A DNA stretch of 64,000 nt from positions 186,001-250,000 of the forward strand of contig JAGYWI010000003.1 of the NCBI GenBank assembly GCA_018606805.1, read 5' to 3'. Of the stretch, positions 1 to 64,000 are shown piece after piece. The notes beneath the pieces were generated by a model, which ran no database searches, had not been told where the DNA came from, and saw only the letters and a program-made list of their open reading frames with translations. The first letter of the stretch is position 1. Every line of letters begins with the position of its first letter. Origin of the DNA: Candidatus Magnetomicrobium cryptolimnococcus. GTDB lineage: Bacteria; Nitrospirota; Thermodesulfovibrionia; Thermodesulfovibrionales; Magnetobacteriaceae. Position numbers and translations under genes: made by a program.

Positions 1-1
1 C

Positions 2-1831
2 AATGGCAATTGGCAGGAAACGGTTATGGAGTGCATAAATGCCGGCCTTGATCTTTGGCGAGGGACATTTGCACTTGTTAAAAACACTCGATATGAGTAC
101 ACTGTTGAGGCTTACTCGGATTTTTACCGCTCGTGGCTTAAGGAGGCTAAACTTAAGTTTGATGCTGGACAAAATATTGATAGCGAACTCATTGAAGGCG
201 ATAGGTATTTAAATAGTGTCATACCATTAATTACACATAAGGAAGAAAGCATCTACTGTACCGATTTATTAAACCTTATATCCATCGTGGAGTCCTTGCC
301 GGATAAATTAAAACTATATGCCGATTCAGTTTTAATTGAATTAATACATAAATACGCCCCAAGGGACTATGGCACTACTTATGAGCCATACTTGGAGGTT
401 ATTGTAGAACGTGTAAAGGCACGGTTTGCAGCATGGTATGAAATCTTTGCACGCTCACAAGGCACACAACCAGGTAAAAGCGCTACCTTTTATGATTGTA
501 TAAAACGACTGCCGGAAATCAAAGGCATGGGCTTTGATGTTTTGTACCTTACCCCAATACACCCAATTGGCTACACTAAGCGTAAAGGACCAAACAATTC
601 ACTCGTATCAGCCACTGAAGACCCCGGCTCACCCTACGCTATCGGTAACGATACAGGTGGTCATACCGCCATAGAACCCGGACTTGGTACTATTGATGAT
701 TTTATTGTATTTGAAAAGGCATGCAAAGAACATGGCTTGGAAGTAGCCCTCGACTTTGCCATTAACTGTTCACCTGATCACCCTTATGTCAAAGAACACC
801 CGGAGTGGTTTTTCGTACGGCCGGATGGCACTATTAAGTACGCCGAAAACCCACCGAAAAAATATGAAGACATTTACCCATTAAATTTTTATGCCGCTGC
901 TGGTAACTGGATGGCTCTTTGGCAAGAAATGAAAAATGTCCTTACATTTTGGATTGAAAAAGGGGTGCGCATCTTTAGAGTAGATAACCCACATACTAAA
1001 CCAGTACCATTTTGGCAATGGCTTATTACAGAGCTGCAAAAAGACTATCCAGATGTTATATTTCTATCAGAGGCTTTTACCCGCCCGCCTGTTGTTAAAA
1101 CACTTGCTAAAATCGGTTTTACCCAATCATATACATACTTTACATGGCGTAACTTTAAGGCTGAAATTATAGAATACCTAACCGAACTTACCCAAACCAA
1201 TGTAAATGAATACCTACGCGGTAACTTTTTTGCCAATACACCCGATATTCTACCAACATTCCTACAACAAGGAGGTCGCCCTGCTTTTAAAATACGCTTT
1301 ATCCTTGCCTCCACACTGTCGTCCGTATATGGCATATATAGCGGCTACGAACTTTGCGAAAACACCGCCGTGCCCGGCAAAGAGGAATATCTCAATTCCG
1401 AAAAATATGAGTATAAAGTGTGGGATTGGAACCGCTCTGGTAATATTAAAGATTACATTACAAAGATTAATAAAATCAGGAAGGAAAATAAAGCGTTGCA
1501 TTATTATAAAAATCTCAGATTCTATTATGCGGAAAACGATAACATCCTTTTTTATGGTAAGGCAACAGCTGAAGGCGATAGCATTATATTAGTTGCAGTC
1601 AACCTAGACCCATTTACAGCGCATAGCTCTAAATTAATTATCCCAATAAGAGAGTTGGGCATATCTGAAGACGAAACATATCAGTTGAATAACCTTATTA
1701 CTGGCGAGAAACTTTTAAAAAAAGGCAGCGAACACTACGCAACTCTAAATCCGGAAATAGAGCCTGCCTATATTTATAGAATTGAACGCTGGCTGCACAA
1801 AGAAAAAGGTTTTGATTACTTTGGTATGTAA
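2..1831 (+). CDS. glgE: alpha-1,4-glucan:maltose-1-phosphate maltosyltransferase, 5'-partial
   Basis: GlgE extends alpha-glucan chains from maltose 1-phosphate (GH13 family, cytoplasmic, trehalose-to-glycogen pathway). The frame is open to the left edge of the window: codons before the ATG at 26 read NGNWQETV and join family-like sequence, so the true start lies outside and about the first 50-100 residues are missing. Counting from the ATG at 26, the nucleophile is Asp320 in FRVDNPHTKP and the acid/base is Glu349 in FLSEAF, both typical of GlgE. The TPIHPIG and GNDTGGH segments of the substrate pocket are also present. The C-terminal beta domain is complete and ends at TAA. No neighbouring glycogen gene is visible downstream. 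Confidence 0.95.
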   Translation, partial: NGNWQETVMECINAGLDLWRGTFALVKNTRYEYTVEAYSDFYRSWLKEAKLKFDAGQNIDSELIEGDRYLNSVIPLITHKEESIYCTDLLNLISIVESLPDKLKLYADSVLIELIHKYAPRDYGTTYEPYLEVIVERVKARFAAWYEIFARSQGTQPGKSATFYDCIKRLPEIKGMGFDVLYLTPIHPIGYTKRKGPNNSLVSATEDPGSPYAIGNDTGGHTAIEPGLGTIDDFIVFEKACKEHGLEVALDFAINCSPDHPYVKEHPEWFFVRPDGTIKYAENPPKKYEDIYPLNFYAAAGNWMALWQEMKNVLTFWIEKGVRIFRVDNPHTKPVPFWQWLITELQKDYPDVIFLSEAFTRPPVVKTLAKIGFTQSYTYFTWRNFKAEIIEYLTELTQTNVNEYLRGNFFANTPDILPTFLQQGGRPAFKIRFILASTLSSVYGIYSGYELCENTAVPGKEEYLNSEKYEYKVWDWNRSGNIKDYITKINKIRKENKALHYYKNLRFYYAENDNILFYGKATAEGDSIILVAVNLDPFTAHSSKLIIPIRELGISEDETYQLNNLITGEKLLKKGSEHYATLNPEIEPAYIYRIERWLHKEKGFDYFGM

Positions 1832-1939
1832 AGAAAGAAAAAAAAGAAAAAGAAAAAAGATTAAAGGATGCACGGTATTGATTAAGAATGTAGTAAAAGA
1901 TAAAAGGAATCATTAAATATATTGCAGGTCAAAAGTTTT

Positions 1940-1997
1940 TAGAAAGGGGGTGTGGGGGAAGAACCTTTTTGTCAAAAAAGGTTTTCCCCCACGCCTC
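1940..1997. terminator. GC/AT-stepped hairpin after glgE (family A repeat)
   Basis: The left arm GTGGGGGAAGAACCTTTTT pairs with AAAAAAGGTTTTCCCCCAC across a three-base loop, with one small mismatch. Pyrimidine-rich DNA follows on the + strand. The hairpin sits between the convergent ends of glgE and the GGDEF-EAL gene, so it could terminate either. Related hairpins recur at 25110, 42180, 45417 and 46715. Confidence 0.6.
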
Positions 1998-2075
1998 TAT
2001 CTTTTTTCTTCTATTTTTTTTCTTCTATCTTTTTCTTTTTTCTTCTATTTTTTTTCTTCTATCTTTTTTCCTTTG
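1995..2075. repeat. homopyrimidine tandem tract (unit like TTTTTTCTTCTATC)
   Basis: About 80 bases are nearly all C and T on the + strand. The core TTTTCTTCTATC appears several times with variable T runs. The tract lies just 3' of the GGDEF-EAL gene. Similar tracts follow other genes in the window. Confidence 0.7.
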
Positions 2076-5000
2076 CTAACTTGCCTTATACGTTTTAGCA
2101 AGAGTTTGTGTATGCTGTACAGCCGGCAGTGGTTTTGCCAACAAAAACCCTTGTGCTTCGTCGCATGTAAGTGAGCGCAGCATTTCAAGCTGTTCAATGG
2201 TTTCAACCCCTTCGGCTACTGTTTTTAATTCAAAACTTTTAGACATCGCTATAATGGCGCTCACTATAGAGGCGTCTTTTTCAGAATCCTGAATGTTACT
2301 TATGATTGAGCGGTCTATTTTCAGTTTTTTAATAGGCAGGTTCTTCAAATAACTTAACGAGGCATAGCCAGTACCAAAGTCATCTATAGATAACCCAATG
2401 CCAAGCTCATCAAATTCATGTAATACGGACACCGTTGATTCAATATTTTGCAAACACACATCCTCGGTAATTTCAAGTTCCAAGTATTTAGGTGCAAGTT
2501 TTGTTTCAAACAAAATCTGAGCAACCATCTTACCAAGGTCTTTTTGTTTTATAAACTGGCTCATTGATATATTTACGGCTATGTTTAGATTTTTAAACCC
2601 CTCATCATGCCATTTCTTGGCTTGGATACATGCGTTTTTTAATACCCATCGGCCAATGGGTATTATTAAACCGGACTCTTCGGCAAGTGGAATAAACTCG
2701 GCCGGACCTACGTAGGCTTCGCCATTTCTAAACCAGCGCAAAAGGGCTTCCATGCTCACTATTTTATTGGTATTGAGGTCTATTATAGGCTGATAGAATA
2801 GTTGAAACTCTCCCTTATCAAGGGCATAGCGCAGGTCTTTTTCCATAGCTATACGCTCAAGGGCTTCTTTTTCCATCTCAGGGTTAAAGAAGCGGTAGCT
2901 GCTTCCTTTTGTTAATTTCGCCTTATACATTGCAGTGTCGGCCTTTTTTATTAAAATATCAATATCTGTGCCATCGTCTGGATATATGGAAATCCCTATG
3001 CTAGCACCAACGAAAAGCTCATGGCTATCAATATGAAATGGGGCTGTTAGTGCCTTTATTATGCGTTGGGCTATATATTCCCCATCCGTATCCTTTGTTA
3101 CATTTGTAAGGGTTATTGTAAACTCATCGCCACCGATGCGACTAACTGTGTCGGATTCCCTAACCACCCCATTAAATCGTTTAGCTGCTTCTTGTAAGAG
3201 TATATCACCAACGTTATGACCGAGCGTGTCATTTATGTATTTAAAACGGTTCATATCAATAAACAAAAGTGCTATTTTGGCATTAGTACGTTTTGCAACA
3301 GCGATGGCGTGATTAAGTCTGTCAAAAAAGAGGACTCGGTTTGCAAGCCCTGTCAGCTGGTCAAAGTGTGCAAGCTCTCTTAGGCGCTGTTCCAGTTGTT
3401 TTCGTTCAGTTATATCCTTAAAAACGACAACAGAGCCAACAATATTGCCCATTTCGTCGCGCATGGGGGTTGTTATGTATTCTACTGGAAAACTTGAGCC
3501 ATCTTTTTTCCAAAAAACTTCGTCGTCTACGTGGCGCACCTTTCCATCTTTTAAGGCATTATAGATAGGGCAGTCGCTCATTGGGTAGCGTGAGCCATCA
3601 AGTTTAGTGTGGTGTATAATGTCATGTTGAGCCTTACCAACAAGGTCTTCAATGCTCCAGCCGGTCATTTTTGCTGCTGCTGGGTTTAAAAACGTTGTAT
3701 TGCCATTGACATCTACGCCGTAGATACCTTCACCGGCAGCGTATAGAATTAGCTCATTTTTCTGTCTTAGTGCCTCTAACTCTTCTTCCGTTTTTTTGCG
3801 TTCTATGATTCCAGCTATGGTGCTAGCTATGGAGCTTATAGCCTCTTCTTCGATACTGTTGCGCTGGTGGCCCTCATTAACATAAAGACATATAACGCCG
3901 ATGGTCTTTTTGCCTGCAACTATAGGTGTACAATAATGGCCATGTGGTTCCATACCGTCGTATTTTACATCATGAAGTTCGTCTATGCAGTCAACAAAGA
4001 ATGTAACTGATTTAGAGGCAGCCCTACCGCACAAACACATGTCAAATGGCACACGTCTACACTTGTTTATTATACTGGAAGACATCCCGTAGTGGGCCTG
4101 CATGATAAGCACCTTTGGCTCATTTTCTATTGTAAAGATAGCACCTTTGGACTGTAACGATAGCCAAGAGATAGACGTTACCGTATGTAAAATCTTATAA
4201 AGCATTTCAGAAAGCGGAATAGACTCTAAGGATATTGATAGCACTTGGTTTAAAACATGTTGCATTTCATATGTGTGCCTGCTTTGGTCTTCCATCTGTT
4301 TCCTTGTGATGATTTCTGCTTGTAGCTTTTCATTTGCTTGGGTAAGTTCAGATGTAGTGATTTCTACCTTTTGCATCATATCATTAAACTCATTTGCAAG
4401 CATATGTATCTCAGCAGCAGTGTAGGCGCTAATGTTGATTGTTTTTTTTAAATCCTCATAGGTTTTTATCTGCCGTAATCTTCTTATAAATCCGTTTATG
4501 GATATATCTATAGATTTAGCTGTTGCAGTAGTGGCAGAGACAATTACCAGAAGGCTAAAGAGCATAGCACAAAATATTATAATATCAAGTTTTCTTAATT
4601 CTTTTAATATAACCTCTTCATGCACTGCTGATATTAGTACTAAACCATCCAAGTCGTTATAGCCAGTAAACTCCTTTTTGACTTCCACGTAGGCATTATC
4701 GTTGAGGGTTGATAACACTTTACCGGGTTGCACAACTGCTGGTTTGGATGAATATAAGACAGTGCTTTTTTTGTCAATGATAAAATAAAAGCCATGCTCT
4801 ATGTGAACAGTTAAAAAATTTATCAGGTATGATGGGGCATATTCTATTAGTATGAAACCGATGGGTAGCTGTTTATCAAAGACCTTGACTGCAATTTTAA
4901 TGCCTTTGTCGGATATACTGGCTGGTGCATTTACCCACTCAAGCATATTTGTCTGCCCTTGAGTACCGTTTGGCGTAGTACCATTGGTTACTATTAACTG

Positions 5001-5363
5001 TCCCTTATTGTCTATTAAGGATAATGTTGCCTCATTAGCTCCTATCAGTGGAATGGATTTAATAAACATGGATAAATAGGCATTACTTCCATCAGTAGTA
5101 TAATTTATAATAGCAGCTTTAATAATCTCGCTATTTGCAAGTGCCGTTGCTGTGTCAATGATTGTATTAAATTTCTGGGAGATTGAGCTTGTAGCGTATA
5201 AGACCTGAGTGTTTAAGTGTTCATTCATTTCTTTTTTGAATATATCCAAGGCAAAAACGCGTATTATGAGCCAAAACGCCACTGCTAAGACTATTGAGAT
5301 AGGCAGAACCTTTAAAAGCGTATCTGTAAGCAGCCTATATGGGCGCTTAGAAAATAAGGTCAT
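2076..5363 (-). CDS. membrane sensor with dCache-like, HAMP, GAF, PAS, GGDEF and EAL domains
   Basis: This is a probable bifunctional cyclic-di-GMP enzyme. I start it at the ATG at 5363 (1095 residues; AAGGAG 12 bases upstream) rather than the in-frame TTG at 5408. Order: TM helix about 17-37, periplasmic dCache-like region, second TM about 254-275, HAMP and coiled coil, GAF about 390-530, PAS about 545-665, GGDEF with RIGGDEF near 742 and the RESD inhibitory site just before it, then EAL with EALLRW near 870. The EAL metal and catalytic motifs are intact (LEITED, DDFGTGYASL, KIDRSI, VAEGVET), so both synthesis and hydrolysis are possible. It stands alone; the ligand is unknown. Confidence 0.9.
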   Translation of the reverse strand: MTLFSKRPYRLLTDTLLKVLPISIVLAVAFWLIIRVFALDIFKKEMNEHLNTQVLYATSSISQKFNTIIDTATALANSEIIKAAIINYTTDGSNAYLSMFIKSIPLIGANEATLSLIDNKGQLIVTNGTTPNGTQGQTNMLEWVNAPASISDKGIKIAVKVFDKQLPIGFILIEYAPSYLINFLTVHIEHGFYFIIDKKSTVLYSSKPAVVQPGKVLSTLNDNAYVEVKKEFTGYNDLDGLVLISAVHEEVILKELRKLDIIIFCAMLFSLLVIVSATTATAKSIDISINGFIRRLRQIKTYEDLKKTINISAYTAAEIHMLANEFNDMMQKVEITTSELTQANEKLQAEIITRKQMEDQSRHTYEMQHVLNQVLSISLESIPLSEMLYKILHTVTSISWLSLQSKGAIFTIENEPKVLIMQAHYGMSSSIINKCRRVPFDMCLCGRAASKSVTFFVDCIDELHDVKYDGMEPHGHYCTPIVAGKKTIGVICLYVNEGHQRNSIEEEAISSIASTIAGIIERKKTEEELEALRQKNELILYAAGEGIYGVDVNGNTTFLNPAAAKMTGWSIEDLVGKAQHDIIHHTKLDGSRYPMSDCPIYNALKDGKVRHVDDEVFWKKDGSSFPVEYITTPMRDEMGNIVGSVVVFKDITERKQLEQRLRELAHFDQLTGLANRVLFFDRLNHAIAVAKRTNAKIALLFIDMNRFKYINDTLGHNVGDILLQEAAKRFNGVVRESDTVSRIGGDEFTITLTNVTKDTDGEYIAQRIIKALTAPFHIDSHELFVGASIGISIYPDDGTDIDILIKKADTAMYKAKLTKGSSYRFFNPEMEKEALERIAMEKDLRYALDKGEFQLFYQPIIDLNTNKIVSMEALLRWFRNGEAYVGPAEFIPLAEESGLIIPIGRWVLKNACIQAKKWHDEGFKNLNIAVNISMSQFIKQKDLGKMVAQILFETKLAPKYLELEITEDVCLQNIESTVSVLHEFDELGIGLSIDDFGTGYASLSYLKNLPIKKLKIDRSIISNIQDSEKDASIVSAIIAMSKSFELKTVAEGVETIEQLEMLRSLTCDEAQGFLLAKPLPAVQHTQTLAKTYKAS

Positions 5364-5648
5364 AGAAATATTACACTCCTTTTTTATTCGACTGTTTATA
5401 ATAAGCAAAAACTATTTTTAAAAAAAACTATTCATAGCCCCCAAGCCCCTTTGAACAGCCATTAAAATGCACCTGTAATAATAAATTAACCATTTCTTAA
5501 TTTGCAATTATAAACATATTAAAATATTTTATGCTACCAGATATATACACGAATGTCAAACAGTTTTTAGACAAGAAGGTAACTTTTTGAGTAAACGTTT
5601 TGGCAGACAATAATGATGTGATAAACTTTAGTAGAGTTATTAAAGAAA

Positions 5649-6275
5649 CTATTTTAGAAAAAACTTAAAAAGCGCAAAAATAGCCCCTATTTGTGATGCC
5701 CAAAACAGAAATAACCACCTTATAGTTTCGGATTTGGCCTTTTCTATTTGAGCTCGTGTCTTTTCAATATCAGCGCGCAATGATATTTCTAATTTCAGCA
5801 TATCCTCGCGCAACTTAGCAATGTCTTCCTTGGTAGCCTTGTTTTCAAGCTCAGCCCATATTTTACCAAGCTCAGCCCATACTTTACCAAACTCTGTCTG
5901 AATTTTTTCAAACTCAGAGCGAAACTCAGAGCGAATTTTTTCAAACCCAGCGTTCATAGACATTTCTAATTTCGGTAAATCTTCACGCAACTTAGCAACA
6001 TCTTCTTTGGTAGCCTTGTTTTCAAGCTCAGCCCATACCTTACCAAACTCAGTACGCATAGACATTTCTAACTTCAGCACGTCTTCCCGCACCTTAGCAA
6101 TGTCTTCTTTAGTAGCTTTCATTTCAAGTTCTTTTGTTATAATTTGTATATCATACTGAGAAATATCGCTTTTAGCCTGCGTTGATACATCGTCAATCGT
6201 ATCAATAAGCAACAACGTACTTTCCTCCCCAAGCTTATCTTTTAGCAAATTATATAATTCTATAGTTTTAGGCAT
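5649..6275 (-). CDS. DUF1640-like coiled-coil protein with C-terminal membrane anchor
   Basis: A 208-residue protein starting MPKTIELYNLL, similar in layout to DUF1640/CCDC90-type coiled-coil proteins. Function unknown. The middle holds three imperfect copies of a unit resembling ELENKATKEDIAKLRED followed by LKLEMS, separated by heptad-like linkers; the repeats are visible in the DNA too. The last 25 residues (RWLFLFWASQIGAIFALFKFF) form one hydrophobic segment, so it is probably tail-anchored. An earlier ATG at 6326 is in frame, but the family-like N-terminus favours 6275. No clear Shine-Dalgarno is visible. Confidence 0.7.
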   Translation of the reverse strand: MPKTIELYNLLKDKLGEESTLLLIDTIDDVSTQAKSDISQYDIQIITKELEMKATKEDIAKVREDVLKLEMSMRTEFGKVWAELENKATKEDVAKLREDLPKLEMSMNAGFEKIRSEFRSEFEKIQTEFGKVWAELGKIWAELENKATKEDIAKLREDMLKLEISLRADIEKTRAQIEKAKSETIRWLFLFWASQIGAIFALFKFFLK

Positions 6276-6366
6276 GATTAAATATAACTTAAAATTAGTC
6301 CAAATATCAAGCCCATTTCCCCCCATAACAAACTGCCATAGGCTCTAAACAAAGACTAAGATTATA

Positions 6367-7710
6367 TTAAGTTCTTTTCCTTTTCATATATATGGAGTCA
6401 TGTTTTATTTTATCACTCCACCAGAGGACTTTTTCCAGTATTTCGTTTTCATCCTTTTTTGTAGAGTGGCCATTATGTACAACCAATTCACCATTAACAA
6501 TAACGCTTTCAACGTCTGAGGAACGCATCGTATATACAATTAATGAATATACATCATAAAAAGGCATAAGGTGCGGTTTTTTAATATCTACAATAACTAA
6601 ATCAGCTGCCTTTGATTGTTCTAAAGTGCCAATTTTTTTATCAAGTCCAAGAGCCTCAGCACCGTAGCGTGTAGCCATAGTGAGGGTTTGTTCTGCATTA
6701 AGTACGGTAGGGTCCTTAACCATTGCCTTATGCAGTCTTGCAGCAATAGCCATTTCAGATATTATATCTAAGTCGTTGTTACTTGCAGCGCTATCAGTTC
6801 CAAGTGTAACATGTACGCCACGTTCAAGCATCTTTACAACAGGTGCTATACCGGAGGAGAGCTTTAGGTTACTTTCTATGCAGTGCGAAACGCCAACCTT
6901 CTTGTCTGCCAGTATGTCTATTTCGTCATCTGATACCCACACGCAATGCGCTGCAACTACTCGTTTGTCAAGAAATCCAATGCTATTTAGGAGCTTTACT
7001 GGCGTACTGCCGTACATATTATATACAATGGTTATCTCTGATTCGGTTTCGGCTAAGTGCGTGTGTAGAGGCACATCGTAGTACTCAGCAACCGCCTTAA
7101 CCTTTTTAAAAGTGTCTGGCGAACAGGTATAAGGTGCATGTGGAGCTATTGAGGGGGTAATCAGTTCATCACCAAGCCAATTTTCTATGAAGCGTTTCGC
7201 GTTTTCAATATGTCCATCTGCATCTTTAGCCGAGCTGGTTGGAAAATCTAAGACCCCCGCACCAAGCACCGCCCTCATACCCATTTGCTTTGAAACCTTA
7301 GCGGCCTCATCTTCGAAAAAGTACATGTCATTATATATGGTAATCCCTGCAAGTAGCATCTCAAGACACGCCAGCTCTACAGCATCTGCTATGAACTCAA
7401 CGCTTAACCATTTGCCTTCAGCAGGCCAGATATGGTCTTCAAGCCATTGCTTTAACGGTAAATCATCGGCAAGTCCGCGGAAATACACCATCGCTGCATG
7501 CGTATGGGTGTTTATAAGGCCTGGAAATACTATTTTATTGTGTCCACCAAGTTTCCTTGCAGGCTTAAACTTCTTTGTTATTACTGAAGCACTATCCACA
7601 TCTACTATCTTTCCAGCAGTTATTGCTACCGCCCCGTCTTCTATAGGCTTGGCCCCTTCAACCATAGTTAATACATACTTGCCCTCTACAATCAAGTCCA
7701 CATCTATCAC
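6367..7710 (-). CDS. mtaD: 5-methylthioadenosine / S-adenosylhomocysteine deaminase (amidohydrolase)
   Basis: Zinc-dependent deaminase of the MtaD/TrzA group, 447 residues, acting on MTA, SAH or related adenosines in methionine salvage. The metal-binding set is visible in order: NTHTH after the N-terminal beta part, HAPYTC, HTHLAE, VAAHCVW and GTDSAASNND. The C-terminal composite domain is intact. It starts with GTG at 7710, five bases after the stop of the upstream small gene, and the GGGG before that stop can serve as ribosome site. The two genes look cotranscribed. Exact substrate preference within this group cannot be read from the sequence. Confidence 0.9.
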   Translation of the reverse strand: MIDVDLIVEGKYVLTMVEGAKPIEDGAVAITAGKIVDVDSASVITKKFKPARKLGGHNKIVFPGLINTHTHAAMVYFRGLADDLPLKQWLEDHIWPAEGKWLSVEFIADAVELACLEMLLAGITIYNDMYFFEDEAAKVSKQMGMRAVLGAGVLDFPTSSAKDADGHIENAKRFIENWLGDELITPSIAPHAPYTCSPDTFKKVKAVAEYYDVPLHTHLAETESEITIVYNMYGSTPVKLLNSIGFLDKRVVAAHCVWVSDDEIDILADKKVGVSHCIESNLKLSSGIAPVVKMLERGVHVTLGTDSAASNNDLDIISEMAIAARLHKAMVKDPTVLNAEQTLTMATRYGAEALGLDKKIGTLEQSKAADLVIVDIKKPHLMPFYDVYSLIVYTMRSSDVESVIVNGELVVHNGHSTKKDENEILEKVLWWSDKIKHDSIYMKRKRT

Positions 7711-7715
7711 AATTC

Positions 7716-8060
7716 TTACCCCTGTCCCATACTTGTCTCTTTATGGTACTCAGCAGCAGCCGTAATGGCTATATCTTCTAACATAATTTCCTTTGTCTTG
7801 ATTAACTGTTTGTGTGGTACAGCCAATTTGTCAGCTATCTCTTTCAAAGACATTCCCTTTTCATAGTGCATCTCGGCTATCATAATCTTCAAAAAGTCCT
7901 CCATAATGAATGTCAATAAGGACTGGTCTTTTATATTTAAATGAGCACATGCCTCATCGTAGGTCATGCCCTCGTGTACTGCATTTTTTAACCTCAACAT
8001 AGCTTGCTCGTAAATCTTATCCTCTTCAGTTGTATATTTTTTATAAACAAAATCTACCAT
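7716..8060 (-). CDS. small helical protein with HTH-like C-terminal half
   Basis: A 114-residue soluble protein, unrecognised. A strong ribosome site (AAGGAG, 7 bases before ATG) supports it. Residues about 70-95 (MSLKEIADKLAVPHKQLIKTK) look like a helix-turn-helix, and an earlier stretch (GMTYDEACAHLNI) could be another, so a DNA-binding or regulatory role is possible. It lies five bases upstream of mtaD on the same strand, suggesting a shared transcript. No membrane segment or signal peptide. Confidence 0.7.
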   Translation of the reverse strand: MVDFVYKKYTTEEDKIYEQAMLRLKNAVHEGMTYDEACAHLNIKDQSLLTFIMEDFLKIMIAEMHYEKGMSLKEIADKLAVPHKQLIKTKEIMLEDIAITAAAEYHKETSMGQG

Positions 8061-8126
8061 TAAACACTCCTTGCAATTATTTTATAACACTTGGTTTGTG
8101 AAGATAAATATTAATAAATAAAACAT

Positions 8127-8160
8127 AGGGTGGCAGGCACTTTAAAATACCAACCACCCT
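8127..8160 (-). terminator. hairpin downstream of the WDH-repeat gene
   Basis: AGGGTGG and CCACCCT form a 7-bp stem with a 20-base loop. Read on the minus strand it is followed by ATGTTTTATTTATT, a weak U-rich tail. It lies about 65 bases beyond the stop of the gene ending at 8225. Confidence 0.4.
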
Positions 8161-8224
8161 TAGCTGATTGTCTTAGGCAACTATTCACTTTTAATAAATG
8201 AGCTAATTTAAGAGTCTGATAATA

Positions 8225-8647
8225 CTATTCGCTTGATTGAATAGAATAAAGCTCTTTTGCGGATTCTAAAACCTTACCTAAGTAACTTTTGCTTTCTTCA
8301 TTAAGCTCGACACCCTTTTTCTGAATGTCTTTAATATATGCTTCCCATCCAGAATGATCCCAAGAGCCCTGTGTCTTTTTAACAAACTTGACGGTGTTAT
8401 CGGAAATAGCAAGCATAATGTTTTCAAGTCCAGAGGTAGACGTTATGGAGTTATGAAGTTTTTTCATTGATTCAATAACGTTACCCATGTATGCCTGCAT
8501 TTCATGTGTAATTTTAACCCCTTTTTGTTGAATTTCGGCTAAAAACTCCAGCCATGCTGTGTGGTCCCATGTACCACCTTGTTTTTCAACAAACTTAGTT
8601 GCATATTCAACCAACTCTTCAAACGAAGGATACTTTTTTAAGGTCAT
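8225..8647 (-). CDS. duplicated WDH-motif protein of unknown function
   Basis: 140 residues, cytoplasmic, charged and helical, with GGAGG six bases before its ATG. It consists of two copies of a roughly 60-residue unit: FVEKQGGTWDHTAWLEF with IQQKGV, and FVKKTQGSWDHSGWEAY with IQKKGV. Each ends in a helix resembling YMGNVIESMKKL or YLGKVLESAKEL. The invariant core is G-(T/S)-W-D-H-x-x-W. I do not recognise a named family. It stands between a small HTH-like gene and cheY, in the same direction but with clear gaps, so each may be transcribed separately. Confidence 0.75.
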   Translation of the reverse strand: MTLKKYPSFEELVEYATKFVEKQGGTWDHTAWLEFLAEIQQKGVKITHEMQAYMGNVIESMKKLHNSITSTSGLENIMLAISDNTVKFVKKTQGSWDHSGWEAYIKDIQKKGVELNEESKSYLGKVLESAKELYSIQSSE

Positions 8648-8761
8648 TGGATACCTCCAAATACTGATTTTTTTAATGGTTAAATCTCAGAAACTGAGCT
8701 TTTCTCTTCCTTAAATATTTAAATACATAAAATTTCAAAACCCGTCCAAACCCCTATCCAC

Positions 8762-9142
8762 TTATTTTTTCTGAAATATCTTCTCTATTTTCTCTTTAAG
8801 GGCATCAGCCGTAAACGGCTTTACCACGTAATTATTAACGCCAGCCTTAACAGCTGTAATAACCTGTTCCTTCTCAGCTTCAGCCGTTACCATTAAAACA
8901 GGCAACCCCTTCAACTTCGGATCACTACGCACCTTCTTTAAAAGGTCAAGCCCTGTCACATTTGGCATATTCCAATCAGTAATAAGAAAATCAAAGTTAC
9001 CTGTCTGTAATTTGTTAAAAGCCTCGGCACCGTCTTCCGCTTCATCCATATTCTCAAACCCAATTTGTTTTAGAATATTTTTCACTATCCGCCTCATGGT
9101 GGAAAAATCGTCCACTACGAGTATCTTCATGTTTTTATCCAT
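8762..9142 (-). CDS. cheY: CheY-type single-domain response regulator
   Basis: 126 residues, one receiver domain. The acidic pair is in [10 protein letters not shown], the phospho-acceptor Asp in [12 protein letters not shown], the Thr/Ala in [10 protein letters not shown] and the Lys in YVVKPF; the W and NMP around the acceptor are characteristic of chemotaxis CheY. GGAGGGAG lies just before the ATG. No cheA, cheW or motor gene is in the window, so its partner kinase is elsewhere; stand-alone regulatory roles are also possible. Confidence 0.9.
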
Positions 9143-9379
9143 AGTTACTCCCTCCTATAATATATAAGCTTATACCCTTTTTTTTCATTTATACTGCTCT
9201 CCTACTCTTTAGTTTTTAAGGGTGCCTTTGCAGATAACTTTTTAAAGCACTAATATTTTATACATTATACTGTTATTTTTCAATAAAAAACATTGAAAAA
9301 GATAAAAGATAGAAGAAAAGAGGGAAGGACTCTGCCCCAATGCCATTAAGTTAAGAAAAAAAAAGAGCAGGGAAAAACA

Positions 9380-9434
9380 GGGAGGTGTGCTGCCGCACCC
9401 CTTTTAGGCAAAAAGGTGCGGCAGCACACCTCCC
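9380..9434. repeat. perfect 20-bp inverted repeat
   Basis: GGGAGGTGTGCTGCCGCACC at 9380-9399 and its exact reverse complement at 9415-9434 enclose a 15-base loop with CTTTTAGGCAAAAA. It belongs to the GC-rich hairpin family seen after many genes here; a bidirectional terminator or mobile hairpin element is possible. Confidence 0.8.
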
Positions 9435-9441
9435 TAATTAA

Positions 9442-9596
9442 AATAATAAGGAAACAAATACAGAGTGAGGGCGTTGTCCTCACTCTCCCGCCAAAGGTGC
9501 GGAGGCGCACCTCCCTGGGGCTCGTCCCTTTGGAATCCCGCACAAGGGGCTACGCCCCTTGAACCCCAAAAAAATACAGCTATTATTTTTTGCAAA
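9442..9596 (-). repeat. ~150-nt mosaic intergenic repeat (family B), copy 1
   Basis: Read on the minus strand it is nearly the same as 60352-60531: TTTGCAAAAAATAATAG, then GGGGTTCAAGGGGC..GCCCCTTG, GGATTCCAAAGGGACGAG, GGGAGGTGCGCCTCCGCACC, GGCGGGAGAGTGAGG and TTTGTTTCCTTATTA. Several internal hairpins are possible. A shortened third copy is at 13855-13925. Confidence 0.85.
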
Positions 9597-9629
9597 TCAT
9601 TTTTCTTTTGGTATATAATATAATAAGAC

Positions 9630-10778
9630 ATGATTAAACTTATACATATATCAGACCTACATTTAGGGAAGCCCTTTAAGGCTTTTTATGATAAAGGGGA
9701 GGTTTTACGCCAAGCACTTATTGACGTGTTTAATCGTATAGTTGATTTTGCTATCCAAGAAGATGTTAAGGGTGTACTTATTGCTGGAGACCTATTCGAT
9801 TCAAATAGTGTTGGAAAGACTATAAACATCATACAAGGTATAATAAAAAAGAGTGGGCTAAACTTTTACATATTACCCGGTGCTGGTCAAGGTGGTGTCG
9901 CTGGACATGATGCCCTTGTGCAAGGGTCTTTATACCTGCGGGAAAGTTGGCAGATGGTGCCAAATGCACACATTTTTAAAGCTACTGACGGGGAGGTATT
10001 TTATGACTCCGATTATAAAATTGCTTTTTATGGTAAGCCAACCATTACTTATAACCAATCACCGCTTCCTATTTTGGATAAACATAGGGAAGCTCTTTAT
10101 CATATAGCCCTTGTACATGGCAGCATTCAGTTACATGAACACATTGATGACTACCCATTTACGCTTGAGGAGGTGGCTGCCCTTGACTATCAGTATGTAG
10201 CCCTTGGGCACTGGCATAGGTTCAATAAATACGAGTATGGGGGGGGCATGGCGTGTTATTGTGGGGTAGCGGAGATACTTGAAAAAGGTGGAGAGGGTAG
10301 GGGCACGTTTGCTTTAATTTGTCTTAAAGAGGGGAAGGTACTCTCTGTTGAGTGTAAGCCGATTGGTAGATTTTTTAATATGAAAATCCCTATCAATGTG
10401 GAACAGGATTTGGCGGATTTAAGCCACTTTATCCAAGAAAATGTTTATGAACCTCAAAACACTATTTTAAATATTTATCTTAGTGGAGATATTGAAATCA
10501 ATCAATATGAATATTTTAAAGAGGCACTACTGGATAAGCTAAAGGAGGTTTTTCATGTTTTTCTTGATGACAAGGACGTGCGATTTAACTCAAAGGCTGT
10601 CTCATATCCGGCAAACACGGTAGCTGGCCAATTCATTAGACTTATGGAAGAAAAACTATCGCTTGAGCCTGATGAGGACAAGAGGCAGCACATGTTTAGG
10701 GCTATGCAGATAGGGATTGGGCTTTTAGCTGGTGAGAAGGATAAGAAGGATTTATCTTTAAAGGAGTATCTTTTTTGA
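9630..10778 (+). CDS. YhaO/SbcD-like metallophosphoesterase
   Basis: 382 residues, calcineurin-like phosphoesterase fold, predicted nuclease subunit partnering the ATPase encoded next. Visible metal motifs: SDLHLGK near the N-terminus, IAGDLFDS, ALVHGS and VALGHWHRF. The canonical GNH(D/E) segment is changed to LPGAGQGGVAGHDAL, with an apparent insertion and no Asn before the His-Asp. The last four bases overlap the next start (TTGA), so the pair is translationally coupled as in sbcDC and yhaON. Role: DNA end processing or repair by analogy; activity is uncertain because of the altered motif. Confidence 0.85.
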   Translation: MIKLIHISDLHLGKPFKAFYDKGEVLRQALIDVFNRIVDFAIQEDVKGVLIAGDLFDSNSVGKTINIIQGIIKKSGLNFYILPGAGQGGVAGHDALVQGSLYLRESWQMVPNAHIFKATDGEVFYDSDYKIAFYGKPTITYNQSPLPILDKHREALYHIALVHGSIQLHEHIDDYPFTLEEVAALDYQYVALGHWHRFNKYEYGGGMACYCGVAEILEKGGEGRGTFALICLKEGKVLSVECKPIGRFFNMKIPINVEQDLADLSHFIQENVYEPQNTILNIYLSGDIEINQYEYFKEALLDKLKEVFHVFLDDKDVRFNSKAVSYPANTVAGQFIRLMEEKLSLEPDEDKRQHMFRAMQIGIGLLAGEKDKKDLSLKEYLF

Positions 10779-13165
10779 AAATCAAGTCCATTTCTACTAT
10801 TAATTTTAGAAACTTAAAAAACACTCAATATGATTTTGTAAGCAATGGTCTTACCTGTGTTTTTGGACCAAATGAAGCCGGTAAAAGCTCCATCCTTGAG
10901 GCTATAGAAGAGGTGTTTTTTACAAAGGTTGAAAAGGCAGTTAATCCTAATTTTCAGACATGGGATGGTGAGCGCCCTGTTATTAAGCTGACAATTGAGC
11001 TTGAGCAAGCCAATAACGTTATGCAAGATGTCATAGTAGAGCGCAATTTTCAAGATAATAAATCCTACATACGTGGCGCAACGATTGACTTAAAAAATGA
11101 AAAACAGATAAAAGGCTTCATTGGGGAGTTGTTTGGTTTTTTTGATATAGATACCTTTAGAACACTCTTGACGGTTAAACAAAAGGAGCTCTCAAGTCTT
11201 AAAAAGACCACAATAGAGCGGGAAGTTGAGGCATTGGTTACAGCTTCAAGGCAAGGTATGTCCGTCTATGAATTAATACGCTTTATTGATGATATACTTA
11301 CTGTAAAAAGAACTGCATTTAAAGGTCAAGACGGGGCTTTTTACAATAATATTATCTCTGACATTCAAAAACTAAAGGACAAAAAAACTGAGCTTACAAT
11401 AAGGCTTGAAGCCTTTTCAAATAAAGCTAATCAACTCTTAACACTTAAAAAAGACATTGAAACTTCTGTAAAACAAATATCACTATTAGATACTCAAACT
11501 AAATGGCTTCAAATATATATAAAGGTACGAAAATTAAATGACAAATTAAAACAATTATCAAAAATCAATGCTAAAATAGAGTACCTTAGCTCTGAACTGG
11601 AGATATTGGAAAATGAGCAAAGGCATCAAGGGGAAAAACTAAAAAATTATATTGCACTTAAAGAAATAAATACCTCTATTTTATTGAACAAAAAAGACAT
11701 TGACTCTTACGAAAAGACAAATAAACGCTTAAGTGAGATTAAAGATAGAATAGCTGCAATAGACGTAGAGTTGACTGATAAAATTATTCCAAAACTTGCT
11801 GAAATTGATACATTAAAGACACTTATAGCAAGATACAACGAACTAAACGATACACTAAAATCCCAAGCCCTTAACGTGGAAGTTGAGGCTTTTAAGGAAA
11901 TTGAAATTAACACAACAGAAAAAAATATCTTCTTAAAACCATCCAAAAAGGCAAGCCTATTGTTTATAGGGCACAAAAACTCCTTTTTAGTGCCAGGCAT
12001 ATTAAACGTATCACTTAATAATATAGGTCTTACAAACATATCGCTTTCTGCTGAAACTTGCGAAAAAGAAATAGAAGAATTTGGCAAAAAATTTACAACC
12101 AAAAACCCACAACATCTGGAACACTATTATACCTTACATATGGAAAAGGTCAGACTTAAAGTGGATGAAGATAAGCTCCTTAGTAGCATAACACAGAAGG
12201 AGTTTAAAGAACGGCTTGATGAAAAAATCAAAGAACACCACTTGCTACAATTAAAGGCAGAGGAACTCCTACTGAAACTTGGCAATATAAAGGAGTTTGA
12301 AATAGAAGAAGCAATCTATGAAATGAAAAAAGTAGAACTTGAAAATAAAAAAGGACAACTCGCTCAGTTTAGATACGAAAAGGCAAGCCTAATAGGCCAA
12401 ACAACTGAGGAAAACATTGAAAAAGAAAAGGTACAAATAGAACACGAACTATCAAGGTTTGACATTGATAATGATTTCGTGCGCACTTGCTTACCACTAC
12501 AAATTAATGAACTAAAAGAAAACTTGAAAAACCTATTAGATACGTTATCAAGAGAAAAACAAAACCGTCAACGCTTCGACGTTGAAGCCGCACGACTTGG
12601 TGCAGAACTTGCTAACGTACCATCATATGAAGAGCTTTCAGTAGTGTCAGAAGAATTAGAAGCCCTCGAAGTTAAAAAGAATAAGGCAGATGATTACCTA
12701 AAAAGCCTCATCATACTTGAAGAAACTTTAAAAGAAGCTGCCAAAAAGACTGTAAGTATTATTAATGAAAAAATAGATAACTGTACATCTAAATACTTTA
12801 ATATGATAACATTAAATAAATACGAAAATGTCAAGGTATCTTTTGATTCAAAAGATTCAATTAAACTCTTAGTAAAAGAATTTACCAAAGATAAGTACCG
12901 AGAAGTCCTAACAAATATAAAAACCCTAAGCTCAGGCGCTACTGAGCAACTATACTTTTCCCTGAGAATAGCACTAATAGAGATTCTTTGCGGTAAGAAG
13001 AATCTACCTTTTTTACTGGATGACCCCTTCGTTGACTATGATAATAAGCGACTACAAGAAACCGCCGCATTAATTAAAAATCTTGGTATTCAATGTATAC
13101 TGTTTACATGTCATGAAAATATAGTAAACTCTTTTAAAGATTTTGCAAAGGTTATTAATTTATGA
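10775..13165 (+). CDS. YhaN/SbcC-like SMC-type ATPase
   Basis: 796 residues. The N-terminus has Walker A FGPNEAGKSS; the C-terminus has the signature LSSGATEQLYFSLR and Walker B PFLLDDPF, the split ATPase layout of Rad50/SbcC proteins. The middle is long coiled coil broken near residues 370-440 by a less helical segment (FLKPSKKASLLF..). No CxxC zinc hook is visible, and length is closer to YhaN than to SbcC. It starts with TTG at 10775, with AAGGAG upstream inside the phosphoesterase gene. The pair probably processes DNA ends. Confidence 0.85.
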   Translation: MKIKSISTINFRNLKNTQYDFVSNGLTCVFGPNEAGKSSILEAIEEVFFTKVEKAVNPNFQTWDGERPVIKLTIELEQANNVMQDVIVERNFQDNKSYIRGATIDLKNEKQIKGFIGELFGFFDIDTFRTLLTVKQKELSSLKKTTIEREVEALVTASRQGMSVYELIRFIDDILTVKRTAFKGQDGAFYNNIISDIQKLKDKKTELTIRLEAFSNKANQLLTLKKDIETSVKQISLLDTQTKWLQIYIKVRKLNDKLKQLSKINAKIEYLSSELEILENEQRHQGEKLKNYIALKEINTSILLNKKDIDSYEKTNKRLSEIKDRIAAIDVELTDKIIPKLAEIDTLKTLIARYNELNDTLKSQALNVEVEAFKEIEINTTEKNIFLKPSKKASLLFIGHKNSFLVPGILNVSLNNIGLTNISLSAETCEKEIEEFGKKFTTKNPQHLEHYYTLHMEKVRLKVDEDKLLSSITQKEFKERLDEKIKEHHLLQLKAEELLLKLGNIKEFEIEEAIYEMKKVELENKKGQLAQFRYEKASLIGQTTEENIEKEKVQIEHELSRFDIDNDFVRTCLPLQINELKENLKNLLDTLSREKQNRQRFDVEAARLGAELANVPSYEELSVVSEELEALEVKKNKADDYLKSLIILEETLKEAAKKTVSIINEKIDNCTSKYFNMITLNKYENVKVSFDSKDSIKLLVKEFTKDKYREVLTNIKTLSSGATEQLYFSLRIALIEILCGKKNLPFLLDDPFVDYDNKRLQETAALIKNLGIQCILFTCHENIVNSFKDFAKVINL

Positions 13166-13167
13166 TT

Positions 13168-13254
13168 GTAAAGATTATAATGGAGGTTAAAGCAGGTATG
13201 AAAGAATATATTAAGTTTTATAACTATAACAGGCAATATCAATCTTTAAATTAA
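13168..13254 (+). pseudogene. remnant of IS3-family transposase OrfB C-terminus
   Basis: The frame reads VKIIMEVKAGMKEYIKFY then NYNRQYQSLN and stops. This matches the usual end of IS3-family integrases (a Tyr-Asn-x-x-Arg-x-x-Gln-(S/A)-Leu motif). Only about 28 codons remain. The TAA is part of the repeated element that follows. Confidence 0.6.
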
Positions 13255-13301
13255 GGTGGACTGATTTGCCAAGACCGTTTTTTTTAATTTTTAGTTTCCT
13301 T
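13252..13301 (+). repeat. 50-bp repeat, probable IS right end, copy 1
   Basis: TAAGGTGGACTGATTTG(C/T)CAAGACCGT followed by a T-rich stretch and TTTTTAGTT-TCCTT occurs here and at 42272-42321, with few differences. Here it directly follows the transposase remnant, consistent with the right inverted repeat of a decayed insertion sequence. Confidence 0.65.
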
Positions 13302-13362
13302 CTATACTTTATGTTATAATACTAATGGGCAGGCAACTTGAAAAAAAAGAAGGGATAAATTA

Positions 13363-13803
13363 ATGCAAACTAAAAAATCACTCTACGACTCTGATTTTTA
13401 TCAATGGGCACTTTATAATGCTGAACTGTTAAAACAAGGTAAGTTTACTGAAATAGATATAGACAACATAGCTGAGGAGCTGGAAGATATGGGTAAAAAC
13501 AACAAAAGAGAATTGGAAAGTCGCTTAATGGTATTAATCATGCACTTACTCAAATGGCAATACCAACCCATTAGACGCTCGGAGAGCTGGAGAGCAACTA
13601 TAAATACTCAAAGAGTAGAGATTGAACGTTTGCTGAAAAATAGTCCTAGCCTAAAACACAATATAGAAACTGTTATAGATGAAGCATTTAAAGATGCAGC
13701 AATATCTTTTGAAGACGAAACAGGCATTGATAAAAAACATTTACTTCAAACATGCCCATATACCTTCGAACAACTAAGAGACCGCTCTTTTAGACCTGAT
13801 TAA
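13363..13803 (+). CDS. DUF29 family protein
   Basis: 146 residues. The N-terminus YDSDFYQWALYNAELLKQG, the NIAEELEDMGKNNKRELESRL segment and the WQYQPIRRSESWRATI core are typical of the DUF29 family, which has no established function. All-helical and cytoplasmic. DUF29 genes are common in cyanobacteria and other genomes rich in toxin-antitoxin and mobile genes; here it stands next to hicBA and a transposase remnant. A purine-rich AAAAGAAGGGATAAATTA precedes the ATG. Confidence 0.85.
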   Translation: MQTKKSLYDSDFYQWALYNAELLKQGKFTEIDIDNIAEELEDMGKNNKRELESRLMVLIMHLLKWQYQPIRRSESWRATINTQRVEIERLLKNSPSLKHNIETVIDEAFKDAAISFEDETGIDKKHLLQTCPYTFEQLRDRSFRPD

Positions 13804-13854
13804 TGCTGAACTCTTCCTTTACACTATCCTCATTATCCTAATAGATACGGTAGG

Positions 13855-13925
13855 CCAAAGGGAGAAGTCCCCTTTGGCGGGAGAGTGATGGCAGCACCCT
13901 CGCTCTGTATTTGTTTCCTTATTGT
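13855..13925 (+). repeat. truncated mosaic repeat (family B), copy 2
   Basis: It contains CCAAAGGGAGAAGTCCCCTTTGGCGGGAGAGTGATGGCAGCACCCTCGC (in pieces) and TGTATTTGTTTCCTTATT, the right half of the repeat at 60352-60531. The CCAAAGGG..CCCTTTGG part folds as a hairpin and may terminate the DUF29 gene. Confidence 0.75.
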
Positions 13926-13969
13926 TTTTAATATAGCGCATTTCGATTTAATATGTAACAAAAATTAAG

Positions 13970-14197
13970 TTAGTACAATTGCAAAAATTCCTCAACAGTA
14001 ATACCTGCCTTTTTAAGCTCATTAAGAAGCAATCCCTTTTTAATTGGCTTATTTTTATGGATAGGAATAGATACAATATTTGGATTGCCTTCTTTCATAA
14101 AATACCAATGACTCCCTTTAATTCTTTTGTTGATCCATCCTGCTCTTTCAAATGCCCTTATAACTCTATCTGATTTTAAATTGTTAATACCACTCAC
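13970..14197 (-). CDS. hicA: HicA-type toxin (mRNA interferase)
   Basis: 75 residues, dsRBD-like HicA fold. Hallmarks: KSDRVIRAFERAGW, then GSHWYFMKEG with the catalytic His in GSHW, then IPIHKNKPIKKGLL and a C-terminal helix. It starts with GTG whose G is the last base of the hicB stop (TAGTG), so toxin translation is coupled to the antitoxin. Gene order is antitoxin first, the reverse of the classic hicAB order. Confidence 0.9.
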   Translation of the reverse strand: MSGINNLKSDRVIRAFERAGWINKRIKGSHWYFMKEGNPNIVSIPIHKNKPIKKGLLLNELKKAGITVEEFLQLY

Positions 14198-14445
14198 TAT
14201 TCAGATTTTTTCTCCTGTTTAATTTCCTCAATAACCTCTAAATACCCTTCTATGGCTTCGGTAATCATGTCAAGACTTTCCTTTATAGTTTCTCCCTGAG
14301 AAGCAACATTAAATTCTGGACATTCTATCCAAAAGCCCCCCTCATCCGTATCTGAATGCAAGATAACCTCATACTGCTTACCATATATAGTTATAGAGTA
14401 TTTTCTTACAATACATTCATCTGTGGTTAATGCTGAAATACCCAT
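14197..14445 (-). CDS. hicB: HicB-type antitoxin
   Basis: 82 residues from ATG 14445, preceded by GGAGG five bases away; an upstream TTG at 14460 overlaps that ribosome site and is unlikely. Partial RNase-H-like HicB fold: ITIYGKQYEVILHSDTDEGGFWIECPEF and the typical SQGETIKESLDMITEAIEGYL. No C-terminal DNA-binding domain is present in this short form, so how the operon is regulated is unclear. It forms a one-base overlapping pair with hicA. Confidence 0.9.
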   Translation of the reverse strand: MGISALTTDECIVRKYSITIYGKQYEVILHSDTDEGGFWIECPEFNVASQGETIKESLDMITEAIEGYLEVIEEIKQEKKSE

Positions 14446-14564
14446 ACATACCTCCAACAATCTATTTGTAGCGGTTCATATCATAATTCAATATTTTAAC
14501 ATACAACAGACATAGCCAAGTAAAAAAACTTGAACATCAAATATATAATATGGTAATAGTTCAC

Positions 14565-14640
14565 CTCACGTTGTCATTGCGAGCGTAGCGAAGGTGTGGA
14601 GGCGCACCTTTTTTAAAAGGGTTTTCCCCCGCCATCTTTT
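14565..14640. repeat. mosaic of the GTCATTGCGAG element and family A hairpin
   Basis: GTTGTCATTGCGAGCGTAGCG (in part shared with 14935-15037) runs into GTGGAGGCGCACC and AAAAGGGTTTTCCCCCGCC, the right half of the family A hairpin. It looks like two repeat types spliced together. Confidence 0.6.
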
Positions 14641-14736
14641 TTCCTTTAACCAATCAAAGCTTATATTTACCCCATCTGACTCACCTCCTTTAAACTATTC
14701 GTTTTATTTTAACATAAGTCTCTCCTCTTATTTTAT

Positions 14737-14889
14737 TCAAAATGAGAATTGCTGGCACAATAATGCTTCTATTGCTATTTTTGCTTTAAGCCCTGCCGTT
14801 AAGCTTTCTCTCATTATATATGTATTTATTTCCTTATTTTTCTTTTCTATTCTTTGCCTCCTATAACTTAACATATTGTCTAAATTCAT
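14737..14889 (-). pseudogene. IS3-family transposase OrfA remnant
   Basis: The minus strand reads MLSYRRQRIEKKNKEINTY then MRESLTAGLKAKIAIEAL before diverging and stopping. The segment AGLKAKIAIEAL matches the start of IS3-type OrfA (usually FKAKVALEAL). The helix-turn-helix that should follow is lost. The element's terminal repeat lies just upstream at 14856-14900. Confidence 0.55.
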
Positions 14890-14900
14890 GGGGCCATTAT
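14856..14900 (-). repeat. 45-bp IS terminal repeat, left copy
   Basis: On the + strand it reads GCCTCCTATAACTTAACATA through GGGGCCATTAT. A second copy at 19016-19060 matches at 42 of 45 positions in the same orientation. Together they flank the cyclase-radical SAM-HD operon. Confidence 0.75.
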
Positions 14901-14934
14901 CTAACACTTTCAGAGGCATTTATTTTAAGCCTAT

Positions 14935-15037
14935 TTGTCATTGCGAGGAGTTAACGACGAAGCAATCTCGTTTTTTTACAGAAAAGAGATTGCAGGGATG
15001 TGTGCCTACACACCTTTCGCTACGCTTGCAATGACAA
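14935..15037. repeat. 103-bp element with TTGTCATTGCGAG ends
   Basis: TTGTCATTGCGAG at the left and CTTGCAATGACAA at the right are inverted copies with one mismatch; AGCAATCTC and GAGATTGC form an inner stem. Short elements with these ends are widespread in bacterial intergenic DNA. Confidence 0.75.
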
Positions 15038-15197
15038 ATTAAGGGCAAAATTATTACCAAATTGATTAAAATTCTGCTTAGACAATATTGACGCCAAACG
15101 ATATTAGTCTATTATATTCTTATTTTAAAATTTTTTGTTTTTTATATTCAATCTGTTTTTGTCAACTAAAAAAATTGATCATTGAGTATAAAAATAA

Positions 15198-17810
15198 CTA
15201 TTCTTCCACCATACCCTCCCTATCCCACCACTGATACTTATAGTTTAATTTATCATTTAATAATGATTTTAATCCTTCTATTTTTGTGTAGCTTAATACA
15301 TCCTCTCTATAGGTATTCTCATATTCGTTTAATGTTGTATTCAAAAAATTCAATACAAAGTTATGCTTATCTATTGCAATAGTTTTACTTACCTGCAAAT
15401 TTAATAAACCATAAAGATGAATAAGTTTTTCAAAAAAATGGTTTATGGCTGAAGTATATCCCGGATTGTCATTTAATTGCAAACGAGTTCTAGGACGTTC
15501 ATCAATGTTAAATAATCCTCTATTCTTTTTAAAAGCAAAACATCTACAGATACCTATAGCTCCAATTGCATCTATTTTATCAGCATCTTCGAGTATATCA
15601 CATATTAAATTTTCGGCATTGTCAAAACCTCTTCGCCTTATATTTTTATTAGGTTCTTTTATATAATCATCAAAAGAGGCCGTAGATACTATTTTGACAA
15701 CTTTCTCTATAATATCTCCTTTAACATTTTCTGTAATTAAAAAGTCTACAAGTCTTTTGTTTCTACAATCTTTATTATTATTTACAATAATAGTATTTGG
15801 GATAGTACACTCGCCTAAATCATGTAATAAACACACTAAATTAAGTATTGTTTTATTATTATCATCTAAATTATATTTTTCGCTTATATCCTTAGCTATA
15901 TTTAAAACCCTCTTAAAATGACCTAAATTATGAGTAATATCCAATAGATTAATATTATGATGTTGCAACCTTAAAATAATCCTATTTATTAAATTGTCCT
16001 TACTCTGTGGTGTATTATAAAGACAATGTATATTGGCACACGTAGTGACACCATTACAAAGAATATAATGAATACTATTATCTTTATTCCCAACATTTGT
16101 ATAAGATGTAGTTTCACAAAGATATGCAACTGCACAAGGGCTAGAACGAAATATTTTTATATATTCGGATTTTTTTTCAATCTCATTTACAAATGCTTCC
16201 AATGGTTCTGAATAATCAAAGGCATATAGATTTTTAAAATAACCTGGATATGATAACGGCAAAGTATTCTCTCTTTGTGCAGAAAAATTATAGCAATCTA
16301 AACTTGTAGGATAAGAAGTTAGAATATTTTTGATATAAAATTCTGCCATTTCATTAATTTTTTCTTTTGAGAAATAAGCATAACCTATAATGACTATAGG
16401 AAATTTACACAAAAAATCTTTCAAATCTTGCTCTTTGTCCGTAATTCCAGGTAAAAATGGTTTTACATATGGTATTATATTGCATTTAAAGTCCACTATT
16501 AATGAAGAGTTCAGTAAAGTTATCAGTTCTTCGTTAAATGTTTTATTTTCTCCACTGAATCGTCTTTTTTCAAGCTTGTCTGAGTACTTTACTGTACTTA
16601 AAGAATATAAAATAAATAGTCTTTTAGTAATAATATCCTTATTACATGTTGTAGATATATCATTAAACAATTTTTCTATTTTATATACAGGTTCTTTTGT
16701 TGCAATTTGTATAACATTATTTGTGTGTTTAATTAAAAACAGTAATATTTCTAAGGTAGTATTATAATTATTGTCATCAATGGACTCATTCATCTGACTT
16801 ACTGAAAATAAATAACCATCTATTTGATTTTCCAACGAAAATATTCTAAATTCTTGAATAAATTCTCTTATCTCAAACTTAAAATAGAAAAACGATTCTT
16901 TTCCTGAAAGACAATATTTACAATTTATAGAACATGGTTGTCCATACTTAATAAATATTCTTTTTTCATTTTTATTTTTAGATAGATAAAAGTATTTGTA
17001 TTTAAATACTGTAGTTACTTCTGGGCTTGCCATAACAATATATTTTTCATCATTTTTTACCTGTATTTCAAACTTTTCAAATGCTATATATTGTTTTAAC
17101 ATCATTTCATCTATATAACCATCACTAAGCTCTACAATTATTCCGGTTGGTTTAGCATTATCACACATTCTAGATGATTTGTTGGCAGCATCACCTAAGA
17201 AATAATCATACTTATCCTTATCTATTGATTTCAAAAATAGTAAACTGCCGCTACTAATTCCAACACCTATACGCAATTTATCCTCATCAGTCAATTTGAA
17301 TTTATCGTTATAATGCCTATCAATCTCATCAAATACATAATATATTTTTCTTATAATACTAAGTATGAATTTAATATATTGTGTTTTTTTCTCTATCATT
17401 GACATATTCTGAGTTGTTTTAATTATTTTAATAAATATATATCCATCTCCAGTAAAAGTAAGATCATCAAAATCATTAGAAAAAAATTTTGTTAACTGTC
17501 TTATTAAAAAATTCTGATGTTTAATTGCTAATCTACTATCCCGCTGAGTTGTTATTGTAAATTGTCTTATATCAAAACATACAGCTATACCCTCTCTTTC
17601 ACGTACAGAAATATATCCCTTATTTAATGTATCATTTACTTTTTTAAATTTAATCTTTACTTTGTCAAATATATCTTTAATACGCTCTTTAAACTTAAGA
17701 ATTTGCTCCTGTCTATTGCCATTTTCTATTCCATAGAAATAATTCAAAATTGAAAAAACATCTTTTTCAACAGAATATAGTGTTTCTGATGAATTTATAA
17801 GGTTATCCAT
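15198..17810 (-). CDS. class III nucleotide cyclase - radical SAM - HD phosphohydrolase fusion
   Basis: 870 residues, soluble, very AT-rich codons. Domain 1 (about 70-260) is a class III cyclase: metal Asp80 in CFDIRQFT, Asp122 in TGDGY, GVGISSG at 182-188, and Asn210 and Arg214 in GDAANKSSRM. The base-selecting position just before LGD is Tyr207-less in the usual sense (it reads DYFLGD), so the nucleotide cannot be predicted. Domain 2 (about 280-560) has Cys293-x3-Cys297-x2-Cys300, the radical-SAM 4Fe-4S motif. A Cys-rich stretch follows (559, 565, 584, 591, 596). Domain 3 (about 635-800) is an HD hydrolase: HNLGHFKRV, His663-Asp664 in LLHDLGE, and Asp744 in DADKIDAIGAIG. Its start overlaps the TPR gene by 16 bases. 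I know no described system with this fusion; a signalling or defence role is inference. Confidence 0.8.
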   Translation of the reverse strand: MDNLINSSETLYSVEKDVFSILNYFYGIENGNRQEQILKFKERIKDIFDKVKIKFKKVNDTLNKGYISVREREGIAVCFDIRQFTITTQRDSRLAIKHQNFLIRQLTKFFSNDFDDLTFTGDGYIFIKIIKTTQNMSMIEKKTQYIKFILSIIRKIYYVFDEIDRHYNDKFKLTDEDKLRIGVGISSGSLLFLKSIDKDKYDYFLGDAANKSSRMCDNAKPTGIIVELSDGYIDEMMLKQYIAFEKFEIQVKNDEKYIVMASPEVTTVFKYKYFYLSKNKNEKRIFIKYGQPCSINCKYCLSGKESFFYFKFEIREFIQEFRIFSLENQIDGYLFSVSQMNESIDDNNYNTTLEILLFLIKHTNNVIQIATKEPVYKIEKLFNDISTTCNKDIITKRLFILYSLSTVKYSDKLEKRRFSGENKTFNEELITLLNSSLIVDFKCNIIPYVKPFLPGITDKEQDLKDFLCKFPIVIIGYAYFSKEKINEMAEFYIKNILTSYPTSLDCYNFSAQRENTLPLSYPGYFKNLYAFDYSEPLEAFVNEIEKKSEYIKIFRSSPCAVAYLCETTSYTNVGNKDNSIHYILCNGVTTCANIHCLYNTPQSKDNLINRIILRLQHHNINLLDITHNLGHFKRVLNIAKDISEKYNLDDNNKTILNLVCLLHDLGECTIPNTIIVNNNKDCRNKRLVDFLITENVKGDIIEKVVKIVSTASFDDYIKEPNKNIRRRGFDNAENLICDILEDADKIDAIGAIGICRCFAFKKNRGLFNIDERPRTRLQLNDNPGYTSAINHFFEKLIHLYGLLNLQVSKTIAIDKHNFVLNFLNTTLNEYENTYREDVLSYTKIEGLKSLLNDKLNYKYQWWDREGMVEE

Positions 17811-18778
17811 TCATCATCTATATCATCATCTATATTAAGCACAAAATCTTGTAAATCTCTAATTAATTTAATTAAAAACATATTTAAATCAGTTTTAAAA
17901 TTACCATATTTTAGTAACATATCCTCACATTGTTCTAAACTCTTTGTGAGAGTATTATCGTCAATTTTTTGAGTAGCTAAACACATCTCTACAAGAATTT
18001 TTTTTATATAAACTAAATAATATTTGTTCGTCGCATCACCTAATTTATCAATACATTTATTAAACTCAATACGTGCATTTATGTAATCACTCAATAAATA
18101 ATATATATATCCTTTACTGTAATTAATATAATATGAAGAATGACATGCTTCAGCTTTATCTAAAAATTTGAAAATTTCTTCCTTATGTTCTAATAGTGTT
18201 TTTGAGTATGTTCTCCTAAGTACAGTTGCATAATGTTTACATACAAAATATTGTAAACTAGTAGTTTTATTATTTAAAAGTAAAACATTATCTCTACTAT
18301 CTGAATCAATATCTGAATAAATCTCAAGCAAAAGTTCCTTAGAAATTTCACATAATCCAATATTTTGCAAAGCTACAGCCTTCCAATTTTTTACGAGTAG
18401 CTTAAAAAAAACATCTGGACATTCACATTGCGTATCTTTTAATATATTCTCAAATATATTTATACTTTTATAAAATTCACCCATTTCCATTAGTAACCTT
18501 GCAAGTTCATATTGGATATAAAGTTTTTCTTTTTCAGGAAAACCGTTTTTCACTATATTTTCTAAAACCTGCTGTGTTACAATAGGTTCCGATGATAAGA
18601 GATTGTCAAGGCTCTTCTTATTCGTTTCATTCGATGGACTTAAATATTTTGAAATAATAAATCTACGTATCACCATCACTTCGCTTTCTGTATTAGCAGT
18701 CTCAAATGGAATGCACGATAGATACTGTATAATTCCATCCTTAAAATCTCTATCAAAAATATTTATAATACAAAACAT
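17795..18778 (-). CDS. TPR-like helical repeat protein, operon partner of the cyclase fusion
   Basis: 327 residues with a strong ribosome site (GGGGAGG, five bases before ATG). It is all-helical with TPR-like pairs, for example LYIQYELARLLMEMGEFYKS and a later YSKGYIYYLLSDYINARIEF. No catalytic motif, signal peptide or membrane helix is visible, so it is more likely a sensor, scaffold or regulator than an enzyme. The acidic tail (DDDIDDEW) overlaps the start of the cyclase-radical SAM-HD gene by 16 bases, so the two are translationally coupled and probably work as a pair. Base composition matches the partner and is more AT-rich than surrounding genes. Confidence 0.75.
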   Translation of the reverse strand: MFCIINIFDRDFKDGIIQYLSCIPFETANTESEVMVIRRFIISKYLSPSNETNKKSLDNLLSSEPIVTQQVLENIVKNGFPEKEKLYIQYELARLLMEMGEFYKSINIFENILKDTQCECPDVFFKLLVKNWKAVALQNIGLCEISKELLLEIYSDIDSDSRDNVLLLNNKTTSLQYFVCKHYATVLRRTYSKTLLEHKEEIFKFLDKAEACHSSYYINYSKGYIYYLLSDYINARIEFNKCIDKLGDATNKYYLVYIKKILVEMCLATQKIDDNTLTKSLEQCEDMLLKYGNFKTDLNMFLIKLIRDLQDFVLNIDDDIDDEWITL

Positions 18779-18881
18779 CCTATCCTCCCCGTAAAAACAT
18801 TCATCTGTAAAAATGTTTAATAGTTTATCACATTAATTTAATTTTTTTACTTAACAAATGATACAAAATAAGGTTTTATCT

Positions 18882-18999
18882 ACATTCCGCACCCCTATTA
18901 AAAATCATTATTTTTAATAAGTTATAAAACTTGAATCGGGTTGTGTCAATGCAGTAACTCCTTGAAAATAAAAACAAATTTAAGAGGGATACGGAATGT
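18882..18999. mobile_element. 118-bp MITE-like element with imperfect terminal inverted repeats
   Basis: ACATTCCGCACCCCTATTAA at the left is matched in inverse by TTAAGAGGGATACGGAATGT at the right, about 19 of 24 positions agreeing in total. An inner AT hairpin (ATTAAAAAT / ATTTTTAAT) lies at 18897-18918. It has no coding capacity. Confidence 0.5.
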
Positions 19000-19015
19000 C
19001 GGTTCTATATTACTT

Positions 19016-19060
19016 GCCTCCTGTAACTTAACATACTGTCTAAATTTATGGGGCCATTAT
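19016..19060 (-). repeat. 45-bp IS terminal repeat, right copy
   Basis: Same orientation as 14856-14900 with three substitutions. No transposase sequence is attached here, so it is a solo end or deletion scar. Confidence 0.75.
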
Positions 19061-19162
19061 ATTTTCCCCCGCCATTTTTTTCCTTAACTTAGCTGATGCC
19101 CATTATCCCCTTAGATTTTTTGCTTAAAAGTGTGTTATTATGTTAGCGTTAATTAGGAGGAA

Positions 19163-20065
19163 GTGTTGTATTTACGAACCTTCAACAGTGATTTTTTCAA
19201 GTTTACAATCATTACAGTAAATTTATTGCTTATTGTACTGTTATTTTTAACAGTTATGTATATAATAAGGGACTATTTAACTTTTACGGTTGAAAGTGTC
19301 GTAAGTTCAGTGTCGGTTACAAAAAACGACAATATGCTCAAAGAGGTCAATATTAATGATTATGCGGAGATTGTTACAAAAAATCCATTTGGCATAGAGG
19401 ATGCTGAGTTTTTTCCTCTTACGGCTACTACAAAAAATAGACAAGCAAAAGAGCCATCAAGTACACGTAATTTGATGCTATATGGCACAATATCAGGCGA
19501 TCAGGGGCTTGGCTATGCCGTTATTGCTAAGGCTAACAAAACGCAAGGGATTTTTAGGGTTGGTGAGATGGTCTTTGATGTCGGTATACTTGAAGGTGTT
19601 ACGGCTGATTCCGCTTCTATAGAAGGCGGGATATGGCTTTCCATTATAGACATTTCAAAAGGTGGCGACAAAAGGCAACTACCTACAAAAATGGATGATA
19701 AATCAGACAATGGTACAACAAAAGAACTTGTTAAGCCTGTATCTGATAACGCTTATGTTGTAGATAAGGACATGGTTAAATCCGCCATAGAAAACCCTAA
19801 GCAGCTTATGACGGAGGCACGCCTTTTACCTCGTTACAATAACGGTAAGCAGGAGGGGTTTTATATGAAAGGCATTAAAGCTGGCGGCATCTATGATAGT
19901 TTAGGGCTTAAAGATGGTGATGCTCTTTTAAAAATAAATGACTACGACCTAACGGACCCGGAAAGGGCTCTACAGGCTTTTTCGGCACTACGCGGCGCTA
20001 GTAAAATTGAGTTGAGTGTTCTTCGAAATAGTGAGCATATAACCCTTGATTATGAAATACGCTAA
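19163..20065 (+). CDS. gspC: type II secretion inner-membrane protein GspC
   Basis: 300 residues. One TM helix (about 17-37), a periplasmic HR domain (NPFGIEDAEFFPL then NLMLYGTISGDQGLGYAVI and KTQGIFRVGEMVFD) and a C-terminal PDZ domain (about 215-300; GFYMKGIKAGGIYDSLGLKDGDALLKIN). GspC links the secretin GspD to the inner-membrane platform. The start is non-ATG: GTG at 19163 or TTG at 19166 after AGGAGG; the TTG has the better spacing. It is first in a gspC-D-E-F run. Confidence 0.85.
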   Translation: MLYLRTFNSDFFKFTIITVNLLLIVLLFLTVMYIIRDYLTFTVESVVSSVSVTKNDNMLKEVNINDYAEIVTKNPFGIEDAEFFPLTATTKNRQAKEPSSTRNLMLYGTISGDQGLGYAVIAKANKTQGIFRVGEMVFDVGILEGVTADSASIEGGIWLSIIDISKGGDKRQLPTKMDDKSDNGTTKELVKPVSDNAYVVDKDMVKSAIENPKQLMTEARLLPRYNNGKQEGFYMKGIKAGGIYDSLGLKDGDALLKINDYDLTDPERALQAFSALRGASKIELSVLRNSEHITLDYEIR

Positions 20066-20091
20066 ATGGGATATGTGCGGGATATAATATT

Positions 20092-22383
20092 ATGAAACAT
20101 ATTACTAAATTAGTATTAATTGCTGTATTAATGTTTGTTGTTGTTGGTTATGGTTATGCCTATGCAGAAGGTAAAAATAGTGCACCTATTTCTAAAAAGG
20201 ACTCGCCAATTACCGTTACTGCCAAAAACGACGAGCGTGTCTCTTTTAACTTTGTAGATGTGGAGCTTTCCGCCCTTACTAAGTTTATTAGCGATATTAC
20301 GCGGAAAAACATTATCTTTGATGACCAATTTAAAGGGAAAATCACCATAGTAGCCCCTGAGCCCTTGAGTGTTTCGGAGGCTTTTAAGCTATTTACCTCT
20401 ATTTTAGAATTAAAAAGTTACGCTGTCATACCATCTGGCAAAAATACGTATAAAATAGTCCCTATGAAGTTAGCTAAGGAGATGGGTATTAGCGTAACTC
20501 AGGAGTTAGATACGGCTATTGATGAAAACTACGCAGCACGCTTAATTGAACTTAAACACCTATCCGAGGAAGATGCCATAAGCTTTCTGCGCCCGCTTGT
20601 CTCTAAAAACGGCTATATCAAGGACTTTGGGCCACGAAACATGCTTCTTATCATGGACTCAACACCCAACATTGACCGGATTTTACAGCTTATGGATATG
20701 ATAGATACACCATCTGAGACGGCCTACCCGGAAATCATCAAACTCAACTACGCTAGCGCTAAAAACGTGGCAGCCATCATAAACGAGGGACTCAAAGGGG
20801 GGCTTGTTGGCGCTGATAAAAAAACCGCCGGCTCTATTAGACAAGGCGTATACGTTGTAGACGATACGCGGCTTAACGCACTCATACTCTTTGGACCGGA
20901 GACAGAGCGAGAGCCTATTAAAAAATTAATCACTATGTTAGATACACCAACGCCGGAAGCACAGGGCAATATTAACGTCTATTTCCTTGAAAATGCCGAT
21001 GCCGTTGAGCTTGCCGGGGTTTTAGAAAAACTTATTACTAAAAGTACTACAGCTAGCAGCACTAGTGCTAAAAACACCGAAACAGACGCTAAAACTAAAC
21101 AACAAAAACCATTCAAACAGGCAAGCGATATTTTCATAACCCCAGATGAGGCCACTAATTCTCTTTTAATAGTAGCCCCACCGTCTGACTACAGGTCTAT
21201 TTTAGAGGTCATTAAGAAACTCGATAAGCGCAGAAAACAGGTCTTCGTTGAGGCTATGATTATGGAAGTCTCCCTTGAGGGCATCATGGAGCTTGGCACT
21301 AAGTGGCGCGGGGCAGCTAAAAGTAATGGCAAACCGATTTTCATCTCAGGCGTTGGCTCCATAGATTCCTCCTCGGTTGAACAAATCCTGACCGGCTTGG
21401 GTGGCTTTTCAGTAGGTGGGATGGGTAATTTCATGGACGTTAGCTACACTACTACTAACTCCGACGGCACTACGGAGACACACACACTAACAGCCCCCGG
21501 CTATGCCGTGCTTTTTAGCGCTAAGGAGTTTCGCGGTGTACTTAACGTGCTATCTACGCCCCAGATTCTAACTTCCGATAACCAAGAAGCTGAAATCGTC
21601 GTTGGTGAAAACGTCCCATTTATTACCAAACGCGAGGCTAACCCAAGCAGCGACACCTCTGTCTTTAGTACAATAGAAAGAAAAGATGTTGGCATAAAGC
21701 TTACGATAACACCACAGATTACCGAAGGGGATTACGTCAAGCTTGACATATATCAGGAAATCTCTAACGTTAAGGACCAGTCAACGGAAATACTTATCTC
21801 CGTAGGACCTACGACAACCAAGCGCTCAACGAAAACCTCCGTCGTCGTTAAGGATAAACAAACGGTCGTTATCGGTGGCTTGATTGAAGAAAAACGCTAT
21901 AAATCGATAACTAAGGTGCCCGTCCTTGGGGATATTCCGGGGCTTGGGTGGCTTTTTAAAACAAAGGGGGATGAGAAGGCTAAAATCAACTTGATGGTGT
22001 TTCTAACCCCTTACGTTATTGAAGATGCTAAGGAGCTAAACGAGCTTACTAAGAGAAAGGTTGTTGATACTAAAGAGCAAGACTTGCAAAAAGAAGATAA
22101 GAAAACAAACAAAGAAGAAACTACTAAAACTAATAAATATAATACTGCTTCTAATAACAACAAAATCGGTACTCGTCTCTTGGTTGAGTTCGTTGACGGT
22201 GTTAGCACGGAGACAGCCATTGAGATTATAGAGCAAGCTGGCACTTTAGTTGTAAGTCGCTACGGTGAGCGAGAGTTGTACCTTGTACAGCTAAAGCCCG
22301 GCGTTTCCATCGTTGATGCCCAAGAAAGCCTTGAAGCCAACCCAGAGGTTAAGGTTGCCGAACCACAACGTGATATGCAATAA
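20092..22383 (+). CDS. gspD: type II secretion secretin GspD with extra C-terminal inhibitor-like domain
   Basis: 763 residues. Signal peptide (about 1-25), N0 domain (SFNFVDVELSALTKFI), N1-N3 modules, then the secretin barrel with VLNVLSTPQILTSDNQEAEI, VGENVPFI and VPVLGDIPGLGWLF. It forms the outer-membrane channel for folded proteins. After a lysine/threonine-rich linker, the last 75 residues or so (about 685-763: LLVEFVDGVSTETAIEII .. VSRYGERELYLVQL .. AQESLEANPEVKVAEP) resemble the inhibitor I9 / fervidolysin-type prodomain of subtilases, which is not part of a usual secretin. Secretin identity is firm; the tail call is by motif only. Confidence 0.92.
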   Translation: MKHITKLVLIAVLMFVVVGYGYAYAEGKNSAPISKKDSPITVTAKNDERVSFNFVDVELSALTKFISDITRKNIIFDDQFKGKITIVAPEPLSVSEAFKLFTSILELKSYAVIPSGKNTYKIVPMKLAKEMGISVTQELDTAIDENYAARLIELKHLSEEDAISFLRPLVSKNGYIKDFGPRNMLLIMDSTPNIDRILQLMDMIDTPSETAYPEIIKLNYASAKNVAAIINEGLKGGLVGADKKTAGSIRQGVYVVDDTRLNALILFGPETEREPIKKLITMLDTPTPEAQGNINVYFLENADAVELAGVLEKLITKSTTASSTSAKNTETDAKTKQQKPFKQASDIFITPDEATNSLLIVAPPSDYRSILEVIKKLDKRRKQVFVEAMIMEVSLEGIMELGTKWRGAAKSNGKPIFISGVGSIDSSSVEQILTGLGGFSVGGMGNFMDVSYTTTNSDGTTETHTLTAPGYAVLFSAKEFRGVLNVLSTPQILTSDNQEAEIVVGENVPFITKREANPSSDTSVFSTIERKDVGIKLTITPQITEGDYVKLDIYQEISNVKDQSTEILISVGPTTTKRSTKTSVVVKDKQTVVIGGLIEEKRYKSITKVPVLGDIPGLGWLFKTKGDEKAKINLMVFLTPYVIEDAKELNELTKRKVVDTKEQDLQKEDKKTNKEETTKTNKYNTASNNNKIGTRLLVEFVDGVSTETAIEIIEQAGTLVVSRYGERELYLVQLKPGVSIVDAQESLEANPEVKVAEPQRDMQ

Positions 22384-22407
22384 CACCCATTGATACATAA
22401 AGTATAG

Positions 22408-23922
22408 ATGAAGGATAATGAACAGATACAATTAGATGCCATTGATTTGTCTCTACTTAAAACCCTGCCATTGAGTTTTACAAAGGGTAACCTAGCACTA
22501 CCCGTAAGAAAGGAAAATGGCAAACTAATAGGGCTTGCTGCAAATGCTCAAGGGGTTTTTGCTTTAAAAGAAATAGCCGAAAAGGACGGTCTTTCTTTTG
22601 AACCAATTAAAATGGAGGAAACTGCCTTACTTGAGCTAATAAACCGAGCCTACGGGATGGTTGGCTCAGCTGAAGAGGTTATGGGTAACATCGTCGGTGA
22701 GGACTTAGAATCGGTAGCCACAGAGTTTGAATCCCCAAAGGATATTTTAGAGCTTACCGAAGATGCCCCCATCATTAGACTTTTAAATGCCCTCTTGCAG
22801 CAAGCTGTAAAGGAAAATGCCTCAGATATTCACATCGAACCATACGAAAAAGACATGCTTGTCAGGCTTCGCGTAGATGGTATGTTAAAAAAAGCCCTTA
22901 CACCCCCTAAACTCATACAAGATGCCCTCATTAGCAGAATCAAAATCATGTCAAACCTCGATATATCAGAAAAGCGACTGCCTCAAGATGGCCGAATACG
23001 CCTATTAATCGGCGGCAAGGACATAGACATACGTGTGTCCATCATACCGTCCGTCTACGGTGAGCGCGCCGTGCTAAGACTTCTTGATAGAAAAAAAGGC
23101 CTTATAAGCCTATCCTCTGTCGGCATGCTCCAAGACGAGGAACTTATCTTTAAACAATTATTAAATAACCCCCACGGCATTATCTTAGTAACAGGCCCAA
23201 CCGGTAGCGGCAAAACCACTACCTTATATGCCGCCCTAAACACAATCCACACAGAAGACAAAAACATCATAACCGTAGAAGACCCCGTTGAATACCAAAT
23301 AAAAGGCATCGGGCAAATCAACATAAACACTAAAATAGGGCTAACCTTTGCCTCCGGCTTACGCTCCATATTGCGCCACGACCCAGACGTCATCATGGTT
23401 GGCGAAATCCGCGACCTCGAAACCGCTGAAATAGCCATCCAAGCCTCACTAACAGGCCACCTAGTCCTTAGCACACTGCACACAAACGACGCCCCCTCTG
23501 CCATAACACGCCTCATAGATATGGGTATCGAGCCCTTTCTACTGGCCTCTTCACTTTCTTGTGTTGTAGCCCAACGCCTCTTAAGAAACATCTGCCCATA
23601 CTGCCGTAAGCCCTACCAACCCCTTGCTATTGAAGCTGAATACTTCAACCCCCCGCCCCCTGCACTTTACCGCGGTAGCGGCTGCCACTACTGTAATCAC
23701 ACCGGCTACATGGGTAGAACCGCTATCTTTGAACTATTACAAGTAAATAGCCACATAACACAGCTAATAAATAGAGGTATTAACGCCCAAGTAATCAAGG
23801 AAGAGGCTATAAAAAACGGTATGCGCCCCCTTCGCTCCTCCGGCTTACATAAAGCCGCCACAGGCATAACAACACTTGCCGAGGTTATGCGCGTAACCCA
23901 AACCGACTATGCCAGTATATAA
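22408..23922 (+). CDS. gspE: type II secretion ATPase GspE
   Basis: 504 residues. N-terminal N1E-like domain, then the hexameric ATPase: Asp box (ASDIHIEPYEKD), Walker A GPTGSGKTTTLYA at about 262, Walker B region HDPDVIMVGEIRDLETA and His box TGHLVLSTLHTNDA. The CM domain carries four zinc-binding cysteines (CPYC near 395 and CHYC further on). It powers pseudopilus assembly through GspF. The start lies 24 bases after gspD, and the end overlaps gspF by 14 bases. Confidence 0.95.
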   Translation: MKDNEQIQLDAIDLSLLKTLPLSFTKGNLALPVRKENGKLIGLAANAQGVFALKEIAEKDGLSFEPIKMEETALLELINRAYGMVGSAEEVMGNIVGEDLESVATEFESPKDILELTEDAPIIRLLNALLQQAVKENASDIHIEPYEKDMLVRLRVDGMLKKALTPPKLIQDALISRIKIMSNLDISEKRLPQDGRIRLLIGGKDIDIRVSIIPSVYGERAVLRLLDRKKGLISLSSVGMLQDEELIFKQLLNNPHGIILVTGPTGSGKTTTLYAALNTIHTEDKNIITVEDPVEYQIKGIGQININTKIGLTFASGLRSILRHDPDVIMVGEIRDLETAEIAIQASLTGHLVLSTLHTNDAPSAITRLIDMGIEPFLLASSLSCVVAQRLLRNICPYCRKPYQPLAIEAEYFNPPPPALYRGSGCHYCNHTGYMGRTAIFELLQVNSHITQLINRGINAQVIKEEAIKNGMRPLRSSGLHKAATGITTLAEVMRVTQTDYASI

Positions 23923-25078
23923 GTACAAAGGTTTTACCTCCAAAGGCCGACCCAAAAACGGCTCCATAGAGGCAGATAGCATAGCCGACGCTACTAAAAT
24001 CCTTAAAGGTAAAGCCATTTACCCAACTGTTATAAATGAGGATAGCGAACTACAACGTCCACTTTTTAGAGTTACAAACAAAGCCGTCAACCTTGAGCAG
24101 ATAACCCGCCAACTGGCCATACTGGCCACATCAGGCGTGCCTATAATAGACGGCATAAAGGTGCTTGCAGAAGAGGAAAAAGGCGTTATTAAAAAAGTGC
24201 TCGTTGGTATACGTGAACGGCTCGCCGAAGGCGCAGACCTCGCACGCACACTTGCGGATTTTCCGACAATATTTCCACCTTTTTATATAAATATGGTAGA
24301 AGCCGGCCAAGCCGGCGGCCGCCTTGGAGAAGTCCTTGAAAACCTATCCGTATTCCTTGAAACTACCGAAGAACTTAAATCACGCATTAAAACAGCCGCA
24401 GTCTACCCGATTTTTATGTTGATGGTTGGCACCGTTGTGCTATTTTTCGTGTTTGTATACGTAGTACCTAAAATTACTAAAATATTTGCAGACTCCGGCC
24501 ACCCTCTGCCATTTATTACAAAAGTGCTTATTACACTTAGTACATTTATGCAAAACTACTGGTGGCTTCTAATACTTATTTTGCTAACCGCTATATATTT
24601 TATTAAAGTTCTATATAAAAAACACGAAAAAACCTTTGGTATACTCCTAAACCGTATTCCAATACTAAATACCCTATACTGCGCACGATTTATGAAAACT
24701 ACCGGCTTTCTGCTTGAAAGCGGAGTGCCTATGCTAAAGACTTTAAAACTGTCATCATTAGCTATCGGTAACAAATACCTTGAGTGCCACGTCCTTGAAT
24801 GCGAAAAAAAAGTAGCCGAAGGCGCCCCTCTGTCGTTTAGCCTTACAGCCTTCTCCCCCCTCTTAAGACAAATAATACAAACAGGTCAAAAAAGCGGCAA
24901 ACTCCCACAAATGCTCTTAAAGGCAGCCGATTCATACGAAAAAAACTTCCAAGAACAGGTGCGTAGATACCTCAATTACTTAGAACCTACTATGATATTG
25001 ATTATGGGTCTTATTGTTGGATTTATCGTCTTTAGCGTGCTGATGCCTATATTCGAACTTAATCAGTTGATAAAGTAA
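23909..25078 (+). CDS. gspF: type II secretion platform protein GspF
   Basis: 389 residues, inner-membrane platform protein. N-terminal YKYKGFTSKGRPKNGSIEADS, two GspF cytoplasmic domains (each with a LA.L..SGVP or LL.SGVPM motif and a GQ.GG/GQKSGK turn) and three TM segments (about 165-190, 215-235, 360-385). It overlaps gspE by 14 bases. No pseudopilin or GspL/M genes follow; a repeat and a tRNA come next, so the rest of the system must lie elsewhere. Confidence 0.95.
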   Translation: MPVYKYKGFTSKGRPKNGSIEADSIADATKILKGKAIYPTVINEDSELQRPLFRVTNKAVNLEQITRQLAILATSGVPIIDGIKVLAEEEKGVIKKVLVGIRERLAEGADLARTLADFPTIFPPFYINMVEAGQAGGRLGEVLENLSVFLETTEELKSRIKTAAVYPIFMLMVGTVVLFFVFVYVVPKITKIFADSGHPLPFITKVLITLSTFMQNYWWLLILILLTAIYFIKVLYKKHEKTFGILLNRIPILNTLYCARFMKTTGFLLESGVPMLKTLKLSSLAIGNKYLECHVLECEKKVAEGAPLSFSLTAFSPLLRQIIQTGQKSGKLPQMLLKAADSYEKNFQEQVRRYLNYLEPTMILIMGLIVGFIVFSVLMPIFELNQLIK

Positions 25079-25109
25079 GGAAAAAAGAAAAAGAAAAAAA
25101 AGATAGAGT

Positions 25110-25185
25110 ATGCGGGGGAAAACCTTTTTTGACAAAAAGGGTGCGGAGGCGCACCTCCCTGTTCTTCCCCCTTTTCTTCTATCTT
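25110..25185. terminator. family A compound hairpin after gspF
   Basis: GCGGGGGAAAACC pairs loosely with GTTCTTCCCCC, enclosing an inner GGTGCG-GAGG-CGCACC hairpin. A purine tract precedes it and a pyrimidine tract (CTTTTCTTCTATC) follows. Position directly after the gsp operon suits a terminator. Confidence 0.55.
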
Positions 25186-25266
25186 TACATTTTTTTCAAT
25201 TCAGCTAAAAACTGATTAAAAAATAGTTTATTTAAAAAAATATATATGTTATAATGCTTAAATGTT

Positions 25267-25340
25267 GGCGGTGTAGCTCAGGAGGTTAGAGCATGCGGCT
25301 CATATCCGCAGTGTCCGGGGTTCGAATCCCTGCACCGCCA
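25267..25340 (+). tRNA. tRNA-Met (anticodon CAT), elongator-like
   Basis: 74 bases fold as a cloverleaf: acceptor GGCGGTG / CACCGCC, D arm GCTC..GAGC, anticodon stem TGCGG / CCGCA with loop CTCATAT (anticodon CAT), T arm CGGGG-TTCGAAT-CCCTG and discriminator A. G1-C72 pairing excludes an initiator. tRNA-Ile with lysidine cannot be fully excluded. CCA is not encoded. Confidence 0.95.
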
Positions 25341-25422
25341 TGTCTATTAAGATTTTTGACTACTTTCATCCGACCTTCTAAAAAAAATTATGAAAATATG
25401 TTAAGATTAGTGCTCTAAATAT

Positions 25423-26988
25423 ATGAGCAAACACATTGCAAAACGTGCCATGTCCATGTCTGCGGCTTCTTTTATAGTGCGGATACTGGGATTTATCAGG
25501 GATATGATACTGGCTGGTTTTTTAGGTGCTACTGGGCTTTCAGATGCCTTTTTTGTGGCTTTTAGGATTCCAAATCTATTAAGGGAGATATTTGCTGAAG
25601 GCTCAATGTCATCTGGTTTAATCCCAGTGCTTAGCTCCGTTCATAAAAATAAGGGGGAAGGTGAGGCTGTCATTGTTGTTCGTGTGGTTTTTACCTTTAT
25701 AGTTGTATTTGTTGGTTTGGTTACGATTGCAGGCGTAATATTTTCACCTTATATTGTACGATTAATAGCGCCGGGTTTTGAAGTTGACAGTATGAAGTTT
25801 GACATTACTGTTATTTTAACGAGGATAATGTTTCCTTTTTTGTTTTTTGTAAGCCTTGCTGCTTTAAACATGGGCGCGCTTAATGTTAAAAAGGTGTTTT
25901 TCATCCCAGCGCTTTCGTCGGCTTGGTACAATTTGTCAATAATAACCTTTGCCTTGGTTTGTGCAATGTTTACATTTGAGCCGGTTATTGTAGTAGCAGT
26001 GGCAGTTACTGTTGGTGGTATGATGCAGTACTTGTTTCAACTGCCGGCTTTTTTTAGGAAAGGATACAGTATTTATCCTCTTTTTAAATTTAGCCATCCG
26101 GATTTTAAGCGTATAGGAAGCCTAATACTGCCTGCAACTGTTGGTATGGCGGCTGCCCAATTAAACATATTTATAAGTACGATACTGGCGTCTTTCTTAG
26201 CTATTGGCAGTATCACTTACTTGTACTATGCTATGCGATTGATACAGTTTCCTATAGGTATCTTTGGTGTGGCTGTGGGTATGGCATCGCTTGCAACGCT
26301 GTCTGACCATGCTGCAAATGGAGATTACGATAAATTAGCGGTTGATTTTGCCTTTTCATTAAAATTCCTCCTTATGCTTGCAATTCCATCAATGGTGGGG
26401 CTTATAATGCTAAGACAGCCAATAATCACTACACTATTTCAGCATGGGGCTTTTGATGCTCATGCTTGTGAAGGTACGCAGTCTGCTTTGGTATACTATA
26501 GTGTGGGGCTTTGGGCTATGATTGGCACTAGACCCATTACATCAGCATTTTATTCAATGCAAAACACCGCCTTGCCTGTTAAGATAGCTTCAATATCATT
26601 TTTGTCAAATATTTTTTTAAGCATTATACTGCTTGAGCCTATGCACCATAATGGTCTTGCCCTTGCAACCTCGTGTTCTTCTGTTATCAATTTTTTGCTG
26701 CTTTTTTATTTCTTAAATAAAACAATTAAAAATATAAATATTAAAGATATATTAACGTCTGTTATAAAAGTATCCATAGCTGCGGCATTAATGGGGTTAG
26801 TTGCCTACAGCACTTCTGAGTTGGTTGCATGGACGGCTGCCGGTGGAACGGCTTTTAAGGGGTTTGCACTTTTTTTGATTATATTAGCTTGTGGTGCAAC
26901 GTTTTTTGTAGCAGCGCTTTTATTAAAATGTGAGGGGATGGCAAGTTTGCTAAGAATGTTTAAACGTACTGTAGGAGATACCGAATGA
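25423..26988 (+). CDS. murJ: lipid II flippase MurJ
   Basis: 521 residues, polytopic (about 14 TM helices), MOP superfamily. The N-terminus SFIVRILGFIRDMILAGFLG and the SDAFFVAFRIPNLLREIFAEGSMS segment are diagnostic of MurJ/MviN, including the Arg residues essential for flipping lipid-linked peptidoglycan precursors. Mid-protein LIQFPIGIFGVAVGMASLATLS is also conserved. The stop overlaps the next gene start (ATGA), so the downstream amidohydrolase is translationally coupled. Confidence 0.95.
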   Translation: MSKHIAKRAMSMSAASFIVRILGFIRDMILAGFLGATGLSDAFFVAFRIPNLLREIFAEGSMSSGLIPVLSSVHKNKGEGEAVIVVRVVFTFIVVFVGLVTIAGVIFSPYIVRLIAPGFEVDSMKFDITVILTRIMFPFLFFVSLAALNMGALNVKKVFFIPALSSAWYNLSIITFALVCAMFTFEPVIVVAVAVTVGGMMQYLFQLPAFFRKGYSIYPLFKFSHPDFKRIGSLILPATVGMAAAQLNIFISTILASFLAIGSITYLYYAMRLIQFPIGIFGVAVGMASLATLSDHAANGDYDKLAVDFAFSLKFLLMLAIPSMVGLIMLRQPIITTLFQHGAFDAHACEGTQSALVYYSVGLWAMIGTRPITSAFYSMQNTALPVKIASISFLSNIFLSIILLEPMHHNGLALATSCSSVINFLLLFYFLNKTIKNINIKDILTSVIKVSIAAALMGLVAYSTSELVAWTAAGGTAFKGFALFLIILACGATFFVAALLLKCEGMASLLRMFKRTVGDTE

Positions 26989-28154
26989 GTAAAATAAAGG
27001 AGCTGGTTGATGATGGTATGTTTGACTGGTTGAAGCAAGTCAGACGTAAAATACACGCAAATCCAGAACTTGGGTTTGAGGAATATAAAACGGCAGGATA
27101 TATAAGCAATTGCCTAAGAGCACTTGGTGTAGAGCACCAAACCGGTGTTGCTAAAACCGGTGTAGTTGGGTGGCTTAAGACATCAAAAAAAGCCCCAACA
27201 GTGGCTATCCGTGCTGATATGGATGCCCTACCGATAGAAGAGCAGACCGGTCTTTCCTTTTCTTCAAAGGTAGTGGGAAAAATGCACGCCTGTGGCCATG
27301 ATGGACACGTTACGATAGCCCTTGGTGCTTGTGCTTTATTAAAAAAAGCCCCACCAGCGGGAAACGTTGTGTTTATATTTCAACCGGCGGAGGAAACCGA
27401 CGGGGGCGCTCATCAGATGATAACAGAAGGGGCGCTTGATGGTGTGGATGTCATATATGGAGGGCACATAGACCCACATTTTTTAACTGGTGAGATTGCC
27501 ATAAAAGAGGGGATTACCTCTGCCTACACTGATTCCTTCGATATAGAGATAACGGCTAAGGGTGGACATGCAGCAAGACCGCATGAAGCTATTGACGGTA
27601 TTATTATAGCGGCTCAAATTATACTGCAAATTCAAACCATAGTATCCCGTCAAATAGACCCATTTGCACCAGCAGTCATAACGATAGGGGAGCTGCGCGC
27701 AGGCCACGTGTATAACGCCATAGCGCAAAAGGCATATTTAAAGGGTACTATTAGAACCATTGATGATGGTATTAGAAAAACTATTATGGAAAAATTAAAA
27801 CTGATAGTGTCGTCTTTTGCATCAATGTATGGCGTGCATATAGATATTAACTTTTATGCTGGCTATCCACCTGTGATAAACCACAAACGTGAGTGTGGCT
27901 TTGCATATTCGGTAGCTCAGAACCTGTTAGGGCAAGATAATATAAAAACCATAGAGCATCCAAGTTTAGGTGGGGAGGATTTTTCGTTTTTTGTACATAA
28001 GGTACCGGGGTGCTTTGTCCGCTATGGGGCAAGGAGTGCTAATAGCGAATTTACACCAGTGCACAGCCCATTTTTTATATTCGATGAAGAAGTCCTCCGT
28101 GTGGGGGCAGCTTATATGGCAGAGTTAATAAGATATACAATCAGTATGCTTTGA
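26985..28154 (+). CDS. M20D-family amidohydrolase (N-acyl-amino-acid / hippurate hydrolase-like)
   Basis: 389 residues, binuclear metal hydrolase. The N-terminus RRKIHANPELGFEEYKTA, the metal Asp in ADMDALPI, the CGHDGH motif, QPAEE with the catalytic Glu, and the late HPSLGGEDFSFF are all present. A dimerisation domain occupies about 180-290 (KGGHAARPHEAIDGI). Family members cleave N-acyl amino acids, hippurate, IAA-amides or N-acetyl-diaminopimelate; the specific substrate cannot be read. Linkage to murJ by a four-base overlap allows a cell-wall role, by inference only. Confidence 0.9.
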   Translation: MSKIKELVDDGMFDWLKQVRRKIHANPELGFEEYKTAGYISNCLRALGVEHQTGVAKTGVVGWLKTSKKAPTVAIRADMDALPIEEQTGLSFSSKVVGKMHACGHDGHVTIALGACALLKKAPPAGNVVFIFQPAEETDGGAHQMITEGALDGVDVIYGGHIDPHFLTGEIAIKEGITSAYTDSFDIEITAKGGHAARPHEAIDGIIIAAQIILQIQTIVSRQIDPFAPAVITIGELRAGHVYNAIAQKAYLKGTIRTIDDGIRKTIMEKLKLIVSSFASMYGVHIDINFYAGYPPVINHKRECGFAYSVAQNLLGQDNIKTIEHPSLGGEDFSFFVHKVPGCFVRYGARSANSEFTPVHSPFFIFDEEVLRVGAAYMAELIRYTISML

Positions 28155-28203
28155 GTGGTAGACTTTTTTATAAAAAGTCTTCCCCCATAGCTTTTTTGTC
28201 TTT

Positions 28204-30072
28204 TTATATCAGACTACAGTGTAGTTCGTTTTTTTCTAATTTGTTAAATCCATTAAGCCTTTTATCTCTTACAATAGAGTTACCAGGCCGCTGCTTAGCG
28301 GCTTTTTTTAGTTCAGCAGCTATTGAGGACAAATGAGAAAATGTATCAATCTTATGTACCTCAGTACTAACAATACCGATAGAAAGCGATAAAAGCTCAA
28401 ATACTTCATCATTGCCTTTTCTATTTTTTGATTTATAAAATCCATTATGGAAATCCACCACTCCATGTAAAGCAGGTAATTCTTCCTTAAACATATCTAT
28501 AATCTTATTACAAATGTTTATAGAAGATTGCGGCCTCGTTATAACAATAAAATCATCACCACCAATATGCCCTATAAAATTGAAATCATCGTCCGCTAAT
28601 TCCATAGCCAATTGTATTATGTTACTTAACGTTTTAATAACCCTATCACCATTTCCAAAACCATAGTGATCGTTGTAGGGTTTAAAGTTGTCTATATCTA
28701 TATAGCATACGTCAAAGTTAACCTTTTTAGTCAATCTCTTTTCGATTTCTTGTTGAATATAATCATTACCGGGTAAGCCAGTAAGCGGATTAGAGCCTCT
28801 AGCTAAGGATATATTACGTTTAACGATAGCCTCCATTAATGATTCGGTCAATAAAATACCATAATATTTACCATGCTGTGTTACACATATACTATCACAA
28901 GACACTTTAGAGATTTTAGAAAGCACCTTGCTTGTAATATCCTCAATGGACATATTGACTTCCACTGCGACGTACATATTATCCATAAGTTGGCTTATCT
29001 TTTTGTTGGCATTTAGATGAAAACCATATCCGTATCTGCCAACTAAATAAGATTCCATGAATTTTCTTCTATTAACCATACCAAGTATTCTGCTGTCTTC
29101 AACAACAGGAATATTTCTAAGGTTTTCGTCGTTATTAAATAAAGAAAGCGCCGTATAAATATTATCAGATGGCCCTAACACTGGTATATGCTCTACCAAA
29201 TTATATATACACTCGTCGTCAGATTGAAAGGAGCATTTGTCGGTTTTATAATGCGCAATATCGCCTTCGATATTATCTTGTAGTATTGGAGCTGGCTTAT
29301 TAAGATAAAAGCCTTGCACGATGTCAACCCCCATATCCAAGACAACCTCCAGCTCCTCCTTGCGTTCAATGCCCTCAGCAACTGTTTTAATGCCTATACG
29401 ATTACAAATGGTTACTATAGAATCAACAAGATTATATTTAATTAATGCCTTATCTATATTTGATATAAAATGCCTGTCAATTTTGACAAACTCCGGTTCT
29501 ATAATACTGAGCATTTTTAATCCAGCATAGCCTGCGCCAAAATCATCAATAGCTACCTTGTAACCTCTCTTTCTATAACACTCTATGGCATGCTTAAACA
29601 GTTTAAAATTATCAACAGCACTTTCTTCTGTAATTTCAAGGATAATTCTTTCCTTTGGAATCCCCCAAATGGTAGCAAAGTCATCAGTTACACAACTCAT
29701 GTGCGTAGGCTCCATTAATGTAGCTGGACATATGTTTATAAATAAATAGACGTCTTTGCCATTGATACCAAGCTCAGCAGCCCTTTTCATAGCCATTTCC
29801 CGGCAATACATATCTACAACTGAAATCGTATTGGTTTTATGTGCTGTTATAAAAAACTCTTCCATGTTTTTAAAAGCAGCATCTGTTGTAAATCTTGCCA
29901 AGGATTCATATCCGTATACAGAAAAATCCTTCGTAGAGTATAGAGGTTGAAAATGCACGGTAAGTGCCTCGTTATCTATAGTACTTAGTATAATGTTTTT
30001 ATCATCCTCATCTGCAATGTAATCATAGTTTTTATCATTACCTATTTCCCATTTCATCCTAATTTCATTCAT
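28204..30072 (-). CDS. EAL - CBS pair - GGDEF cyclic-di-GMP protein
   Basis: 622 residues from ATG 30072 (GAGG nine bases upstream; an earlier TTG at 30132 gives an unlikely extension). Soluble. Domain order is unusual: EAL first (ESLARF near 53, LEITEES, DDFGAGYAGL, KIDRHF, TVAEGIER), then two CBS-like modules (about 290-420; VLGPSDNIYTALSLF, NIPVVED, ILGMVNRR), then GGDEF with GGDDF near 502, an accepted active variant. CBS modules often bind adenine nucleotides, suggesting energy-state control of c-di-GMP turnover. Net enzyme direction is unknown. The N-terminal EAL signature reads ESL instead of EAL. Confidence 0.88.
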   Translation of the reverse strand: MNEIRMKWEIGNDKNYDYIADEDDKNIILSTIDNEALTVHFQPLYSTKDFSVYGYESLARFTTDAAFKNMEEFFITAHKTNTISVVDMYCREMAMKRAAELGINGKDVYLFINICPATLMEPTHMSCVTDDFATIWGIPKERIILEITEESAVDNFKLFKHAIECYRKRGYKVAIDDFGAGYAGLKMLSIIEPEFVKIDRHFISNIDKALIKYNLVDSIVTICNRIGIKTVAEGIERKEELEVVLDMGVDIVQGFYLNKPAPILQDNIEGDIAHYKTDKCSFQSDDECIYNLVEHIPVLGPSDNIYTALSLFNNDENLRNIPVVEDSRILGMVNRRKFMESYLVGRYGYGFHLNANKKISQLMDNMYVAVEVNMSIEDITSKVLSKISKVSCDSICVTQHGKYYGILLTESLMEAIVKRNISLARGSNPLTGLPGNDYIQQEIEKRLTKKVNFDVCYIDIDNFKPYNDHYGFGNGDRVIKTLSNIIQLAMELADDDFNFIGHIGGDDFIVITRPQSSINICNKIIDMFKEELPALHGVVDFHNGFYKSKNRKGNDEVFELLSLSIGIVSTEVHKIDTFSHLSSIAAELKKAAKQRPGNSIVRDKRLNGFNKLEKNELHCSLI

Positions 30073-30324
30073 AAGTATATACCTCAATCTATAGATGTTT
30101 AAAAATTGCCAGATAATTAAGCTTAAAACCACCCCACGTTGTTGTAATATACCATCTCTAAGTTAATCTATAATGACACTATTATTAAATCTTTTTATAA
30201 TAGCCCAATAAATTTATACAATGTGTTAAATTATAGATAGTAATTGCAATTTAGTATGAAATTATGTATTATTAATTATCTTTATATATGAGAAAGTAAT
30301 GCTGTTTTGTATGTGAGGGAGATA

Positions 30325-31641
30325 ATGAACGTAGATGATATAACTGACCTTATACTTTTAATAGGAACAAATCCACTGCCTAACTACGTAGTAGCTAAGT
30401 GGTTTTTAATTAATCCCAACTGTAGTATAAAGCGTATATGGTTGGTTTATTCTGATGCAAATAAGTTGCAAGCTGGCACAAAGGATATAGCGAAGCGATT
30501 ATCTAAGATTTTAAATGAAGAGTTCATAAATGTTAAAATAAAGTATTGTCCTTTAAGTAATATTAGCAGGAATGATTCTATAGATAATGATATAAAAAAA
30601 CATATAGTAAAAGAATTGAAAAATTATAATGATAAAAATAAATTACACTTAAACTATACTGGCGGTACAAAAACGATGTCAGTGCATGCTTATTCATATT
30701 TAAGGGATGCCTGTAAAGATAATATTTCTTTTTCCTACCTTGATGCAAGATGTTTCAAAATTATTGGTGATAGCTACTGTGATATATTTGATGATAATGA
30801 TTTAAGAAATACTATTAAGATTGATATTGATAAATTATTAAAACTTCATGGCTATGAGCGTAAACCTAATGAAGAAAACTGCGAAAGGTGGAACAACGCA
30901 CTTGATGAGTTTGAAAACATAATATCTACTGATAAAATAAACGAATACCTATCATGGTGTGATGAGTTTATAAGCGTTGTATATTATAACAGAAAAGGTG
31001 AGTTTATAAAGGAAAAGAAAAAGTTCATTGAGCACATTAACGCTAATAATATTAACGCTATTATTGATAGTTTTAACGAGAGTAAATGTGAAACAATAAG
31101 AGAATTACTACAAGAACTCCCAAAAGAGCATTCAATTCTTAATGAAGATGGTTCGTTATGGATACCGGATAATGAACTTAACAACTCTTTATTTAAGGAA
31201 CGACTGAAACCTGTTGAATTTTTACATGGTAAGTGGCTAGAATGTTATGTACAGAGGATAATATTAGGTAATGAAGAACTAAAGGAATACACAATAATTA
31301 AACCATTAAAGTTTAAAACAAGTAAAGATAAAGATGTTGATATAGATATTGCAATACTATGTGGTTACCAACTGATAGGTATATCAATCACAACAGATAC
31401 AAAAGATGGTACTAATAAACTTAAGGCATTTGAAGTGCTACACAGGGTAAATCAGATAGGTGGTGAGGAAGCTAGGGCTATGTTAATTTCTTGCTTACCT
31501 GGTGACCGAATTGAAATTTTTGAAAAAGATATAAAAACCATTACAGGTTCGAATAAAGAGAAATTCAAGGCAATAGGCGTTAATAAATTGCGAAAAGATT
31601 TCCTGATACAAGAAATAAAGGATTTTGTGTGTCAAAGATAA
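30325..31641 (+). CDS. CARF-domain Card1/Can2-like (DUF1887) effector with variant nuclease motif
   Basis: 438 residues from ATG 30325 (GAGGGAG just upstream; an earlier TTG at 30307 overlaps that site). The N-terminal CARF domain has LILLIGTNPLPNYVVAKWF and LNYTGGTKTMSVHAY, the ligand-binding signature of this family; it should sense cyclic oligoadenylate made by Cas10. The C-terminal half resembles a PD-(D/E)xK nuclease: Glu306 in HGKWLE and Asp337/339/341 in DVDID, but the expected E-x-K is Ser354-Ile-Thr356 (GISITT), then KLKAFEVLHRVNQIGGEEAR. First gene of the CRISPR run, overlapping cas10 by 13 bases. Card1 degrades single-stranded nucleic acids; whether this copy cleaves is uncertain. 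Confidence 0.85.
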   Translation: MNVDDITDLILLIGTNPLPNYVVAKWFLINPNCSIKRIWLVYSDANKLQAGTKDIAKRLSKILNEEFINVKIKYCPLSNISRNDSIDNDIKKHIVKELKNYNDKNKLHLNYTGGTKTMSVHAYSYLRDACKDNISFSYLDARCFKIIGDSYCDIFDDNDLRNTIKIDIDKLLKLHGYERKPNEENCERWNNALDEFENIISTDKINEYLSWCDEFISVVYYNRKGEFIKEKKKFIEHINANNINAIIDSFNESKCETIRELLQELPKEHSILNEDGSLWIPDNELNNSLFKERLKPVEFLHGKWLECYVQRIILGNEELKEYTIIKPLKFKTSKDKDVDIDIAILCGYQLIGISITTDTKDGTNKLKAFEVLHRVNQIGGEEARAMLISCLPGDRIEIFEKDIKTITGSNKEKFKAIGVNKLRKDFLIQEIKDFVCQR

Positions 31642-33113
31642 CTGCTATCTTTATTGATACTATTTCAATACAACGGTATGTGTTTGAAAGTAATAAGCTT
31701 ATCGAAAACGTTGGGGCATCTTATATAGTACAGAGCATTTACGGCCCTCTGCTTAGAGAGTCTTTTAATACATTATATAAAACTCAGGATGTTGAGCATA
31801 TTGTTAATAAGTGGAAAGAGCCAAATAACGATAAAGCTATACATGATGGAGATGAATTTGGCATAGGATATATTGGAGGTGGAAATGCTTTATTGTTTTT
31901 TAGGCAAGAGGATAAGGCAAAAGGGTTTGTAAAAAATTGGACTAAGCTCTTGTTATGCAAAGCCCCCGGTGTACAAACAGCAATAGCAAAAGGACTTTTT
32001 GAAGAAAATACCTTTAAAGACTCTTATAAAGCTCTTCATGAAGGGTTAAAAGTTAATAAAAATAAATTTCACCCAATAACATTACCATATAAATTTGGAA
32101 TTACAGCAGATTGCCCACTTTCTGGTCATTCCTCAGAAGTATATTATGAATCAAATGAAGAGAAGAAGTATATTTCCTCTTACTCTTTTGCAAAAATCAA
32201 TAGCAAAGATGAAGCTAATAAATATTTAAAGGATTTATGTAAAGATGAGATAGGGGAAAAATACGATTTTACTATGAATATAAATCAGCTTGGTCAAACA
32301 GAAGGAGAGGATAATTATATTGCCATAGTTCATATTGACGGTAATAAAATGGGGCAAAAATTTAAAGATTGTGAGTCGTTATTAAAACTAAGACAACTAT
32401 CTATAAATACATTATCAGCTACAGAAAATGCCTTTAAAAATCTTGTAAAGCATATTATAGACCTCATAAATGGTGTTTTTAAAGATGTTCTTGTGTTAAA
32501 ACAATCGGAGAATAATAAAACATTTCTACCTTTACGGCCAATAATAATTGGCGGTGATGATATAACATTTGTTTGTGATGGTAGATTAGGGGTTTATTTT
32601 GCTGAAAAATATATTGAGATTTTAAAATCTGAAGAACATGGATATAATGCCTGTGCTGGAATATGTATAGTTAAAACAAAACATCCCTTCTATAGGGCTT
32701 ATAAATTAGCAGAAGAGCTTTGTAGAAACTCAAAAAAGCAATCAAGGGATAATAACGATGTCTCTTGTCTCGATTTTTATATAACCTCAGGAGACATAAC
32801 AGGTTCACTTGAGGATATACGAAAGAAACAAAGTCTTTTTACTTATAATAGTACAGATAATGAATTAACTAACGGTCCATATATTTTAGGGAGCGAATCT
32901 ATTGTCAACTTAAAGGCTGGGATAAAGAATTTACAGCAAAACTATTCTGCCACTAAAATTATGGAACTGCGTAATGCCATTATAAGCGGAAAAGAAAAAA
33001 CATATATAGTTGTTGAATATATTAAACCTAAATTAGAAAAAATTGACGGGGACTATAAACCATATTTTGATATGATAGAGTTAAAGGATTTCTATCCAGA
33101 GGTGTTATTATAA
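31629..33113 (+). CDS. cas10: Cas10-like large subunit, compact, no HD domain
   Basis: 494 residues from GTG 31629 (AAGGA upstream inside the CARF gene). It begins directly with the first palm (IDTISIQRYVFESNKLIENVGASY), so the HD nuclease of typical Cas10 is absent. A GGGNALLFF turn is followed by the second palm with VHIDGNKMGQKF and Gly308-Gly-Asp-Asp311 in IIIGGDDITF, the cyclase motif that makes cyclic oligoadenylates, then a C-terminal helical domain. A CARF effector next door fits signalling rather than DNA cleavage. Length is short against the usual 700-900 residues. Confidence 0.85.
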   Translation: MSKITAIFIDTISIQRYVFESNKLIENVGASYIVQSIYGPLLRESFNTLYKTQDVEHIVNKWKEPNNDKAIHDGDEFGIGYIGGGNALLFFRQEDKAKGFVKNWTKLLLCKAPGVQTAIAKGLFEENTFKDSYKALHEGLKVNKNKFHPITLPYKFGITADCPLSGHSSEVYYESNEEKKYISSYSFAKINSKDEANKYLKDLCKDEIGEKYDFTMNINQLGQTEGEDNYIAIVHIDGNKMGQKFKDCESLLKLRQLSINTLSATENAFKNLVKHIIDLINGVFKDVLVLKQSENNKTFLPLRPIIIGGDDITFVCDGRLGVYFAEKYIEILKSEEHGYNACAGICIVKTKHPFYRAYKLAEELCRNSKKQSRDNNDVSCLDFYITSGDITGSLEDIRKKQSLFTYNSTDNELTNGPYILGSESIVNLKAGIKNLQQNYSATKIMELRNAIISGKEKTYIVVEYIKPKLEKIDGDYKPYFDMIELKDFYPEVLL

Positions 33114-33115
33114 CA

Positions 33116-33763
33116 ATGTATAGATTAACCATAGAACCCTTATCGTATGTGTTAATTGGTTCTGGTTATGGGTATGGTGCGCTCATAGATTCAGATGTTG
33201 TATTTGATGGCTATGGCATCCCTTACTTACCTGCCAAAAGAATTAAAGGGCTTTTAAGAGAAAGTGCTATTGAAATTTGTGAAATGACACTTGACTTTGA
33301 TGAAAAGAATATACTTTCTCTATTTGGCGATTCAACAAATAGTGGATTAATAAAAATATCTAATTTTTTTATAACTGATTATCCGCAGATAATGCAATGG
33401 TTGAGATGGGCTTTTAACGGTGAAAAAAGTAATATTAAAAAACTTGTAAACCAACAGTCTGTTTTGAACACATTTACAGAATTAAGACAATCTACTGCAA
33501 TAGAAGAAGATAAAGGTGTGGCCAAAGAAGGTTCTTTAAGAACTGTAAGAGTTCTAAAACCCAATGAGGCTCTTAAATTTCATGGAACAATAGAAAAGCT
33601 TAATGATAATAAAGACGAAACACTATTAACCTATGCCTGTTTGAATCTTAAACGAATGGGAACTAAACGTAATAGAGGTTTTGGTAGAATTGCTTGTACT
33701 TTATGGCAAGATTCTAATAATTTAACCGCTGAGATTATAAAACAACCTAATGAAAGAGATTAA
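33116..33763 (+). CDS. single-domain RAMP protein (Csm3/Cas7-like), type III
   Basis: 215 residues. One RAMP fold: GSGYGYGALIDSDVVFDGYGIPYLPAKRIKG (read in parts) with acidic residues where Cas7 proteins place the RNA-cleaving Asp, and a glycine-rich loop KRNRGFGRIAC near the C-terminus. It follows cas10 by two bases and overlaps csx10 by 14. Probably a backbone subunit of the type III-D-like complex; subunit number cannot be deduced. Confidence 0.8.
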   Translation: MYRLTIEPLSYVLIGSGYGYGALIDSDVVFDGYGIPYLPAKRIKGLLRESAIEICEMTLDFDEKNILSLFGDSTNSGLIKISNFFITDYPQIMQWLRWAFNGEKSNIKKLVNQQSVLNTFTELRQSTAIEEDKGVAKEGSLRTVRVLKPNEALKFHGTIEKLNDNKDETLLTYACLNLKRMGTKRNRGFGRIACTLWQDSNNLTAEIIKQPNERD

Positions 33764-35246
33764 ATTAACAATAGAAACCTTAGCACCAATTGTAATAGCC
33801 AGAAATTTTGGTGATAGAAATCTTATAGAAACGTTAGGATATATTCCAGCATCTTCAATTTTAGGCATTTTTGCATCTGAATATATCAAGCAAAAACCAA
33901 TTGAACACATAGAAAGGGATGAAGCTTTTTATAACTGGTTTCTAAATGGTAAGATTATATTTACAAACGCATATCTATTTTATGAAGGGAAAGAATTTTT
34001 GCCCTGTCCCTTTACCCTTCAAAAAGAAAAAACAGATAATAATACTATTTATAACCTGTTGGAACCATCTGATAGTAAAGATACTACAGCAGTTAATGAA
34101 TTTGTAAATATTTATAATGGTAAAGAAGTAAAAACAAAAATACCAGAAACTATTATAAACTTTCACCATGCAAGAGACAGCCGAATAGGTGGAAAAAGCA
34201 CAGAAGGTAAGATATTCTATTATGAAGCAATTAAAGAGGGACAACTTTTTTGCTCCTATATTATAGGAGAGGAAGAACAAATTGATAAGTTCAAAAAAAC
34301 CTTTCTATCACCATTAAAAGCAAATATAGGGCGTTCACGTAACATTCAATATGGATATATTAGAATAGAAATTGATGATAAAGTAAGTAATTATGATGAT
34401 TTAGAAATTGAAAATGAATTTACTATAACATTTACATCGCCTGCGCTCTTTTATAATAAATATGGATACCCTGAGCCTTCTATTGAGACTTTAACTATGT
34501 ACCTTGAAAACATTTTAAACATAAGCAAAGGTGAGATAAGCATCAAAAAAACCTTTTCAAAGATAGATAGATTTGAAAATTTTATAAGTGTATGGAAATT
34601 AAAAACTCCTTTAGAAATAGCATTTGCTGAGGGTTCAACATTTCGCATAGAAATTAAAAGTAATTCATTTAATGATAATGTACAACAAAATATAAAAAGT
34701 GCCCTTATGACTGGAATTGGTGAAAGAACTTATCAAGGATTTGGCAGATTTACACTAAATATGTTAACAGAAAACGAATATACTCTTTCAGTTTATGAAG
34801 AAAAAACAGTAGACAAACCTACTGAATGTCCAGCAGTAATAACAAAAATACTGACAGAAATACTTAAAAAAAATCTTTTAGAATCAGCACAAAAGTTAGC
34901 ACAAGAATTTAAACTTGAAAATAAACCGTCTAATTCCCTACTTGGTAGACTTGAGCTTATGCTTAGGCAATCTGAAAACATAAAGGATTTTAAAAATAAA
35001 ATTAATCCATTAAAAGCAAAGGAAGATTTAGAAAATTGCACATTCAATAACAAACCACTAAATGTAATGTTAGAAGATGATAATTACCCTAATTCCTTTA
35101 AGCAAATAAAGGACACACCGTATTTTAATGAATTATCCACTTTAGCTAAGGAGTGCAGCTTAGAAATAAAAGATGCTTTTAAAGAAGAAGTTTATAAAAC
35201 TTACTGGTTAAATGCCCTAAGAGCAATGAGAAAGGAGGGCGACTAA
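33750..35246 (+). CDS. csx10: Csx10-like RAMP protein, type III-D
   Basis: 498 residues with two RAMP glycine loops (GRSRNIQYGYIRIEI and GERTYQGFGRF). The N-terminus LTIETLAPIVIARNFGDRNLIETLGYIPASSILGIFA (in parts) matches the usual Csx10 opening, a type III-D marker that functions as a Cas5-like or 5'-handle subunit. The C-terminal 150 residues are helical. It overlaps the preceding gene and is one base before the next; the run is clearly an operon. Confidence 0.8.
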   Translation: MKEIKLTIETLAPIVIARNFGDRNLIETLGYIPASSILGIFASEYIKQKPIEHIERDEAFYNWFLNGKIIFTNAYLFYEGKEFLPCPFTLQKEKTDNNTIYNLLEPSDSKDTTAVNEFVNIYNGKEVKTKIPETIINFHHARDSRIGGKSTEGKIFYYEAIKEGQLFCSYIIGEEEQIDKFKKTFLSPLKANIGRSRNIQYGYIRIEIDDKVSNYDDLEIENEFTITFTSPALFYNKYGYPEPSIETLTMYLENILNISKGEISIKKTFSKIDRFENFISVWKLKTPLEIAFAEGSTFRIEIKSNSFNDNVQQNIKSALMTGIGERTYQGFGRFTLNMLTENEYTLSVYEEKTVDKPTECPAVITKILTEILKKNLLESAQKLAQEFKLENKPSNSLLGRLELMLRQSENIKDFKNKINPLKAKEDLENCTFNNKPLNVMLEDDNYPNSFKQIKDTPYFNELSTLAKECSLEIKDAFKEEVYKTYWLNALRAMRKEGD

Positions 35247-35247
35247 C

Positions 35248-36618
35248 TTGTTATCAAAAGACAACGAACGTCTTACAGGTAAGATTATTGTAAAGGCATT
35301 GATAACAAATACAACACCAATAATCATATCTTCTGGTAAAGATGATGAAGAAAGCGATATATTGCTTGTAAGAAACTGGAAAGGGGACTTTTATATTCCT
35401 GCTACCTCATTTGCTGGTGTACTAAGGCATAATATGCGTTTTACATATAACGAAAACCCTGAGCAGTTTGCATATTTTTGGGGAATAGACAATCAAAGTG
35501 CTATGATTATTGATGATCTTATGTCTGAAGAGGAAGTTAAAGTAACCATACGAGATGGCGTTAAAATAGAGAATAAGACAGGTATTGCACTAAAAGGAGC
35601 TTTATATAACTATGAAATAGCCGAATCAGATACTAATTTTAAGCTCTACATTGAAGTAAATCTTAGAAAAGAGTTTGATAAAGACTATTTTTTTAAATGT
35701 CTCTTAACAATGCGTAGTCTAATAGAAAAAGGCAAGATAAATATTGGGGCTATGAGTAACAAGGGATTTGGACGTATTAAACTTACTAACTATAATATTT
35801 ATGAACTTAATTTTTCAAATAAGGAACATTCCATTGCATGGATTACTGATAAGGTAGAAGAAAAGATAGCGCCTACTACAAAACTACCAGAGCCTTTCCA
35901 TATTTCTTCTAACAATACAATGACAATAGATGCCTCGTTTGCTCTAAAAAGTTCCCTTATCATAGGAGCATACTCTGAGGAAACTGACTGTCCTGATAAA
36001 ATTCATATAAAAAGCAATGGGAAATCAGTGCTAACAGGTACTACTCTTAAGGGGGCGATAAGGGCAAGGGCTGAGATGATTATAAACACGCTTGGGGGAA
36101 AGCCTGAGTTAATTCTAAAGGAATTTATGGGTTGGGTCTCAGATAAGTCAGGTAATAATAAAAAGAAGGAAAAATGCTCAAGTAGACTTATTATAGAAGA
36201 GACATATATCGAAAATCCTACAGAGGTAGTGCAACAAAGGACACAAATTAGTCGCTTTACTGCTGGAGTTCTTAATCTTTTTGATTCGCATCCACTATGG
36301 AAAACAAATAACTCCGTAGATATGATTAACATAAAAATAACAATAAAAGACTATAAAGCTTATGAGGCAGGACTTATACTGCTTATTCTTAAAGACCTTT
36401 GGAGTGGAGACCTACCGATTGGTGGTGAAAAGGCAATAGGCAGAGGTGTGCTTGACGGTGTTAAGGCGAAGGTGTCTTTTAATGAAAATACGGTTGTTAT
36501 AATTAACAAGAAAAATAATGGAACTAAACTTTCTATTGAAGGACCAAGTGAAAAACTTGAAGAATTTGTTAAGGCGTTTCACAACCATATTGAAAATATT
36601 GAAAATATTGAAAATTAA
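35248..36618 (+). CDS. fused double-RAMP (Cas7-Cas7) protein
   Basis: 456 residues (TTG start at 35248 after AGGAGG). Two Cas7/Csm3-like domains in tandem: the first with NWKGDFYIPATSFAGVLRH and glycine loop SNKGFGRIKL, the second (about 225-440) with SVLTGTTLKGAIRARAE, ISRFTAGVLNLFD and GGEKAIGRGVLDG. Fused Cas7 repeats are known in type III-D/E complexes. Acidic residues lie in both candidate RNA-cleavage loops (GKDDEESD; EETDCPD). The tail is a short IENIENIEN repeat. It likely forms several backbone positions of the effector. Confidence 0.8.
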   Translation: MLSKDNERLTGKIIVKALITNTTPIIISSGKDDEESDILLVRNWKGDFYIPATSFAGVLRHNMRFTYNENPEQFAYFWGIDNQSAMIIDDLMSEEEVKVTIRDGVKIENKTGIALKGALYNYEIAESDTNFKLYIEVNLRKEFDKDYFFKCLLTMRSLIEKGKINIGAMSNKGFGRIKLTNYNIYELNFSNKEHSIAWITDKVEEKIAPTTKLPEPFHISSNNTMTIDASFALKSSLIIGAYSEETDCPDKIHIKSNGKSVLTGTTLKGAIRARAEMIINTLGGKPELILKEFMGWVSDKSGNNKKKEKCSSRLIIEETYIENPTEVVQQRTQISRFTAGVLNLFDSHPLWKTNNSVDMINIKITIKDYKAYEAGLILLILKDLWSGDLPIGGEKAIGRGVLDGVKAKVSFNENTVVIINKKNNGTKLSIEGPSEKLEEFVKAFHNHIENIENIEN

Positions 36619-36623
36619 GAGGT

Positions 36624-37253
36624 ATGCTAATGTTTGTTAATGGAATGCAACCTAGGTGTTTCAAAACTATAACTGAGTCAGATATTTATAAACTTACCAA
36701 TGAAGATATAAATAACGATGATAAACTTATTACCCTAATAGAAAAATATATAAAAACACCTTCATATTTTGTTGCCTATCTCTTTTCTAAAGTATTGATT
36801 GGCAGATATAATGAAAAAAAGTTTATATCATATGACAACCAACCTAATATATTTCCTAAATATCTAATAAAACTCAGGATATTTAACGAAAATGAAGAAA
36901 TATACTTATGGAGAAAAAGCGAATCTATCTTTGCTTGGCGTTATAAAAAAGATGAGGAAAACCATGAGCAATCTCCATGTGCTGAACAATCTATAATAGA
37001 TGTTAAGCAGATTCTATGGGGTACAAAGGTTGAAGGGTATAAGTGTAATGAAGGCAGTGATTGGGTTTGTCTTAGTGAAGAAAGAGGCATGAAACTGATT
37101 ATTCCATTTAATATAAATAAATTCACAAAATACAATCAAGAAGAAGACAATTCAAAAAACCGCGTAAAGATTCTTACAAGACACTACATCGAATATAACG
37201 AAATTGGACAAGCTGGATATGTAGACGCAAGAATGGTTCAATTCGTCATATAA
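36624..37253 (+). CDS. csx19: Csx19-like (TIGR03984) type III-D protein
   Basis: 209 residues (in-frame ATGs at 36624 and 36630; AGAGGT upstream). Small accessory protein of type III-D loci, recognised by EEIYLWRKSESIFAWRYKKD, the ILWGT segment and the final YIEYNEIGQAGYVDARMV. A small-subunit-like role is possible but not established. Last gene of the rightward CRISPR run; the next RAMP gene converges on it, with 49 bases between the stops. Confidence 0.8.
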   Translation: MLMFVNGMQPRCFKTITESDIYKLTNEDINNDDKLITLIEKYIKTPSYFVAYLFSKVLIGRYNEKKFISYDNQPNIFPKYLIKLRIFNENEEIYLWRKSESIFAWRYKKDEENHEQSPCAEQSIIDVKQILWGTKVEGYKCNEGSDWVCLSEERGMKLIIPFNINKFTKYNQEEDNSKNRVKILTRHYIEYNEIGQAGYVDARMVQFVI

Positions 37254-37302
37254 TGAGAGATGCTGCCGCCTAAGCGTAAGACACAGTTTTAGCGCTTTTT
37301 TT

Positions 37303-39081
37303 TCACTGGTTTGGTAGTGGCACTATTATAAACGGCTTTTGGATTTGCAATATGGCCCTCTCTTTAAACTCCTTATTATCAATGCTCATATATCTGGTTT
37401 TTTCAAGCCAATCATCGCCTCCATTTTCGGCCTTTTTCCAATCTAACATCATCTTAAGAATTGCAAGGCGTGAAGTATTCCATAATTTAGAAGCACTGCC
37501 ACGGTCTTCTGGACTCATTTTATCTAACATATCTTTTTCAAAGTTATCAATATATTCTGATATTCCATATTCCCTTTCTGCAAGTGCCCATATATCACCT
37601 CCATCAAATAAAGATGAATATCGCTTTTTCCTATCAATTATAAATAACTTAGGTGTGATTTTAACACTCCCAAGCCCAAGTGGCTTACCCAATCCAAGTT
37701 TATGACAATAAACTTTATCCGACTCATCAGGTAGGTCTAAGACAAATAATAAAGCTCCAAGTTCAACAGACGAAAGGTTTTCAAATCTTATTCTACCCTT
37801 AAATTTTGTACCTTCCTTAATCGGCTTTATTGGTAATGTATGTACTTCATCACTTGGTTTTTGACATTCATCAATGGCAGTCCTCTCAGACCAGCCGTAT
37901 TGTCTTTTATCGTTGTCTTTACAAGGAGTTTTTCTATGCCAAAAAAGTTTATAGCCTCTGATGTTAGCGTCCTTGTTATTCCAGTGTTTTTTATCTCCAT
38001 CGCTGGTTTGCTCTAAATAATGCTGGAATGATGTAGGTTTTGGAGTAGAAAGGATTTTAGGTAAGGCAAGCTCCAAAGAAACGTCCTTTTGGTTTGGGCA
38101 TATCTCAGCATCTTCAAAAAACACTCTTGAGGCCCACTTCTGTGGTTTTCCAAAGATGCTTTCCGCCATATCTGTTAAGTTATCATCAGTCAAACAACAT
38201 GGCACATGTTCACCTATACTACAATCGTAGGGAATGCGAAAATACGGAGTATGGCCAAATGCTCTTACCTCATTACCTTCTTTTATATAAAAACAAGGAA
38301 CCCCTCTATTATGTGTTTCTAATTTTTTAAGTAAATCAGCTTCTTTTTTTCTATTGTTATCACTTTTGTAAAGTTTAATTACTTTGTCTCGAATAAGTAA
38401 ATAATGTTTTGTATCTGGAACTCCAACAATCCATTGTATATTCTTACCTATAATGTTTCCTGACGCCACTAAGTAACCTTTTATATAGTTATCATGCTTA
38501 CTGTCTCGTATTTCAAACACTAAATTATTTTTTTTTGGTTCTTTAAAATAAATATCCTCCTTAAACCCAAATTCTTCTACCACTATATTAGTAGAGTTAT
38601 ATTTAACAACAAACGATTTCTCTATAAATTGTCCTCTAATTTTATAAAATTTGTTTGATGGACAAATAATGTATTTGTTATCTTTATTTTTTATTACTCC
38701 CGCATAAACACTGCTCATTTTTATTAAATTTCTATAATATTTACCTAAACTACCGCTTTCTCCAACCGCTCTGAAGTACAATCTTTTATCTTTTTCTAAA
38801 AAGCTAAATTTTCCCCCACTTACTATTTCAACTAACGTTCTTACCATTCCTCTAATAGAGCTTCCTGGTATTTTTTTTATACCGCCAGGGGCAAAAAATT
38901 CACATGTCTTTCCTTCTCCATCTGCGGTACCCCGTATGTAAAAAGGTGTTTTTGTTATAAAATCTATCATTATATAGCCACTATGTTTATTTTCTTGATA
39001 TTTATCAAAATCAGCTGGAGCATCATATGTAATCACTTTTGAGTTTAAGGGAATAAAATTATATGGCGCTTTTGCTTCCAT
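37303..39081 (-). CDS. TIGR03986-type RAMP protein, convergent to the main operon
   Basis: 592 residues. The opening PYNFIPLNSKVITYDAPADF with the later HSGYIMIDFITKTPFYIRG is the signature of TIGR03986, a large Cas7-like RAMP of III-D-related loci. The first Cas7 loop has GTADGEGK and IPGSSIRGMVRTLVE; a C-terminal glycine loop reads GLGKPLGLGSVKI. A lysine-rich insertion fills the middle. It has its own promoter-like sequence and no Shine-Dalgarno, so it may be translated from a leaderless transcript. Being on the opposite strand separates its expression from cas10. Confidence 0.82.
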   Translation of the reverse strand: MEAKAPYNFIPLNSKVITYDAPADFDKYQENKHSGYIMIDFITKTPFYIRGTADGEGKTCEFFAPGGIKKIPGSSIRGMVRTLVEIVSGGKFSFLEKDKRLYFRAVGESGSLGKYYRNLIKMSSVYAGVIKNKDNKYIICPSNKFYKIRGQFIEKSFVVKYNSTNIVVEEFGFKEDIYFKEPKKNNLVFEIRDSKHDNYIKGYLVASGNIIGKNIQWIVGVPDTKHYLLIRDKVIKLYKSDNNRKKEADLLKKLETHNRGVPCFYIKEGNEVRAFGHTPYFRIPYDCSIGEHVPCCLTDDNLTDMAESIFGKPQKWASRVFFEDAEICPNQKDVSLELALPKILSTPKPTSFQHYLEQTSDGDKKHWNNKDANIRGYKLFWHRKTPCKDNDKRQYGWSERTAIDECQKPSDEVHTLPIKPIKEGTKFKGRIRFENLSSVELGALLFVLDLPDESDKVYCHKLGLGKPLGLGSVKITPKLFIIDRKKRYSSLFDGGDIWALAEREYGISEYIDNFEKDMLDKMSPEDRGSASKLWNTSRLAILKMMLDWKKAENGGDDWLEKTRYMSIDNKEFKERAILQIQKPFIIVPLPNQ

Positions 39082-39086
39082 ATAAA

Positions 39087-39116
39087 ATATTAAACATAAA
39101 GTTTCTTTAAAGTCAA
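39087..39116 (-). promoter_or_regulatory. sigma70-type promoter for the TIGR03986 RAMP gene
   Basis: On the minus strand TTGACT (39116-39111) and TAATAT (39092-39087) are separated by 18 bases. Only five bases lie between the -10 and the ATG at 39081, so transcription would begin at or next to the start codon. Confidence 0.5.
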
Positions 39117-39233
39117 CTATAATACAGCAACTCTCAAAAGAAATTTTGCCTGAAAAAGAAATTTTTATAAAAAACTTATAAATACTTTTCTTTTTTCATT
39201 GAGAATTACAGTATTATAATGTAAAATAATACT

Positions 39234-39707
39234 GTGTTAAGTCTTGGTAGTGAGTACACAAAGTATATGGAGATGGCATTAGAGGAGGCAAAGAAGGCAT
39301 ACGAGCTTAAAGAAATTCCGGTTGGAGCAGTCTTAGTAGCTGAAGATGGAGGGGTTTTATCAAAAGCTCATAACTTAAAGGAAACATTAAAAGATTGCAC
39401 AGCACATGCCGAATTATTAGCATTAAGGCAAGCGGCATTGTTAATAGGTGGTTGGCGGCTTAAGGGATATACCTTGTTTGTTACGAAAGAACCGTGTATA
39501 ATGTGTAGTGGAGCTATTTTGAATTTTAGGGTAAGTAGGCTTATTTATGGTTGTTATGATAAAAAAGGTGGAGGGGTAGAAAGTTTATACAAGCTCCTCA
39601 ATGATCCGCGCCTAAACCACAGGGTTGAGGTTATGGGCGGGGTTTTAGAGATAGAGTGTGGAAGGCTCCTTACAGAGTTTTTTAAAAATAAAAGGTACTA
39701 TCAATAA
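39234..39707 (+). CDS. tadA: tRNA adenosine(34) deaminase TadA
   Basis: 157 residues, zinc deaminase making inosine 34 in tRNA-Arg. His58 and Glu60 in CTAHAELLALRQA and Cys88/Cys91 in EPCIMCSGA bind zinc and carry out catalysis. Start GTG at 39234; a TATAAT box at 39214-39219 lies just upstream, so the leader would be very short. The serine tRNA follows within 20 bases of the stop. Confidence 0.93.
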   Translation: MLSLGSEYTKYMEMALEEAKKAYELKEIPVGAVLVAEDGGVLSKAHNLKETLKDCTAHAELLALRQAALLIGGWRLKGYTLFVTKEPCIMCSGAILNFRVSRLIYGCYDKKGGGVESLYKLLNDPRLNHRVEVMGGVLEIECGRLLTEFFKNKRYYQ

Positions 39708-39725
39708 CTTTGCTATTATTGATGT

Positions 39726-39812
39726 GGAGAGGTGGCCGAGTGGTTTAAGGCGGCGGTCTCGAAAATCGCTGTGGGGGCAACCTCACCGGGGGTTCGAATC
39801 CCCCCTTCTCCG
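39726..39812 (+). tRNA. tRNA-Ser (anticodon CGA)
   Basis: 87 bases with a long variable arm (class II). Acceptor GGAGAGG / CTTCTCC with one G-T pair, anticodon stem GCGGT / ATCGC around loop CTCGAAA (anticodon CGA), variable stem GTGGGGGCAACCTCAC, T arm GGGGG-TTCGAAT-CCCCC, discriminator G. CCA is not encoded. Confidence 0.95.
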
Positions 39813-39860
39813 TTTAGTTTTGGCGTTAGGTGATTTAATCTATTTAAGGAGGACAGCGTC

Positions 39861-40442
39861 ATGGCAGCAAAAAATATATTAATTATTGCAGGGGATTTTG
39901 TTGAAGATTATGAATTAATGGTACCATTTCAGGCCTTGCAGATGGTGGGGCATACGGTACATGCGGTGTGTCCGGGGAAAAAGGCCGGCGAGAGGATAAA
40001 AACCGCTGTGCATGATTTTGAAGGCGACCAGACCTACACAGAAAAGCTCGGTCATTATTTCACATTAAACGCCTCTTTTGACGATATACGGGCAGAGGAT
40101 TACGATGCCTTAGTTGTGCCCGGCGGCAGAGCTCCGGAGTATATACGGTTAAATCAAAGGGTGCTGGACATAGTTAAGCATTTTCATGCTGCAAACAAAC
40201 CGATGGCGGCTATTTGCCATGGCATATTAGTATTTACGGCAGCTGGGGTGATAAGCGGCAAGAAGGGCACTTGTTATCCAGCCGTTAGCCCTGATCTGGC
40301 TGGAGCGGGGTGTACTTTTGTACAAATGGACTATGACCAAGCATATGTAGATGGTAATTTGATAACAGCACCAGCATGGCCAGCTCATCCACTTTGGCTT
40401 AAAAAACTTCTTGATGTGTTAGGTACAAAGATTGAGTTATAA
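39861..40442 (+). CDS. DJ-1/PfpI family protein
   Basis: 193 residues with AGGAGG upstream of ATG. Class I glutamine-amidotransferase-like fold: LIIAGDFVEDYELMVPF at the N-terminus (Glu of the triad), DALVVPGGRAPEY, and the nucleophile elbow AAICHGILVF with the reactive Cys. Related proteins act as proteases, deglycases or chaperones; the exact role is unsettled. An RNA hairpin follows the stop. Confidence 0.9.
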   Translation: MAAKNILIIAGDFVEDYELMVPFQALQMVGHTVHAVCPGKKAGERIKTAVHDFEGDQTYTEKLGHYFTLNASFDDIRAEDYDALVVPGGRAPEYIRLNQRVLDIVKHFHAANKPMAAICHGILVFTAAGVISGKKGTCYPAVSPDLAGAGCTFVQMDYDQAYVDGNLITAPAWPAHPLWLKKLLDVLGTKIEL

Positions 40443-40457
40443 TATTAAAAAAATAAG

Positions 40458-40490
40458 ACCCGTTAGATTCTTAGGATTTAACGGGTTGCT
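40458..40490 (+). terminator. hairpin after the PfpI-like gene
   Basis: ACCCGTTA (40458-40465) pairs with TAACGGGT (40479-40486) around a 13-base loop, followed by TGCTTTATT, a weak U tail. The ribosome site of the next gene lies just after, so read-through is possible. Confidence 0.5.
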
Positions 40491-40507
40491 TTATTAGGAG
40501 AATAAGT

Positions 40508-40732
40508 ATGAGAGATAGACCTAAATTTTTGCAAAGAAATACAAAAACTATCAAAATAGAAGGCCCAGCTTTTTTGAAAAAAAACGCTAAAACTATACCA
40601 AAAGATAACGACTTCTTTGATAAATGGAAGGGAAATTTTAATCTTGATACACAGGAAGATTTAGAAAAGGCCGTACATTATATAAAAGAACTTATACGGG
40701 AAGGTGAAGAAGAAGAAAAAGAAAAGCTATGA
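40508..40732 (+). CDS. small charged hypothetical protein
   Basis: 74 residues, with AGGAG eight bases before ATG. Very basic first half with two copies of a (R/K)NxKTI motif (QRNTKTIKIEG and KKNAKTIPKD), then an acidic helical tail ending in a Glu/Lys run. No family recognised. Its stop lies five bases from the convergent hemL stop. Confidence 0.55.
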   Translation: MRDRPKFLQRNTKTIKIEGPAFLKKNAKTIPKDNDFFDKWKGNFNLDTQEDLEKAVHYIKELIREGEEEEKEKL

Positions 40733-40737
40733 AACAT

Positions 40738-42027
40738 TTAAAGTGTTTTTAAAGCGTCATATGCAGCCTCTATAGTTTTTTCAAGCTTGGGCCTTGTGTG
40801 TGCTATAGAGAGGAAACCTGCCTCAAACTGAGATGGAGCAATGTATACGCCACGCTCAAGAAGTGCTCTAAAAAATTTCCCAAAAGCCTTTGTATCTGAC
40901 TTCAAAGCTGTATCATAATCTATAACTTCATTTTCATTAAAATACTGACAAAACATCGTACCTGCTCGGTAAAACTTTGTCTTAGCTCCAGCCTTCTTAG
41001 CGGCATCTCTTAAACCTTCTTCAAGAAAAGCGGCCTTTTCCTCAAGAGATTCATAAACCCCTGCCTCGCCAAGAATCTTTAATGTTGCAATTCCAGCAGC
41101 TACAGCTATAGGATTCCCTGAAAGCGTACCAGCCTGATATACAGGTCCCTCCGGCGCTACCAAAGACATTATATCTTTCTTCCCGCCATAAGCCCCGACA
41201 GGCACTCCACCTCCTATAACCTTACCAAGACAGGTCATATCCGGAGAAATTTTAAAAGCAGCCTGAGCACCGCCATAGGCTACCCTAAAACCAGTCATTA
41301 CCTCATCGAAGATTAACAAAATCCCATATCTTGCAGTTAAATCCCGAAGCCCCTCTAAAAAACCGGCTAACGGTAAAACACAACCACTATTGCCTACTAC
41401 AGGCTCAACTATAACACAAGCAATATCCTTCCAGTCTTTCTCTATGATATTTTTAATGACCTCCATATTATTAAACGGCGCTGTTATAGTCTTTTCAGCA
41501 TAAGAAGCAGGTACACCCGGACTTGTCGGAATGCCAAGTGTGGTTGCCCCAGAGCCAGCCTTTGACAAAAGACCGTCAGCATGACCATGATAGCAGCCTT
41601 CAAACTTAATAACCCCATCACGCTTAGCAAAAGCCCTCGCTACCCGAATAGCACTCATAGTCGCCTCTGTGCCAGAATTAACCAGACGCACCTTCTCTAT
41701 TGATGGATAAATCTCTGTAATAAGCTGCGCTAACTCGATTTCACCAGCCGTAGGAGCACCATAACTAGTTCCCCTTTCAGCAGCTTCTTTTATAGCATTG
41801 ACTACCGCCGGATGTGCATGACCACAAATAAGCGGTCCCCATGAAAGCACATAATCTACATATTCATTACCATCAACGTCGTATATCTTTGCCCCCAAAC
41901 CGTGAGATATAAATAGCGGATTACCACCAACTGCCTTAAAAGCCCTTACCGGACTATTCACCCCACCAGGTATTAATGTATTGGCACGCTCAAACAGCTC
42001 TTTAGATTTTTCATATGTGCGATTCAT
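40738..42027 (-). CDS. hemL: glutamate-1-semialdehyde 2,1-aminomutase
   Basis: 429 residues, PLP enzyme of the C5 route to 5-aminolevulinate for heme and tetrapyrroles. [12 protein letters not shown] at the N-terminus, [34 protein letters not shown], and the PLP Lys in [17 protein letters not shown] are all canonical. No other heme gene is adjacent. No clear Shine-Dalgarno precedes the ATG at 42027. Confidence 0.96.
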
Positions 42028-42116
42028 ACTGGAGAAATTCTAACATACAACAAGTTAAGTTGTAAAGAACTCTTTATGAAAAAATATAAGGAAAGATAAG
42101 TTTAAGGAAAGATAAG

Positions 42117-42240
42117 AGCGGGGGAAAACCCTTTTAGGCAAAAGAAAAAAAAGAAAAAAAAAGAAAAAAATGAGGATACGGGGGAAAACCCTTTTAGGCA
42201 AAAGGGTTTTCCCCCGCACCCCCTTTCCTAAAACTTTTGG
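42117..42240. repeat. tandem family A repeats with purine tract
   Basis: GCGGGGGAAAACCCTTTTAGGCAAAAG occurs as a half copy at 42119 and a full hairpin at 42179 (CGGGGGAAAACCCTTTT / AAAAGGGTTTTCCCCCG). Between them lies about 30 bases of A with scattered G. Confidence 0.7.
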
Positions 42241-42271
42241 CTTGTTATCTTTTTAGTTATCCTTCTATGTC

Positions 42272-42321
42272 TAAGGTGGACTGATTTGTCAAGACCGTCT
42301 TTTTTATTTTTAGTTATCCTT
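42272..42321 (+). repeat. 50-bp repeat, probable IS right end, copy 2
   Basis: Nearly the same as 13252-13301 (TAAGGTGGACTGATTTG, then CAAGACCGT and a T-rich end). No transposase sequence is attached. Confidence 0.65.
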
Positions 42322-42373
42322 AACTTAATGGCATTAGGACTGTGTCCTGCCCTGTTATCTTTCATCGTTTTTT

Positions 42374-44434
42374 CTATTCTTTATAAAACTTATAATTATT
42401 GCGTTTTTCTTGTTTGACGTTATACATGGCGCTATCGGCCTTTTTTACAAGTGTTTCTGTATCTTCACCATCTTGAGGGTATAGGCTTATGCCTATGCTA
42501 GTGCCTATTGAGCATAAAAGACCATTAAAATCAAAAGGGGCTGCTATGGTTTTTATAATTTTTTGGGCAACGTATGCGGCATCTTTTTTGTCGTTAATGT
42601 GTGGTAGGATAATTACAAACTCATCGCCACCTAAGCGAGCCAGCACATCGGATTCCCTTATGCAGCTATTCATTCTCTTTGATGCCTCCTTTAAGAGCAT
42701 ATCTCCAACGTCATGGCCAAGCGTGTCGTTGACTTCCTTAAATTTATCAAGGTCTATAAATAACAATGCAAAGACACATTCATAACGCTTAGCCATTTGG
42801 ATAGTTTTAGCCATATGTTCAAGAAACAATTTACGATTAGGTAGTCCCGTTAGTGGGTCGTAGTATGCCATCTGTTTAAGTTTATCTTCATATTTTTTCT
42901 TTTCAGTAATATCTTCAACAACGTTAATAAACTCCTTTTTGCCGTCATCGGTTGTATAAAACGTTGAATTAACACTAGCCCAGAATGCACTGCCGTCTTT
43001 ACGTTTAAAGCGTAACTCATAATGGTACACCGGTCCTTTATCGCACATGGCACAAAACTGGTCGAGGTCTTCCATATCTATAAAAATGTTTTCAACTGGC
43101 ACTTTTAAAAATTCCTCTTTTGTATTGTAGCCAAACATCGTTAATATTGCATTATTTAGCTCTTTTACTGCTAACTTAGTGCCAGCGCCTGTAACCTTCA
43201 CACCTGTTGGTAGTATATCCATCAAGCCTCTGTACTTATCTACCATAGTCTTATACTTTTCTATAACATCCACTAAATTATCAGCCATCCAGTCAAACTC
43301 TCTAGCTAGCTCACCCATTTCATCTTGAGCATCGCTTTTAACCCGGTAATCCAAGTCCCCGAGTCCTACTCTTTTAACGCCTTCGTGCAACTGCTTAATG
43401 GGTGTATAGATGGTTTTGAACATGTACAAGGAAAATGCGCTAACTAAGGCAAGTACGACAATACCAATCATATAAAAAAACATTCTTGCCTTATATATTG
43501 GTTTTATAGCATGTCCTTTGCTTTTTTGTACTAGCAGTATCCATATATTATTGTCAGAGATTTTCAGGCACATTGATGAGCCCCACACCCGTTTGCCATA
43601 AATATCAGTCCATTCGCCTTTGACTTCCTCACGGGTTTTTAAGCATTTGATAACTGGTTCGGTTTTCATTAACCTCTCACCAGGTGTGTCATTAGTGCCA
43701 CTATTTTCTAAAGAAGCTATCACGAATCCGTTTTTATCTATAAGGAACATCTCAACGCTGCCGTCAAATTCGTTAGCAACGCTTGTTGCACCAAGTGTCT
43801 TGGCACTCATCCCATGCAGAATATTTTTAAGCGGATTTAACGAAAAGTGAATCACAAGCGTACCAAGCATTTTACTACCATTAGCGCTTTTAATCGGAGT
43901 ACTAATATCAACCACTAGTATCTTATTATTGGTATCAACTCTGTGGTAGTGAATATCGTCCACGTAAGTTTCCTCCAAATGCTCTTTTATTGCAAATAAG
44001 CACTGGCTGCCGTTACACCCTTCATCCATATTACCAATAGTTGCAGCGTATTGCAAATTATTGTCAAATATATCAATATTAATTATATTAGAACCAACCC
44101 TGTTTCTTATATTTAAAAGATATTTAGCCAACATTTCGCTTTCCACTTTTTTTTCTTCAATGGAAGATAAATGACTTATACTTTCAAGCTTTGCTGCTAT
44201 AAAACCATCATGTGCAAAATCAATAGTTCTTTCTTTTAAAAGCCCTAGGTACTGTAGGATTTCCGCCTCTTTGCCCTCTGAAATTAGCATGATAGAATTT
44301 AATATATCCTGTTTCAAAGTGGACATAGATATAGATACTATTGATTCAAAAACAAATATAGGCATAATCGTAAGAAGTAAAAAAGCTATTATCAGCTTAC
44401 GTTTAATGGTCATATTTTTCAGTAATTTTGTCAA
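42374..44434 (-). CDS. membrane diguanylate cyclase with dCache-like, HAMP, PAS and GGDEF domains
   Basis: 686 residues. TM helix about 14-36, periplasmic dCache-like sensor to about 320, second TM (FFYMIGIVVLALVSAFSLYMF), HAMP, coiled linker, PAS (LMDILPTGVKVTG .. NVVEDITEKK) and GGDEF with RLGGDEF near 598 preceded by the RESD inhibitory site. It should make c-di-GMP in response to an unknown periplasmic signal. Start is ambiguous: TTG at 44434 has AGGTGA close upstream, ATG at 44413 lacks a ribosome site. Monocistronic. Confidence 0.9.
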   Translation of the reverse strand: MTKLLKNMTIKRKLIIAFLLLTIMPIFVFESIVSISMSTLKQDILNSIMLISEGKEAEILQYLGLLKERTIDFAHDGFIAAKLESISHLSSIEEKKVESEMLAKYLLNIRNRVGSNIINIDIFDNNLQYAATIGNMDEGCNGSQCLFAIKEHLEETYVDDIHYHRVDTNNKILVVDISTPIKSANGSKMLGTLVIHFSLNPLKNILHGMSAKTLGATSVANEFDGSVEMFLIDKNGFVIASLENSGTNDTPGERLMKTEPVIKCLKTREEVKGEWTDIYGKRVWGSSMCLKISDNNIWILLVQKSKGHAIKPIYKARMFFYMIGIVVLALVSAFSLYMFKTIYTPIKQLHEGVKRVGLGDLDYRVKSDAQDEMGELAREFDWMADNLVDVIEKYKTMVDKYRGLMDILPTGVKVTGAGTKLAVKELNNAILTMFGYNTKEEFLKVPVENIFIDMEDLDQFCAMCDKGPVYHYELRFKRKDGSAFWASVNSTFYTTDDGKKEFINVVEDITEKKKYEDKLKQMAYYDPLTGLPNRKLFLEHMAKTIQMAKRYECVFALLFIDLDKFKEVNDTLGHDVGDMLLKEASKRMNSCIRESDVLARLGGDEFVIILPHINDKKDAAYVAQKIIKTIAAPFDFNGLLCSIGTSIGISLYPQDGEDTETLVKKADSAMYNVKQEKRNNYKFYKE

Positions 44435-44466
44435 TTATCACCTAAAATTAAAATGTTTAAAAATCT

Positions 44467-45264
44467 CTAATCTATTATTAAAGATGCTATAATCGGGGCG
44501 TGGTCTGATGGTTTAGGGGTCTTTTTCTTACGAGACCACATATCTACCTCAACTTCTGTAATGGAGCTAACAAGTGATTTACTTACAAGTATATAATCTA
44601 TTCTCATGCCTTGGTCTTTCCATACAGCGCCTCCCATATAGCTCCACCAAGTAAACTGGCGCCTTTGGGGATATAATGCCCTGTAGGTATCAATCAAACC
44701 AAGCTGCAATACCCGCTCAATAAGTGCCCTTTCTTCAGGCATCGTACCTATTGTATCCCTTAGTGCCCGTTCATCATAGACGTCTAAGTCGTCTCTTGTT
44801 ATATTAAAATCCCCCAAAATAACCAATTTATCATTTGCCTCCAAATAGTCCTTTAGATATGATATGAAGTGTTCATACCAAGTAAGTTTATAATCATACT
44901 TTGGATTACCACGCTCATCTCCGTGGGGTGCATATACATTTAAAAGCGTAAACTTATCAGCAACCGATACGGAAATGATACGCCTTTGCTCGTTAATATG
45001 TTCAGCTATAGTGCCAAAACCCTTCCAAGCATTACTTAATGGCAGCTTTGAACAAATAGCAACCCCGTTGTATGTCTTTTGGCCATAGACCTCGCAACTA
45101 TAACCTAACTGTTGAAACTCCTCATAAGGAAAGTTGTCATCCGTAACCTTTAACTCCTGTAAACACAGCACATCAATATCACTATTTCTCTTATGCAACC
45201 AGTCAGTTAAGAGCAGAAGTCGAGATTTTATCGAATTTACATTGTAGGAGCACACTTTTATCAT
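44467..45264 (-). CDS. xth: exodeoxyribonuclease III / AP endonuclease
   Basis: 265 residues, EEP superfamily, base-excision repair. CSYNVNSIKSR, the metal Glu in LCLQELK, YNGVAICSK, NVYAPHG, LGDFNITRDDLDVYD and the C-terminal SDHAPI are all present, so catalytic and metal residues are complete. An AAAGGTAAAGGG stretch precedes the ATG. Confidence 0.95.
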   Translation of the reverse strand: MIKVCSYNVNSIKSRLLLLTDWLHKRNSDIDVLCLQELKVTDDNFPYEEFQQLGYSCEVYGQKTYNGVAICSKLPLSNAWKGFGTIAEHINEQRRIISVSVADKFTLLNVYAPHGDERGNPKYDYKLTWYEHFISYLKDYLEANDKLVILGDFNITRDDLDVYDERALRDTIGTMPEERALIERVLQLGLIDTYRALYPQRRQFTWWSYMGGAVWKDQGMRIDYILVSKSLVSSITEVEVDMWSRKKKTPKPSDHAPIIASLIID

Positions 45265-45387
45265 AACCCTTTACCTTTATTTGCAATAATATGCACGTGC
45301 AAATGAATAATAGCATAAATAACAATATTGTTAAAGTAAAAATGATTTAAGTAATGTCGCGCATTTTGTAAGGAAGTGCATAGGCGC

Positions 45388-45485
45388 AATGCCATTAAGT
45401 TAAGGAAAGGGGGCGTGGGGGAAGAACAGGGAGGTGCGCCTCCGCACCCTTTTTGACAAAAAGGGTTTTCCCCCGTTCCTTTCTT
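45388..45485. terminator. AATGCCATTAAGTTAA motif plus family A compound hairpin
   Basis: The motif at 45388-45403 is followed by GGGGGAAGAACAGGGAGGTG with an inner GGTGCG..CGCACC hairpin and CCCTTTTTGACAAAAAGGG, closing with TTTTCCCCC at 45474. It lies just beyond the stop of the cupredoxin-cytochrome gene (minus strand). Confidence 0.55.
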
Positions 45486-45496
45486 TTTTTTATAAT

Positions 45497-46486
45497 CTAC
45501 TTAACAAATGTTGATAAATAGTCAGCTATAGCCTGCCTTTCTTCATCTGTTAAGACTGATAATGTATTCATAGGTGGTACTGTTGCAATGGCTCTATCAA
45601 TGTCCTCTTTAGTTTTACCCTGTATGTTTGGTCCCTTAAGACCAGAGGCATCGGTACCGTGGCAGCGAGAGCAGTTATTTTGAAATAAGTCCTTTCCTGA
45701 TATGGCGCTTTCACTTACTGTTAGAGCTATACTGTCATAAAATAGCTCCTCATCCTTTATACCATTCATATTAGTATCCACACCAAAATAAAACTCATAC
45801 GTGCCAAGGGGTAAGCCGGATTTTTGTAAAACTGTAAACCAGTCAAATCCTGAAAGTTGTCCTTGAGCAGATACACCATAGGTTGGAAACCAATTGCCTT
45901 TGGCAGCCATATGATACCATCCATTTGGCGTTTTAGCCAAAACCCAGTAATCAACATTTTGTCCATACTTATCACCAGCATCAAGATATATTGTAACATT
46001 AGCCTCATCTTGCGGGGTAATTGTTACATCTGAGTCGTAGCCATTAATTTGAATATCCGGTTTTGGATTATTTGCTGCACTTTCAAGTACGGTAACAGTG
46101 CCTGTCATACCCATAGCACAATGAGGGGTACAATAATATGAATATGTGCCGGGTGTATCAAAGGTAACATCGTAAGTTTGACCTACTTGTAGGTATCCTG
46201 AATTCCACACGCCATCGGGTGTGCAGCTAGTGCCACTTGTAGTTGTATGGCTTCCTTCAAGGTTTAGCCATCTGACGGTTTCACCTGCCTTTATTGTTAT
46301 ATTTTGTTGCTCAAAGACATAGTTTTTCATTATAACTACTGGAATCACCCCGTCTTCTTTTGCTATATGCTTCCACCCCTCATCTGTTGAGCCATCTTTA
46401 ACTATGCCATTAATGGTTATACTGATAAACAAACACACCATAAAACACAGTAAAAAGTTCACAAATCTTCTCCTTTGTTTAAACAT
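45497..46486 (-). CDS. cupredoxin - cytochrome c fusion, exported electron carrier
   Basis: 329 residues. N-terminal signal or anchor segment (about 9-27). Cupredoxin domain with type 1 copper ligands His80, Cys119, His122 and Met127 ([12 protein letters not shown]). A middle domain of about 120 residues with no family I recognise ([18 protein letters not shown] .. [15 protein letters not shown]). C-terminal mono-heme cytochrome c: Cys272-x2-Cys275-His276 in NCSRCHGTD, with a likely Met ligand in PPMNTL. It should carry electrons in the periplasm, with intramolecular copper-to-heme transfer possible. AGGAGG precedes the start. Confidence 0.85.
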
Positions 46487-46842
46487 AGTCTCCTCCTTTT
46501 TTTTTTATATTTTTATAAAACAATTATAGATATTATAGCTCATTTGGATTGAGCGTAGTACAATTATCTTCTTTTTATTATCTACAATGCAAGCGTAGTG
46601 AAGGGTGTGAGGTACACCAATGCCATTAAGTTAAAGTAAATTGCTTTTATAATGTAGCAAAAGATAAATAGAATAGCTAATAAATTGTAGACCAAAAGTT
46701 TTAGGAAAGGGGGTGTGGGGGAAGAACCCTTTTGTCTAAAAGGGTTTTCCCCCACGCCTCTATCTTTTTTTTCTTTTTTCTTTTTTCTTTTTTTCTTTTT
46801 TTCTTTTTCTTTTTTTCTTTTTTTTCTTTTTTTTCTTTTTTT
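46487..46842. other. 356-base gap: repeats upstream of the cupredoxin gene
   Basis: Contains a fragment like the GCAAGCGTAG repeat near 46585, the AATGCCATTAAGTTAA motif at 46619-46634, a family A hairpin at 46715-46755 and a pyrimidine tract to 46852. The 46715 ORF is a frame through this tract and is not a gene. Confidence 0.65.
46715..46755. terminator. family A hairpin beyond mlaC
   Basis: GTGGGGGAAGAACCCTTTT pairs with AAAAGGGTTTTCCCCCAC around GTCT, with one small mismatch. It ends the mla operon (minus strand) or the cupredoxin upstream region. Confidence 0.55.
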
Positions 46843-46852
46843 TTATTTACTT
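46762..46852. repeat. 91-base homopyrimidine tract
   Basis: An almost unbroken run of T with periodic single C on the + strand (CTTTTTT units), reaching the stop codon of mlaC. The minus strand is a purine tract at the 3' end of that gene. Confidence 0.8.
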
Positions 46853-47499
46853 CCTGTAAATTTATATGTACTTGAAGTAGAAACGCTATCTTTACTAAAC
46901 TCCATATTCTTTTTCCTTAACATGTCAAGCAACTGTGAAAAAGGCTTATTGCCAGTTCCTAAAATCTGATTAAACTGGCTGCGATAATTATTAACGAGGC
47001 TTATCCCCTCTATTTGTACGTCATAGATTTTCCAACTTTTCGTATCTTTTAATAACAATTTATAGATTATAGGGATTTCCACATCTGCCGACACGGTATT
47101 AGCTATAGTAAATACGCTAGCATAGTTACCCTCGATAGTTTCCTTTTGATATTTAACTCTAACGTCAGCGTACTGCTCTAGTTTTGATAAATAGACGTTT
47201 TCAAGCAATTCTTTAAAAAGTGGCACAAACTCCCGTTTTTCATTATTAGCAATCCTATTCCAATGTGTTGAAAGAGTTCTACGAGACATTTCTTCAAAGT
47301 CAAATTTATCTTCAACAGTTTTTCTGACTTTTGTTCTACGAGCTGTTACATCTATTGCTTTATCGCTTAAAATAGAAAGCACGCTTTCAGTAGTTATTCT
47401 GATAATCTCTATGGGAGTGGTGCTGGCTGCAACAACATTCCCTGTCAAAATTAACAACATCGCTAATAAAACTAACCCCTTACTTTTTTTAGAAACCAT
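46843..47499 (-). CDS. mlaC: Mla/Ttg2-type phospholipid-binding protein MlaC
   Basis: 218 residues from ATG 47499 (AGGAGG five bases upstream). Signal peptide (SKGLVLLAMLLILTGNVVAAS), then the MlaC fold: VRKTVEDKFDFEEMSRRTLSTHW, FVPLFKELLENVYLSKLE and WKIYDVQIEGISLVNNYRSQF. It shuttles phospholipids through the periplasm to or from the MCE transporter. Last gene of the ferredoxin-mlaE-F-D-C cluster; its start lies 24 bases after mlaD ends. Confidence 0.92.
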   Translation of the reverse strand: MVSKKSKGLVLLAMLLILTGNVVAASTTPIEIIRITTESVLSILSDKAIDVTARRTKVRKTVEDKFDFEEMSRRTLSTHWNRIANNEKREFVPLFKELLENVYLSKLEQYADVRVKYQKETIEGNYASVFTIANTVSADVEIPIIYKLLLKDTKSWKIYDVQIEGISLVNNYRSQFNQILGTGNKPFSQLLDMLRKKNMEFSKDSVSTSSTYKFTGSK

Positions 47500-47522
47500 T
47501 TTTCCTCCTGAAATAAAAATAC

Positions 47523-47975
47523 TCACTTAACACCTCCAAAGGCATACTTGGAGAGCATGTCTTCAAGGTTTATGGCAGACTCTGTTTCTTTAATGTTCTC
47601 GCCTTCTTTTAGTATGTTTTCAGACCCGCCAGGTGCTATCTGCACATACTTATCCCCCAAAAGCCCTTTGGTTTTAATTGAGGCTATAGAGTCTTCCTGA
47701 ATTTTAATCTCATCTTTTATCAACATATAAACAATTGCCATATATGTCTTATCGTCAAGCTTTATATCCTTAACCCTTCCAATCTCTACGCCTGCTATTT
47801 CAACAGTTGCGCCTTTTTTTAGTCCACCTGTTTCTGCAAAATTGGCGTTTACCTTATAGCCACTTCCATTCATTAACTGAAAATTGCCTAATTGTATGGA
47901 TAAGTATATTACACATGCAAAACATATTGACAGAAAACTCCCCACAGCAACCTCTATCCCATACTTACTATTCAT
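47523..47975 (-). CDS. mlaD: MCE-domain protein MlaD
   Basis: 150 residues. N-terminal TM anchor (GSFLSICFACVIYLSI) and one MCE domain (VNANFAETGGLKKGATVEIAGVEIGRV .. ASIKTKGLLGDKYVQIAPGG). It should form the periplasmic hexameric ring of the lipid transporter. The MCE core is complete and the C-terminal helix short, as in MlaD. Confidence 0.93.
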   Translation of the reverse strand: MNSKYGIEVAVGSFLSICFACVIYLSIQLGNFQLMNGSGYKVNANFAETGGLKKGATVEIAGVEIGRVKDIKLDDKTYMAIVYMLIKDEIKIQEDSIASIKTKGLLGDKYVQIAPGGSENILKEGENIKETESAINLEDMLSKYAFGGVK

Positions 47976-48059
47976 AGTACAACAAACCTCCGTTACTTTT
48001 CCTTGCTATCTGATTTATATATATATATTCTTATATTAACAGATAAAGTACAATATTGT

Positions 48060-48800
48060 TTATTGGTTATACAGAAAATTTCTTACGTGCGGATTTTCTG
48101 AATTTTGTATTTCCTCAGGTGTACCATAAGCTATTATAAGACCATCGTGGAGCATGGCAACCTTATTGGCAACGCTAAATATTTTGGGAATTTCATGGCT
48201 TATAATTATCCCTGTGTAACCATACTGATGATGGTTTTCCTTTATTAACCCGTGGATTGCATTCATAAGTATAGGGTCTAAGCCTGTCGTTGGTTCATCA
48301 AAAAAAACCACATCCGGATTTAACACAATAGCCCTTGCAAGAGCCGCCCTTTTTCGCATCCCACCGCTTAGCTCTGCCGGATACTTATTGTCCATTCCTT
48401 TTAAGCCGACTGATGCAAGGACGTCTTCTATTTTTAGTTTTATATCTTTTTCCTTTAATTTAGTCCGCTCACGAAGTGGAAAGGCTATGTTCTCATACAC
48501 GTTTATCGAGTCAAACAAGGCTCCACTTTGAAAAAGTACACCAAAGCGTTCAATTATTTTCAGGTATTGCCTGTGGCTCATATTTACAGTATTTTTGCCA
48601 TCTATTATTATTTGCCCGTAGTCTGGTTTCATCAATCCAATAACATTTTTCATAAGGACACTCTTACCACCACCGCTTGCTCCCACTATTGCTATAAGGT
48701 CTCCTTTATATATAGTGAGGTTTACACCATTTAGTACTGCATGTCCATTTAATGTCTTTTTAACATCACGTATTTCTATTAATATTTGTTTTTCCATCAT
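48060..48800 (-). CDS. mlaF: ABC transporter ATPase MlaF
   Basis: 246 residues. Walker A GASGGGKSVLMK, Q-loop LFQSGALFDS, signature LSGGMRKRAALARA, Walker B VVFFDEPTTGLDP and switch His in ISHE. The GGMRKR form and FQSGALFDS are typical of MlaF. Its start overlaps the end of mlaE by four bases. Confidence 0.94.
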   Translation of the reverse strand: MMEKQILIEIRDVKKTLNGHAVLNGVNLTIYKGDLIAIVGASGGGKSVLMKNVIGLMKPDYGQIIIDGKNTVNMSHRQYLKIIERFGVLFQSGALFDSINVYENIAFPLRERTKLKEKDIKLKIEDVLASVGLKGMDNKYPAELSGGMRKRAALARAIVLNPDVVFFDEPTTGLDPILMNAIHGLIKENHHQYGYTGIIISHEIPKIFSVANKVAMLHDGLIIAYGTPEEIQNSENPHVRNFLYNQ

Positions 48801-49600
48801 ATAAAAAAAGACCCCATAATGTAATCACCTATCAGTATGGTAACTGACGACATGACAACGGCATCAGTGGTTGCCTTGCTAACAGCCCTTGCGCCATGTC
48901 CACCGAACTCTGTCCCAACCATAAATCCTTTGTAGCAGCAAATCCAAATAACAATAATAGCAAAACACAGAGACTTATAAAACCCCATTGCTATGTCTTC
49001 CATATTTACAATGGATTTCATCTGTTCAAAGTACAACTCCCCGCTTACGCCAAGTAACTTAACACCGACAAAGTAGCCGCCGTATATACCTATAACATCA
49101 AAAAGTGCTGTAAGAAGCGGAAAACACAAAATAGCTGCTAAAAAATTCGGCACTATAACATATTTATAAGGATTCAACGCCATGACGTACAAAGAGTCAA
49201 TCTGCTCAGATATGCGCATTATGCCTATTTCAGAGGTTATAGCAGAGCCAGCCCGGCCAGTAACCATAAGGGCAGTAAACACCGGTCCAAGTTCCCTTAT
49301 TAAAGAAAGAGCGACGGCAGGCCCTAACATAGAATCTGCTCCAAACTGTTTAAGCGTATGATAGAACTGTAAGGCAAGCACCATCCCTGCGAAAGAGCCT
49401 GTCATAAATATTACAATTAAAGACATATACCCCTGAAACCATATCTGCCTTAATAACGGTTTCCATCTATATGGTGGTAAAACGGAATATGCCAGCGTGT
49501 TAAAAAGAAAAATACCCATCTTACCAATTTCTGAAATCAACCCTAAAAAAACCCTGCCAATATAAGCCATGACATAACCAAAGATATTTACCACAATCAT
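48797..49600 (-). CDS. mlaE: MlaE-family permease
   Basis: 267 residues from ATG 49600, with AGGAG five bases upstream; this start overlaps the ferredoxin stop by four bases (ATGA). Five or six TM helices; conserved GSFAGMVLALQFYHTL, LIRELGPVFTALMVTGRAGSAITSEIG and LNPYKYVIVPNFLA. Inner-membrane part of the phospholipid transporter. No mlaB gene is seen. Confidence 0.94.
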   Translation of the reverse strand: MIVVNIFGYVMAYIGRVFLGLISEIGKMGIFLFNTLAYSVLPPYRWKPLLRQIWFQGYMSLIVIFMTGSFAGMVLALQFYHTLKQFGADSMLGPAVALSLIRELGPVFTALMVTGRAGSAITSEIGIMRISEQIDSLYVMALNPYKYVIVPNFLAAILCFPLLTALFDVIGIYGGYFVGVKLLGVSGELYFEQMKSIVNMEDIAMGFYKSLCFAIIVIWICCYKGFMVGTEFGGHGARAVSKATTDAVVMSSVTILIGDYIMGSFFI

Positions 49601-49818
49601 TCTATCTCCTGCCACACTTCAATAGCAATTTCTGGACATATCTCCGCACATAACATACACCCGGTACATTTTTCCATATCCACATCTATCACCATGGCTG
49701 GCAAATATCCAAGGTTATTAAAGGTAGTGCCCAACTTAATGATACCCTTTGGGCATGTTATCACACAAAAGCCACACCCCTTACAAAGCTCACTATCTAT
49801 TTTTATCTTTCCCTTCAT
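49597..49818 (-). CDS. 2[4Fe-4S] ferredoxin upstream of mlaE
   Basis: 73 residues from ATG 49818. Two clusters: CKGCGFCVITCP and CTGCMLCAEICP, each Cys-x2-Cys-x2-Cys-x3-Cys-Pro. The sequence resembles the small ferredoxin subunit of 2-oxoacid:ferredoxin oxidoreductases, but no alpha or beta subunit is adjacent; instead it is translationally coupled to mlaE by ATGA. Confidence 0.9.
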   Translation of the reverse strand: MKGKIKIDSELCKGCGFCVITCPKGIIKLGTTFNNLGYLPAMVIDVDMEKCTGCMLCAEICPEIAIEVWQEIE

Positions 49819-49942
49819 AAACAATATACACGCACTATTATCTGATTTTTTTCAATAAAAATAATTGATTTTAACGATTACCTGAATTGCGTTTTGGATA
49901 TTAAAGACATGTGGTTTCAGATATTTATACGTTACTCCTTTC

Positions 49943-51631
49943 CTACGGTTTTTTACTTCCATCGCTACTACTACCATATAGCAGTTGCCTTGCATGCTGC
50001 AAGGATATATCCGTAACACTACCACTTAACATGCGGGCTATTTCCATCTCCCGTTCAACACTATCTAACAGCTCAACCTTAACTTCCACCGAATCGTCTT
50101 TTGCTACTTTAGTAACCCGCAAATGACTGTCAGCCTTAGCCGCTATTTGCGGTTGATGGGTTATGCAAAGTACTTGATGATGTTGTGATATGTTTTTAAG
50201 CTTTGTTGCAACCTTCCAAACGGTTTCACCGCCTACGCCAGCATCCACCTCATCAAACACAAGCACTGGTGTGTTATCAACATCTGCAAAGCACGCCTTA
50301 AGCGCTAACATAACCCGTGAAAGCTCTCCACCGGATGCCACCTTTTGAATCGGCTTAAGCGGCTCTCCGGGGTTTGCACTAAAGAGGTACTCTACAATAT
50401 CAATGCCTGAGGGCAGAAAATTGTACGTTCCATCCTCAGTTTTACTTTCTTTTCTATCTATGTCAAATATAGCCTTATCAAGGGACAATTCCTTGAAAAG
50501 ACCATTAACACGCTCCTTTAATTCAGCAGCAGTATCAATCCTTTTTTCAGAGATTTCTAAAGCCATTGCCGTCAGCGTAGCTAAGGTGTCTTTAATTTCC
50601 CCTTCAAGCATCTCACTATTGGCTTGTGAATTTTTAAGCCCTTCAAGCTCCTCAACAGCCTTAGCCCTGTAAGCAAGCACACCGTCAATCCCTTGACCAT
50701 ATTTACTTTCCAAACGCCTGATAACCTCCAACCGCTCCACTACCTCATCAAGCCTATTTGGTGAAACCTCTATGTTTTCCTTATAATCCCTAAGCGTTAT
50801 GGCTAGCTCTTTTACGTAAGATTGAACCTCCTCTGCCATACTTACAGTTGCCTCCATTCTACTATCAAGGGCAGCTAAACGAGACATATTGTTCAAAAAT
50901 GTTCCAACATTGTCAGAGATTGAACCATCACCTGAATAGATAAGTACATAGGCACTTTCAGCCAGCTCTTTTATTGCCGTAAGATTAGAAAGCACCTTTT
51001 GTTCTTCTAAAAGCCCTTCTTTTTCATTAATATCAAAAAGCCTTGCACTATCTATCTCATTAACCTGATATTCAAGCAAATCCACCCGCTGCCTCATATA
51101 AGCCATACGACTATCAATTGTTTCCTTCTGCCCTACTAAAGCGCGATATTTTTGTAACACACCCTTATAATTTGTAACATCTTCCTCATTGTTTGCAAAG
51201 GAATCTATAAGCTCAAGCTGCCTTACCTTTGATAAAAGACTGTGCTGCTCGTTTTGTCCAAGTATGTCAACCAAAAAAGCCCCAATCTCTATCAATGTTT
51301 GCGTGTTAATAGAAACACCATTGACAAAAATCCTGTTTTTACCAGCCGATGTTACCAGCCTGCGAATTACTATACCATCTTCTGTATCAATATCAAGCCG
51401 CTTAGTAACCGGATTATCCCATACATCAAAAGAAGCCTCTATAGATGCTTCCTTTTTACCGGCCTTAATTAAGGAACTTTGCGCCCTCTGTCCAATAATC
51501 AACCCCAAGGCATCAACTATGATGGACTTACCAGCCCCGGTTTCCCCTGTTAATGCGTTTAATCCTGCTGATAACTCCACCCGTAGCTCATCCACTATAG
51601 CAAAATCCTTAATCCAAATCTCCCTAAGCAT
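49943..51631 (-). CDS. recN: DNA repair protein RecN
   Basis: 562 residues, SMC-like ATPase. IKDFAIVDELRVEL at the N-terminus, Walker A GETGAGKSIIVDAL at 29-36, LGQNEQHSL, central coiled coil, signature ASGGELSRVMLALKA and Walker B VLVFDEVDAGVGG, then CITHQPQIAAKAD. It acts in double-strand break repair. The gene overlaps no neighbour. Confidence 0.97.
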   Translation of the reverse strand: MLREIWIKDFAIVDELRVELSAGLNALTGETGAGKSIIVDALGLIIGQRAQSSLIKAGKKEASIEASFDVWDNPVTKRLDIDTEDGIVIRRLVTSAGKNRIFVNGVSINTQTLIEIGAFLVDILGQNEQHSLLSKVRQLELIDSFANNEEDVTNYKGVLQKYRALVGQKETIDSRMAYMRQRVDLLEYQVNEIDSARLFDINEKEGLLEEQKVLSNLTAIKELAESAYVLIYSGDGSISDNVGTFLNNMSRLAALDSRMEATVSMAEEVQSYVKELAITLRDYKENIEVSPNRLDEVVERLEVIRRLESKYGQGIDGVLAYRAKAVEELEGLKNSQANSEMLEGEIKDTLATLTAMALEISEKRIDTAAELKERVNGLFKELSLDKAIFDIDRKESKTEDGTYNFLPSGIDIVEYLFSANPGEPLKPIQKVASGGELSRVMLALKACFADVDNTPVLVFDEVDAGVGGETVWKVATKLKNISQHHQVLCITHQPQIAAKADSHLRVTKVAKDDSVEVKVELLDSVEREMEIARMLSGSVTDISLQHARQLLYGSSSDGSKKP

Positions 51632-51661
51632 ACTTATTCTACTTAAGTTAAAAAAAAGGAG

Positions 51662-51976
51662 CTAATTTCCAAGTACCACCGTACATTGGCGCGAAAAAGC
51701 CCCAATAATGTTCAAATTATCTTTGTCAATAGTATATATTTCTGTGATAGCTCCACTCCTCATGGCCGTTTCTATACTACCATCACCCATAGTAATCATA
51801 CCAAAAAAAGAATATACACACGCACTTCCCACTTTGGTAGCATTTTTTGCCTCACCCTTACTTATAGGTGTTTTTGTATTTGTTACTACCCACCCAAAAG
51901 GACCGTCTGAAACAAAACCACACCCTTGTAACAGTATAGATATTAATATTATGACTAACATCCTTCTTGTAATCAT
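51662..51976 (-). CDS. TRL-like lipoprotein
   Basis: 104 residues from ATG 51976 (GAGGAGGG upstream); an earlier in-frame TTG gives an unlikely extension before the signal. Lipobox LLQGC at about 18-22 gives an outer-membrane or periplasmic lipoprotein. GWVVTNTKTPISKGEAKNATKVGSACVYSFFGMITMGDGSIETA (in parts) matches the TRL-like family, whose function is unknown. 30 bases upstream of recN, same strand. Confidence 0.8.
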   Translation of the reverse strand: MITRRMLVIILISILLQGCGFVSDGPFGWVVTNTKTPISKGEAKNATKVGSACVYSFFGMITMGDGSIETAMRSGAITEIYTIDKDNLNIIGAFSRQCTVVLGN

Positions 51977-52132
51977 TCTAATGTCCCTCCTCAGTTGAAC
52001 ATGTACAAATTTTATATCATTGAATTGCATATATTGTCAAGGAAGTAATTAAAATTATGTAGCAGTTTTCAATTGCAGTAAGGAAAAAAGTGAAAAAAAG
52101 CGGACAAAAGAGGAGGAGAAAGTAAAGAGAGG

Positions 52133-52225
52133 GGCGGGGGAAAACCTTTTTTGACAAAAAGGTGCGTAGGCGCACTCCCAAACTCCCACACCCATTACGG
52201 GAGTGCGCCTACGCACTTCCCTTTT
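52133..52225. repeat. family A start plus perfect 18-bp inverted repeat
   Basis: GCGGGGGAAAACCTTTTTTG leads into GTGCGTAGGCGCACTCCC (52162-52179), whose exact reverse complement is at 52199-52216. A purine tract precedes it. The repeat lies between lysC and the TRL-like gene and probably ends lysC transcription. Confidence 0.75.
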
Positions 52226-52264
52226 ATGCTGCTGGGTAGTATAAAACCTGAAACAATTTAATCT

Positions 52265-53512
52265 TCAGCTAACATCAGTATGTATAGTAGCATCAGCGTT
52301 TTCTAATTCAAATGTATCGTGCAGCTCTCTAACAGCCAACTCCGTGTACTTAGCATCTATTAGTACGGATATTTTAATCTCTGAGGTACTTATCATCATA
52401 ATATTGATATTTTTTTCTGAAAGGGTTTTAAACATTTTGGCAGCCACACCGGAGTGTGTTCTCATACCCACCCCAACAACTGAAATTTTAACAATGTCAT
52501 CATCATAGGTAACACCCTTTGCGCCAAGCTCGGCTGAAACCTCTTTTGTAATATTAAGAGCCTTTTTGGCATCTGTAGTTGGTACGGTAAAGGATATATC
52601 AGTTGACTTACCATCTATGCTAACGTTTTGTACTATCATATCAACAATGATTTCACTCCTTGACAAATAATCAAAGAGGGTCGCTGCAATGCCGGGTCTA
52701 TCTGGCACTGCCCGAATTGTTAGTTTAGTTTGTTTTTTATCATAAGCAATCCCGGCTACTACTACACTTTCCATCTCTTTATCCTCCTTAGTTACCAAAG
52801 TGCCCGGCACGTCTTTGAAGCTGCTTTTTACTAAAACGGGTACGTTATAGTTTTTGGCAAATTCAACCGAACGAGTCTGTAGTACTTTGGCGCCTAGACT
52901 GGCAAGTTCCAACATTTCATCATAAGATATTTTATCAAGCTTGCGGGCTTTTTTCACTATATTTGGGTCCGTCGTATACACCCCTTCAACATCTGTATAA
53001 ATTTCACACAAGTCAGCCTTCAACGCAGCAGCTATTGCAACAGCAGTTAAATCCGACCCACCGCGTCCCAACGTCGTAACATCAGTAAAGTCATTCGTTA
53101 TTCCTTGAAAACCGGCTATAACTGCTATATGCCCTCCCTTTAGGGCTTCACGTACCCTTGCACCATCTATGCTCTTAATTTTTGCCTTTGTGTGAAAGTC
53201 ATCGGTGACTATCCCTACCTGTCTACCAGTAAAAGACATGGCTTTAACACCAAGCGCCTCTATTGCAATAGATGTTAAGGCAGCACTTACCCTCTCACCA
53301 GAAGACAGTAGCATATCTATCTCTCTTTCCTTTGGGCTTTCCGATAGCTCATTAGCTAAACCAATCAGTCGGTCTGTTTCCCCTGACATAGCAGAAACCA
53401 CCAAGACAACATCATTACCTTCCTTCTTGCATTTGACAGCCTTTTGAGCCACTGCCCTTATCCTTTCCAAAGACCCTACCGATGTTCCACCGTACTTTTG
53501 TACGACCAACAT
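52265..53512 (-). CDS. lysC: aspartate kinase
   Basis: 415 residues from ATG 53512 (GAGGAG seven bases before; a GTG at 53527 overlaps that site). [34 protein letters not shown] and [15 protein letters not shown] form the kinase site. Two ACT domains follow (about 270-415), the allosteric site for lysine and threonine. First step of lysine, threonine and methionine synthesis. Confidence 0.96.
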
Positions 53513-53680
53513 AACAAAACTCCTCACTATTTAATGGTTTATTTTAAATGATTTTTTTTTTGTCCAATAGCATTAGGCAACAACATACAATTAACTGAGG
53601 TGTGCAAAACTGCACAACGGGGCGATTGACTGAATCAAGCTCTTATATTATTCACGGCAATTTCCTGAAACCTACAGACA

Positions 53681-54925
53681 TTACTGAGGTAGCTGTTTCA
53701 CTCCCAAAAGAATACCCATCAGCTTATAGGCATCATCTATAAACACGGTATCCTCCCTGTCTTTTATGCTTTCGTCATAAGTACATTTTTTCCCTTTAAT
53801 AACCGCCGTACTATCATAAAGTATAAAAGGCACAGGTGTGTTTGAATGTGTCTTTATTTTTATAGGTGTTGCATGGTCTGGCATTATAAGTACCCTAAAG
53901 CGCTCACCACGCAAAAGTTCAAGCATTCTGCCCACAACACGTTTATCAAAATCTTCAATTGCTTGTACCTTAGCCTCCACGTTGCCCATATGGCCTGCCT
54001 CATCAGGGGCTTCCACGTGAATATATACGAAATCCGCCTCCTTCAAAGCTGCAAAACCATACTCAGCCTTTCCCTCATAATTAGTATCAATGTAGCCAGT
54101 TATACCGGGCACTTCTATTATCTGAAGGCCAGCACACACGCCAAGCCCTTTTGTTAAATCCACAGCGCTTATGAGCGCACCTTTTAAACCATATATATCT
54201 TTAAAGCTTGGCATCAATGGTTTTTTACCTTGTCCCCACAACCATATACTATTTGCAGGTCTTTTACCGCTACTTAAACGCTTTTCGTTGATTTCATGTA
54301 AACCTAATATCTCGTAGGAATCCTTCATAAGTTTAAGCAAAACCTCCGCCCCTTCTCCTTGTGGCAGAAACTCGGCAATTGCCTTGCCGGTAATATCATG
54401 TGGCGGGGTACATTTAATGTCCACCTTGCCATCTGTCCAAAGCATTAGATGGCGGTAGCTAATACCTGCATAAAACCTGTGAGGTTGCTCGTGCAAAGTG
54501 CCTAAGTGTTCAATTAACTGCCGTGCTTCTTCTGTGCTTATGTGGCCAGCACTGTAGTCTTGCATATAAAGGTCCTCATAAAGCGTTTTGTTAAGCGTTT
54601 CGTTACGCTCTTTATGGGAGTCCAAACAAACAAGATTACACCGATAGGCAACATCATTGTCCCCAATATCTATCCCCATACTGGCAGCCTCAAGCGGTGC
54701 CCTTCCAGTGTAGTAACGTCTTGGGTCGTAGCCAAGTATACTTAAATTAGCAACATCCGACCCCGGTGGAAATCCCAATGGCACAGTTGCAGCAATACCA
54801 ACCACCCCTTCACTTGACAGCCTATCCATGTTTGGTGTATCTGCCTTTTGCAAAGGCGTAAGACCACCTAATACCTCTAATGGCTCATCAGCCATTCCAT
54901 CGCCTACAAGCACTATATATTTCAT
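53681..54925 (-). CDS. apgM: cofactor-independent phosphoglycerate mutase, archaeal type
   Basis: 414 residues, alkaline-phosphatase superfamily. KYIVLVGDGMADEP binds metal; TPNMDRLSSEG, GFPPGSDVANLSILGYDP with the nucleophile Ser, YIHVEAPDEAGHMGN and MPDHATPIKIKTHSNTPVPF are characteristic. It interconverts 2- and 3-phosphoglycerate. This type is usual in archaea and in some bacterial phyla. Confidence 0.95.
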   Translation of the reverse strand: MKYIVLVGDGMADEPLEVLGGLTPLQKADTPNMDRLSSEGVVGIAATVPLGFPPGSDVANLSILGYDPRRYYTGRAPLEAASMGIDIGDNDVAYRCNLVCLDSHKERNETLNKTLYEDLYMQDYSAGHISTEEARQLIEHLGTLHEQPHRFYAGISYRHLMLWTDGKVDIKCTPPHDITGKAIAEFLPQGEGAEVLLKLMKDSYEILGLHEINEKRLSSGKRPANSIWLWGQGKKPLMPSFKDIYGLKGALISAVDLTKGLGVCAGLQIIEVPGITGYIDTNYEGKAEYGFAALKEADFVYIHVEAPDEAGHMGNVEAKVQAIEDFDKRVVGRMLELLRGERFRVLIMPDHATPIKIKTHSNTPVPFILYDSTAVIKGKKCTYDESIKDREDTVFIDDAYKLMGILLGVKQLPQ

Positions 54926-55201
54926 AACTTCATAATTCTACCATTAATAAATTATTTATTCAATATATTTTATATATCATCACAATTGTAACTTTGGATA
55001 ACATGGCAACAATTATGCCACATTAGCACTGAATTTTAATTATCACTATATGACAGTGATGACAATATTGTACGAATTATCATAAAAGGCACGCATTTTT
55101 GTTTTAGCATTTGTGTTATAATACTTGCAATATTAATAAGTTTATAGTAAGCAAGGCGTTTTATAAACTTAAAAAATACAAAATATCATGAGGAGGGAGC
55201 G

Positions 55202-56356
55202 ATGTTTATAGTTGATGTAGGCTTTTCTTGTGTTAAATGGATGACAGAAGATACAAAGGGTATTTATAGAACTATATATAGAACAAGCAAGAAAGACGAA
55301 GGCTTATTATACAAAGAAAAGAGATATGTTGTTGGCGAGCGGGCTTTACTAAAAACGGACCCATGTTACCTTAGAACTATTGATGAATTGATAGATTTAT
55401 ATCCATTATTTACGGCATTTGCAGCGCAAAAGGCACAAATAGACAAAAGCGACATATTAGTAATTGGTCTGCCTTTTGATTATTGGAAAATTGAAACGGC
55501 TAAGTCAGCAAGAGGAATGCACAGTATTATTGAAAAACTCAAAGATTCACTGATTGCAATTAAGCTTGAAGATACTGAATACAAGTTTGATGATATTGTT
55601 GTTTTACCTCAAGGAGTTGGATGTATAAATGCTTATTTAAATGATACTACAGGTATTAAAGGTAATATTTTAGGCATAGATATTGGATTTAATACGATAG
55701 TTTATAGCCTTTTTTCTGTTGATGAAAATGACACTTTATATGGTAAGACATTGTACAAAAAAGGTATTCACGATATGGCTATTAATCTAATAAATCCTGT
55801 CCTTGAAAAGTATACACCGGGTAAATATTATTCCCCTGTTGAAATAAACTATATAATAGAAAAAAGACAAATACAAAAAGGGTTTGATTTAATAGATATT
55901 TCTACTGAAATTGACTCAGCCGCTAAAGAATATATAGAAAGTATATTTTCTTATATCATTGGTGATTTATCAGAAAATATTGGTGTAATTACATTTGATA
56001 CGATAGTCATTGGTGGTGGTGGCGCAAGGGCTATTAAGGAACTATCTCCGTATAAAGTTAATATTAAAGTGCTTGAAGAGCCTGAGTATGCAAATGTACG
56101 TGGTTTTAAATCTAAGGCAATAGAGATTAAACCTCCGATTAAAGAAATTATTAAACCGGAGATTATGGAAACCCCCCATAGTATACAACCACAAATAACA
56201 AACGTACAAACACCGACAGAGGAAGTAAAAGAGGAAGTAAAAAACGAAGGCGATAAGACAATAGAGATAAAAGAACCTGAGGAAATAAGTCATACCGCAA
56301 CTACTATGGAACGAGAAAAGCACTATAAAGTTAAAAAGAAATCCACTGAGTACTAA
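55202..56356 (+). CDS. ParM/Alp-like bacterial actin
   Basis: 384 residues, with GAGGAGGGAG six bases before ATG. Actin ATPase fold: phosphate 1 FIVDVGFSCVKW, VIGLPFDYW, phosphate 2 NILGIDIGFNTIVYSLF and adenosine motif IVIGGGGARAI. It resembles plasmid-type ParM/StbA more than MreB or MamK. The last 85 residues or so are low-complexity, rich in Pro, Glu and Lys, ending basic (KVKKKSTEY): a flexible tail. No ParR-like partner gene or clear parC iteron array is adjacent, so partner and cargo are unknown. Confidence 0.8.
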   Translation: MFIVDVGFSCVKWMTEDTKGIYRTIYRTSKKDEGLLYKEKRYVVGERALLKTDPCYLRTIDELIDLYPLFTAFAAQKAQIDKSDILVIGLPFDYWKIETAKSARGMHSIIEKLKDSLIAIKLEDTEYKFDDIVVLPQGVGCINAYLNDTTGIKGNILGIDIGFNTIVYSLFSVDENDTLYGKTLYKKGIHDMAINLINPVLEKYTPGKYYSPVEINYIIEKRQIQKGFDLIDISTEIDSAAKEYIESIFSYIIGDLSENIGVITFDTIVIGGGGARAIKELSPYKVNIKVLEEPEYANVRGFKSKAIEIKPPIKEIIKPEIMETPHSIQPQITNVQTPTEEVKEEVKNEGDKTIEIKEPEEISHTATTMEREKHYKVKKKSTEY

Positions 56357-56445
56357 GTTAAGCGAAGAGTAATAGTTCAGCCTCAATGACAGGCATGTAT
56401 AGATATTATATGACCACTACCCATTCAGGACTACCGTTTTTTGTA

Positions 56446-56525
56446 AGGGCGAACCTGTGAGGGAGGGTGTGTAGGCACACCTCCCTGTGCGCCTACACAC
56501 CCTCCCTGTGCGCCTTCGCATCTTC
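56446..56525. repeat. GC-rich inverted repeats after the actin-like gene
   Basis: GGGAGGGTGTGTAGGC (56461-56476) and its exact reverse complement (56491-56506) enclose ACACCTCCCTGTGC. CCTCCCTGTGCGCCT also recurs as a direct repeat. Probable terminator or family A relative. Confidence 0.7.
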
Positions 56526-56591
56526 GCCTTTAATTTTTGTTACCTATTAAATCGAAATCCGCTATATAAGCCAGCAAAAGAAAAAATTCAC

Positions 56592-56621
56592 TTGACAATT
56601 ACATACCTCAAAAGATAGTGT
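56592..56621 (+). promoter_or_regulatory. possible promoter for the NADH dehydrogenase gene
   Basis: A perfect TTGACA at 56592-56597, then 18 bases and TAGTGT, a weak -10, followed by the ATG at 56633. The 5' leader would be very short. Confidence 0.35.
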
Positions 56622-56632
56622 AAAAGGTATCT

Positions 56633-57979
56633 ATGCCAGAAATGAATAATACATCGGGACAGTATAGAGGCAAGGGTGGGCTGCCAAAGGTGGTAGTCAT
56701 CGGTGCAGGGTTTGCTGGTCTTTGGCTAACTAAGAAGTTAAGCGGTAAGCCTTTGGAGGTTGTCCTTGTTGATAAAACCAATTATCATACGTTTTTGCCA
56801 TTGCTATACCAAGCAGCAGCGGCTGAGGTAGAACCGGAGAGTATTGCCTATCCAATAAGAAGTATTATAAGGAAAATGCCAAATGTACGTTTTATTATGG
56901 CTGACATAAAAGAAATAAATTATGAAGAAAGGCTTGTTATAGCAAATGATATAACAATAGACTATGATTTTTTGGTTATAGCAATAGGAAGTGCTACACA
57001 GTTTTTTGATACGCCGGGGACAGAGGAATATGCCTTTCAGTTGAAAAATCTGGAACATGCTATAATGTTAAGAAGTCAAATATTGCGGTGTTTTGAAAAG
57101 GCTATGGTAGAAAAAAACGATGATGCCCGCCGTAAATACTTGACTTTTACGGTTATTGGCGGAGGTGCTACTGGAGTTGAATTTGCCGGTGCCCTTGCGG
57201 AATTGATTTATGGACCACTTAAAAAGGACTTCCCTTCCATTGATTTTCAAGAGGTAAAGATATATCTTATTGAAGCTGCCAGTGGGGTATTACTTACATA
57301 TCCAAACCATCTGCGCGAATATACGGTAAATTCCTTGAGGCAAATGGGTGTTAATGTCATACTGGAAACCTTTGTAACCCACATAACGGTGGAAACTGTA
57401 CATTTAAAGGACAAAGGTGTAATTCCCACAGAAACAGTGGTATGGACTGCTGGTGTGCGCGGTGCACCAATTGCTGAAAAATGGGGACTGCCAATAACAC
57501 GCTCAGGACGTATCGAGGTGCTGCAAACATTGCAACTTGAAAAGTATTCTGAAATATACGTAATAGGAGACCTTGCAGCAGTAATGGCTAATGATAATAA
57601 ACACCATTTACCAATGCTCGCACCTGTTGCCACACAGCAAGGCTCATGGGCTGCAACTAATATCTTACGCCAAATCAATAAAAAACCGCCACTGCCTTTT
57701 AAATACTTAGACAAAGGTACAATGGTAACAATTGGCAGAAAAAAGGCTATTGCCATGGTTGGGAAACGTACATTTAATGGATTTATAGCATGGGTAATGT
57801 GGCTATTTATCCATTTATATAATCTAATAGGATTTAAAAACCGTCTGATGGTTTTAGTTAATTGGGCAAATGATTACATTTTTTATGAAAAATCTATAAG
57901 GCTTATTCTCCCGTATAAGCGCAGTTCTATTATTAAAAAACAGCTCCTTGAACAACTACTAAAAGAAGAAAAAAAATAA
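56633..57979 (+). CDS. ndh: type II NADH:quinone oxidoreductase
   Basis: 448 residues. FAD Rossmann motif VVVIGAGFAGLWLTKKL, then NYHTFLPLLYQ, NADH Rossmann motif FTVIGGGATGVEFAGALAE, VWTAGVRGAP and the second FAD motif EIYVIGDLAAV with MLAPVATQQG. A C-terminal hydrophobic and amphipathic region (WVMWLFIHLYNLIGFKNR) attaches it to the membrane. It passes electrons from NADH to quinone without pumping. Confidence 0.93.
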   Translation: MPEMNNTSGQYRGKGGLPKVVVIGAGFAGLWLTKKLSGKPLEVVLVDKTNYHTFLPLLYQAAAAEVEPESIAYPIRSIIRKMPNVRFIMADIKEINYEERLVIANDITIDYDFLVIAIGSATQFFDTPGTEEYAFQLKNLEHAIMLRSQILRCFEKAMVEKNDDARRKYLTFTVIGGGATGVEFAGALAELIYGPLKKDFPSIDFQEVKIYLIEAASGVLLTYPNHLREYTVNSLRQMGVNVILETFVTHITVETVHLKDKGVIPTETVVWTAGVRGAPIAEKWGLPITRSGRIEVLQTLQLEKYSEIYVIGDLAAVMANDNKHHLPMLAPVATQQGSWAATNILRQINKKPPLPFKYLDKGTMVTIGRKKAIAMVGKRTFNGFIAWVMWLFIHLYNLIGFKNRLMVLVNWANDYIFYEKSIRLILPYKRSSIIKKQLLEQLLKEEKK

Positions 57980-57999
57980 GTTCGTTATGCCAAAACCAA

Positions 58000-60243
58000 T
58001 TATTTTCGCGAATACTTTTGCTGCGGGGTTGTCTTCGTTTTCATGTCTTTTTGCGTTTTTTTCCTGTTTATTGTTATTTCCTGACCCATGAACATTGTCT
58101 TATTTAGTTTGCTAATAGCATTTTGCACGTCAAGCTCTGTAATAACCCTTACTAAGCCAGAGATTTTGTTGGGATAAATAGAGACCTTAATAACACCGAT
58201 ACCAATTGTTGTAAATAATTTTTCAATTTCTGTAATTAGTTTTTGTCTTGGCAATTTGTTTGGCAGATTGCTAATATAAACCTCTGGAAACGACGGTTCA
58301 ATATTAATACCTTCTTTTGCAGCGAAACTCAACACTTCAAGAGCTTCTGCATGTTTATTAATTGTAGTTAGATATTTATGGTAGGCATAAAATAATTCAT
58401 GTGCTTTGAAATCAACAGAACGGGCATTATAAAAGCAGTCTCTTATTTGTTCATAAGGGGCCTTTCTTTCTATAAAAACCCTCATCATATCAAGATAAAT
58501 TGGTCCTTTTTCTTTGTCATTACTTGTGTTTGCAAGTGCCTTTTCCAGTGATTCAATTGCAAGACCGAATTTTCCTATTTGAAATGCTGTGTTGCCAAGA
58601 GTCCTCAACATATTGGGGTCATCAGACTTAAGACTTATGGCTTTTTGTAAGAAACCGATAGCCTTTTCCCAATTTTTAAGTTTACGTTCCAATGATGCCC
58701 AAGCATACCATAAAGTTGCACTGTCTGGAATTGCCTTAGTTGCTTGATTGTAGATTTCCTGACTTCTTGAAGTACTACCCTGCAAATCTGCAAATTTAGC
58801 CCATTCTAAATAGGCCTTCTCATAGTGTGGGTCTTCCTTAATTGCTCTTTTAAAAGCCTCCTCAGCACTCTCTATGTTTCCATATAGTGCCTCTAATCTT
58901 CCTAAAGCCCCCCACGATTGTGCAAGATGTGATGCAAGCTCTATTGATTTAAGGAAAAGGTCTCTTGCCTCATCCCGCTTACCCTGTTCTAAAAGCACTA
59001 AGCCCCTTTCATAAAATCTGCGACCTACGTAGTACGGATGAGCTGGCAGTTTAACCTTTAAGTAAGTGTCCCCTATCTCAAAAGTTGGGTCAGAAGAGCC
59101 ATTGTCTTTCATCTGCCGCCTTATTAGAGGGATACCAGTTCCTGCCTTTTCAATAATCTCTAAAGAATATAAGTTTACTGCAATAGTTGGATTTCTATAA
59201 TCATTAATACCAGTACCGAAGTTTTCCCTTGTTACGATTCCATAAAGGCTACCAGGACTCGTAATTTCAAGACGGTCATCAAACATCTCTAACGATACCA
59301 ATGCGTTTGAAGTTTCATAGTTGCGGTGTATAAGCGCGTTTGCTACGGCCTCACGCACTGCCCGAAATGGATACTCATAAATATCAGTTCGTTTTGGAGT
59401 GTCTTTTGAAAAACTATAGCCCTGTATCATAAAGGCTCTAACAAGTTCATCCGCTTTGAATATCATATCATCAATGTTGCCTGTTATTTCTTTCCTATCT
59501 TTAATAGGACATGATTTGTCAAGGCCTTCAAAGCGTATGAAATCAATAGCACTGTGTGGAATAAATCTTTGTGTAGTACCAAACAATAAGACAGCCGTTA
59601 CAGTAGGTATGAGCTTATCGCCTTCCCTAATAAGAAATTTTAAGTGCTCAGCCCATTGTATAATGGAACGCCCATTTAGTGAGAGGGTTTCTGCTGATAA
59701 TCTTTTAGATAGTATCTTTTTTTCAAATTTGTCAAAGTTTAGGTCATCTACTGTAGCATCTCTAATTTGTAACAAATCATAAGGCAAACGCCCTGAACGG
59801 CGTATTAATTCAAATTCTTCATCTGGAGTTGCCCGTATTGTAGCAGAGCCAATTCTAATATAACAAAATCCATTTGAGCGATGGGGACGATTATGGCTTT
59901 TATTGACATCTATAACAATAAGATATTTGCCGTTTACCTCAACATCGTAAATACGTGGTGCTAACGCTGGAACCATTACATCTCTACATATACCGCTAAT
60001 TCTTTGCTGAATATTATCACGATTACCTTCTACGCCAACAATTGAGTTATTTGTTGGTTCAACTCCAATAATGATTATCCCACCACCCACTTCACCATAG
60101 TCATTGGCAAAGGCAGCTATTGTTTCTCTTATCGGATCAGTGGTAAATTTAAGTTTGAACTCCGTTGATATACCTTCGCCCTTTTTGATTATTTTTTCAA
60201 CTTCATTGGCTGTCAGTAGTTTTTCATAAAACATATACAACAA
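58000..60243 (-). CDS. AlbA-type DNA-binding/HATPase_c regulator fused to TPRs and an RRM-like domain
   Basis: 747 residues. The TTG at 60243 has GGAG at good spacing; ATG at 60234 is the alternative. Residues about 15-135 are a Schlafen AlbA_2 domain (GEGISTEFKLKF, GGGIIIIGVE, CYIRIGSATIRAT). About 240-400 is a HATPase_c_4 domain (YPFRAVREAVANALIHRNYE, DRLEITSPGSLYG). TPR units fill about 405-640. The last 80 residues or so (from 653) look like an RRM: PEVYISNLPNK as RNP2, GLVRVITE as RNP1, and AISKLNKTMFMGQEITINRKK in the last helix-strand. A basic tail follows. AlbA/HATPase proteins are usually regulators or defence genes; this tail is unusual. Confidence 0.8.
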   Translation of the reverse strand: MLYMFYEKLLTANEVEKIIKKGEGISTEFKLKFTTDPIRETIAAFANDYGEVGGGIIIIGVEPTNNSIVGVEGNRDNIQQRISGICRDVMVPALAPRIYDVEVNGKYLIVIDVNKSHNRPHRSNGFCYIRIGSATIRATPDEEFELIRRSGRLPYDLLQIRDATVDDLNFDKFEKKILSKRLSAETLSLNGRSIIQWAEHLKFLIREGDKLIPTVTAVLLFGTTQRFIPHSAIDFIRFEGLDKSCPIKDRKEITGNIDDMIFKADELVRAFMIQGYSFSKDTPKRTDIYEYPFRAVREAVANALIHRNYETSNALVSLEMFDDRLEITSPGSLYGIVTRENFGTGINDYRNPTIAVNLYSLEIIEKAGTGIPLIRRQMKDNGSSDPTFEIGDTYLKVKLPAHPYYVGRRFYERGLVLLEQGKRDEARDLFLKSIELASHLAQSWGALGRLEALYGNIESAEEAFKRAIKEDPHYEKAYLEWAKFADLQGSTSRSQEIYNQATKAIPDSATLWYAWASLERKLKNWEKAIGFLQKAISLKSDDPNMLRTLGNTAFQIGKFGLAIESLEKALANTSNDKEKGPIYLDMMRVFIERKAPYEQIRDCFYNARSVDFKAHELFYAYHKYLTTINKHAEALEVLSFAAKEGINIEPSFPEVYISNLPNKLPRQKLITEIEKLFTTIGIGVIKVSIYPNKISGLVRVITELDVQNAISKLNKTMFMGQEITINRKKTQKDMKTKTTPQQKYSRK

Positions 60244-60351
60244 ATCTCCAAAACTTTTTTATCATAGTAAGAAGATATTTCACATTAACATATCATTAAT
60301 CGGTAAGTCAATTATCAAAAGTATAGCAGTATTATACTAAAATAAAAATGG

Positions 60352-60531
60352 TTTGCAAAAAATAATAGTAGTGTTTTTTATACCTCACGAAAATAGTGTT
60401 TTTTGGGGTTCAAGGGGCAAAGCCCCTTGTGTGGGATTCCAAAGGGACGAGTCCCAGGGAGGTGCGCCTCCGCACCTTTGGCGGGAGAGTGAGGGCAGCG
60501 CCCTCATTATGTATTTGTTTCCTTATTATTT
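60352..60531 (+). repeat. mosaic intergenic repeat (family B), copy 3, longest
   Basis: TTTGCAAAAAATAATAG, an extra 30 bases or so compared with copy 1, GGGGTTCAAGGGGC..GCCCCTTG, CAAAGGGACGAG, GGGAGGTGCGCCTCCGCACC, GGCGGGAGAGTGAGGGCAGC and TTTGTTTCCTTATTA. About 135 bases are nearly identical to 9442-9596 inverted. Confidence 0.85.
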
Positions 60532-60542
60532 TTAGTTTTCCT

Positions 60543-61334
60543 TTAATATTTTTTATTTTTCCCCTTATTTATTTCATAAAAACATATACATGCGGCACTT
60601 GCTACGTTTAGGCTTTCTGCCTCATCCTTAATATCTATTGTCAAAAGGCTATGTATCTTTTCTTTTATTTCACTGCTTATGCCTGAAGCCTCCTCGCCAA
60701 GCACTATCGCTAATGGCTCCTCTATCTTTGATGATTGCAGGCTAACACCGCCTGATGGTGTAGTGCCTATTAGTTTTATGTTCATGTGCAGTAAGTCATC
60801 AAGACCAGCAAAGACTATTGGGATTTTAAACACCTTACCTGCCGATGCCCTGATGACCTTTGGAGAGTAAGGGTAGCACGTACCTTGTAAGATTACGACA
60901 GCACTTGCATCAAAGGCACAAGCACACCTTATTATTGTGCCGAGGTTGCCGGGGTCTTTTATTCTATCGCATACGACTACAAAGGAGAGCTTCTCTTTTT
61001 CCAGCCTATCTATGTGTAATGGTTTCATCTTTGCTGTTACGGCTATTTCTTGACAGGTTTTTGTATCTGAGAGTTTCTCCATTACCTCTTTGGATACTTC
61101 TATGATTTCAGCTCCTTTTTTAAATAGTTGCTCTATAATTGGTGTGTTTACCTCTTTGGATATAAAATTACTTGTACAAAACGCATTTACTAACTCAAGG
61201 TCGCAGTTAAGCAAAGAGTCTTCGATTATCTTTTTACCTTCCACAAAGAACACTCCTGTTTTGCTTTTTTTAGCCCTTTCTACTTCTTTAATCTTATTGT
61301 TTTTGGTTGAAATTATTTTCTGTTTTACAAACAT
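60543..61334 (-). CDS. SpoU/TrmH-family RNA 2'-O-ribose methyltransferase
   Basis: 263 residues. N-terminal substrate-binding part (EVERAKKSKTGVFFVEGKKIIEDSL), then the trefoil-knot SPOUT domain: VVCDRIKDPGNLGTIIRCA (motif 1), LAIVLGEEASGI (motif 2) and IDIKDEAESLNVASAACICFYE (motif 3), the SAM-binding set. It methylates a ribose in rRNA or tRNA; target not predictable. It diverges from the DUF362 gene. Confidence 0.92.
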   Translation of the reverse strand: MFVKQKIISTKNNKIKEVERAKKSKTGVFFVEGKKIIEDSLLNCDLELVNAFCTSNFISKEVNTPIIEQLFKKGAEIIEVSKEVMEKLSDTKTCQEIAVTAKMKPLHIDRLEKEKLSFVVVCDRIKDPGNLGTIIRCACAFDASAVVILQGTCYPYSPKVIRASAGKVFKIPIVFAGLDDLLHMNIKLIGTTPSGGVSLQSSKIEEPLAIVLGEEASGISSEIKEKIHSLLTIDIKDEAESLNVASAACICFYEINKGKNKKY

Positions 61335-61363
61335 AACGCTTTTATTTTATCATAAAACTGCTT

Positions 61364-62470
61364 ATGGCTAAAGTGTTTATAAAGAGTTCATCTTATGAGT
61401 ATGATGAGTTGCGGGAAAACGTGCTATCCTTACTATCGGACTTAGAGCAATGGCAGGGGGTTTCTTGTATTAAACCGGGTAAAAGGGTTTTAGTAAAACC
61501 AAACCTACTAATGGGGGTTACTCCGGAGAGGGCTATTGTAACGCACCCGATGATTATCAAGATAGTGTGCGAGTATGCCCTTAGTAAGGGTGCTAACGTT
61601 TTAGTGAGCGATAGCCCAGCCCTTGGACGCTTTGAAAAGGTGGTTAAGCAAAGCGGTTTATTAGATGCCCTTTCTGGCATGGGTGTAACGTTGAAGGAGT
61701 TTAGCTCATCAAGGAAGGTCAACAATGGTACGTTTACAAGGCTTGAAATCGCTAATGATGCCTTAGACTGCGATGTTATTATAAATATCCCGAAATTAAA
61801 AACCCACGTCCAAATGGGTATGACGCTTGCAATTAAAAATCTGTTTGGAACGGTTGTTGGTTTTCAAAAGTCAGGGTGGCATTTTAATATAGGTGAAAAC
61901 GGTGATAAGTTTGCTGAATTATTAGTTAATATTTACACAACCCTTAGGCCCACAATCAACATACTAGATGGAGTACTAGCCCTTGAAGGCGATGGGCCTG
62001 GCACAAGCGGAAAGCCCCGCCATATTGGCGTATTAATGGCAAGTGCCGATGCCCTATCTGTAGACCTTGCCGTGTGTGAAATGCTTGCGGTCAATCCCTT
62101 CTGGCTGCCTACTAATAGGGTTGGGCGAAACCTTGGGCTTATAGATGACTACAGTGTTGAGGGCCAGTGGCCAACGGTAGAGGGGTTTGTCTTGCCAAAA
62201 AACAAGAACATAGTCTTTGGACCTAATTTTGCTAAAAATTTTGTTAGAAAAAATTTTACGTCAAGGCCTCAAAATATATCACTTAGCTGTAAGCTGTGTA
62301 ACGAGTGTGTTAACATTTGTCCGGCAAAGGCTATAGATAATTTAGGGAATAGACTTTCTTTTGACTACCAAAAATGTATTCGCTGTTATTGTTGTTTAGA
62401 GGTGTGTCCCCATCAAGCAATAAAGATACACGAGCCTTTGGTTGGTAAGATAGTCCAAAAACTGCTTTAA
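61364..62470 (+). CDS. DUF362 protein with C-terminal 2[4Fe-4S] ferredoxin domain
   Basis: 368 residues. DUF362 core (about 1-290: RVLVKPNLLMGVTPERAIVTHP, VLVSDSPALGRF, VIINIPKLKTHVQMGMTLAIKNLFG) followed by two clusters, CKLCNECVNICP and CIRCYCCLEVCP. Function in electron transfer or radical chemistry is not established for the family. It is followed after four bases by an Agl23-like gene. Confidence 0.9.
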   Translation: MAKVFIKSSSYEYDELRENVLSLLSDLEQWQGVSCIKPGKRVLVKPNLLMGVTPERAIVTHPMIIKIVCEYALSKGANVLVSDSPALGRFEKVVKQSGLLDALSGMGVTLKEFSSSRKVNNGTFTRLEIANDALDCDVIINIPKLKTHVQMGMTLAIKNLFGTVVGFQKSGWHFNIGENGDKFAELLVNIYTTLRPTINILDGVLALEGDGPGTSGKPRHIGVLMASADALSVDLAVCEMLAVNPFWLPTNRVGRNLGLIDDYSVEGQWPTVEGFVLPKNKNIVFGPNFAKNFVRKNFTSRPQNISLSCKLCNECVNICPAKAIDNLGNRLSFDYQKCIRCYCCLEVCPHQAIKIHEPLVGKIVQKLL

Positions 62471-62474
62471 ATCC

Positions 62475-64000
62475 ATGCAAAAAAAGATATACATTCTATC
62501 AGCACTCTTATTTGTTGCCTTTACAAGGATTATTTACCTTGGGCTTAGACCATTTCACCACGATGAGTCAATACACGGGTGGTTTTCACTGGGTATTTCC
62601 AACGGGGTTAAGTACTTCTATGACCCGACATATCACGGACCACTTTTACTTCATATCGGGGCTGTCATTATAAAGGTGTTTGGTCCATCGGATGTGCTTT
62701 TAAGGATGTATCCAGTGCTTTGTGGCATTTTGCTTGTGTTTGTCCCACTTTTTTTTGTGCGCTGGCTTGACTTTAAAGTAGTCGTTGCGGCTGCTTTTTT
62801 TGTGTTAATCTCGCCTTCTATTTTATATTATTCACGGTTTTATCGAAGTGATATCCCTGTTTTACTGTTTATGACCCTTTCCATTTATTGGCTTATACGG
62901 TATATTGATAAGGAAAAACTATTATACCTGTGTTATAGCGGATTATTTTGTGGGCTTTCATTTTCTTCTAAAGAAAATACCTATGTTTATGGCTTTTTCT
63001 TTGTTATGTATTTAACCTACCTTGTAGTTACACACCCTTTAGGTCTTAAAAAAATACTAAGGCCTATGCCATGGCTTATCTGGGTGGCCACCTTTGCCTT
63101 TATTGTCCTTGTGCTATACTCAAGTGTATTTAGAAATGTCGCCTCCCTTTTAAACTTACCAAAGGCTCTTACCTATTGGTTTGGTCAACACAAAGAGGCA
63201 AGGATAGGAGGTCCGTGGTGGTTTTACTTACTTAGGATTATTGTGTACGAACCCTATACTTTATGCGCCATACCAGCATCTTTTTATTATCTGTACAAAC
63301 ATAGTAAACAAATTAAAGGCTTCTTTGCCTTTTGGTTTTTAACTCATATCTTGATCTATTCCTATTTACAAGAAAAAGTGCCTTGGTTAATCGTTCACCT
63401 ATTGTTTCCGGGCATCGTTGTTACGGCTTTTTTCATTGTAGATGTATACAATAAAGGCAAAAATTGGCTAAAGATAGTAACCTATGCCTTTATTATCCTA
63501 ACTACTTTATATACGTTAATTTCCTCCGTTAAGGTAAACTACGTGGATTTTGATAACGCCGCCCAGCCTATGACCTATATGGAAGTGCCACGAAATGTTA
63601 AGGAAATAATATCTGCTGTTGGTAAAAACAGCGTATTTTTGCAAAATAAGGTATCATGGCCTCTAAGCTGGTATTTTTCAGCACACGGTGTGCCTGCTAA
63701 CTATTCGGATAATTTAAATGATGCCAAAAACCACCCATTTATAATTGTTGATAAAGCCGATTTCCAAACCATGAAGCTGCCGTCTGGTTATATAAGCAAG
63801 GTATACGTGATAAGAAACTGGTGGGTTATGGATATAAACGCCCTTACATTTAAAAAATTTGTGCGCTTAATTTTATATAGAGAACCATTTTCGCCATTGG
63901 GTGAGTACTACATTACATTTGCATGGAAACCTGATGCTATTAAAAAAAACCCTGAACCACTCCCAAGTACAATACCGGCTAGCTTTGCAGTCCTAAAGGC
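62475..64000 (+). CDS. Agl23-like (TIGR03663) multi-spanning membrane protein, 3'-partial
   Basis: At least 508 residues, running off the window. Starts ATG at 62475, four bases after the DUF362 stop. GT-C/PMT_2-like: after the first TM helix, LGLRPFHHDESIHGWFSLGIS and KYFYDPTYHGPLLLH (a His-Asp-Glu motif in the first loop), then many TM helices. TIGR03663 members (flippase activity-associated Agl23) accompany lipid-linked sugar genes; the enzymatic role is unproven. The frame has no stop to position 64000. Confidence 0.85.
   Translation, partial: MQKKIYILSALLFVAFTRIIYLGLRPFHHDESIHGWFSLGISNGVKYFYDPTYHGPLLLHIGAVIIKVFGPSDVLLRMYPVLCGILLVFVPLFFVRWLDFKVVVAAAFFVLISPSILYYSRFYRSDIPVLLFMTLSIYWLIRYIDKEKLLYLCYSGLFCGLSFSSKENTYVYGFFFVMYLTYLVVTHPLGLKKILRPMPWLIWVATFAFIVLVLYSSVFRNVASLLNLPKALTYWFGQHKEARIGGPWWFYLLRIIVYEPYTLCAIPASFYYLYKHSKQIKGFFAFWFLTHILIYSYLQEKVPWLIVHLLFPGIVVTAFFIVDVYNKGKNWLKIVTYAFIILTTLYTLISSVKVNYVDFDNAAQPMTYMEVPRNVKEIISAVGKNSVFLQNKVSWPLSWYFSAHGVPANYSDNLNDAKNHPFIIVDKADFQTMKLPSGYISKVYVIRNWWVMDINALTFKKFVRLILYREPFSPLGEYYITFAWKPDAIKKNPEPLPSTIPASFAVLK

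What the first reader, a model, noticed from the sequence alone, without database searches (positions are those of the whole stretch)
15198..18778. Candidate new signalling or defence system: TPR protein plus cyclase-radical SAM-HD fusion
One 870-residue protein joins a class III nucleotide cyclase with metal Asp80/Asp122 and Asn210/Arg214 present, a radical-SAM site (Cys293-x3-Cys297-x2-Cys300) and an HD phosphohydrolase (His663-Asp664, Asp744). The upstream TPR gene overlaps it by 16 bases. A synthase, a SAM-radical modifier and a nucleotide hydrolase in one chain suggests that a cyclic nucleotide or nucleotide analogue is made, modified and degraded by the same enzyme. The block is AT-rich and flanked by IS ends, hicBA and DUF29. 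I know of Pycsar (class III cyclase plus effector) and of viperins (radical SAM on nucleotides), but not of this combination.
Basis: partly seen in the sequence, partly recalled or inferred. Interest (0 to 1): 0.85.

Follow-up and report, generated by a model that had tools for sequence, protein, structure and literature searches.

The report
Mobile cyclase–radical-SAM–phosphohydrolase gene cassette
A two-gene mobile cassette in a Nitrospirota bacterium joins a helical-repeat (TPR) protein to an enzyme carrying a nucleotide cyclase, a radical-SAM domain and a nucleotide hydrolase; a distant relative with the same four parts fused differently shows that they act together, in a combination not described before, probably as a defence or stress device that works on nucleotides.

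Summary
The 870-aa protein (15198-17810, minus strand) contains a class III cyclase-fold domain (residues ~60-270), a radical-SAM domain (~275-600; Cx3Cx2C at 293/297/300) and an HD domain (~605-870). The 327-aa TPR gene overlaps it by 16 bp. A second, 37%-identical cassette exists in Nitrospirota MAG JACRHJ010000035.1. There TPR, cyclase and radical SAM are one 968-aa protein and the HD domain is a separate, overlapping gene. This rearrangement shows that the four parts form one unit. All catalytic residues checked are conserved in both copies. Both copies are sharply GC-poor inserts in unrelated sites, and nothing else comparable turned up in several hundred Nitrospirota genomes, plasmids, phages or viral contigs.

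The HD domain belongs to the YpgQ/BH2835/YedJ family, whose one characterised member is a (d)NTP pyrophosphohydrolase, not a cyclic-nucleotide phosphodiesterase. The cyclase has lost the adenine-specifying Lys/Asp pair. The radical-SAM domain is SPL/COG1533-like but not an SPL. My best reading is a horizontally transferred nucleotide-centred conflict system: TPR sensor, non-canonical cyclase, and a radical-SAM/HD pair acting on nucleotides. Defence function is inferred, not shown.

The parts
17795..18778 (-). TPR protein, 327 aa; first gene of the cassette, probable sensor or regulator
   Evidence: ORF; TPR_2/TPR_8 weak by Pfam; profile of both cassettes matches TPR structures (kinesin light chain, TOM71), E 1.8e-5 to 5.7e-4; 35% identical to the N-terminal ~364 residues of the 968-aa protein of L016
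17001..17633 (-). class III nucleotide cyclase-fold domain (residues ~60-270): metal Asp80/Asp122, transition-state Asn210/Arg214
   Evidence: PF00211 E=3e-4; AlphaFold/Foldseek CyaC E=3.2e-7; residues conserved in L016
16011..16988 (-). radical-SAM domain (residues ~275-600): Cx3Cx2C at 293/297/300, Tyr299, Thr371-Lys372, PFLPGITD motif, and a conserved C-terminal four-Cys set 559/585/591/596 (possible auxiliary metal site)
   Evidence: hhalign to SPL/COG1533 probability 90% against shuffles; conserved residues
15201..15998 (-). HD phosphohydrolase domain (residues ~605-870), YpgQ/BH2835/YedJ family; His627, His631, His663-Asp664, Asp744, Arg756, Phe760, His791
   Evidence: PDB matches; residues mapped to YpgQ and conserved in L016
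15198..17810 (-). whole 870-aa cyclase-radical SAM-HD gene
   Evidence: colinear with two genes of L016
14843..14900 (+). left copy of the flanking direct repeat (end of a ~140-bp multicopy IS/MITE-like element)
19003..19060 (+). right, truncated copy of the same repeat, 88% identical, same orientation

Best explanation
A horizontally mobile two-gene nucleotide-processing cassette, most likely an anti-phage or stress-triggered conflict system. The TPR protein (a separate gene here, fused in the relative) senses a trigger and controls the enzyme. The class III cyclase-fold domain then converts a nucleoside triphosphate to a cyclic nucleotide; the substrate is probably not ATP. The radical-SAM and HD domains are the output. 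The radical-SAM domain, SPL/COG1533-like with a probable extra metal site, would modify a nucleotide or nucleic acid. The HD domain, YpgQ-like, would hydrolyse (d)NTPs or trim the modified nucleotide to its monophosphate, as OxsA does beside OxsB. Shown (sequence and profile evidence): the four domains, their conserved catalytic residues, their behaviour as one unit, and their insert-like context. Inferred: enzyme activities, order of action, trigger and defence role.
For: Two cassettes, colinear over 1137 residues at 37% identity (TPR 35, cyclase 37, radical SAM 39, HD 42%), with different gene boundaries: TPR | cyc-rSAM-HD here, TPR-cyc-rSAM | HD in L016. Such alternative fusion and fission is classic evidence of functional association. 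Catalytic residues of all three enzymes are conserved. Mobility: 26% GC against 37% here, and 39-43% GC against about 61% with sharp borders between pbp1A and envC in L016; multicopy repeats flank the window copy; absent from the other sampled Nitrospirota genomes and not found upstream of gspC in nine family relatives, six of which had about 11 kb of upstream sequence to judge. Adenine-specifying Lys/Asp are replaced by Thr118/Asn and Tyr203 in both cassettes but kept in the relatives L003 and L022. The HD domain keeps all YpgQ active-site residues; YpgQ is an Mn-dependent (d)NTP pyrophosphohydrolase (PMC8177086). Radical SAM plus HD on nucleotides has a precedent in OxsB/OxsA (PMC13331322). 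A type III-D CRISPR locus with a CARF nuclease lies about 11 kb away.
Against: Only two examples, so recurrence in defence islands cannot be tested statistically. No cNMP-binding effector, TIR, membrane or nuclease gene is attached, and L016 lies between housekeeping genes. The cyclase-fold domain could be a nucleotide sensor rather than a synthase. The radical-SAM substrate is unknown and the AlphaFold models are weak (pLDDT 51 and 49). No experimental data.
Confidence: 0.42

Rival explanations
1. Nucleotide-analogue factory (viperin- or oxetanocin-like): the radical-SAM domain converts a nucleotide, possibly the cyclase's own product, into a toxic or chain-terminating analogue, and the HD domain removes phosphates. 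The cyclase is a biosynthetic step, not a second-messenger synthase. This is closest to the first reader's idea.
For: OxsB (radical SAM) needs OxsA (HD phosphohydrolase) nearby to make oxetanocin-A from dATP (PMC13331322). Here radical-SAM and HD domains are fused in the window and adjacent in L016. All catalytic sites are intact.
Against: OxsB is cobalamin-dependent and no such domain was seen here. OxsA was not matched by the HD domain. A TPR sensor and a mobile stand-alone context fit regulation better than biosynthesis. No export or self-protection gene.
Confidence: 0.25
2. dNTP-depletion defence: the HD domain is the effector (SAMHD1/dGTPase-like), the cyclase-fold domain is an allosteric nucleotide sensor or activating-signal maker, and the radical-SAM domain repairs or modifies nucleic acid or is regulatory.
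For: The HD family is a (d)NTP pyrophosphohydrolase by YpgQ, with all its active-site residues kept (PMC8177086). Cyclase specificity residues have drifted.
Against: Cyclase metal and Asn/Arg residues are kept, arguing against a pure sensor. No significant match to the anti-phage dGTPase models (E=0.0099; E=0.077).
Confidence: 0.18
3. Peptide or protein modification: the radical-SAM domain with its C-terminal Cys set acts on a peptide or on the TPR protein, and the cyclase and HD domains regulate it through nucleotide levels.
For: Four conserved C-terminal cysteines (559/585/591/596) resemble an auxiliary cluster site of the kind found in peptide-modifying radical-SAM enzymes (inference). A radical-SAM domain that likely modifies a peptide effector was reported in FtsH-ternary conflict systems (PMC7159879).
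Against: No precursor-peptide-like small ORF is conserved beside both cassettes. The radical-SAM core matches SPL/COG1533, as far as tested; SPASM enzymes were not compared.
Confidence: 0.1
4. Non-defensive accessory metabolic or DNA-repair enzyme carried by horizontal transfer.
For: The radical-SAM domain is related to the photoproduct-lyase superfamily; the L016 copy sits among housekeeping genes; SbcC/AAA-type ATPase and metallophosphoesterase-type genes lie beside the window copy.
Against: The SPL hydrogen-donor Cys is not conserved (by inspection); cyclase, HD and TPR domains have no role in photoproduct repair; the neighbouring genes are not shared between the two loci.
Confidence: 0.1

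Closest known systems
Pycsar (PycC class III cyclase plus effector)
   Same: Class III cyclase fold with specificity positions unlike adenylate cyclases; mobile, accessory; weak PycC profile hits
   Different: No separate cNMP-binding TM or TIR effector; cyclase fused to radical-SAM and HD domains; specificity residues match neither described PycC clade compared (Phe/Arg/Gln or Phe/Lys/Phe, PMC11224242)
OxsB/OxsA (oxetanocin-A biosynthesis)
   Same: Radical SAM working together with an HD phosphohydrolase on nucleotides (PMC13331322)
   Different: OxsB is cobalamin-dependent; the HD domain here falls in the YpgQ family; no cyclase or TPR in Oxs; a biosynthetic pathway rather than a stand-alone mobile unit
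Viperins / prokaryotic viperins
   Same: Radical-SAM enzymes acting on nucleotides in antiviral defence (general knowledge)
   Different: No viperin-named model hit; the core resembles SPL/COG1533; no nucleotide kinase partner
Spore photoproduct lyase / COG1533 radical SAM
   Same: Cx3CxYC cluster motif, TK motif and LE..R region; colinear profile match over 176-178 columns
   Different: SPL hydrogen-donor Cys not conserved; extra C-terminal four-Cys region; fused to cyclase and HD
YpgQ / BH2835 / YedJ HD hydrolases
   Same: Same family by sequence; all eight YpgQ active-site residues present
   Different: YpgQ is a free-standing enzyme; here it is fused to, or encoded overlapping with, a cyclase and radical SAM
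Class III cyclase-NUDIX protein of Methylobacterium plasmid pMaq22A_1p (L022)
   Same: Closest plasmid-borne relative of the cyclase domain, also fused to a nucleotide hydrolase
   Different: Keeps the adenine-specifying Lys/Asp; no radical SAM; NUDIX instead of HD

Membership tests
Class III nucleotide cyclase | Cyclase homology-domain fold | tested here: met
   Foldseek of the AlphaFold model: CyaC, Cya2, CyaB at E 3e-7 to 1e-5; PF00211 E=3e-4, below curated cut-off
Class III nucleotide cyclase | Two metal Asp and transition-state Asn/Arg | tested here: met
   D80, D122, N210, R214, all conserved in L016
Class III adenylate cyclase | Adenine-specifying Lys and Asp/Thr pair | tested here: not met
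   Thr118 (Asn in L016) and Tyr203 instead; relatives L003 and L022 keep Lys/Asp
Radical SAM superfamily | Cx3Cx2C cluster motif after beta-1 of a partial TIM barrel, with homology to known members | tested here: met
   C293/C297/C300 conserved; beta/alpha order in the model; hhalign to SPL/COG1533 E 1.4e-6, score 51.5 vs max 20.4 in shuffles; Foldseek alone is weak
Spore photoproduct lyase | Fourth conserved Cys (C141 in B. subtilis) as hydrogen donor (PMC3742179) | tested here: not met
   By inspection no Cys in the corresponding segment of the window protein (SVSQMNES); L016 has one there, so it is not conserved
YpgQ/BH2835/YedJ HD hydrolase | Sequence homology and metal ligands H, HD, D plus R/F/H pocket residues | tested here: met
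   3dto E 1.6e-17, 5dqv E 7.6e-13; residues mapped (PMC8177086)
Pycsar | PycC-family cyclase | tested here: inconclusive
   PADLOC PycC hits only at E 0.003-0.014
Pycsar | Adjacent cyclic-pyrimidine-binding effector (PycTM or PycTIR) | tested here: not met
   No such gene seen in or beside either cassette (ORF lists; PADLOC scan of the cassette proteins)
Viperin | Match to viperin profile | tested here: not met
   No viperin-named model among PADLOC or NCBIfam hits
Viperin | CTP/UTP/GTP to ddhNTP chemistry | not testable with these tools
   Needs enzymology
Oxetanocin OxsA/OxsB | Cobalamin-binding domain on the radical-SAM enzyme | tested here: not met
   No B12-binding domain by Pfam in either protein
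Anti-phage defence system | Protection against phage | not testable with these tools
   Needs phage challenge; only mobility and neighbourhood evidence here

The most novel reading that the evidence does not exclude
A new kind of self-contained nucleotide warfare or signalling machine: one polypeptide or operon senses infection through TPRs, makes an unusual cyclic nucleotide, changes it by radical chemistry into a previously unknown messenger or antimetabolite, and uses its own HD domain to switch it off or finish it.
Probability: 0.2. Interest if true: 0.93.

Novelty: new variant of a known kind. Interest (0 to 1): 0.66.

Why it matters
No system found here or known to me joins a class III cyclase, a radical-SAM enzyme and a nucleotide hydrolase. 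If the radical-SAM domain acts on the cyclase's product or on its NTP substrate, this would reveal a radical-modified cyclic nucleotide messenger or antimetabolite, a new class of immune small molecule. It would also link three separate strands of antiviral nucleotide chemistry: Pycsar, viperin and dNTPases. The second, differently split copy makes it testable by simple genetics and LC-MS.

Tried and rejected
Genome-contig and viral-contig scans with the single protein found nothing because the automatically chosen peptides were poorly conserved; a second genome scan with the two-sequence alignment found only the MAG already found by the genome search; viral scans with the radical-SAM, TPR and L016 queries found nothing. 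Plasmid and phage tblastn gave only HD or cyclase fragments. Direct PDB search with the cyclase-radical-SAM profile gave chance hits (T-cell receptor). AlphaFold on the radical-SAM domain alone was too weak for a fold call (pLDDT 49; Foldseek best E 0.02, with Mmp10, RimO, NifB and LIAS among weak barrel hits), so the profile comparison carries that claim. An empty insertion site could not be shown: in relatives the whole region upstream of gspC differs. Considered and rejected: Pycsar member, viperin, SPL, plain housekeeping cyclase. The AriA/PARIS hit of the neighbouring 796-aa ATPase looks like a generic SbcC-like ATPase match beside a metallophosphoesterase-type gene. Literature searches for the combination returned nothing.
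Full report
OBSERVATION. The window (Nitrospirota: its relatives in the same phylum include the record titled 'Nitrospirae bacterium') contains two overlapping minus-strand ORFs, 327 aa (17795-18778) and 870 aa (15198-17810), sharing 16 bp. The pair is 26% GC in a 37% GC window. It is bracketed by two same-orientation copies of a 58-nt repeat at 14843-14900 and 19003-19060. No gene for a transposase was identified beside the one other copy examined.

DOMAINS. HD: residues ~605-870 match the BH2835/Lin1889/SE1688/YpgQ/YedJ family (PDB 3dto E 1.6e-17, 5dqv E 7.6e-13). Mapping onto YpgQ (5dqv, chain numbering offset by 6) shows His627, His631, His663, Asp664, Asp744, Arg756, Phe760 and His791 at the positions of YpgQ H25, H29, H58, D59, D124, R136, F140 and H158 (residue roles from PMC8177086). 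YpgQ acts on (d)NTPs with Mn2+ and is classed as a diphosphatase (PMC8177086). Cyclase: PF00211 is borderline (E 3e-4), but the AlphaFold model of residues 60-621 gives CyaC, Cya2 and CyaB among the best PDB matches (E from 3.2e-7) even though mean pLDDT is only 51. Radical SAM: no library recognises it. However, a profile of the two cassettes aligns colinearly with SPL/COG1533 proteins taken from relatives through PF20903: probability 88-90%, E 1.4e-6 to 2.8e-6, 176-178 columns from the cysteine motif to strand 6. The score of 51.5 compares with a maximum of 20.4 for 100 column-shuffled profiles. The predicted strand-helix order after the cysteine motif is that of a radical-SAM barrel. TPR: the profile of the 327-aa protein and its relative matches TPR structures.

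THE SECOND CASSETTE. One genome in a draw of 396 Nitrospirota, identified in GTDB contigs as JACRHJ010000035.1, carries the same four domains in the same order. The division is different: TPR, cyclase and radical SAM form one 968-aa protein (L016:8732-11638) and HD is a separate 263-aa protein (L016:11635-12426) whose start overlaps the stop of the first. The two systems align end to end over 1137 residues at 37% identity; by domain 35, 37, 39 and 42%. The split points coincide with domain borders (window residue 602/603 aligns to the stop/start of L016). This natural fusion and fission, at a divergence that leaves every catalytic residue intact, is the strongest evidence that the four parts work as one unit. 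The L016 copy is also a sharply bounded GC-poor block (39-43% against about 61%) between a penicillin-binding-protein gene and an envC-like gene (gene names by reading the translations). No other gene appears to be shared between the two loci.

DISTRIBUTION. Draws of 396 and 395 genomes of the phylum, all 230 held of the class, and 199 relatives gave only these two complete systems; the TPR profile likewise hits only these two. Plasmids, phages and viral contigs gave none. The genome-contig scan of 84,980 species used only two short peptide patterns, so it cannot exclude divergent members.

ACTIVE SITES AND WHAT THEY SUGGEST. Asp80, Asp122, Asn210 and Arg214 are intact, so cyclisation is plausible. 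The adenine-specifying pair (family knowledge) is not: the Lys position (Asp122 minus 4) is Thr118 (Asn in the relative) and the Asp position is Tyr203 (Tyr in both). The relative L003 and the cyclase-NUDIX protein L022 keep Lys and Asp. At the base-recognition positions the cassette has Cys78, Thr118/Asn and Thr120, unlike the Phe/Arg/Gln of the CTP-using EaPycC or the Phe/Lys/Phe of the UTP-using AnPycC (PMC11224242). The substrate is therefore predicted to be not ATP, and the described Pycsar rules do not assign it. The radical-SAM domain has the SPL-type Tyr in CxYC and the TK and LE(K)xR landmarks, but the SPL hydrogen-donor Cys (PMC3742179) is not conserved, so it is not a photoproduct lyase. 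It adds four conserved cysteines at 559/585/591/596, which may bind an auxiliary cluster or zinc (inference).

MECHANISM. Most likely (0.42): a mobile, TPR-regulated nucleotide conflict system in which the cyclase makes a non-canonical cyclic nucleotide and the radical-SAM/HD pair acts on nucleotides as the output. The OxsB/OxsA pair (PMC13331322) shows that radical-SAM and HD phosphohydrolase enzymes do cooperate on nucleotides. In Pycsar a class III cyclase drives anti-phage immunity (PMC11224242). Defence is supported only by context: mobility, rarity, and a type III-D CRISPR locus (Cas10d, Csx10-type Cas5, Csx19, Cas7, and a CARF-PDDEXK nuclease) about 11 kb away at 30.3-39.1 kb. The relative sits among housekeeping genes.

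NOVELTY. Each domain is known; the combination was found in no library and in no paper searched. The membership tests for Pycsar, viperin, SPL and Oxs each fail on at least one feature. I file it as a new variant of nucleotide-centred conflict systems, with about 20% probability that it is a wholly new messenger or antimetabolite system.

Noticed in passing
window 30307-39081: Type III-D CRISPR-Cas effector locus (CARF-PDDEXK Card1-like nuclease, Cas10d, RAMPs including Csx10-like Cas5, Csx19, Cas7_IIId) in a low-GC stretch next to a tRNA-Ser (39725-39813); no CRISPR array was found in 25-45 kb by a repeat search.
   Followed up: partly
L022:5995-7065 (Methylobacterium aquaticum plasmid pMaq22A_1p): Unannotated protein fusing a class III cyclase domain (with adenine-type Lys/Asp) to a NUDIX hydrolase domain: another cyclase plus nucleotide-hydrolase fusion on a mobilizable plasmid.
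   Followed up: partly
window 14740-14900 and 19003-19060; 12 further copies in the genome: About 140-bp multicopy element ending ...AACTTAACATACTGTCTAAATTTATGGGTCCATTAT, MITE-like or an IS remnant; no transposase was seen at the copy examined (L054).
   Followed up: partly
L003:952-2151 (and L004): Free-standing cyclase-like proteins in related Nitrospirota with a C-terminal extension; its last 151 aa match no Pfam family.
   Followed up: no
window 14564-14592, 14933-14947 and 15016-15044: Inverted copies of a GTCATTGCGAG... palindrome-type repeat downstream of the cassette.
   Followed up: no
window 9630-13165: Metallophosphoesterase-like gene followed by a 796-aa SbcC/YhaN-like ATPase that also hits PADLOC AriA (E 7e-18), LmuB and GajA models; probably a generic SbcCD/YhaO-YhaN pair.
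   Followed up: no
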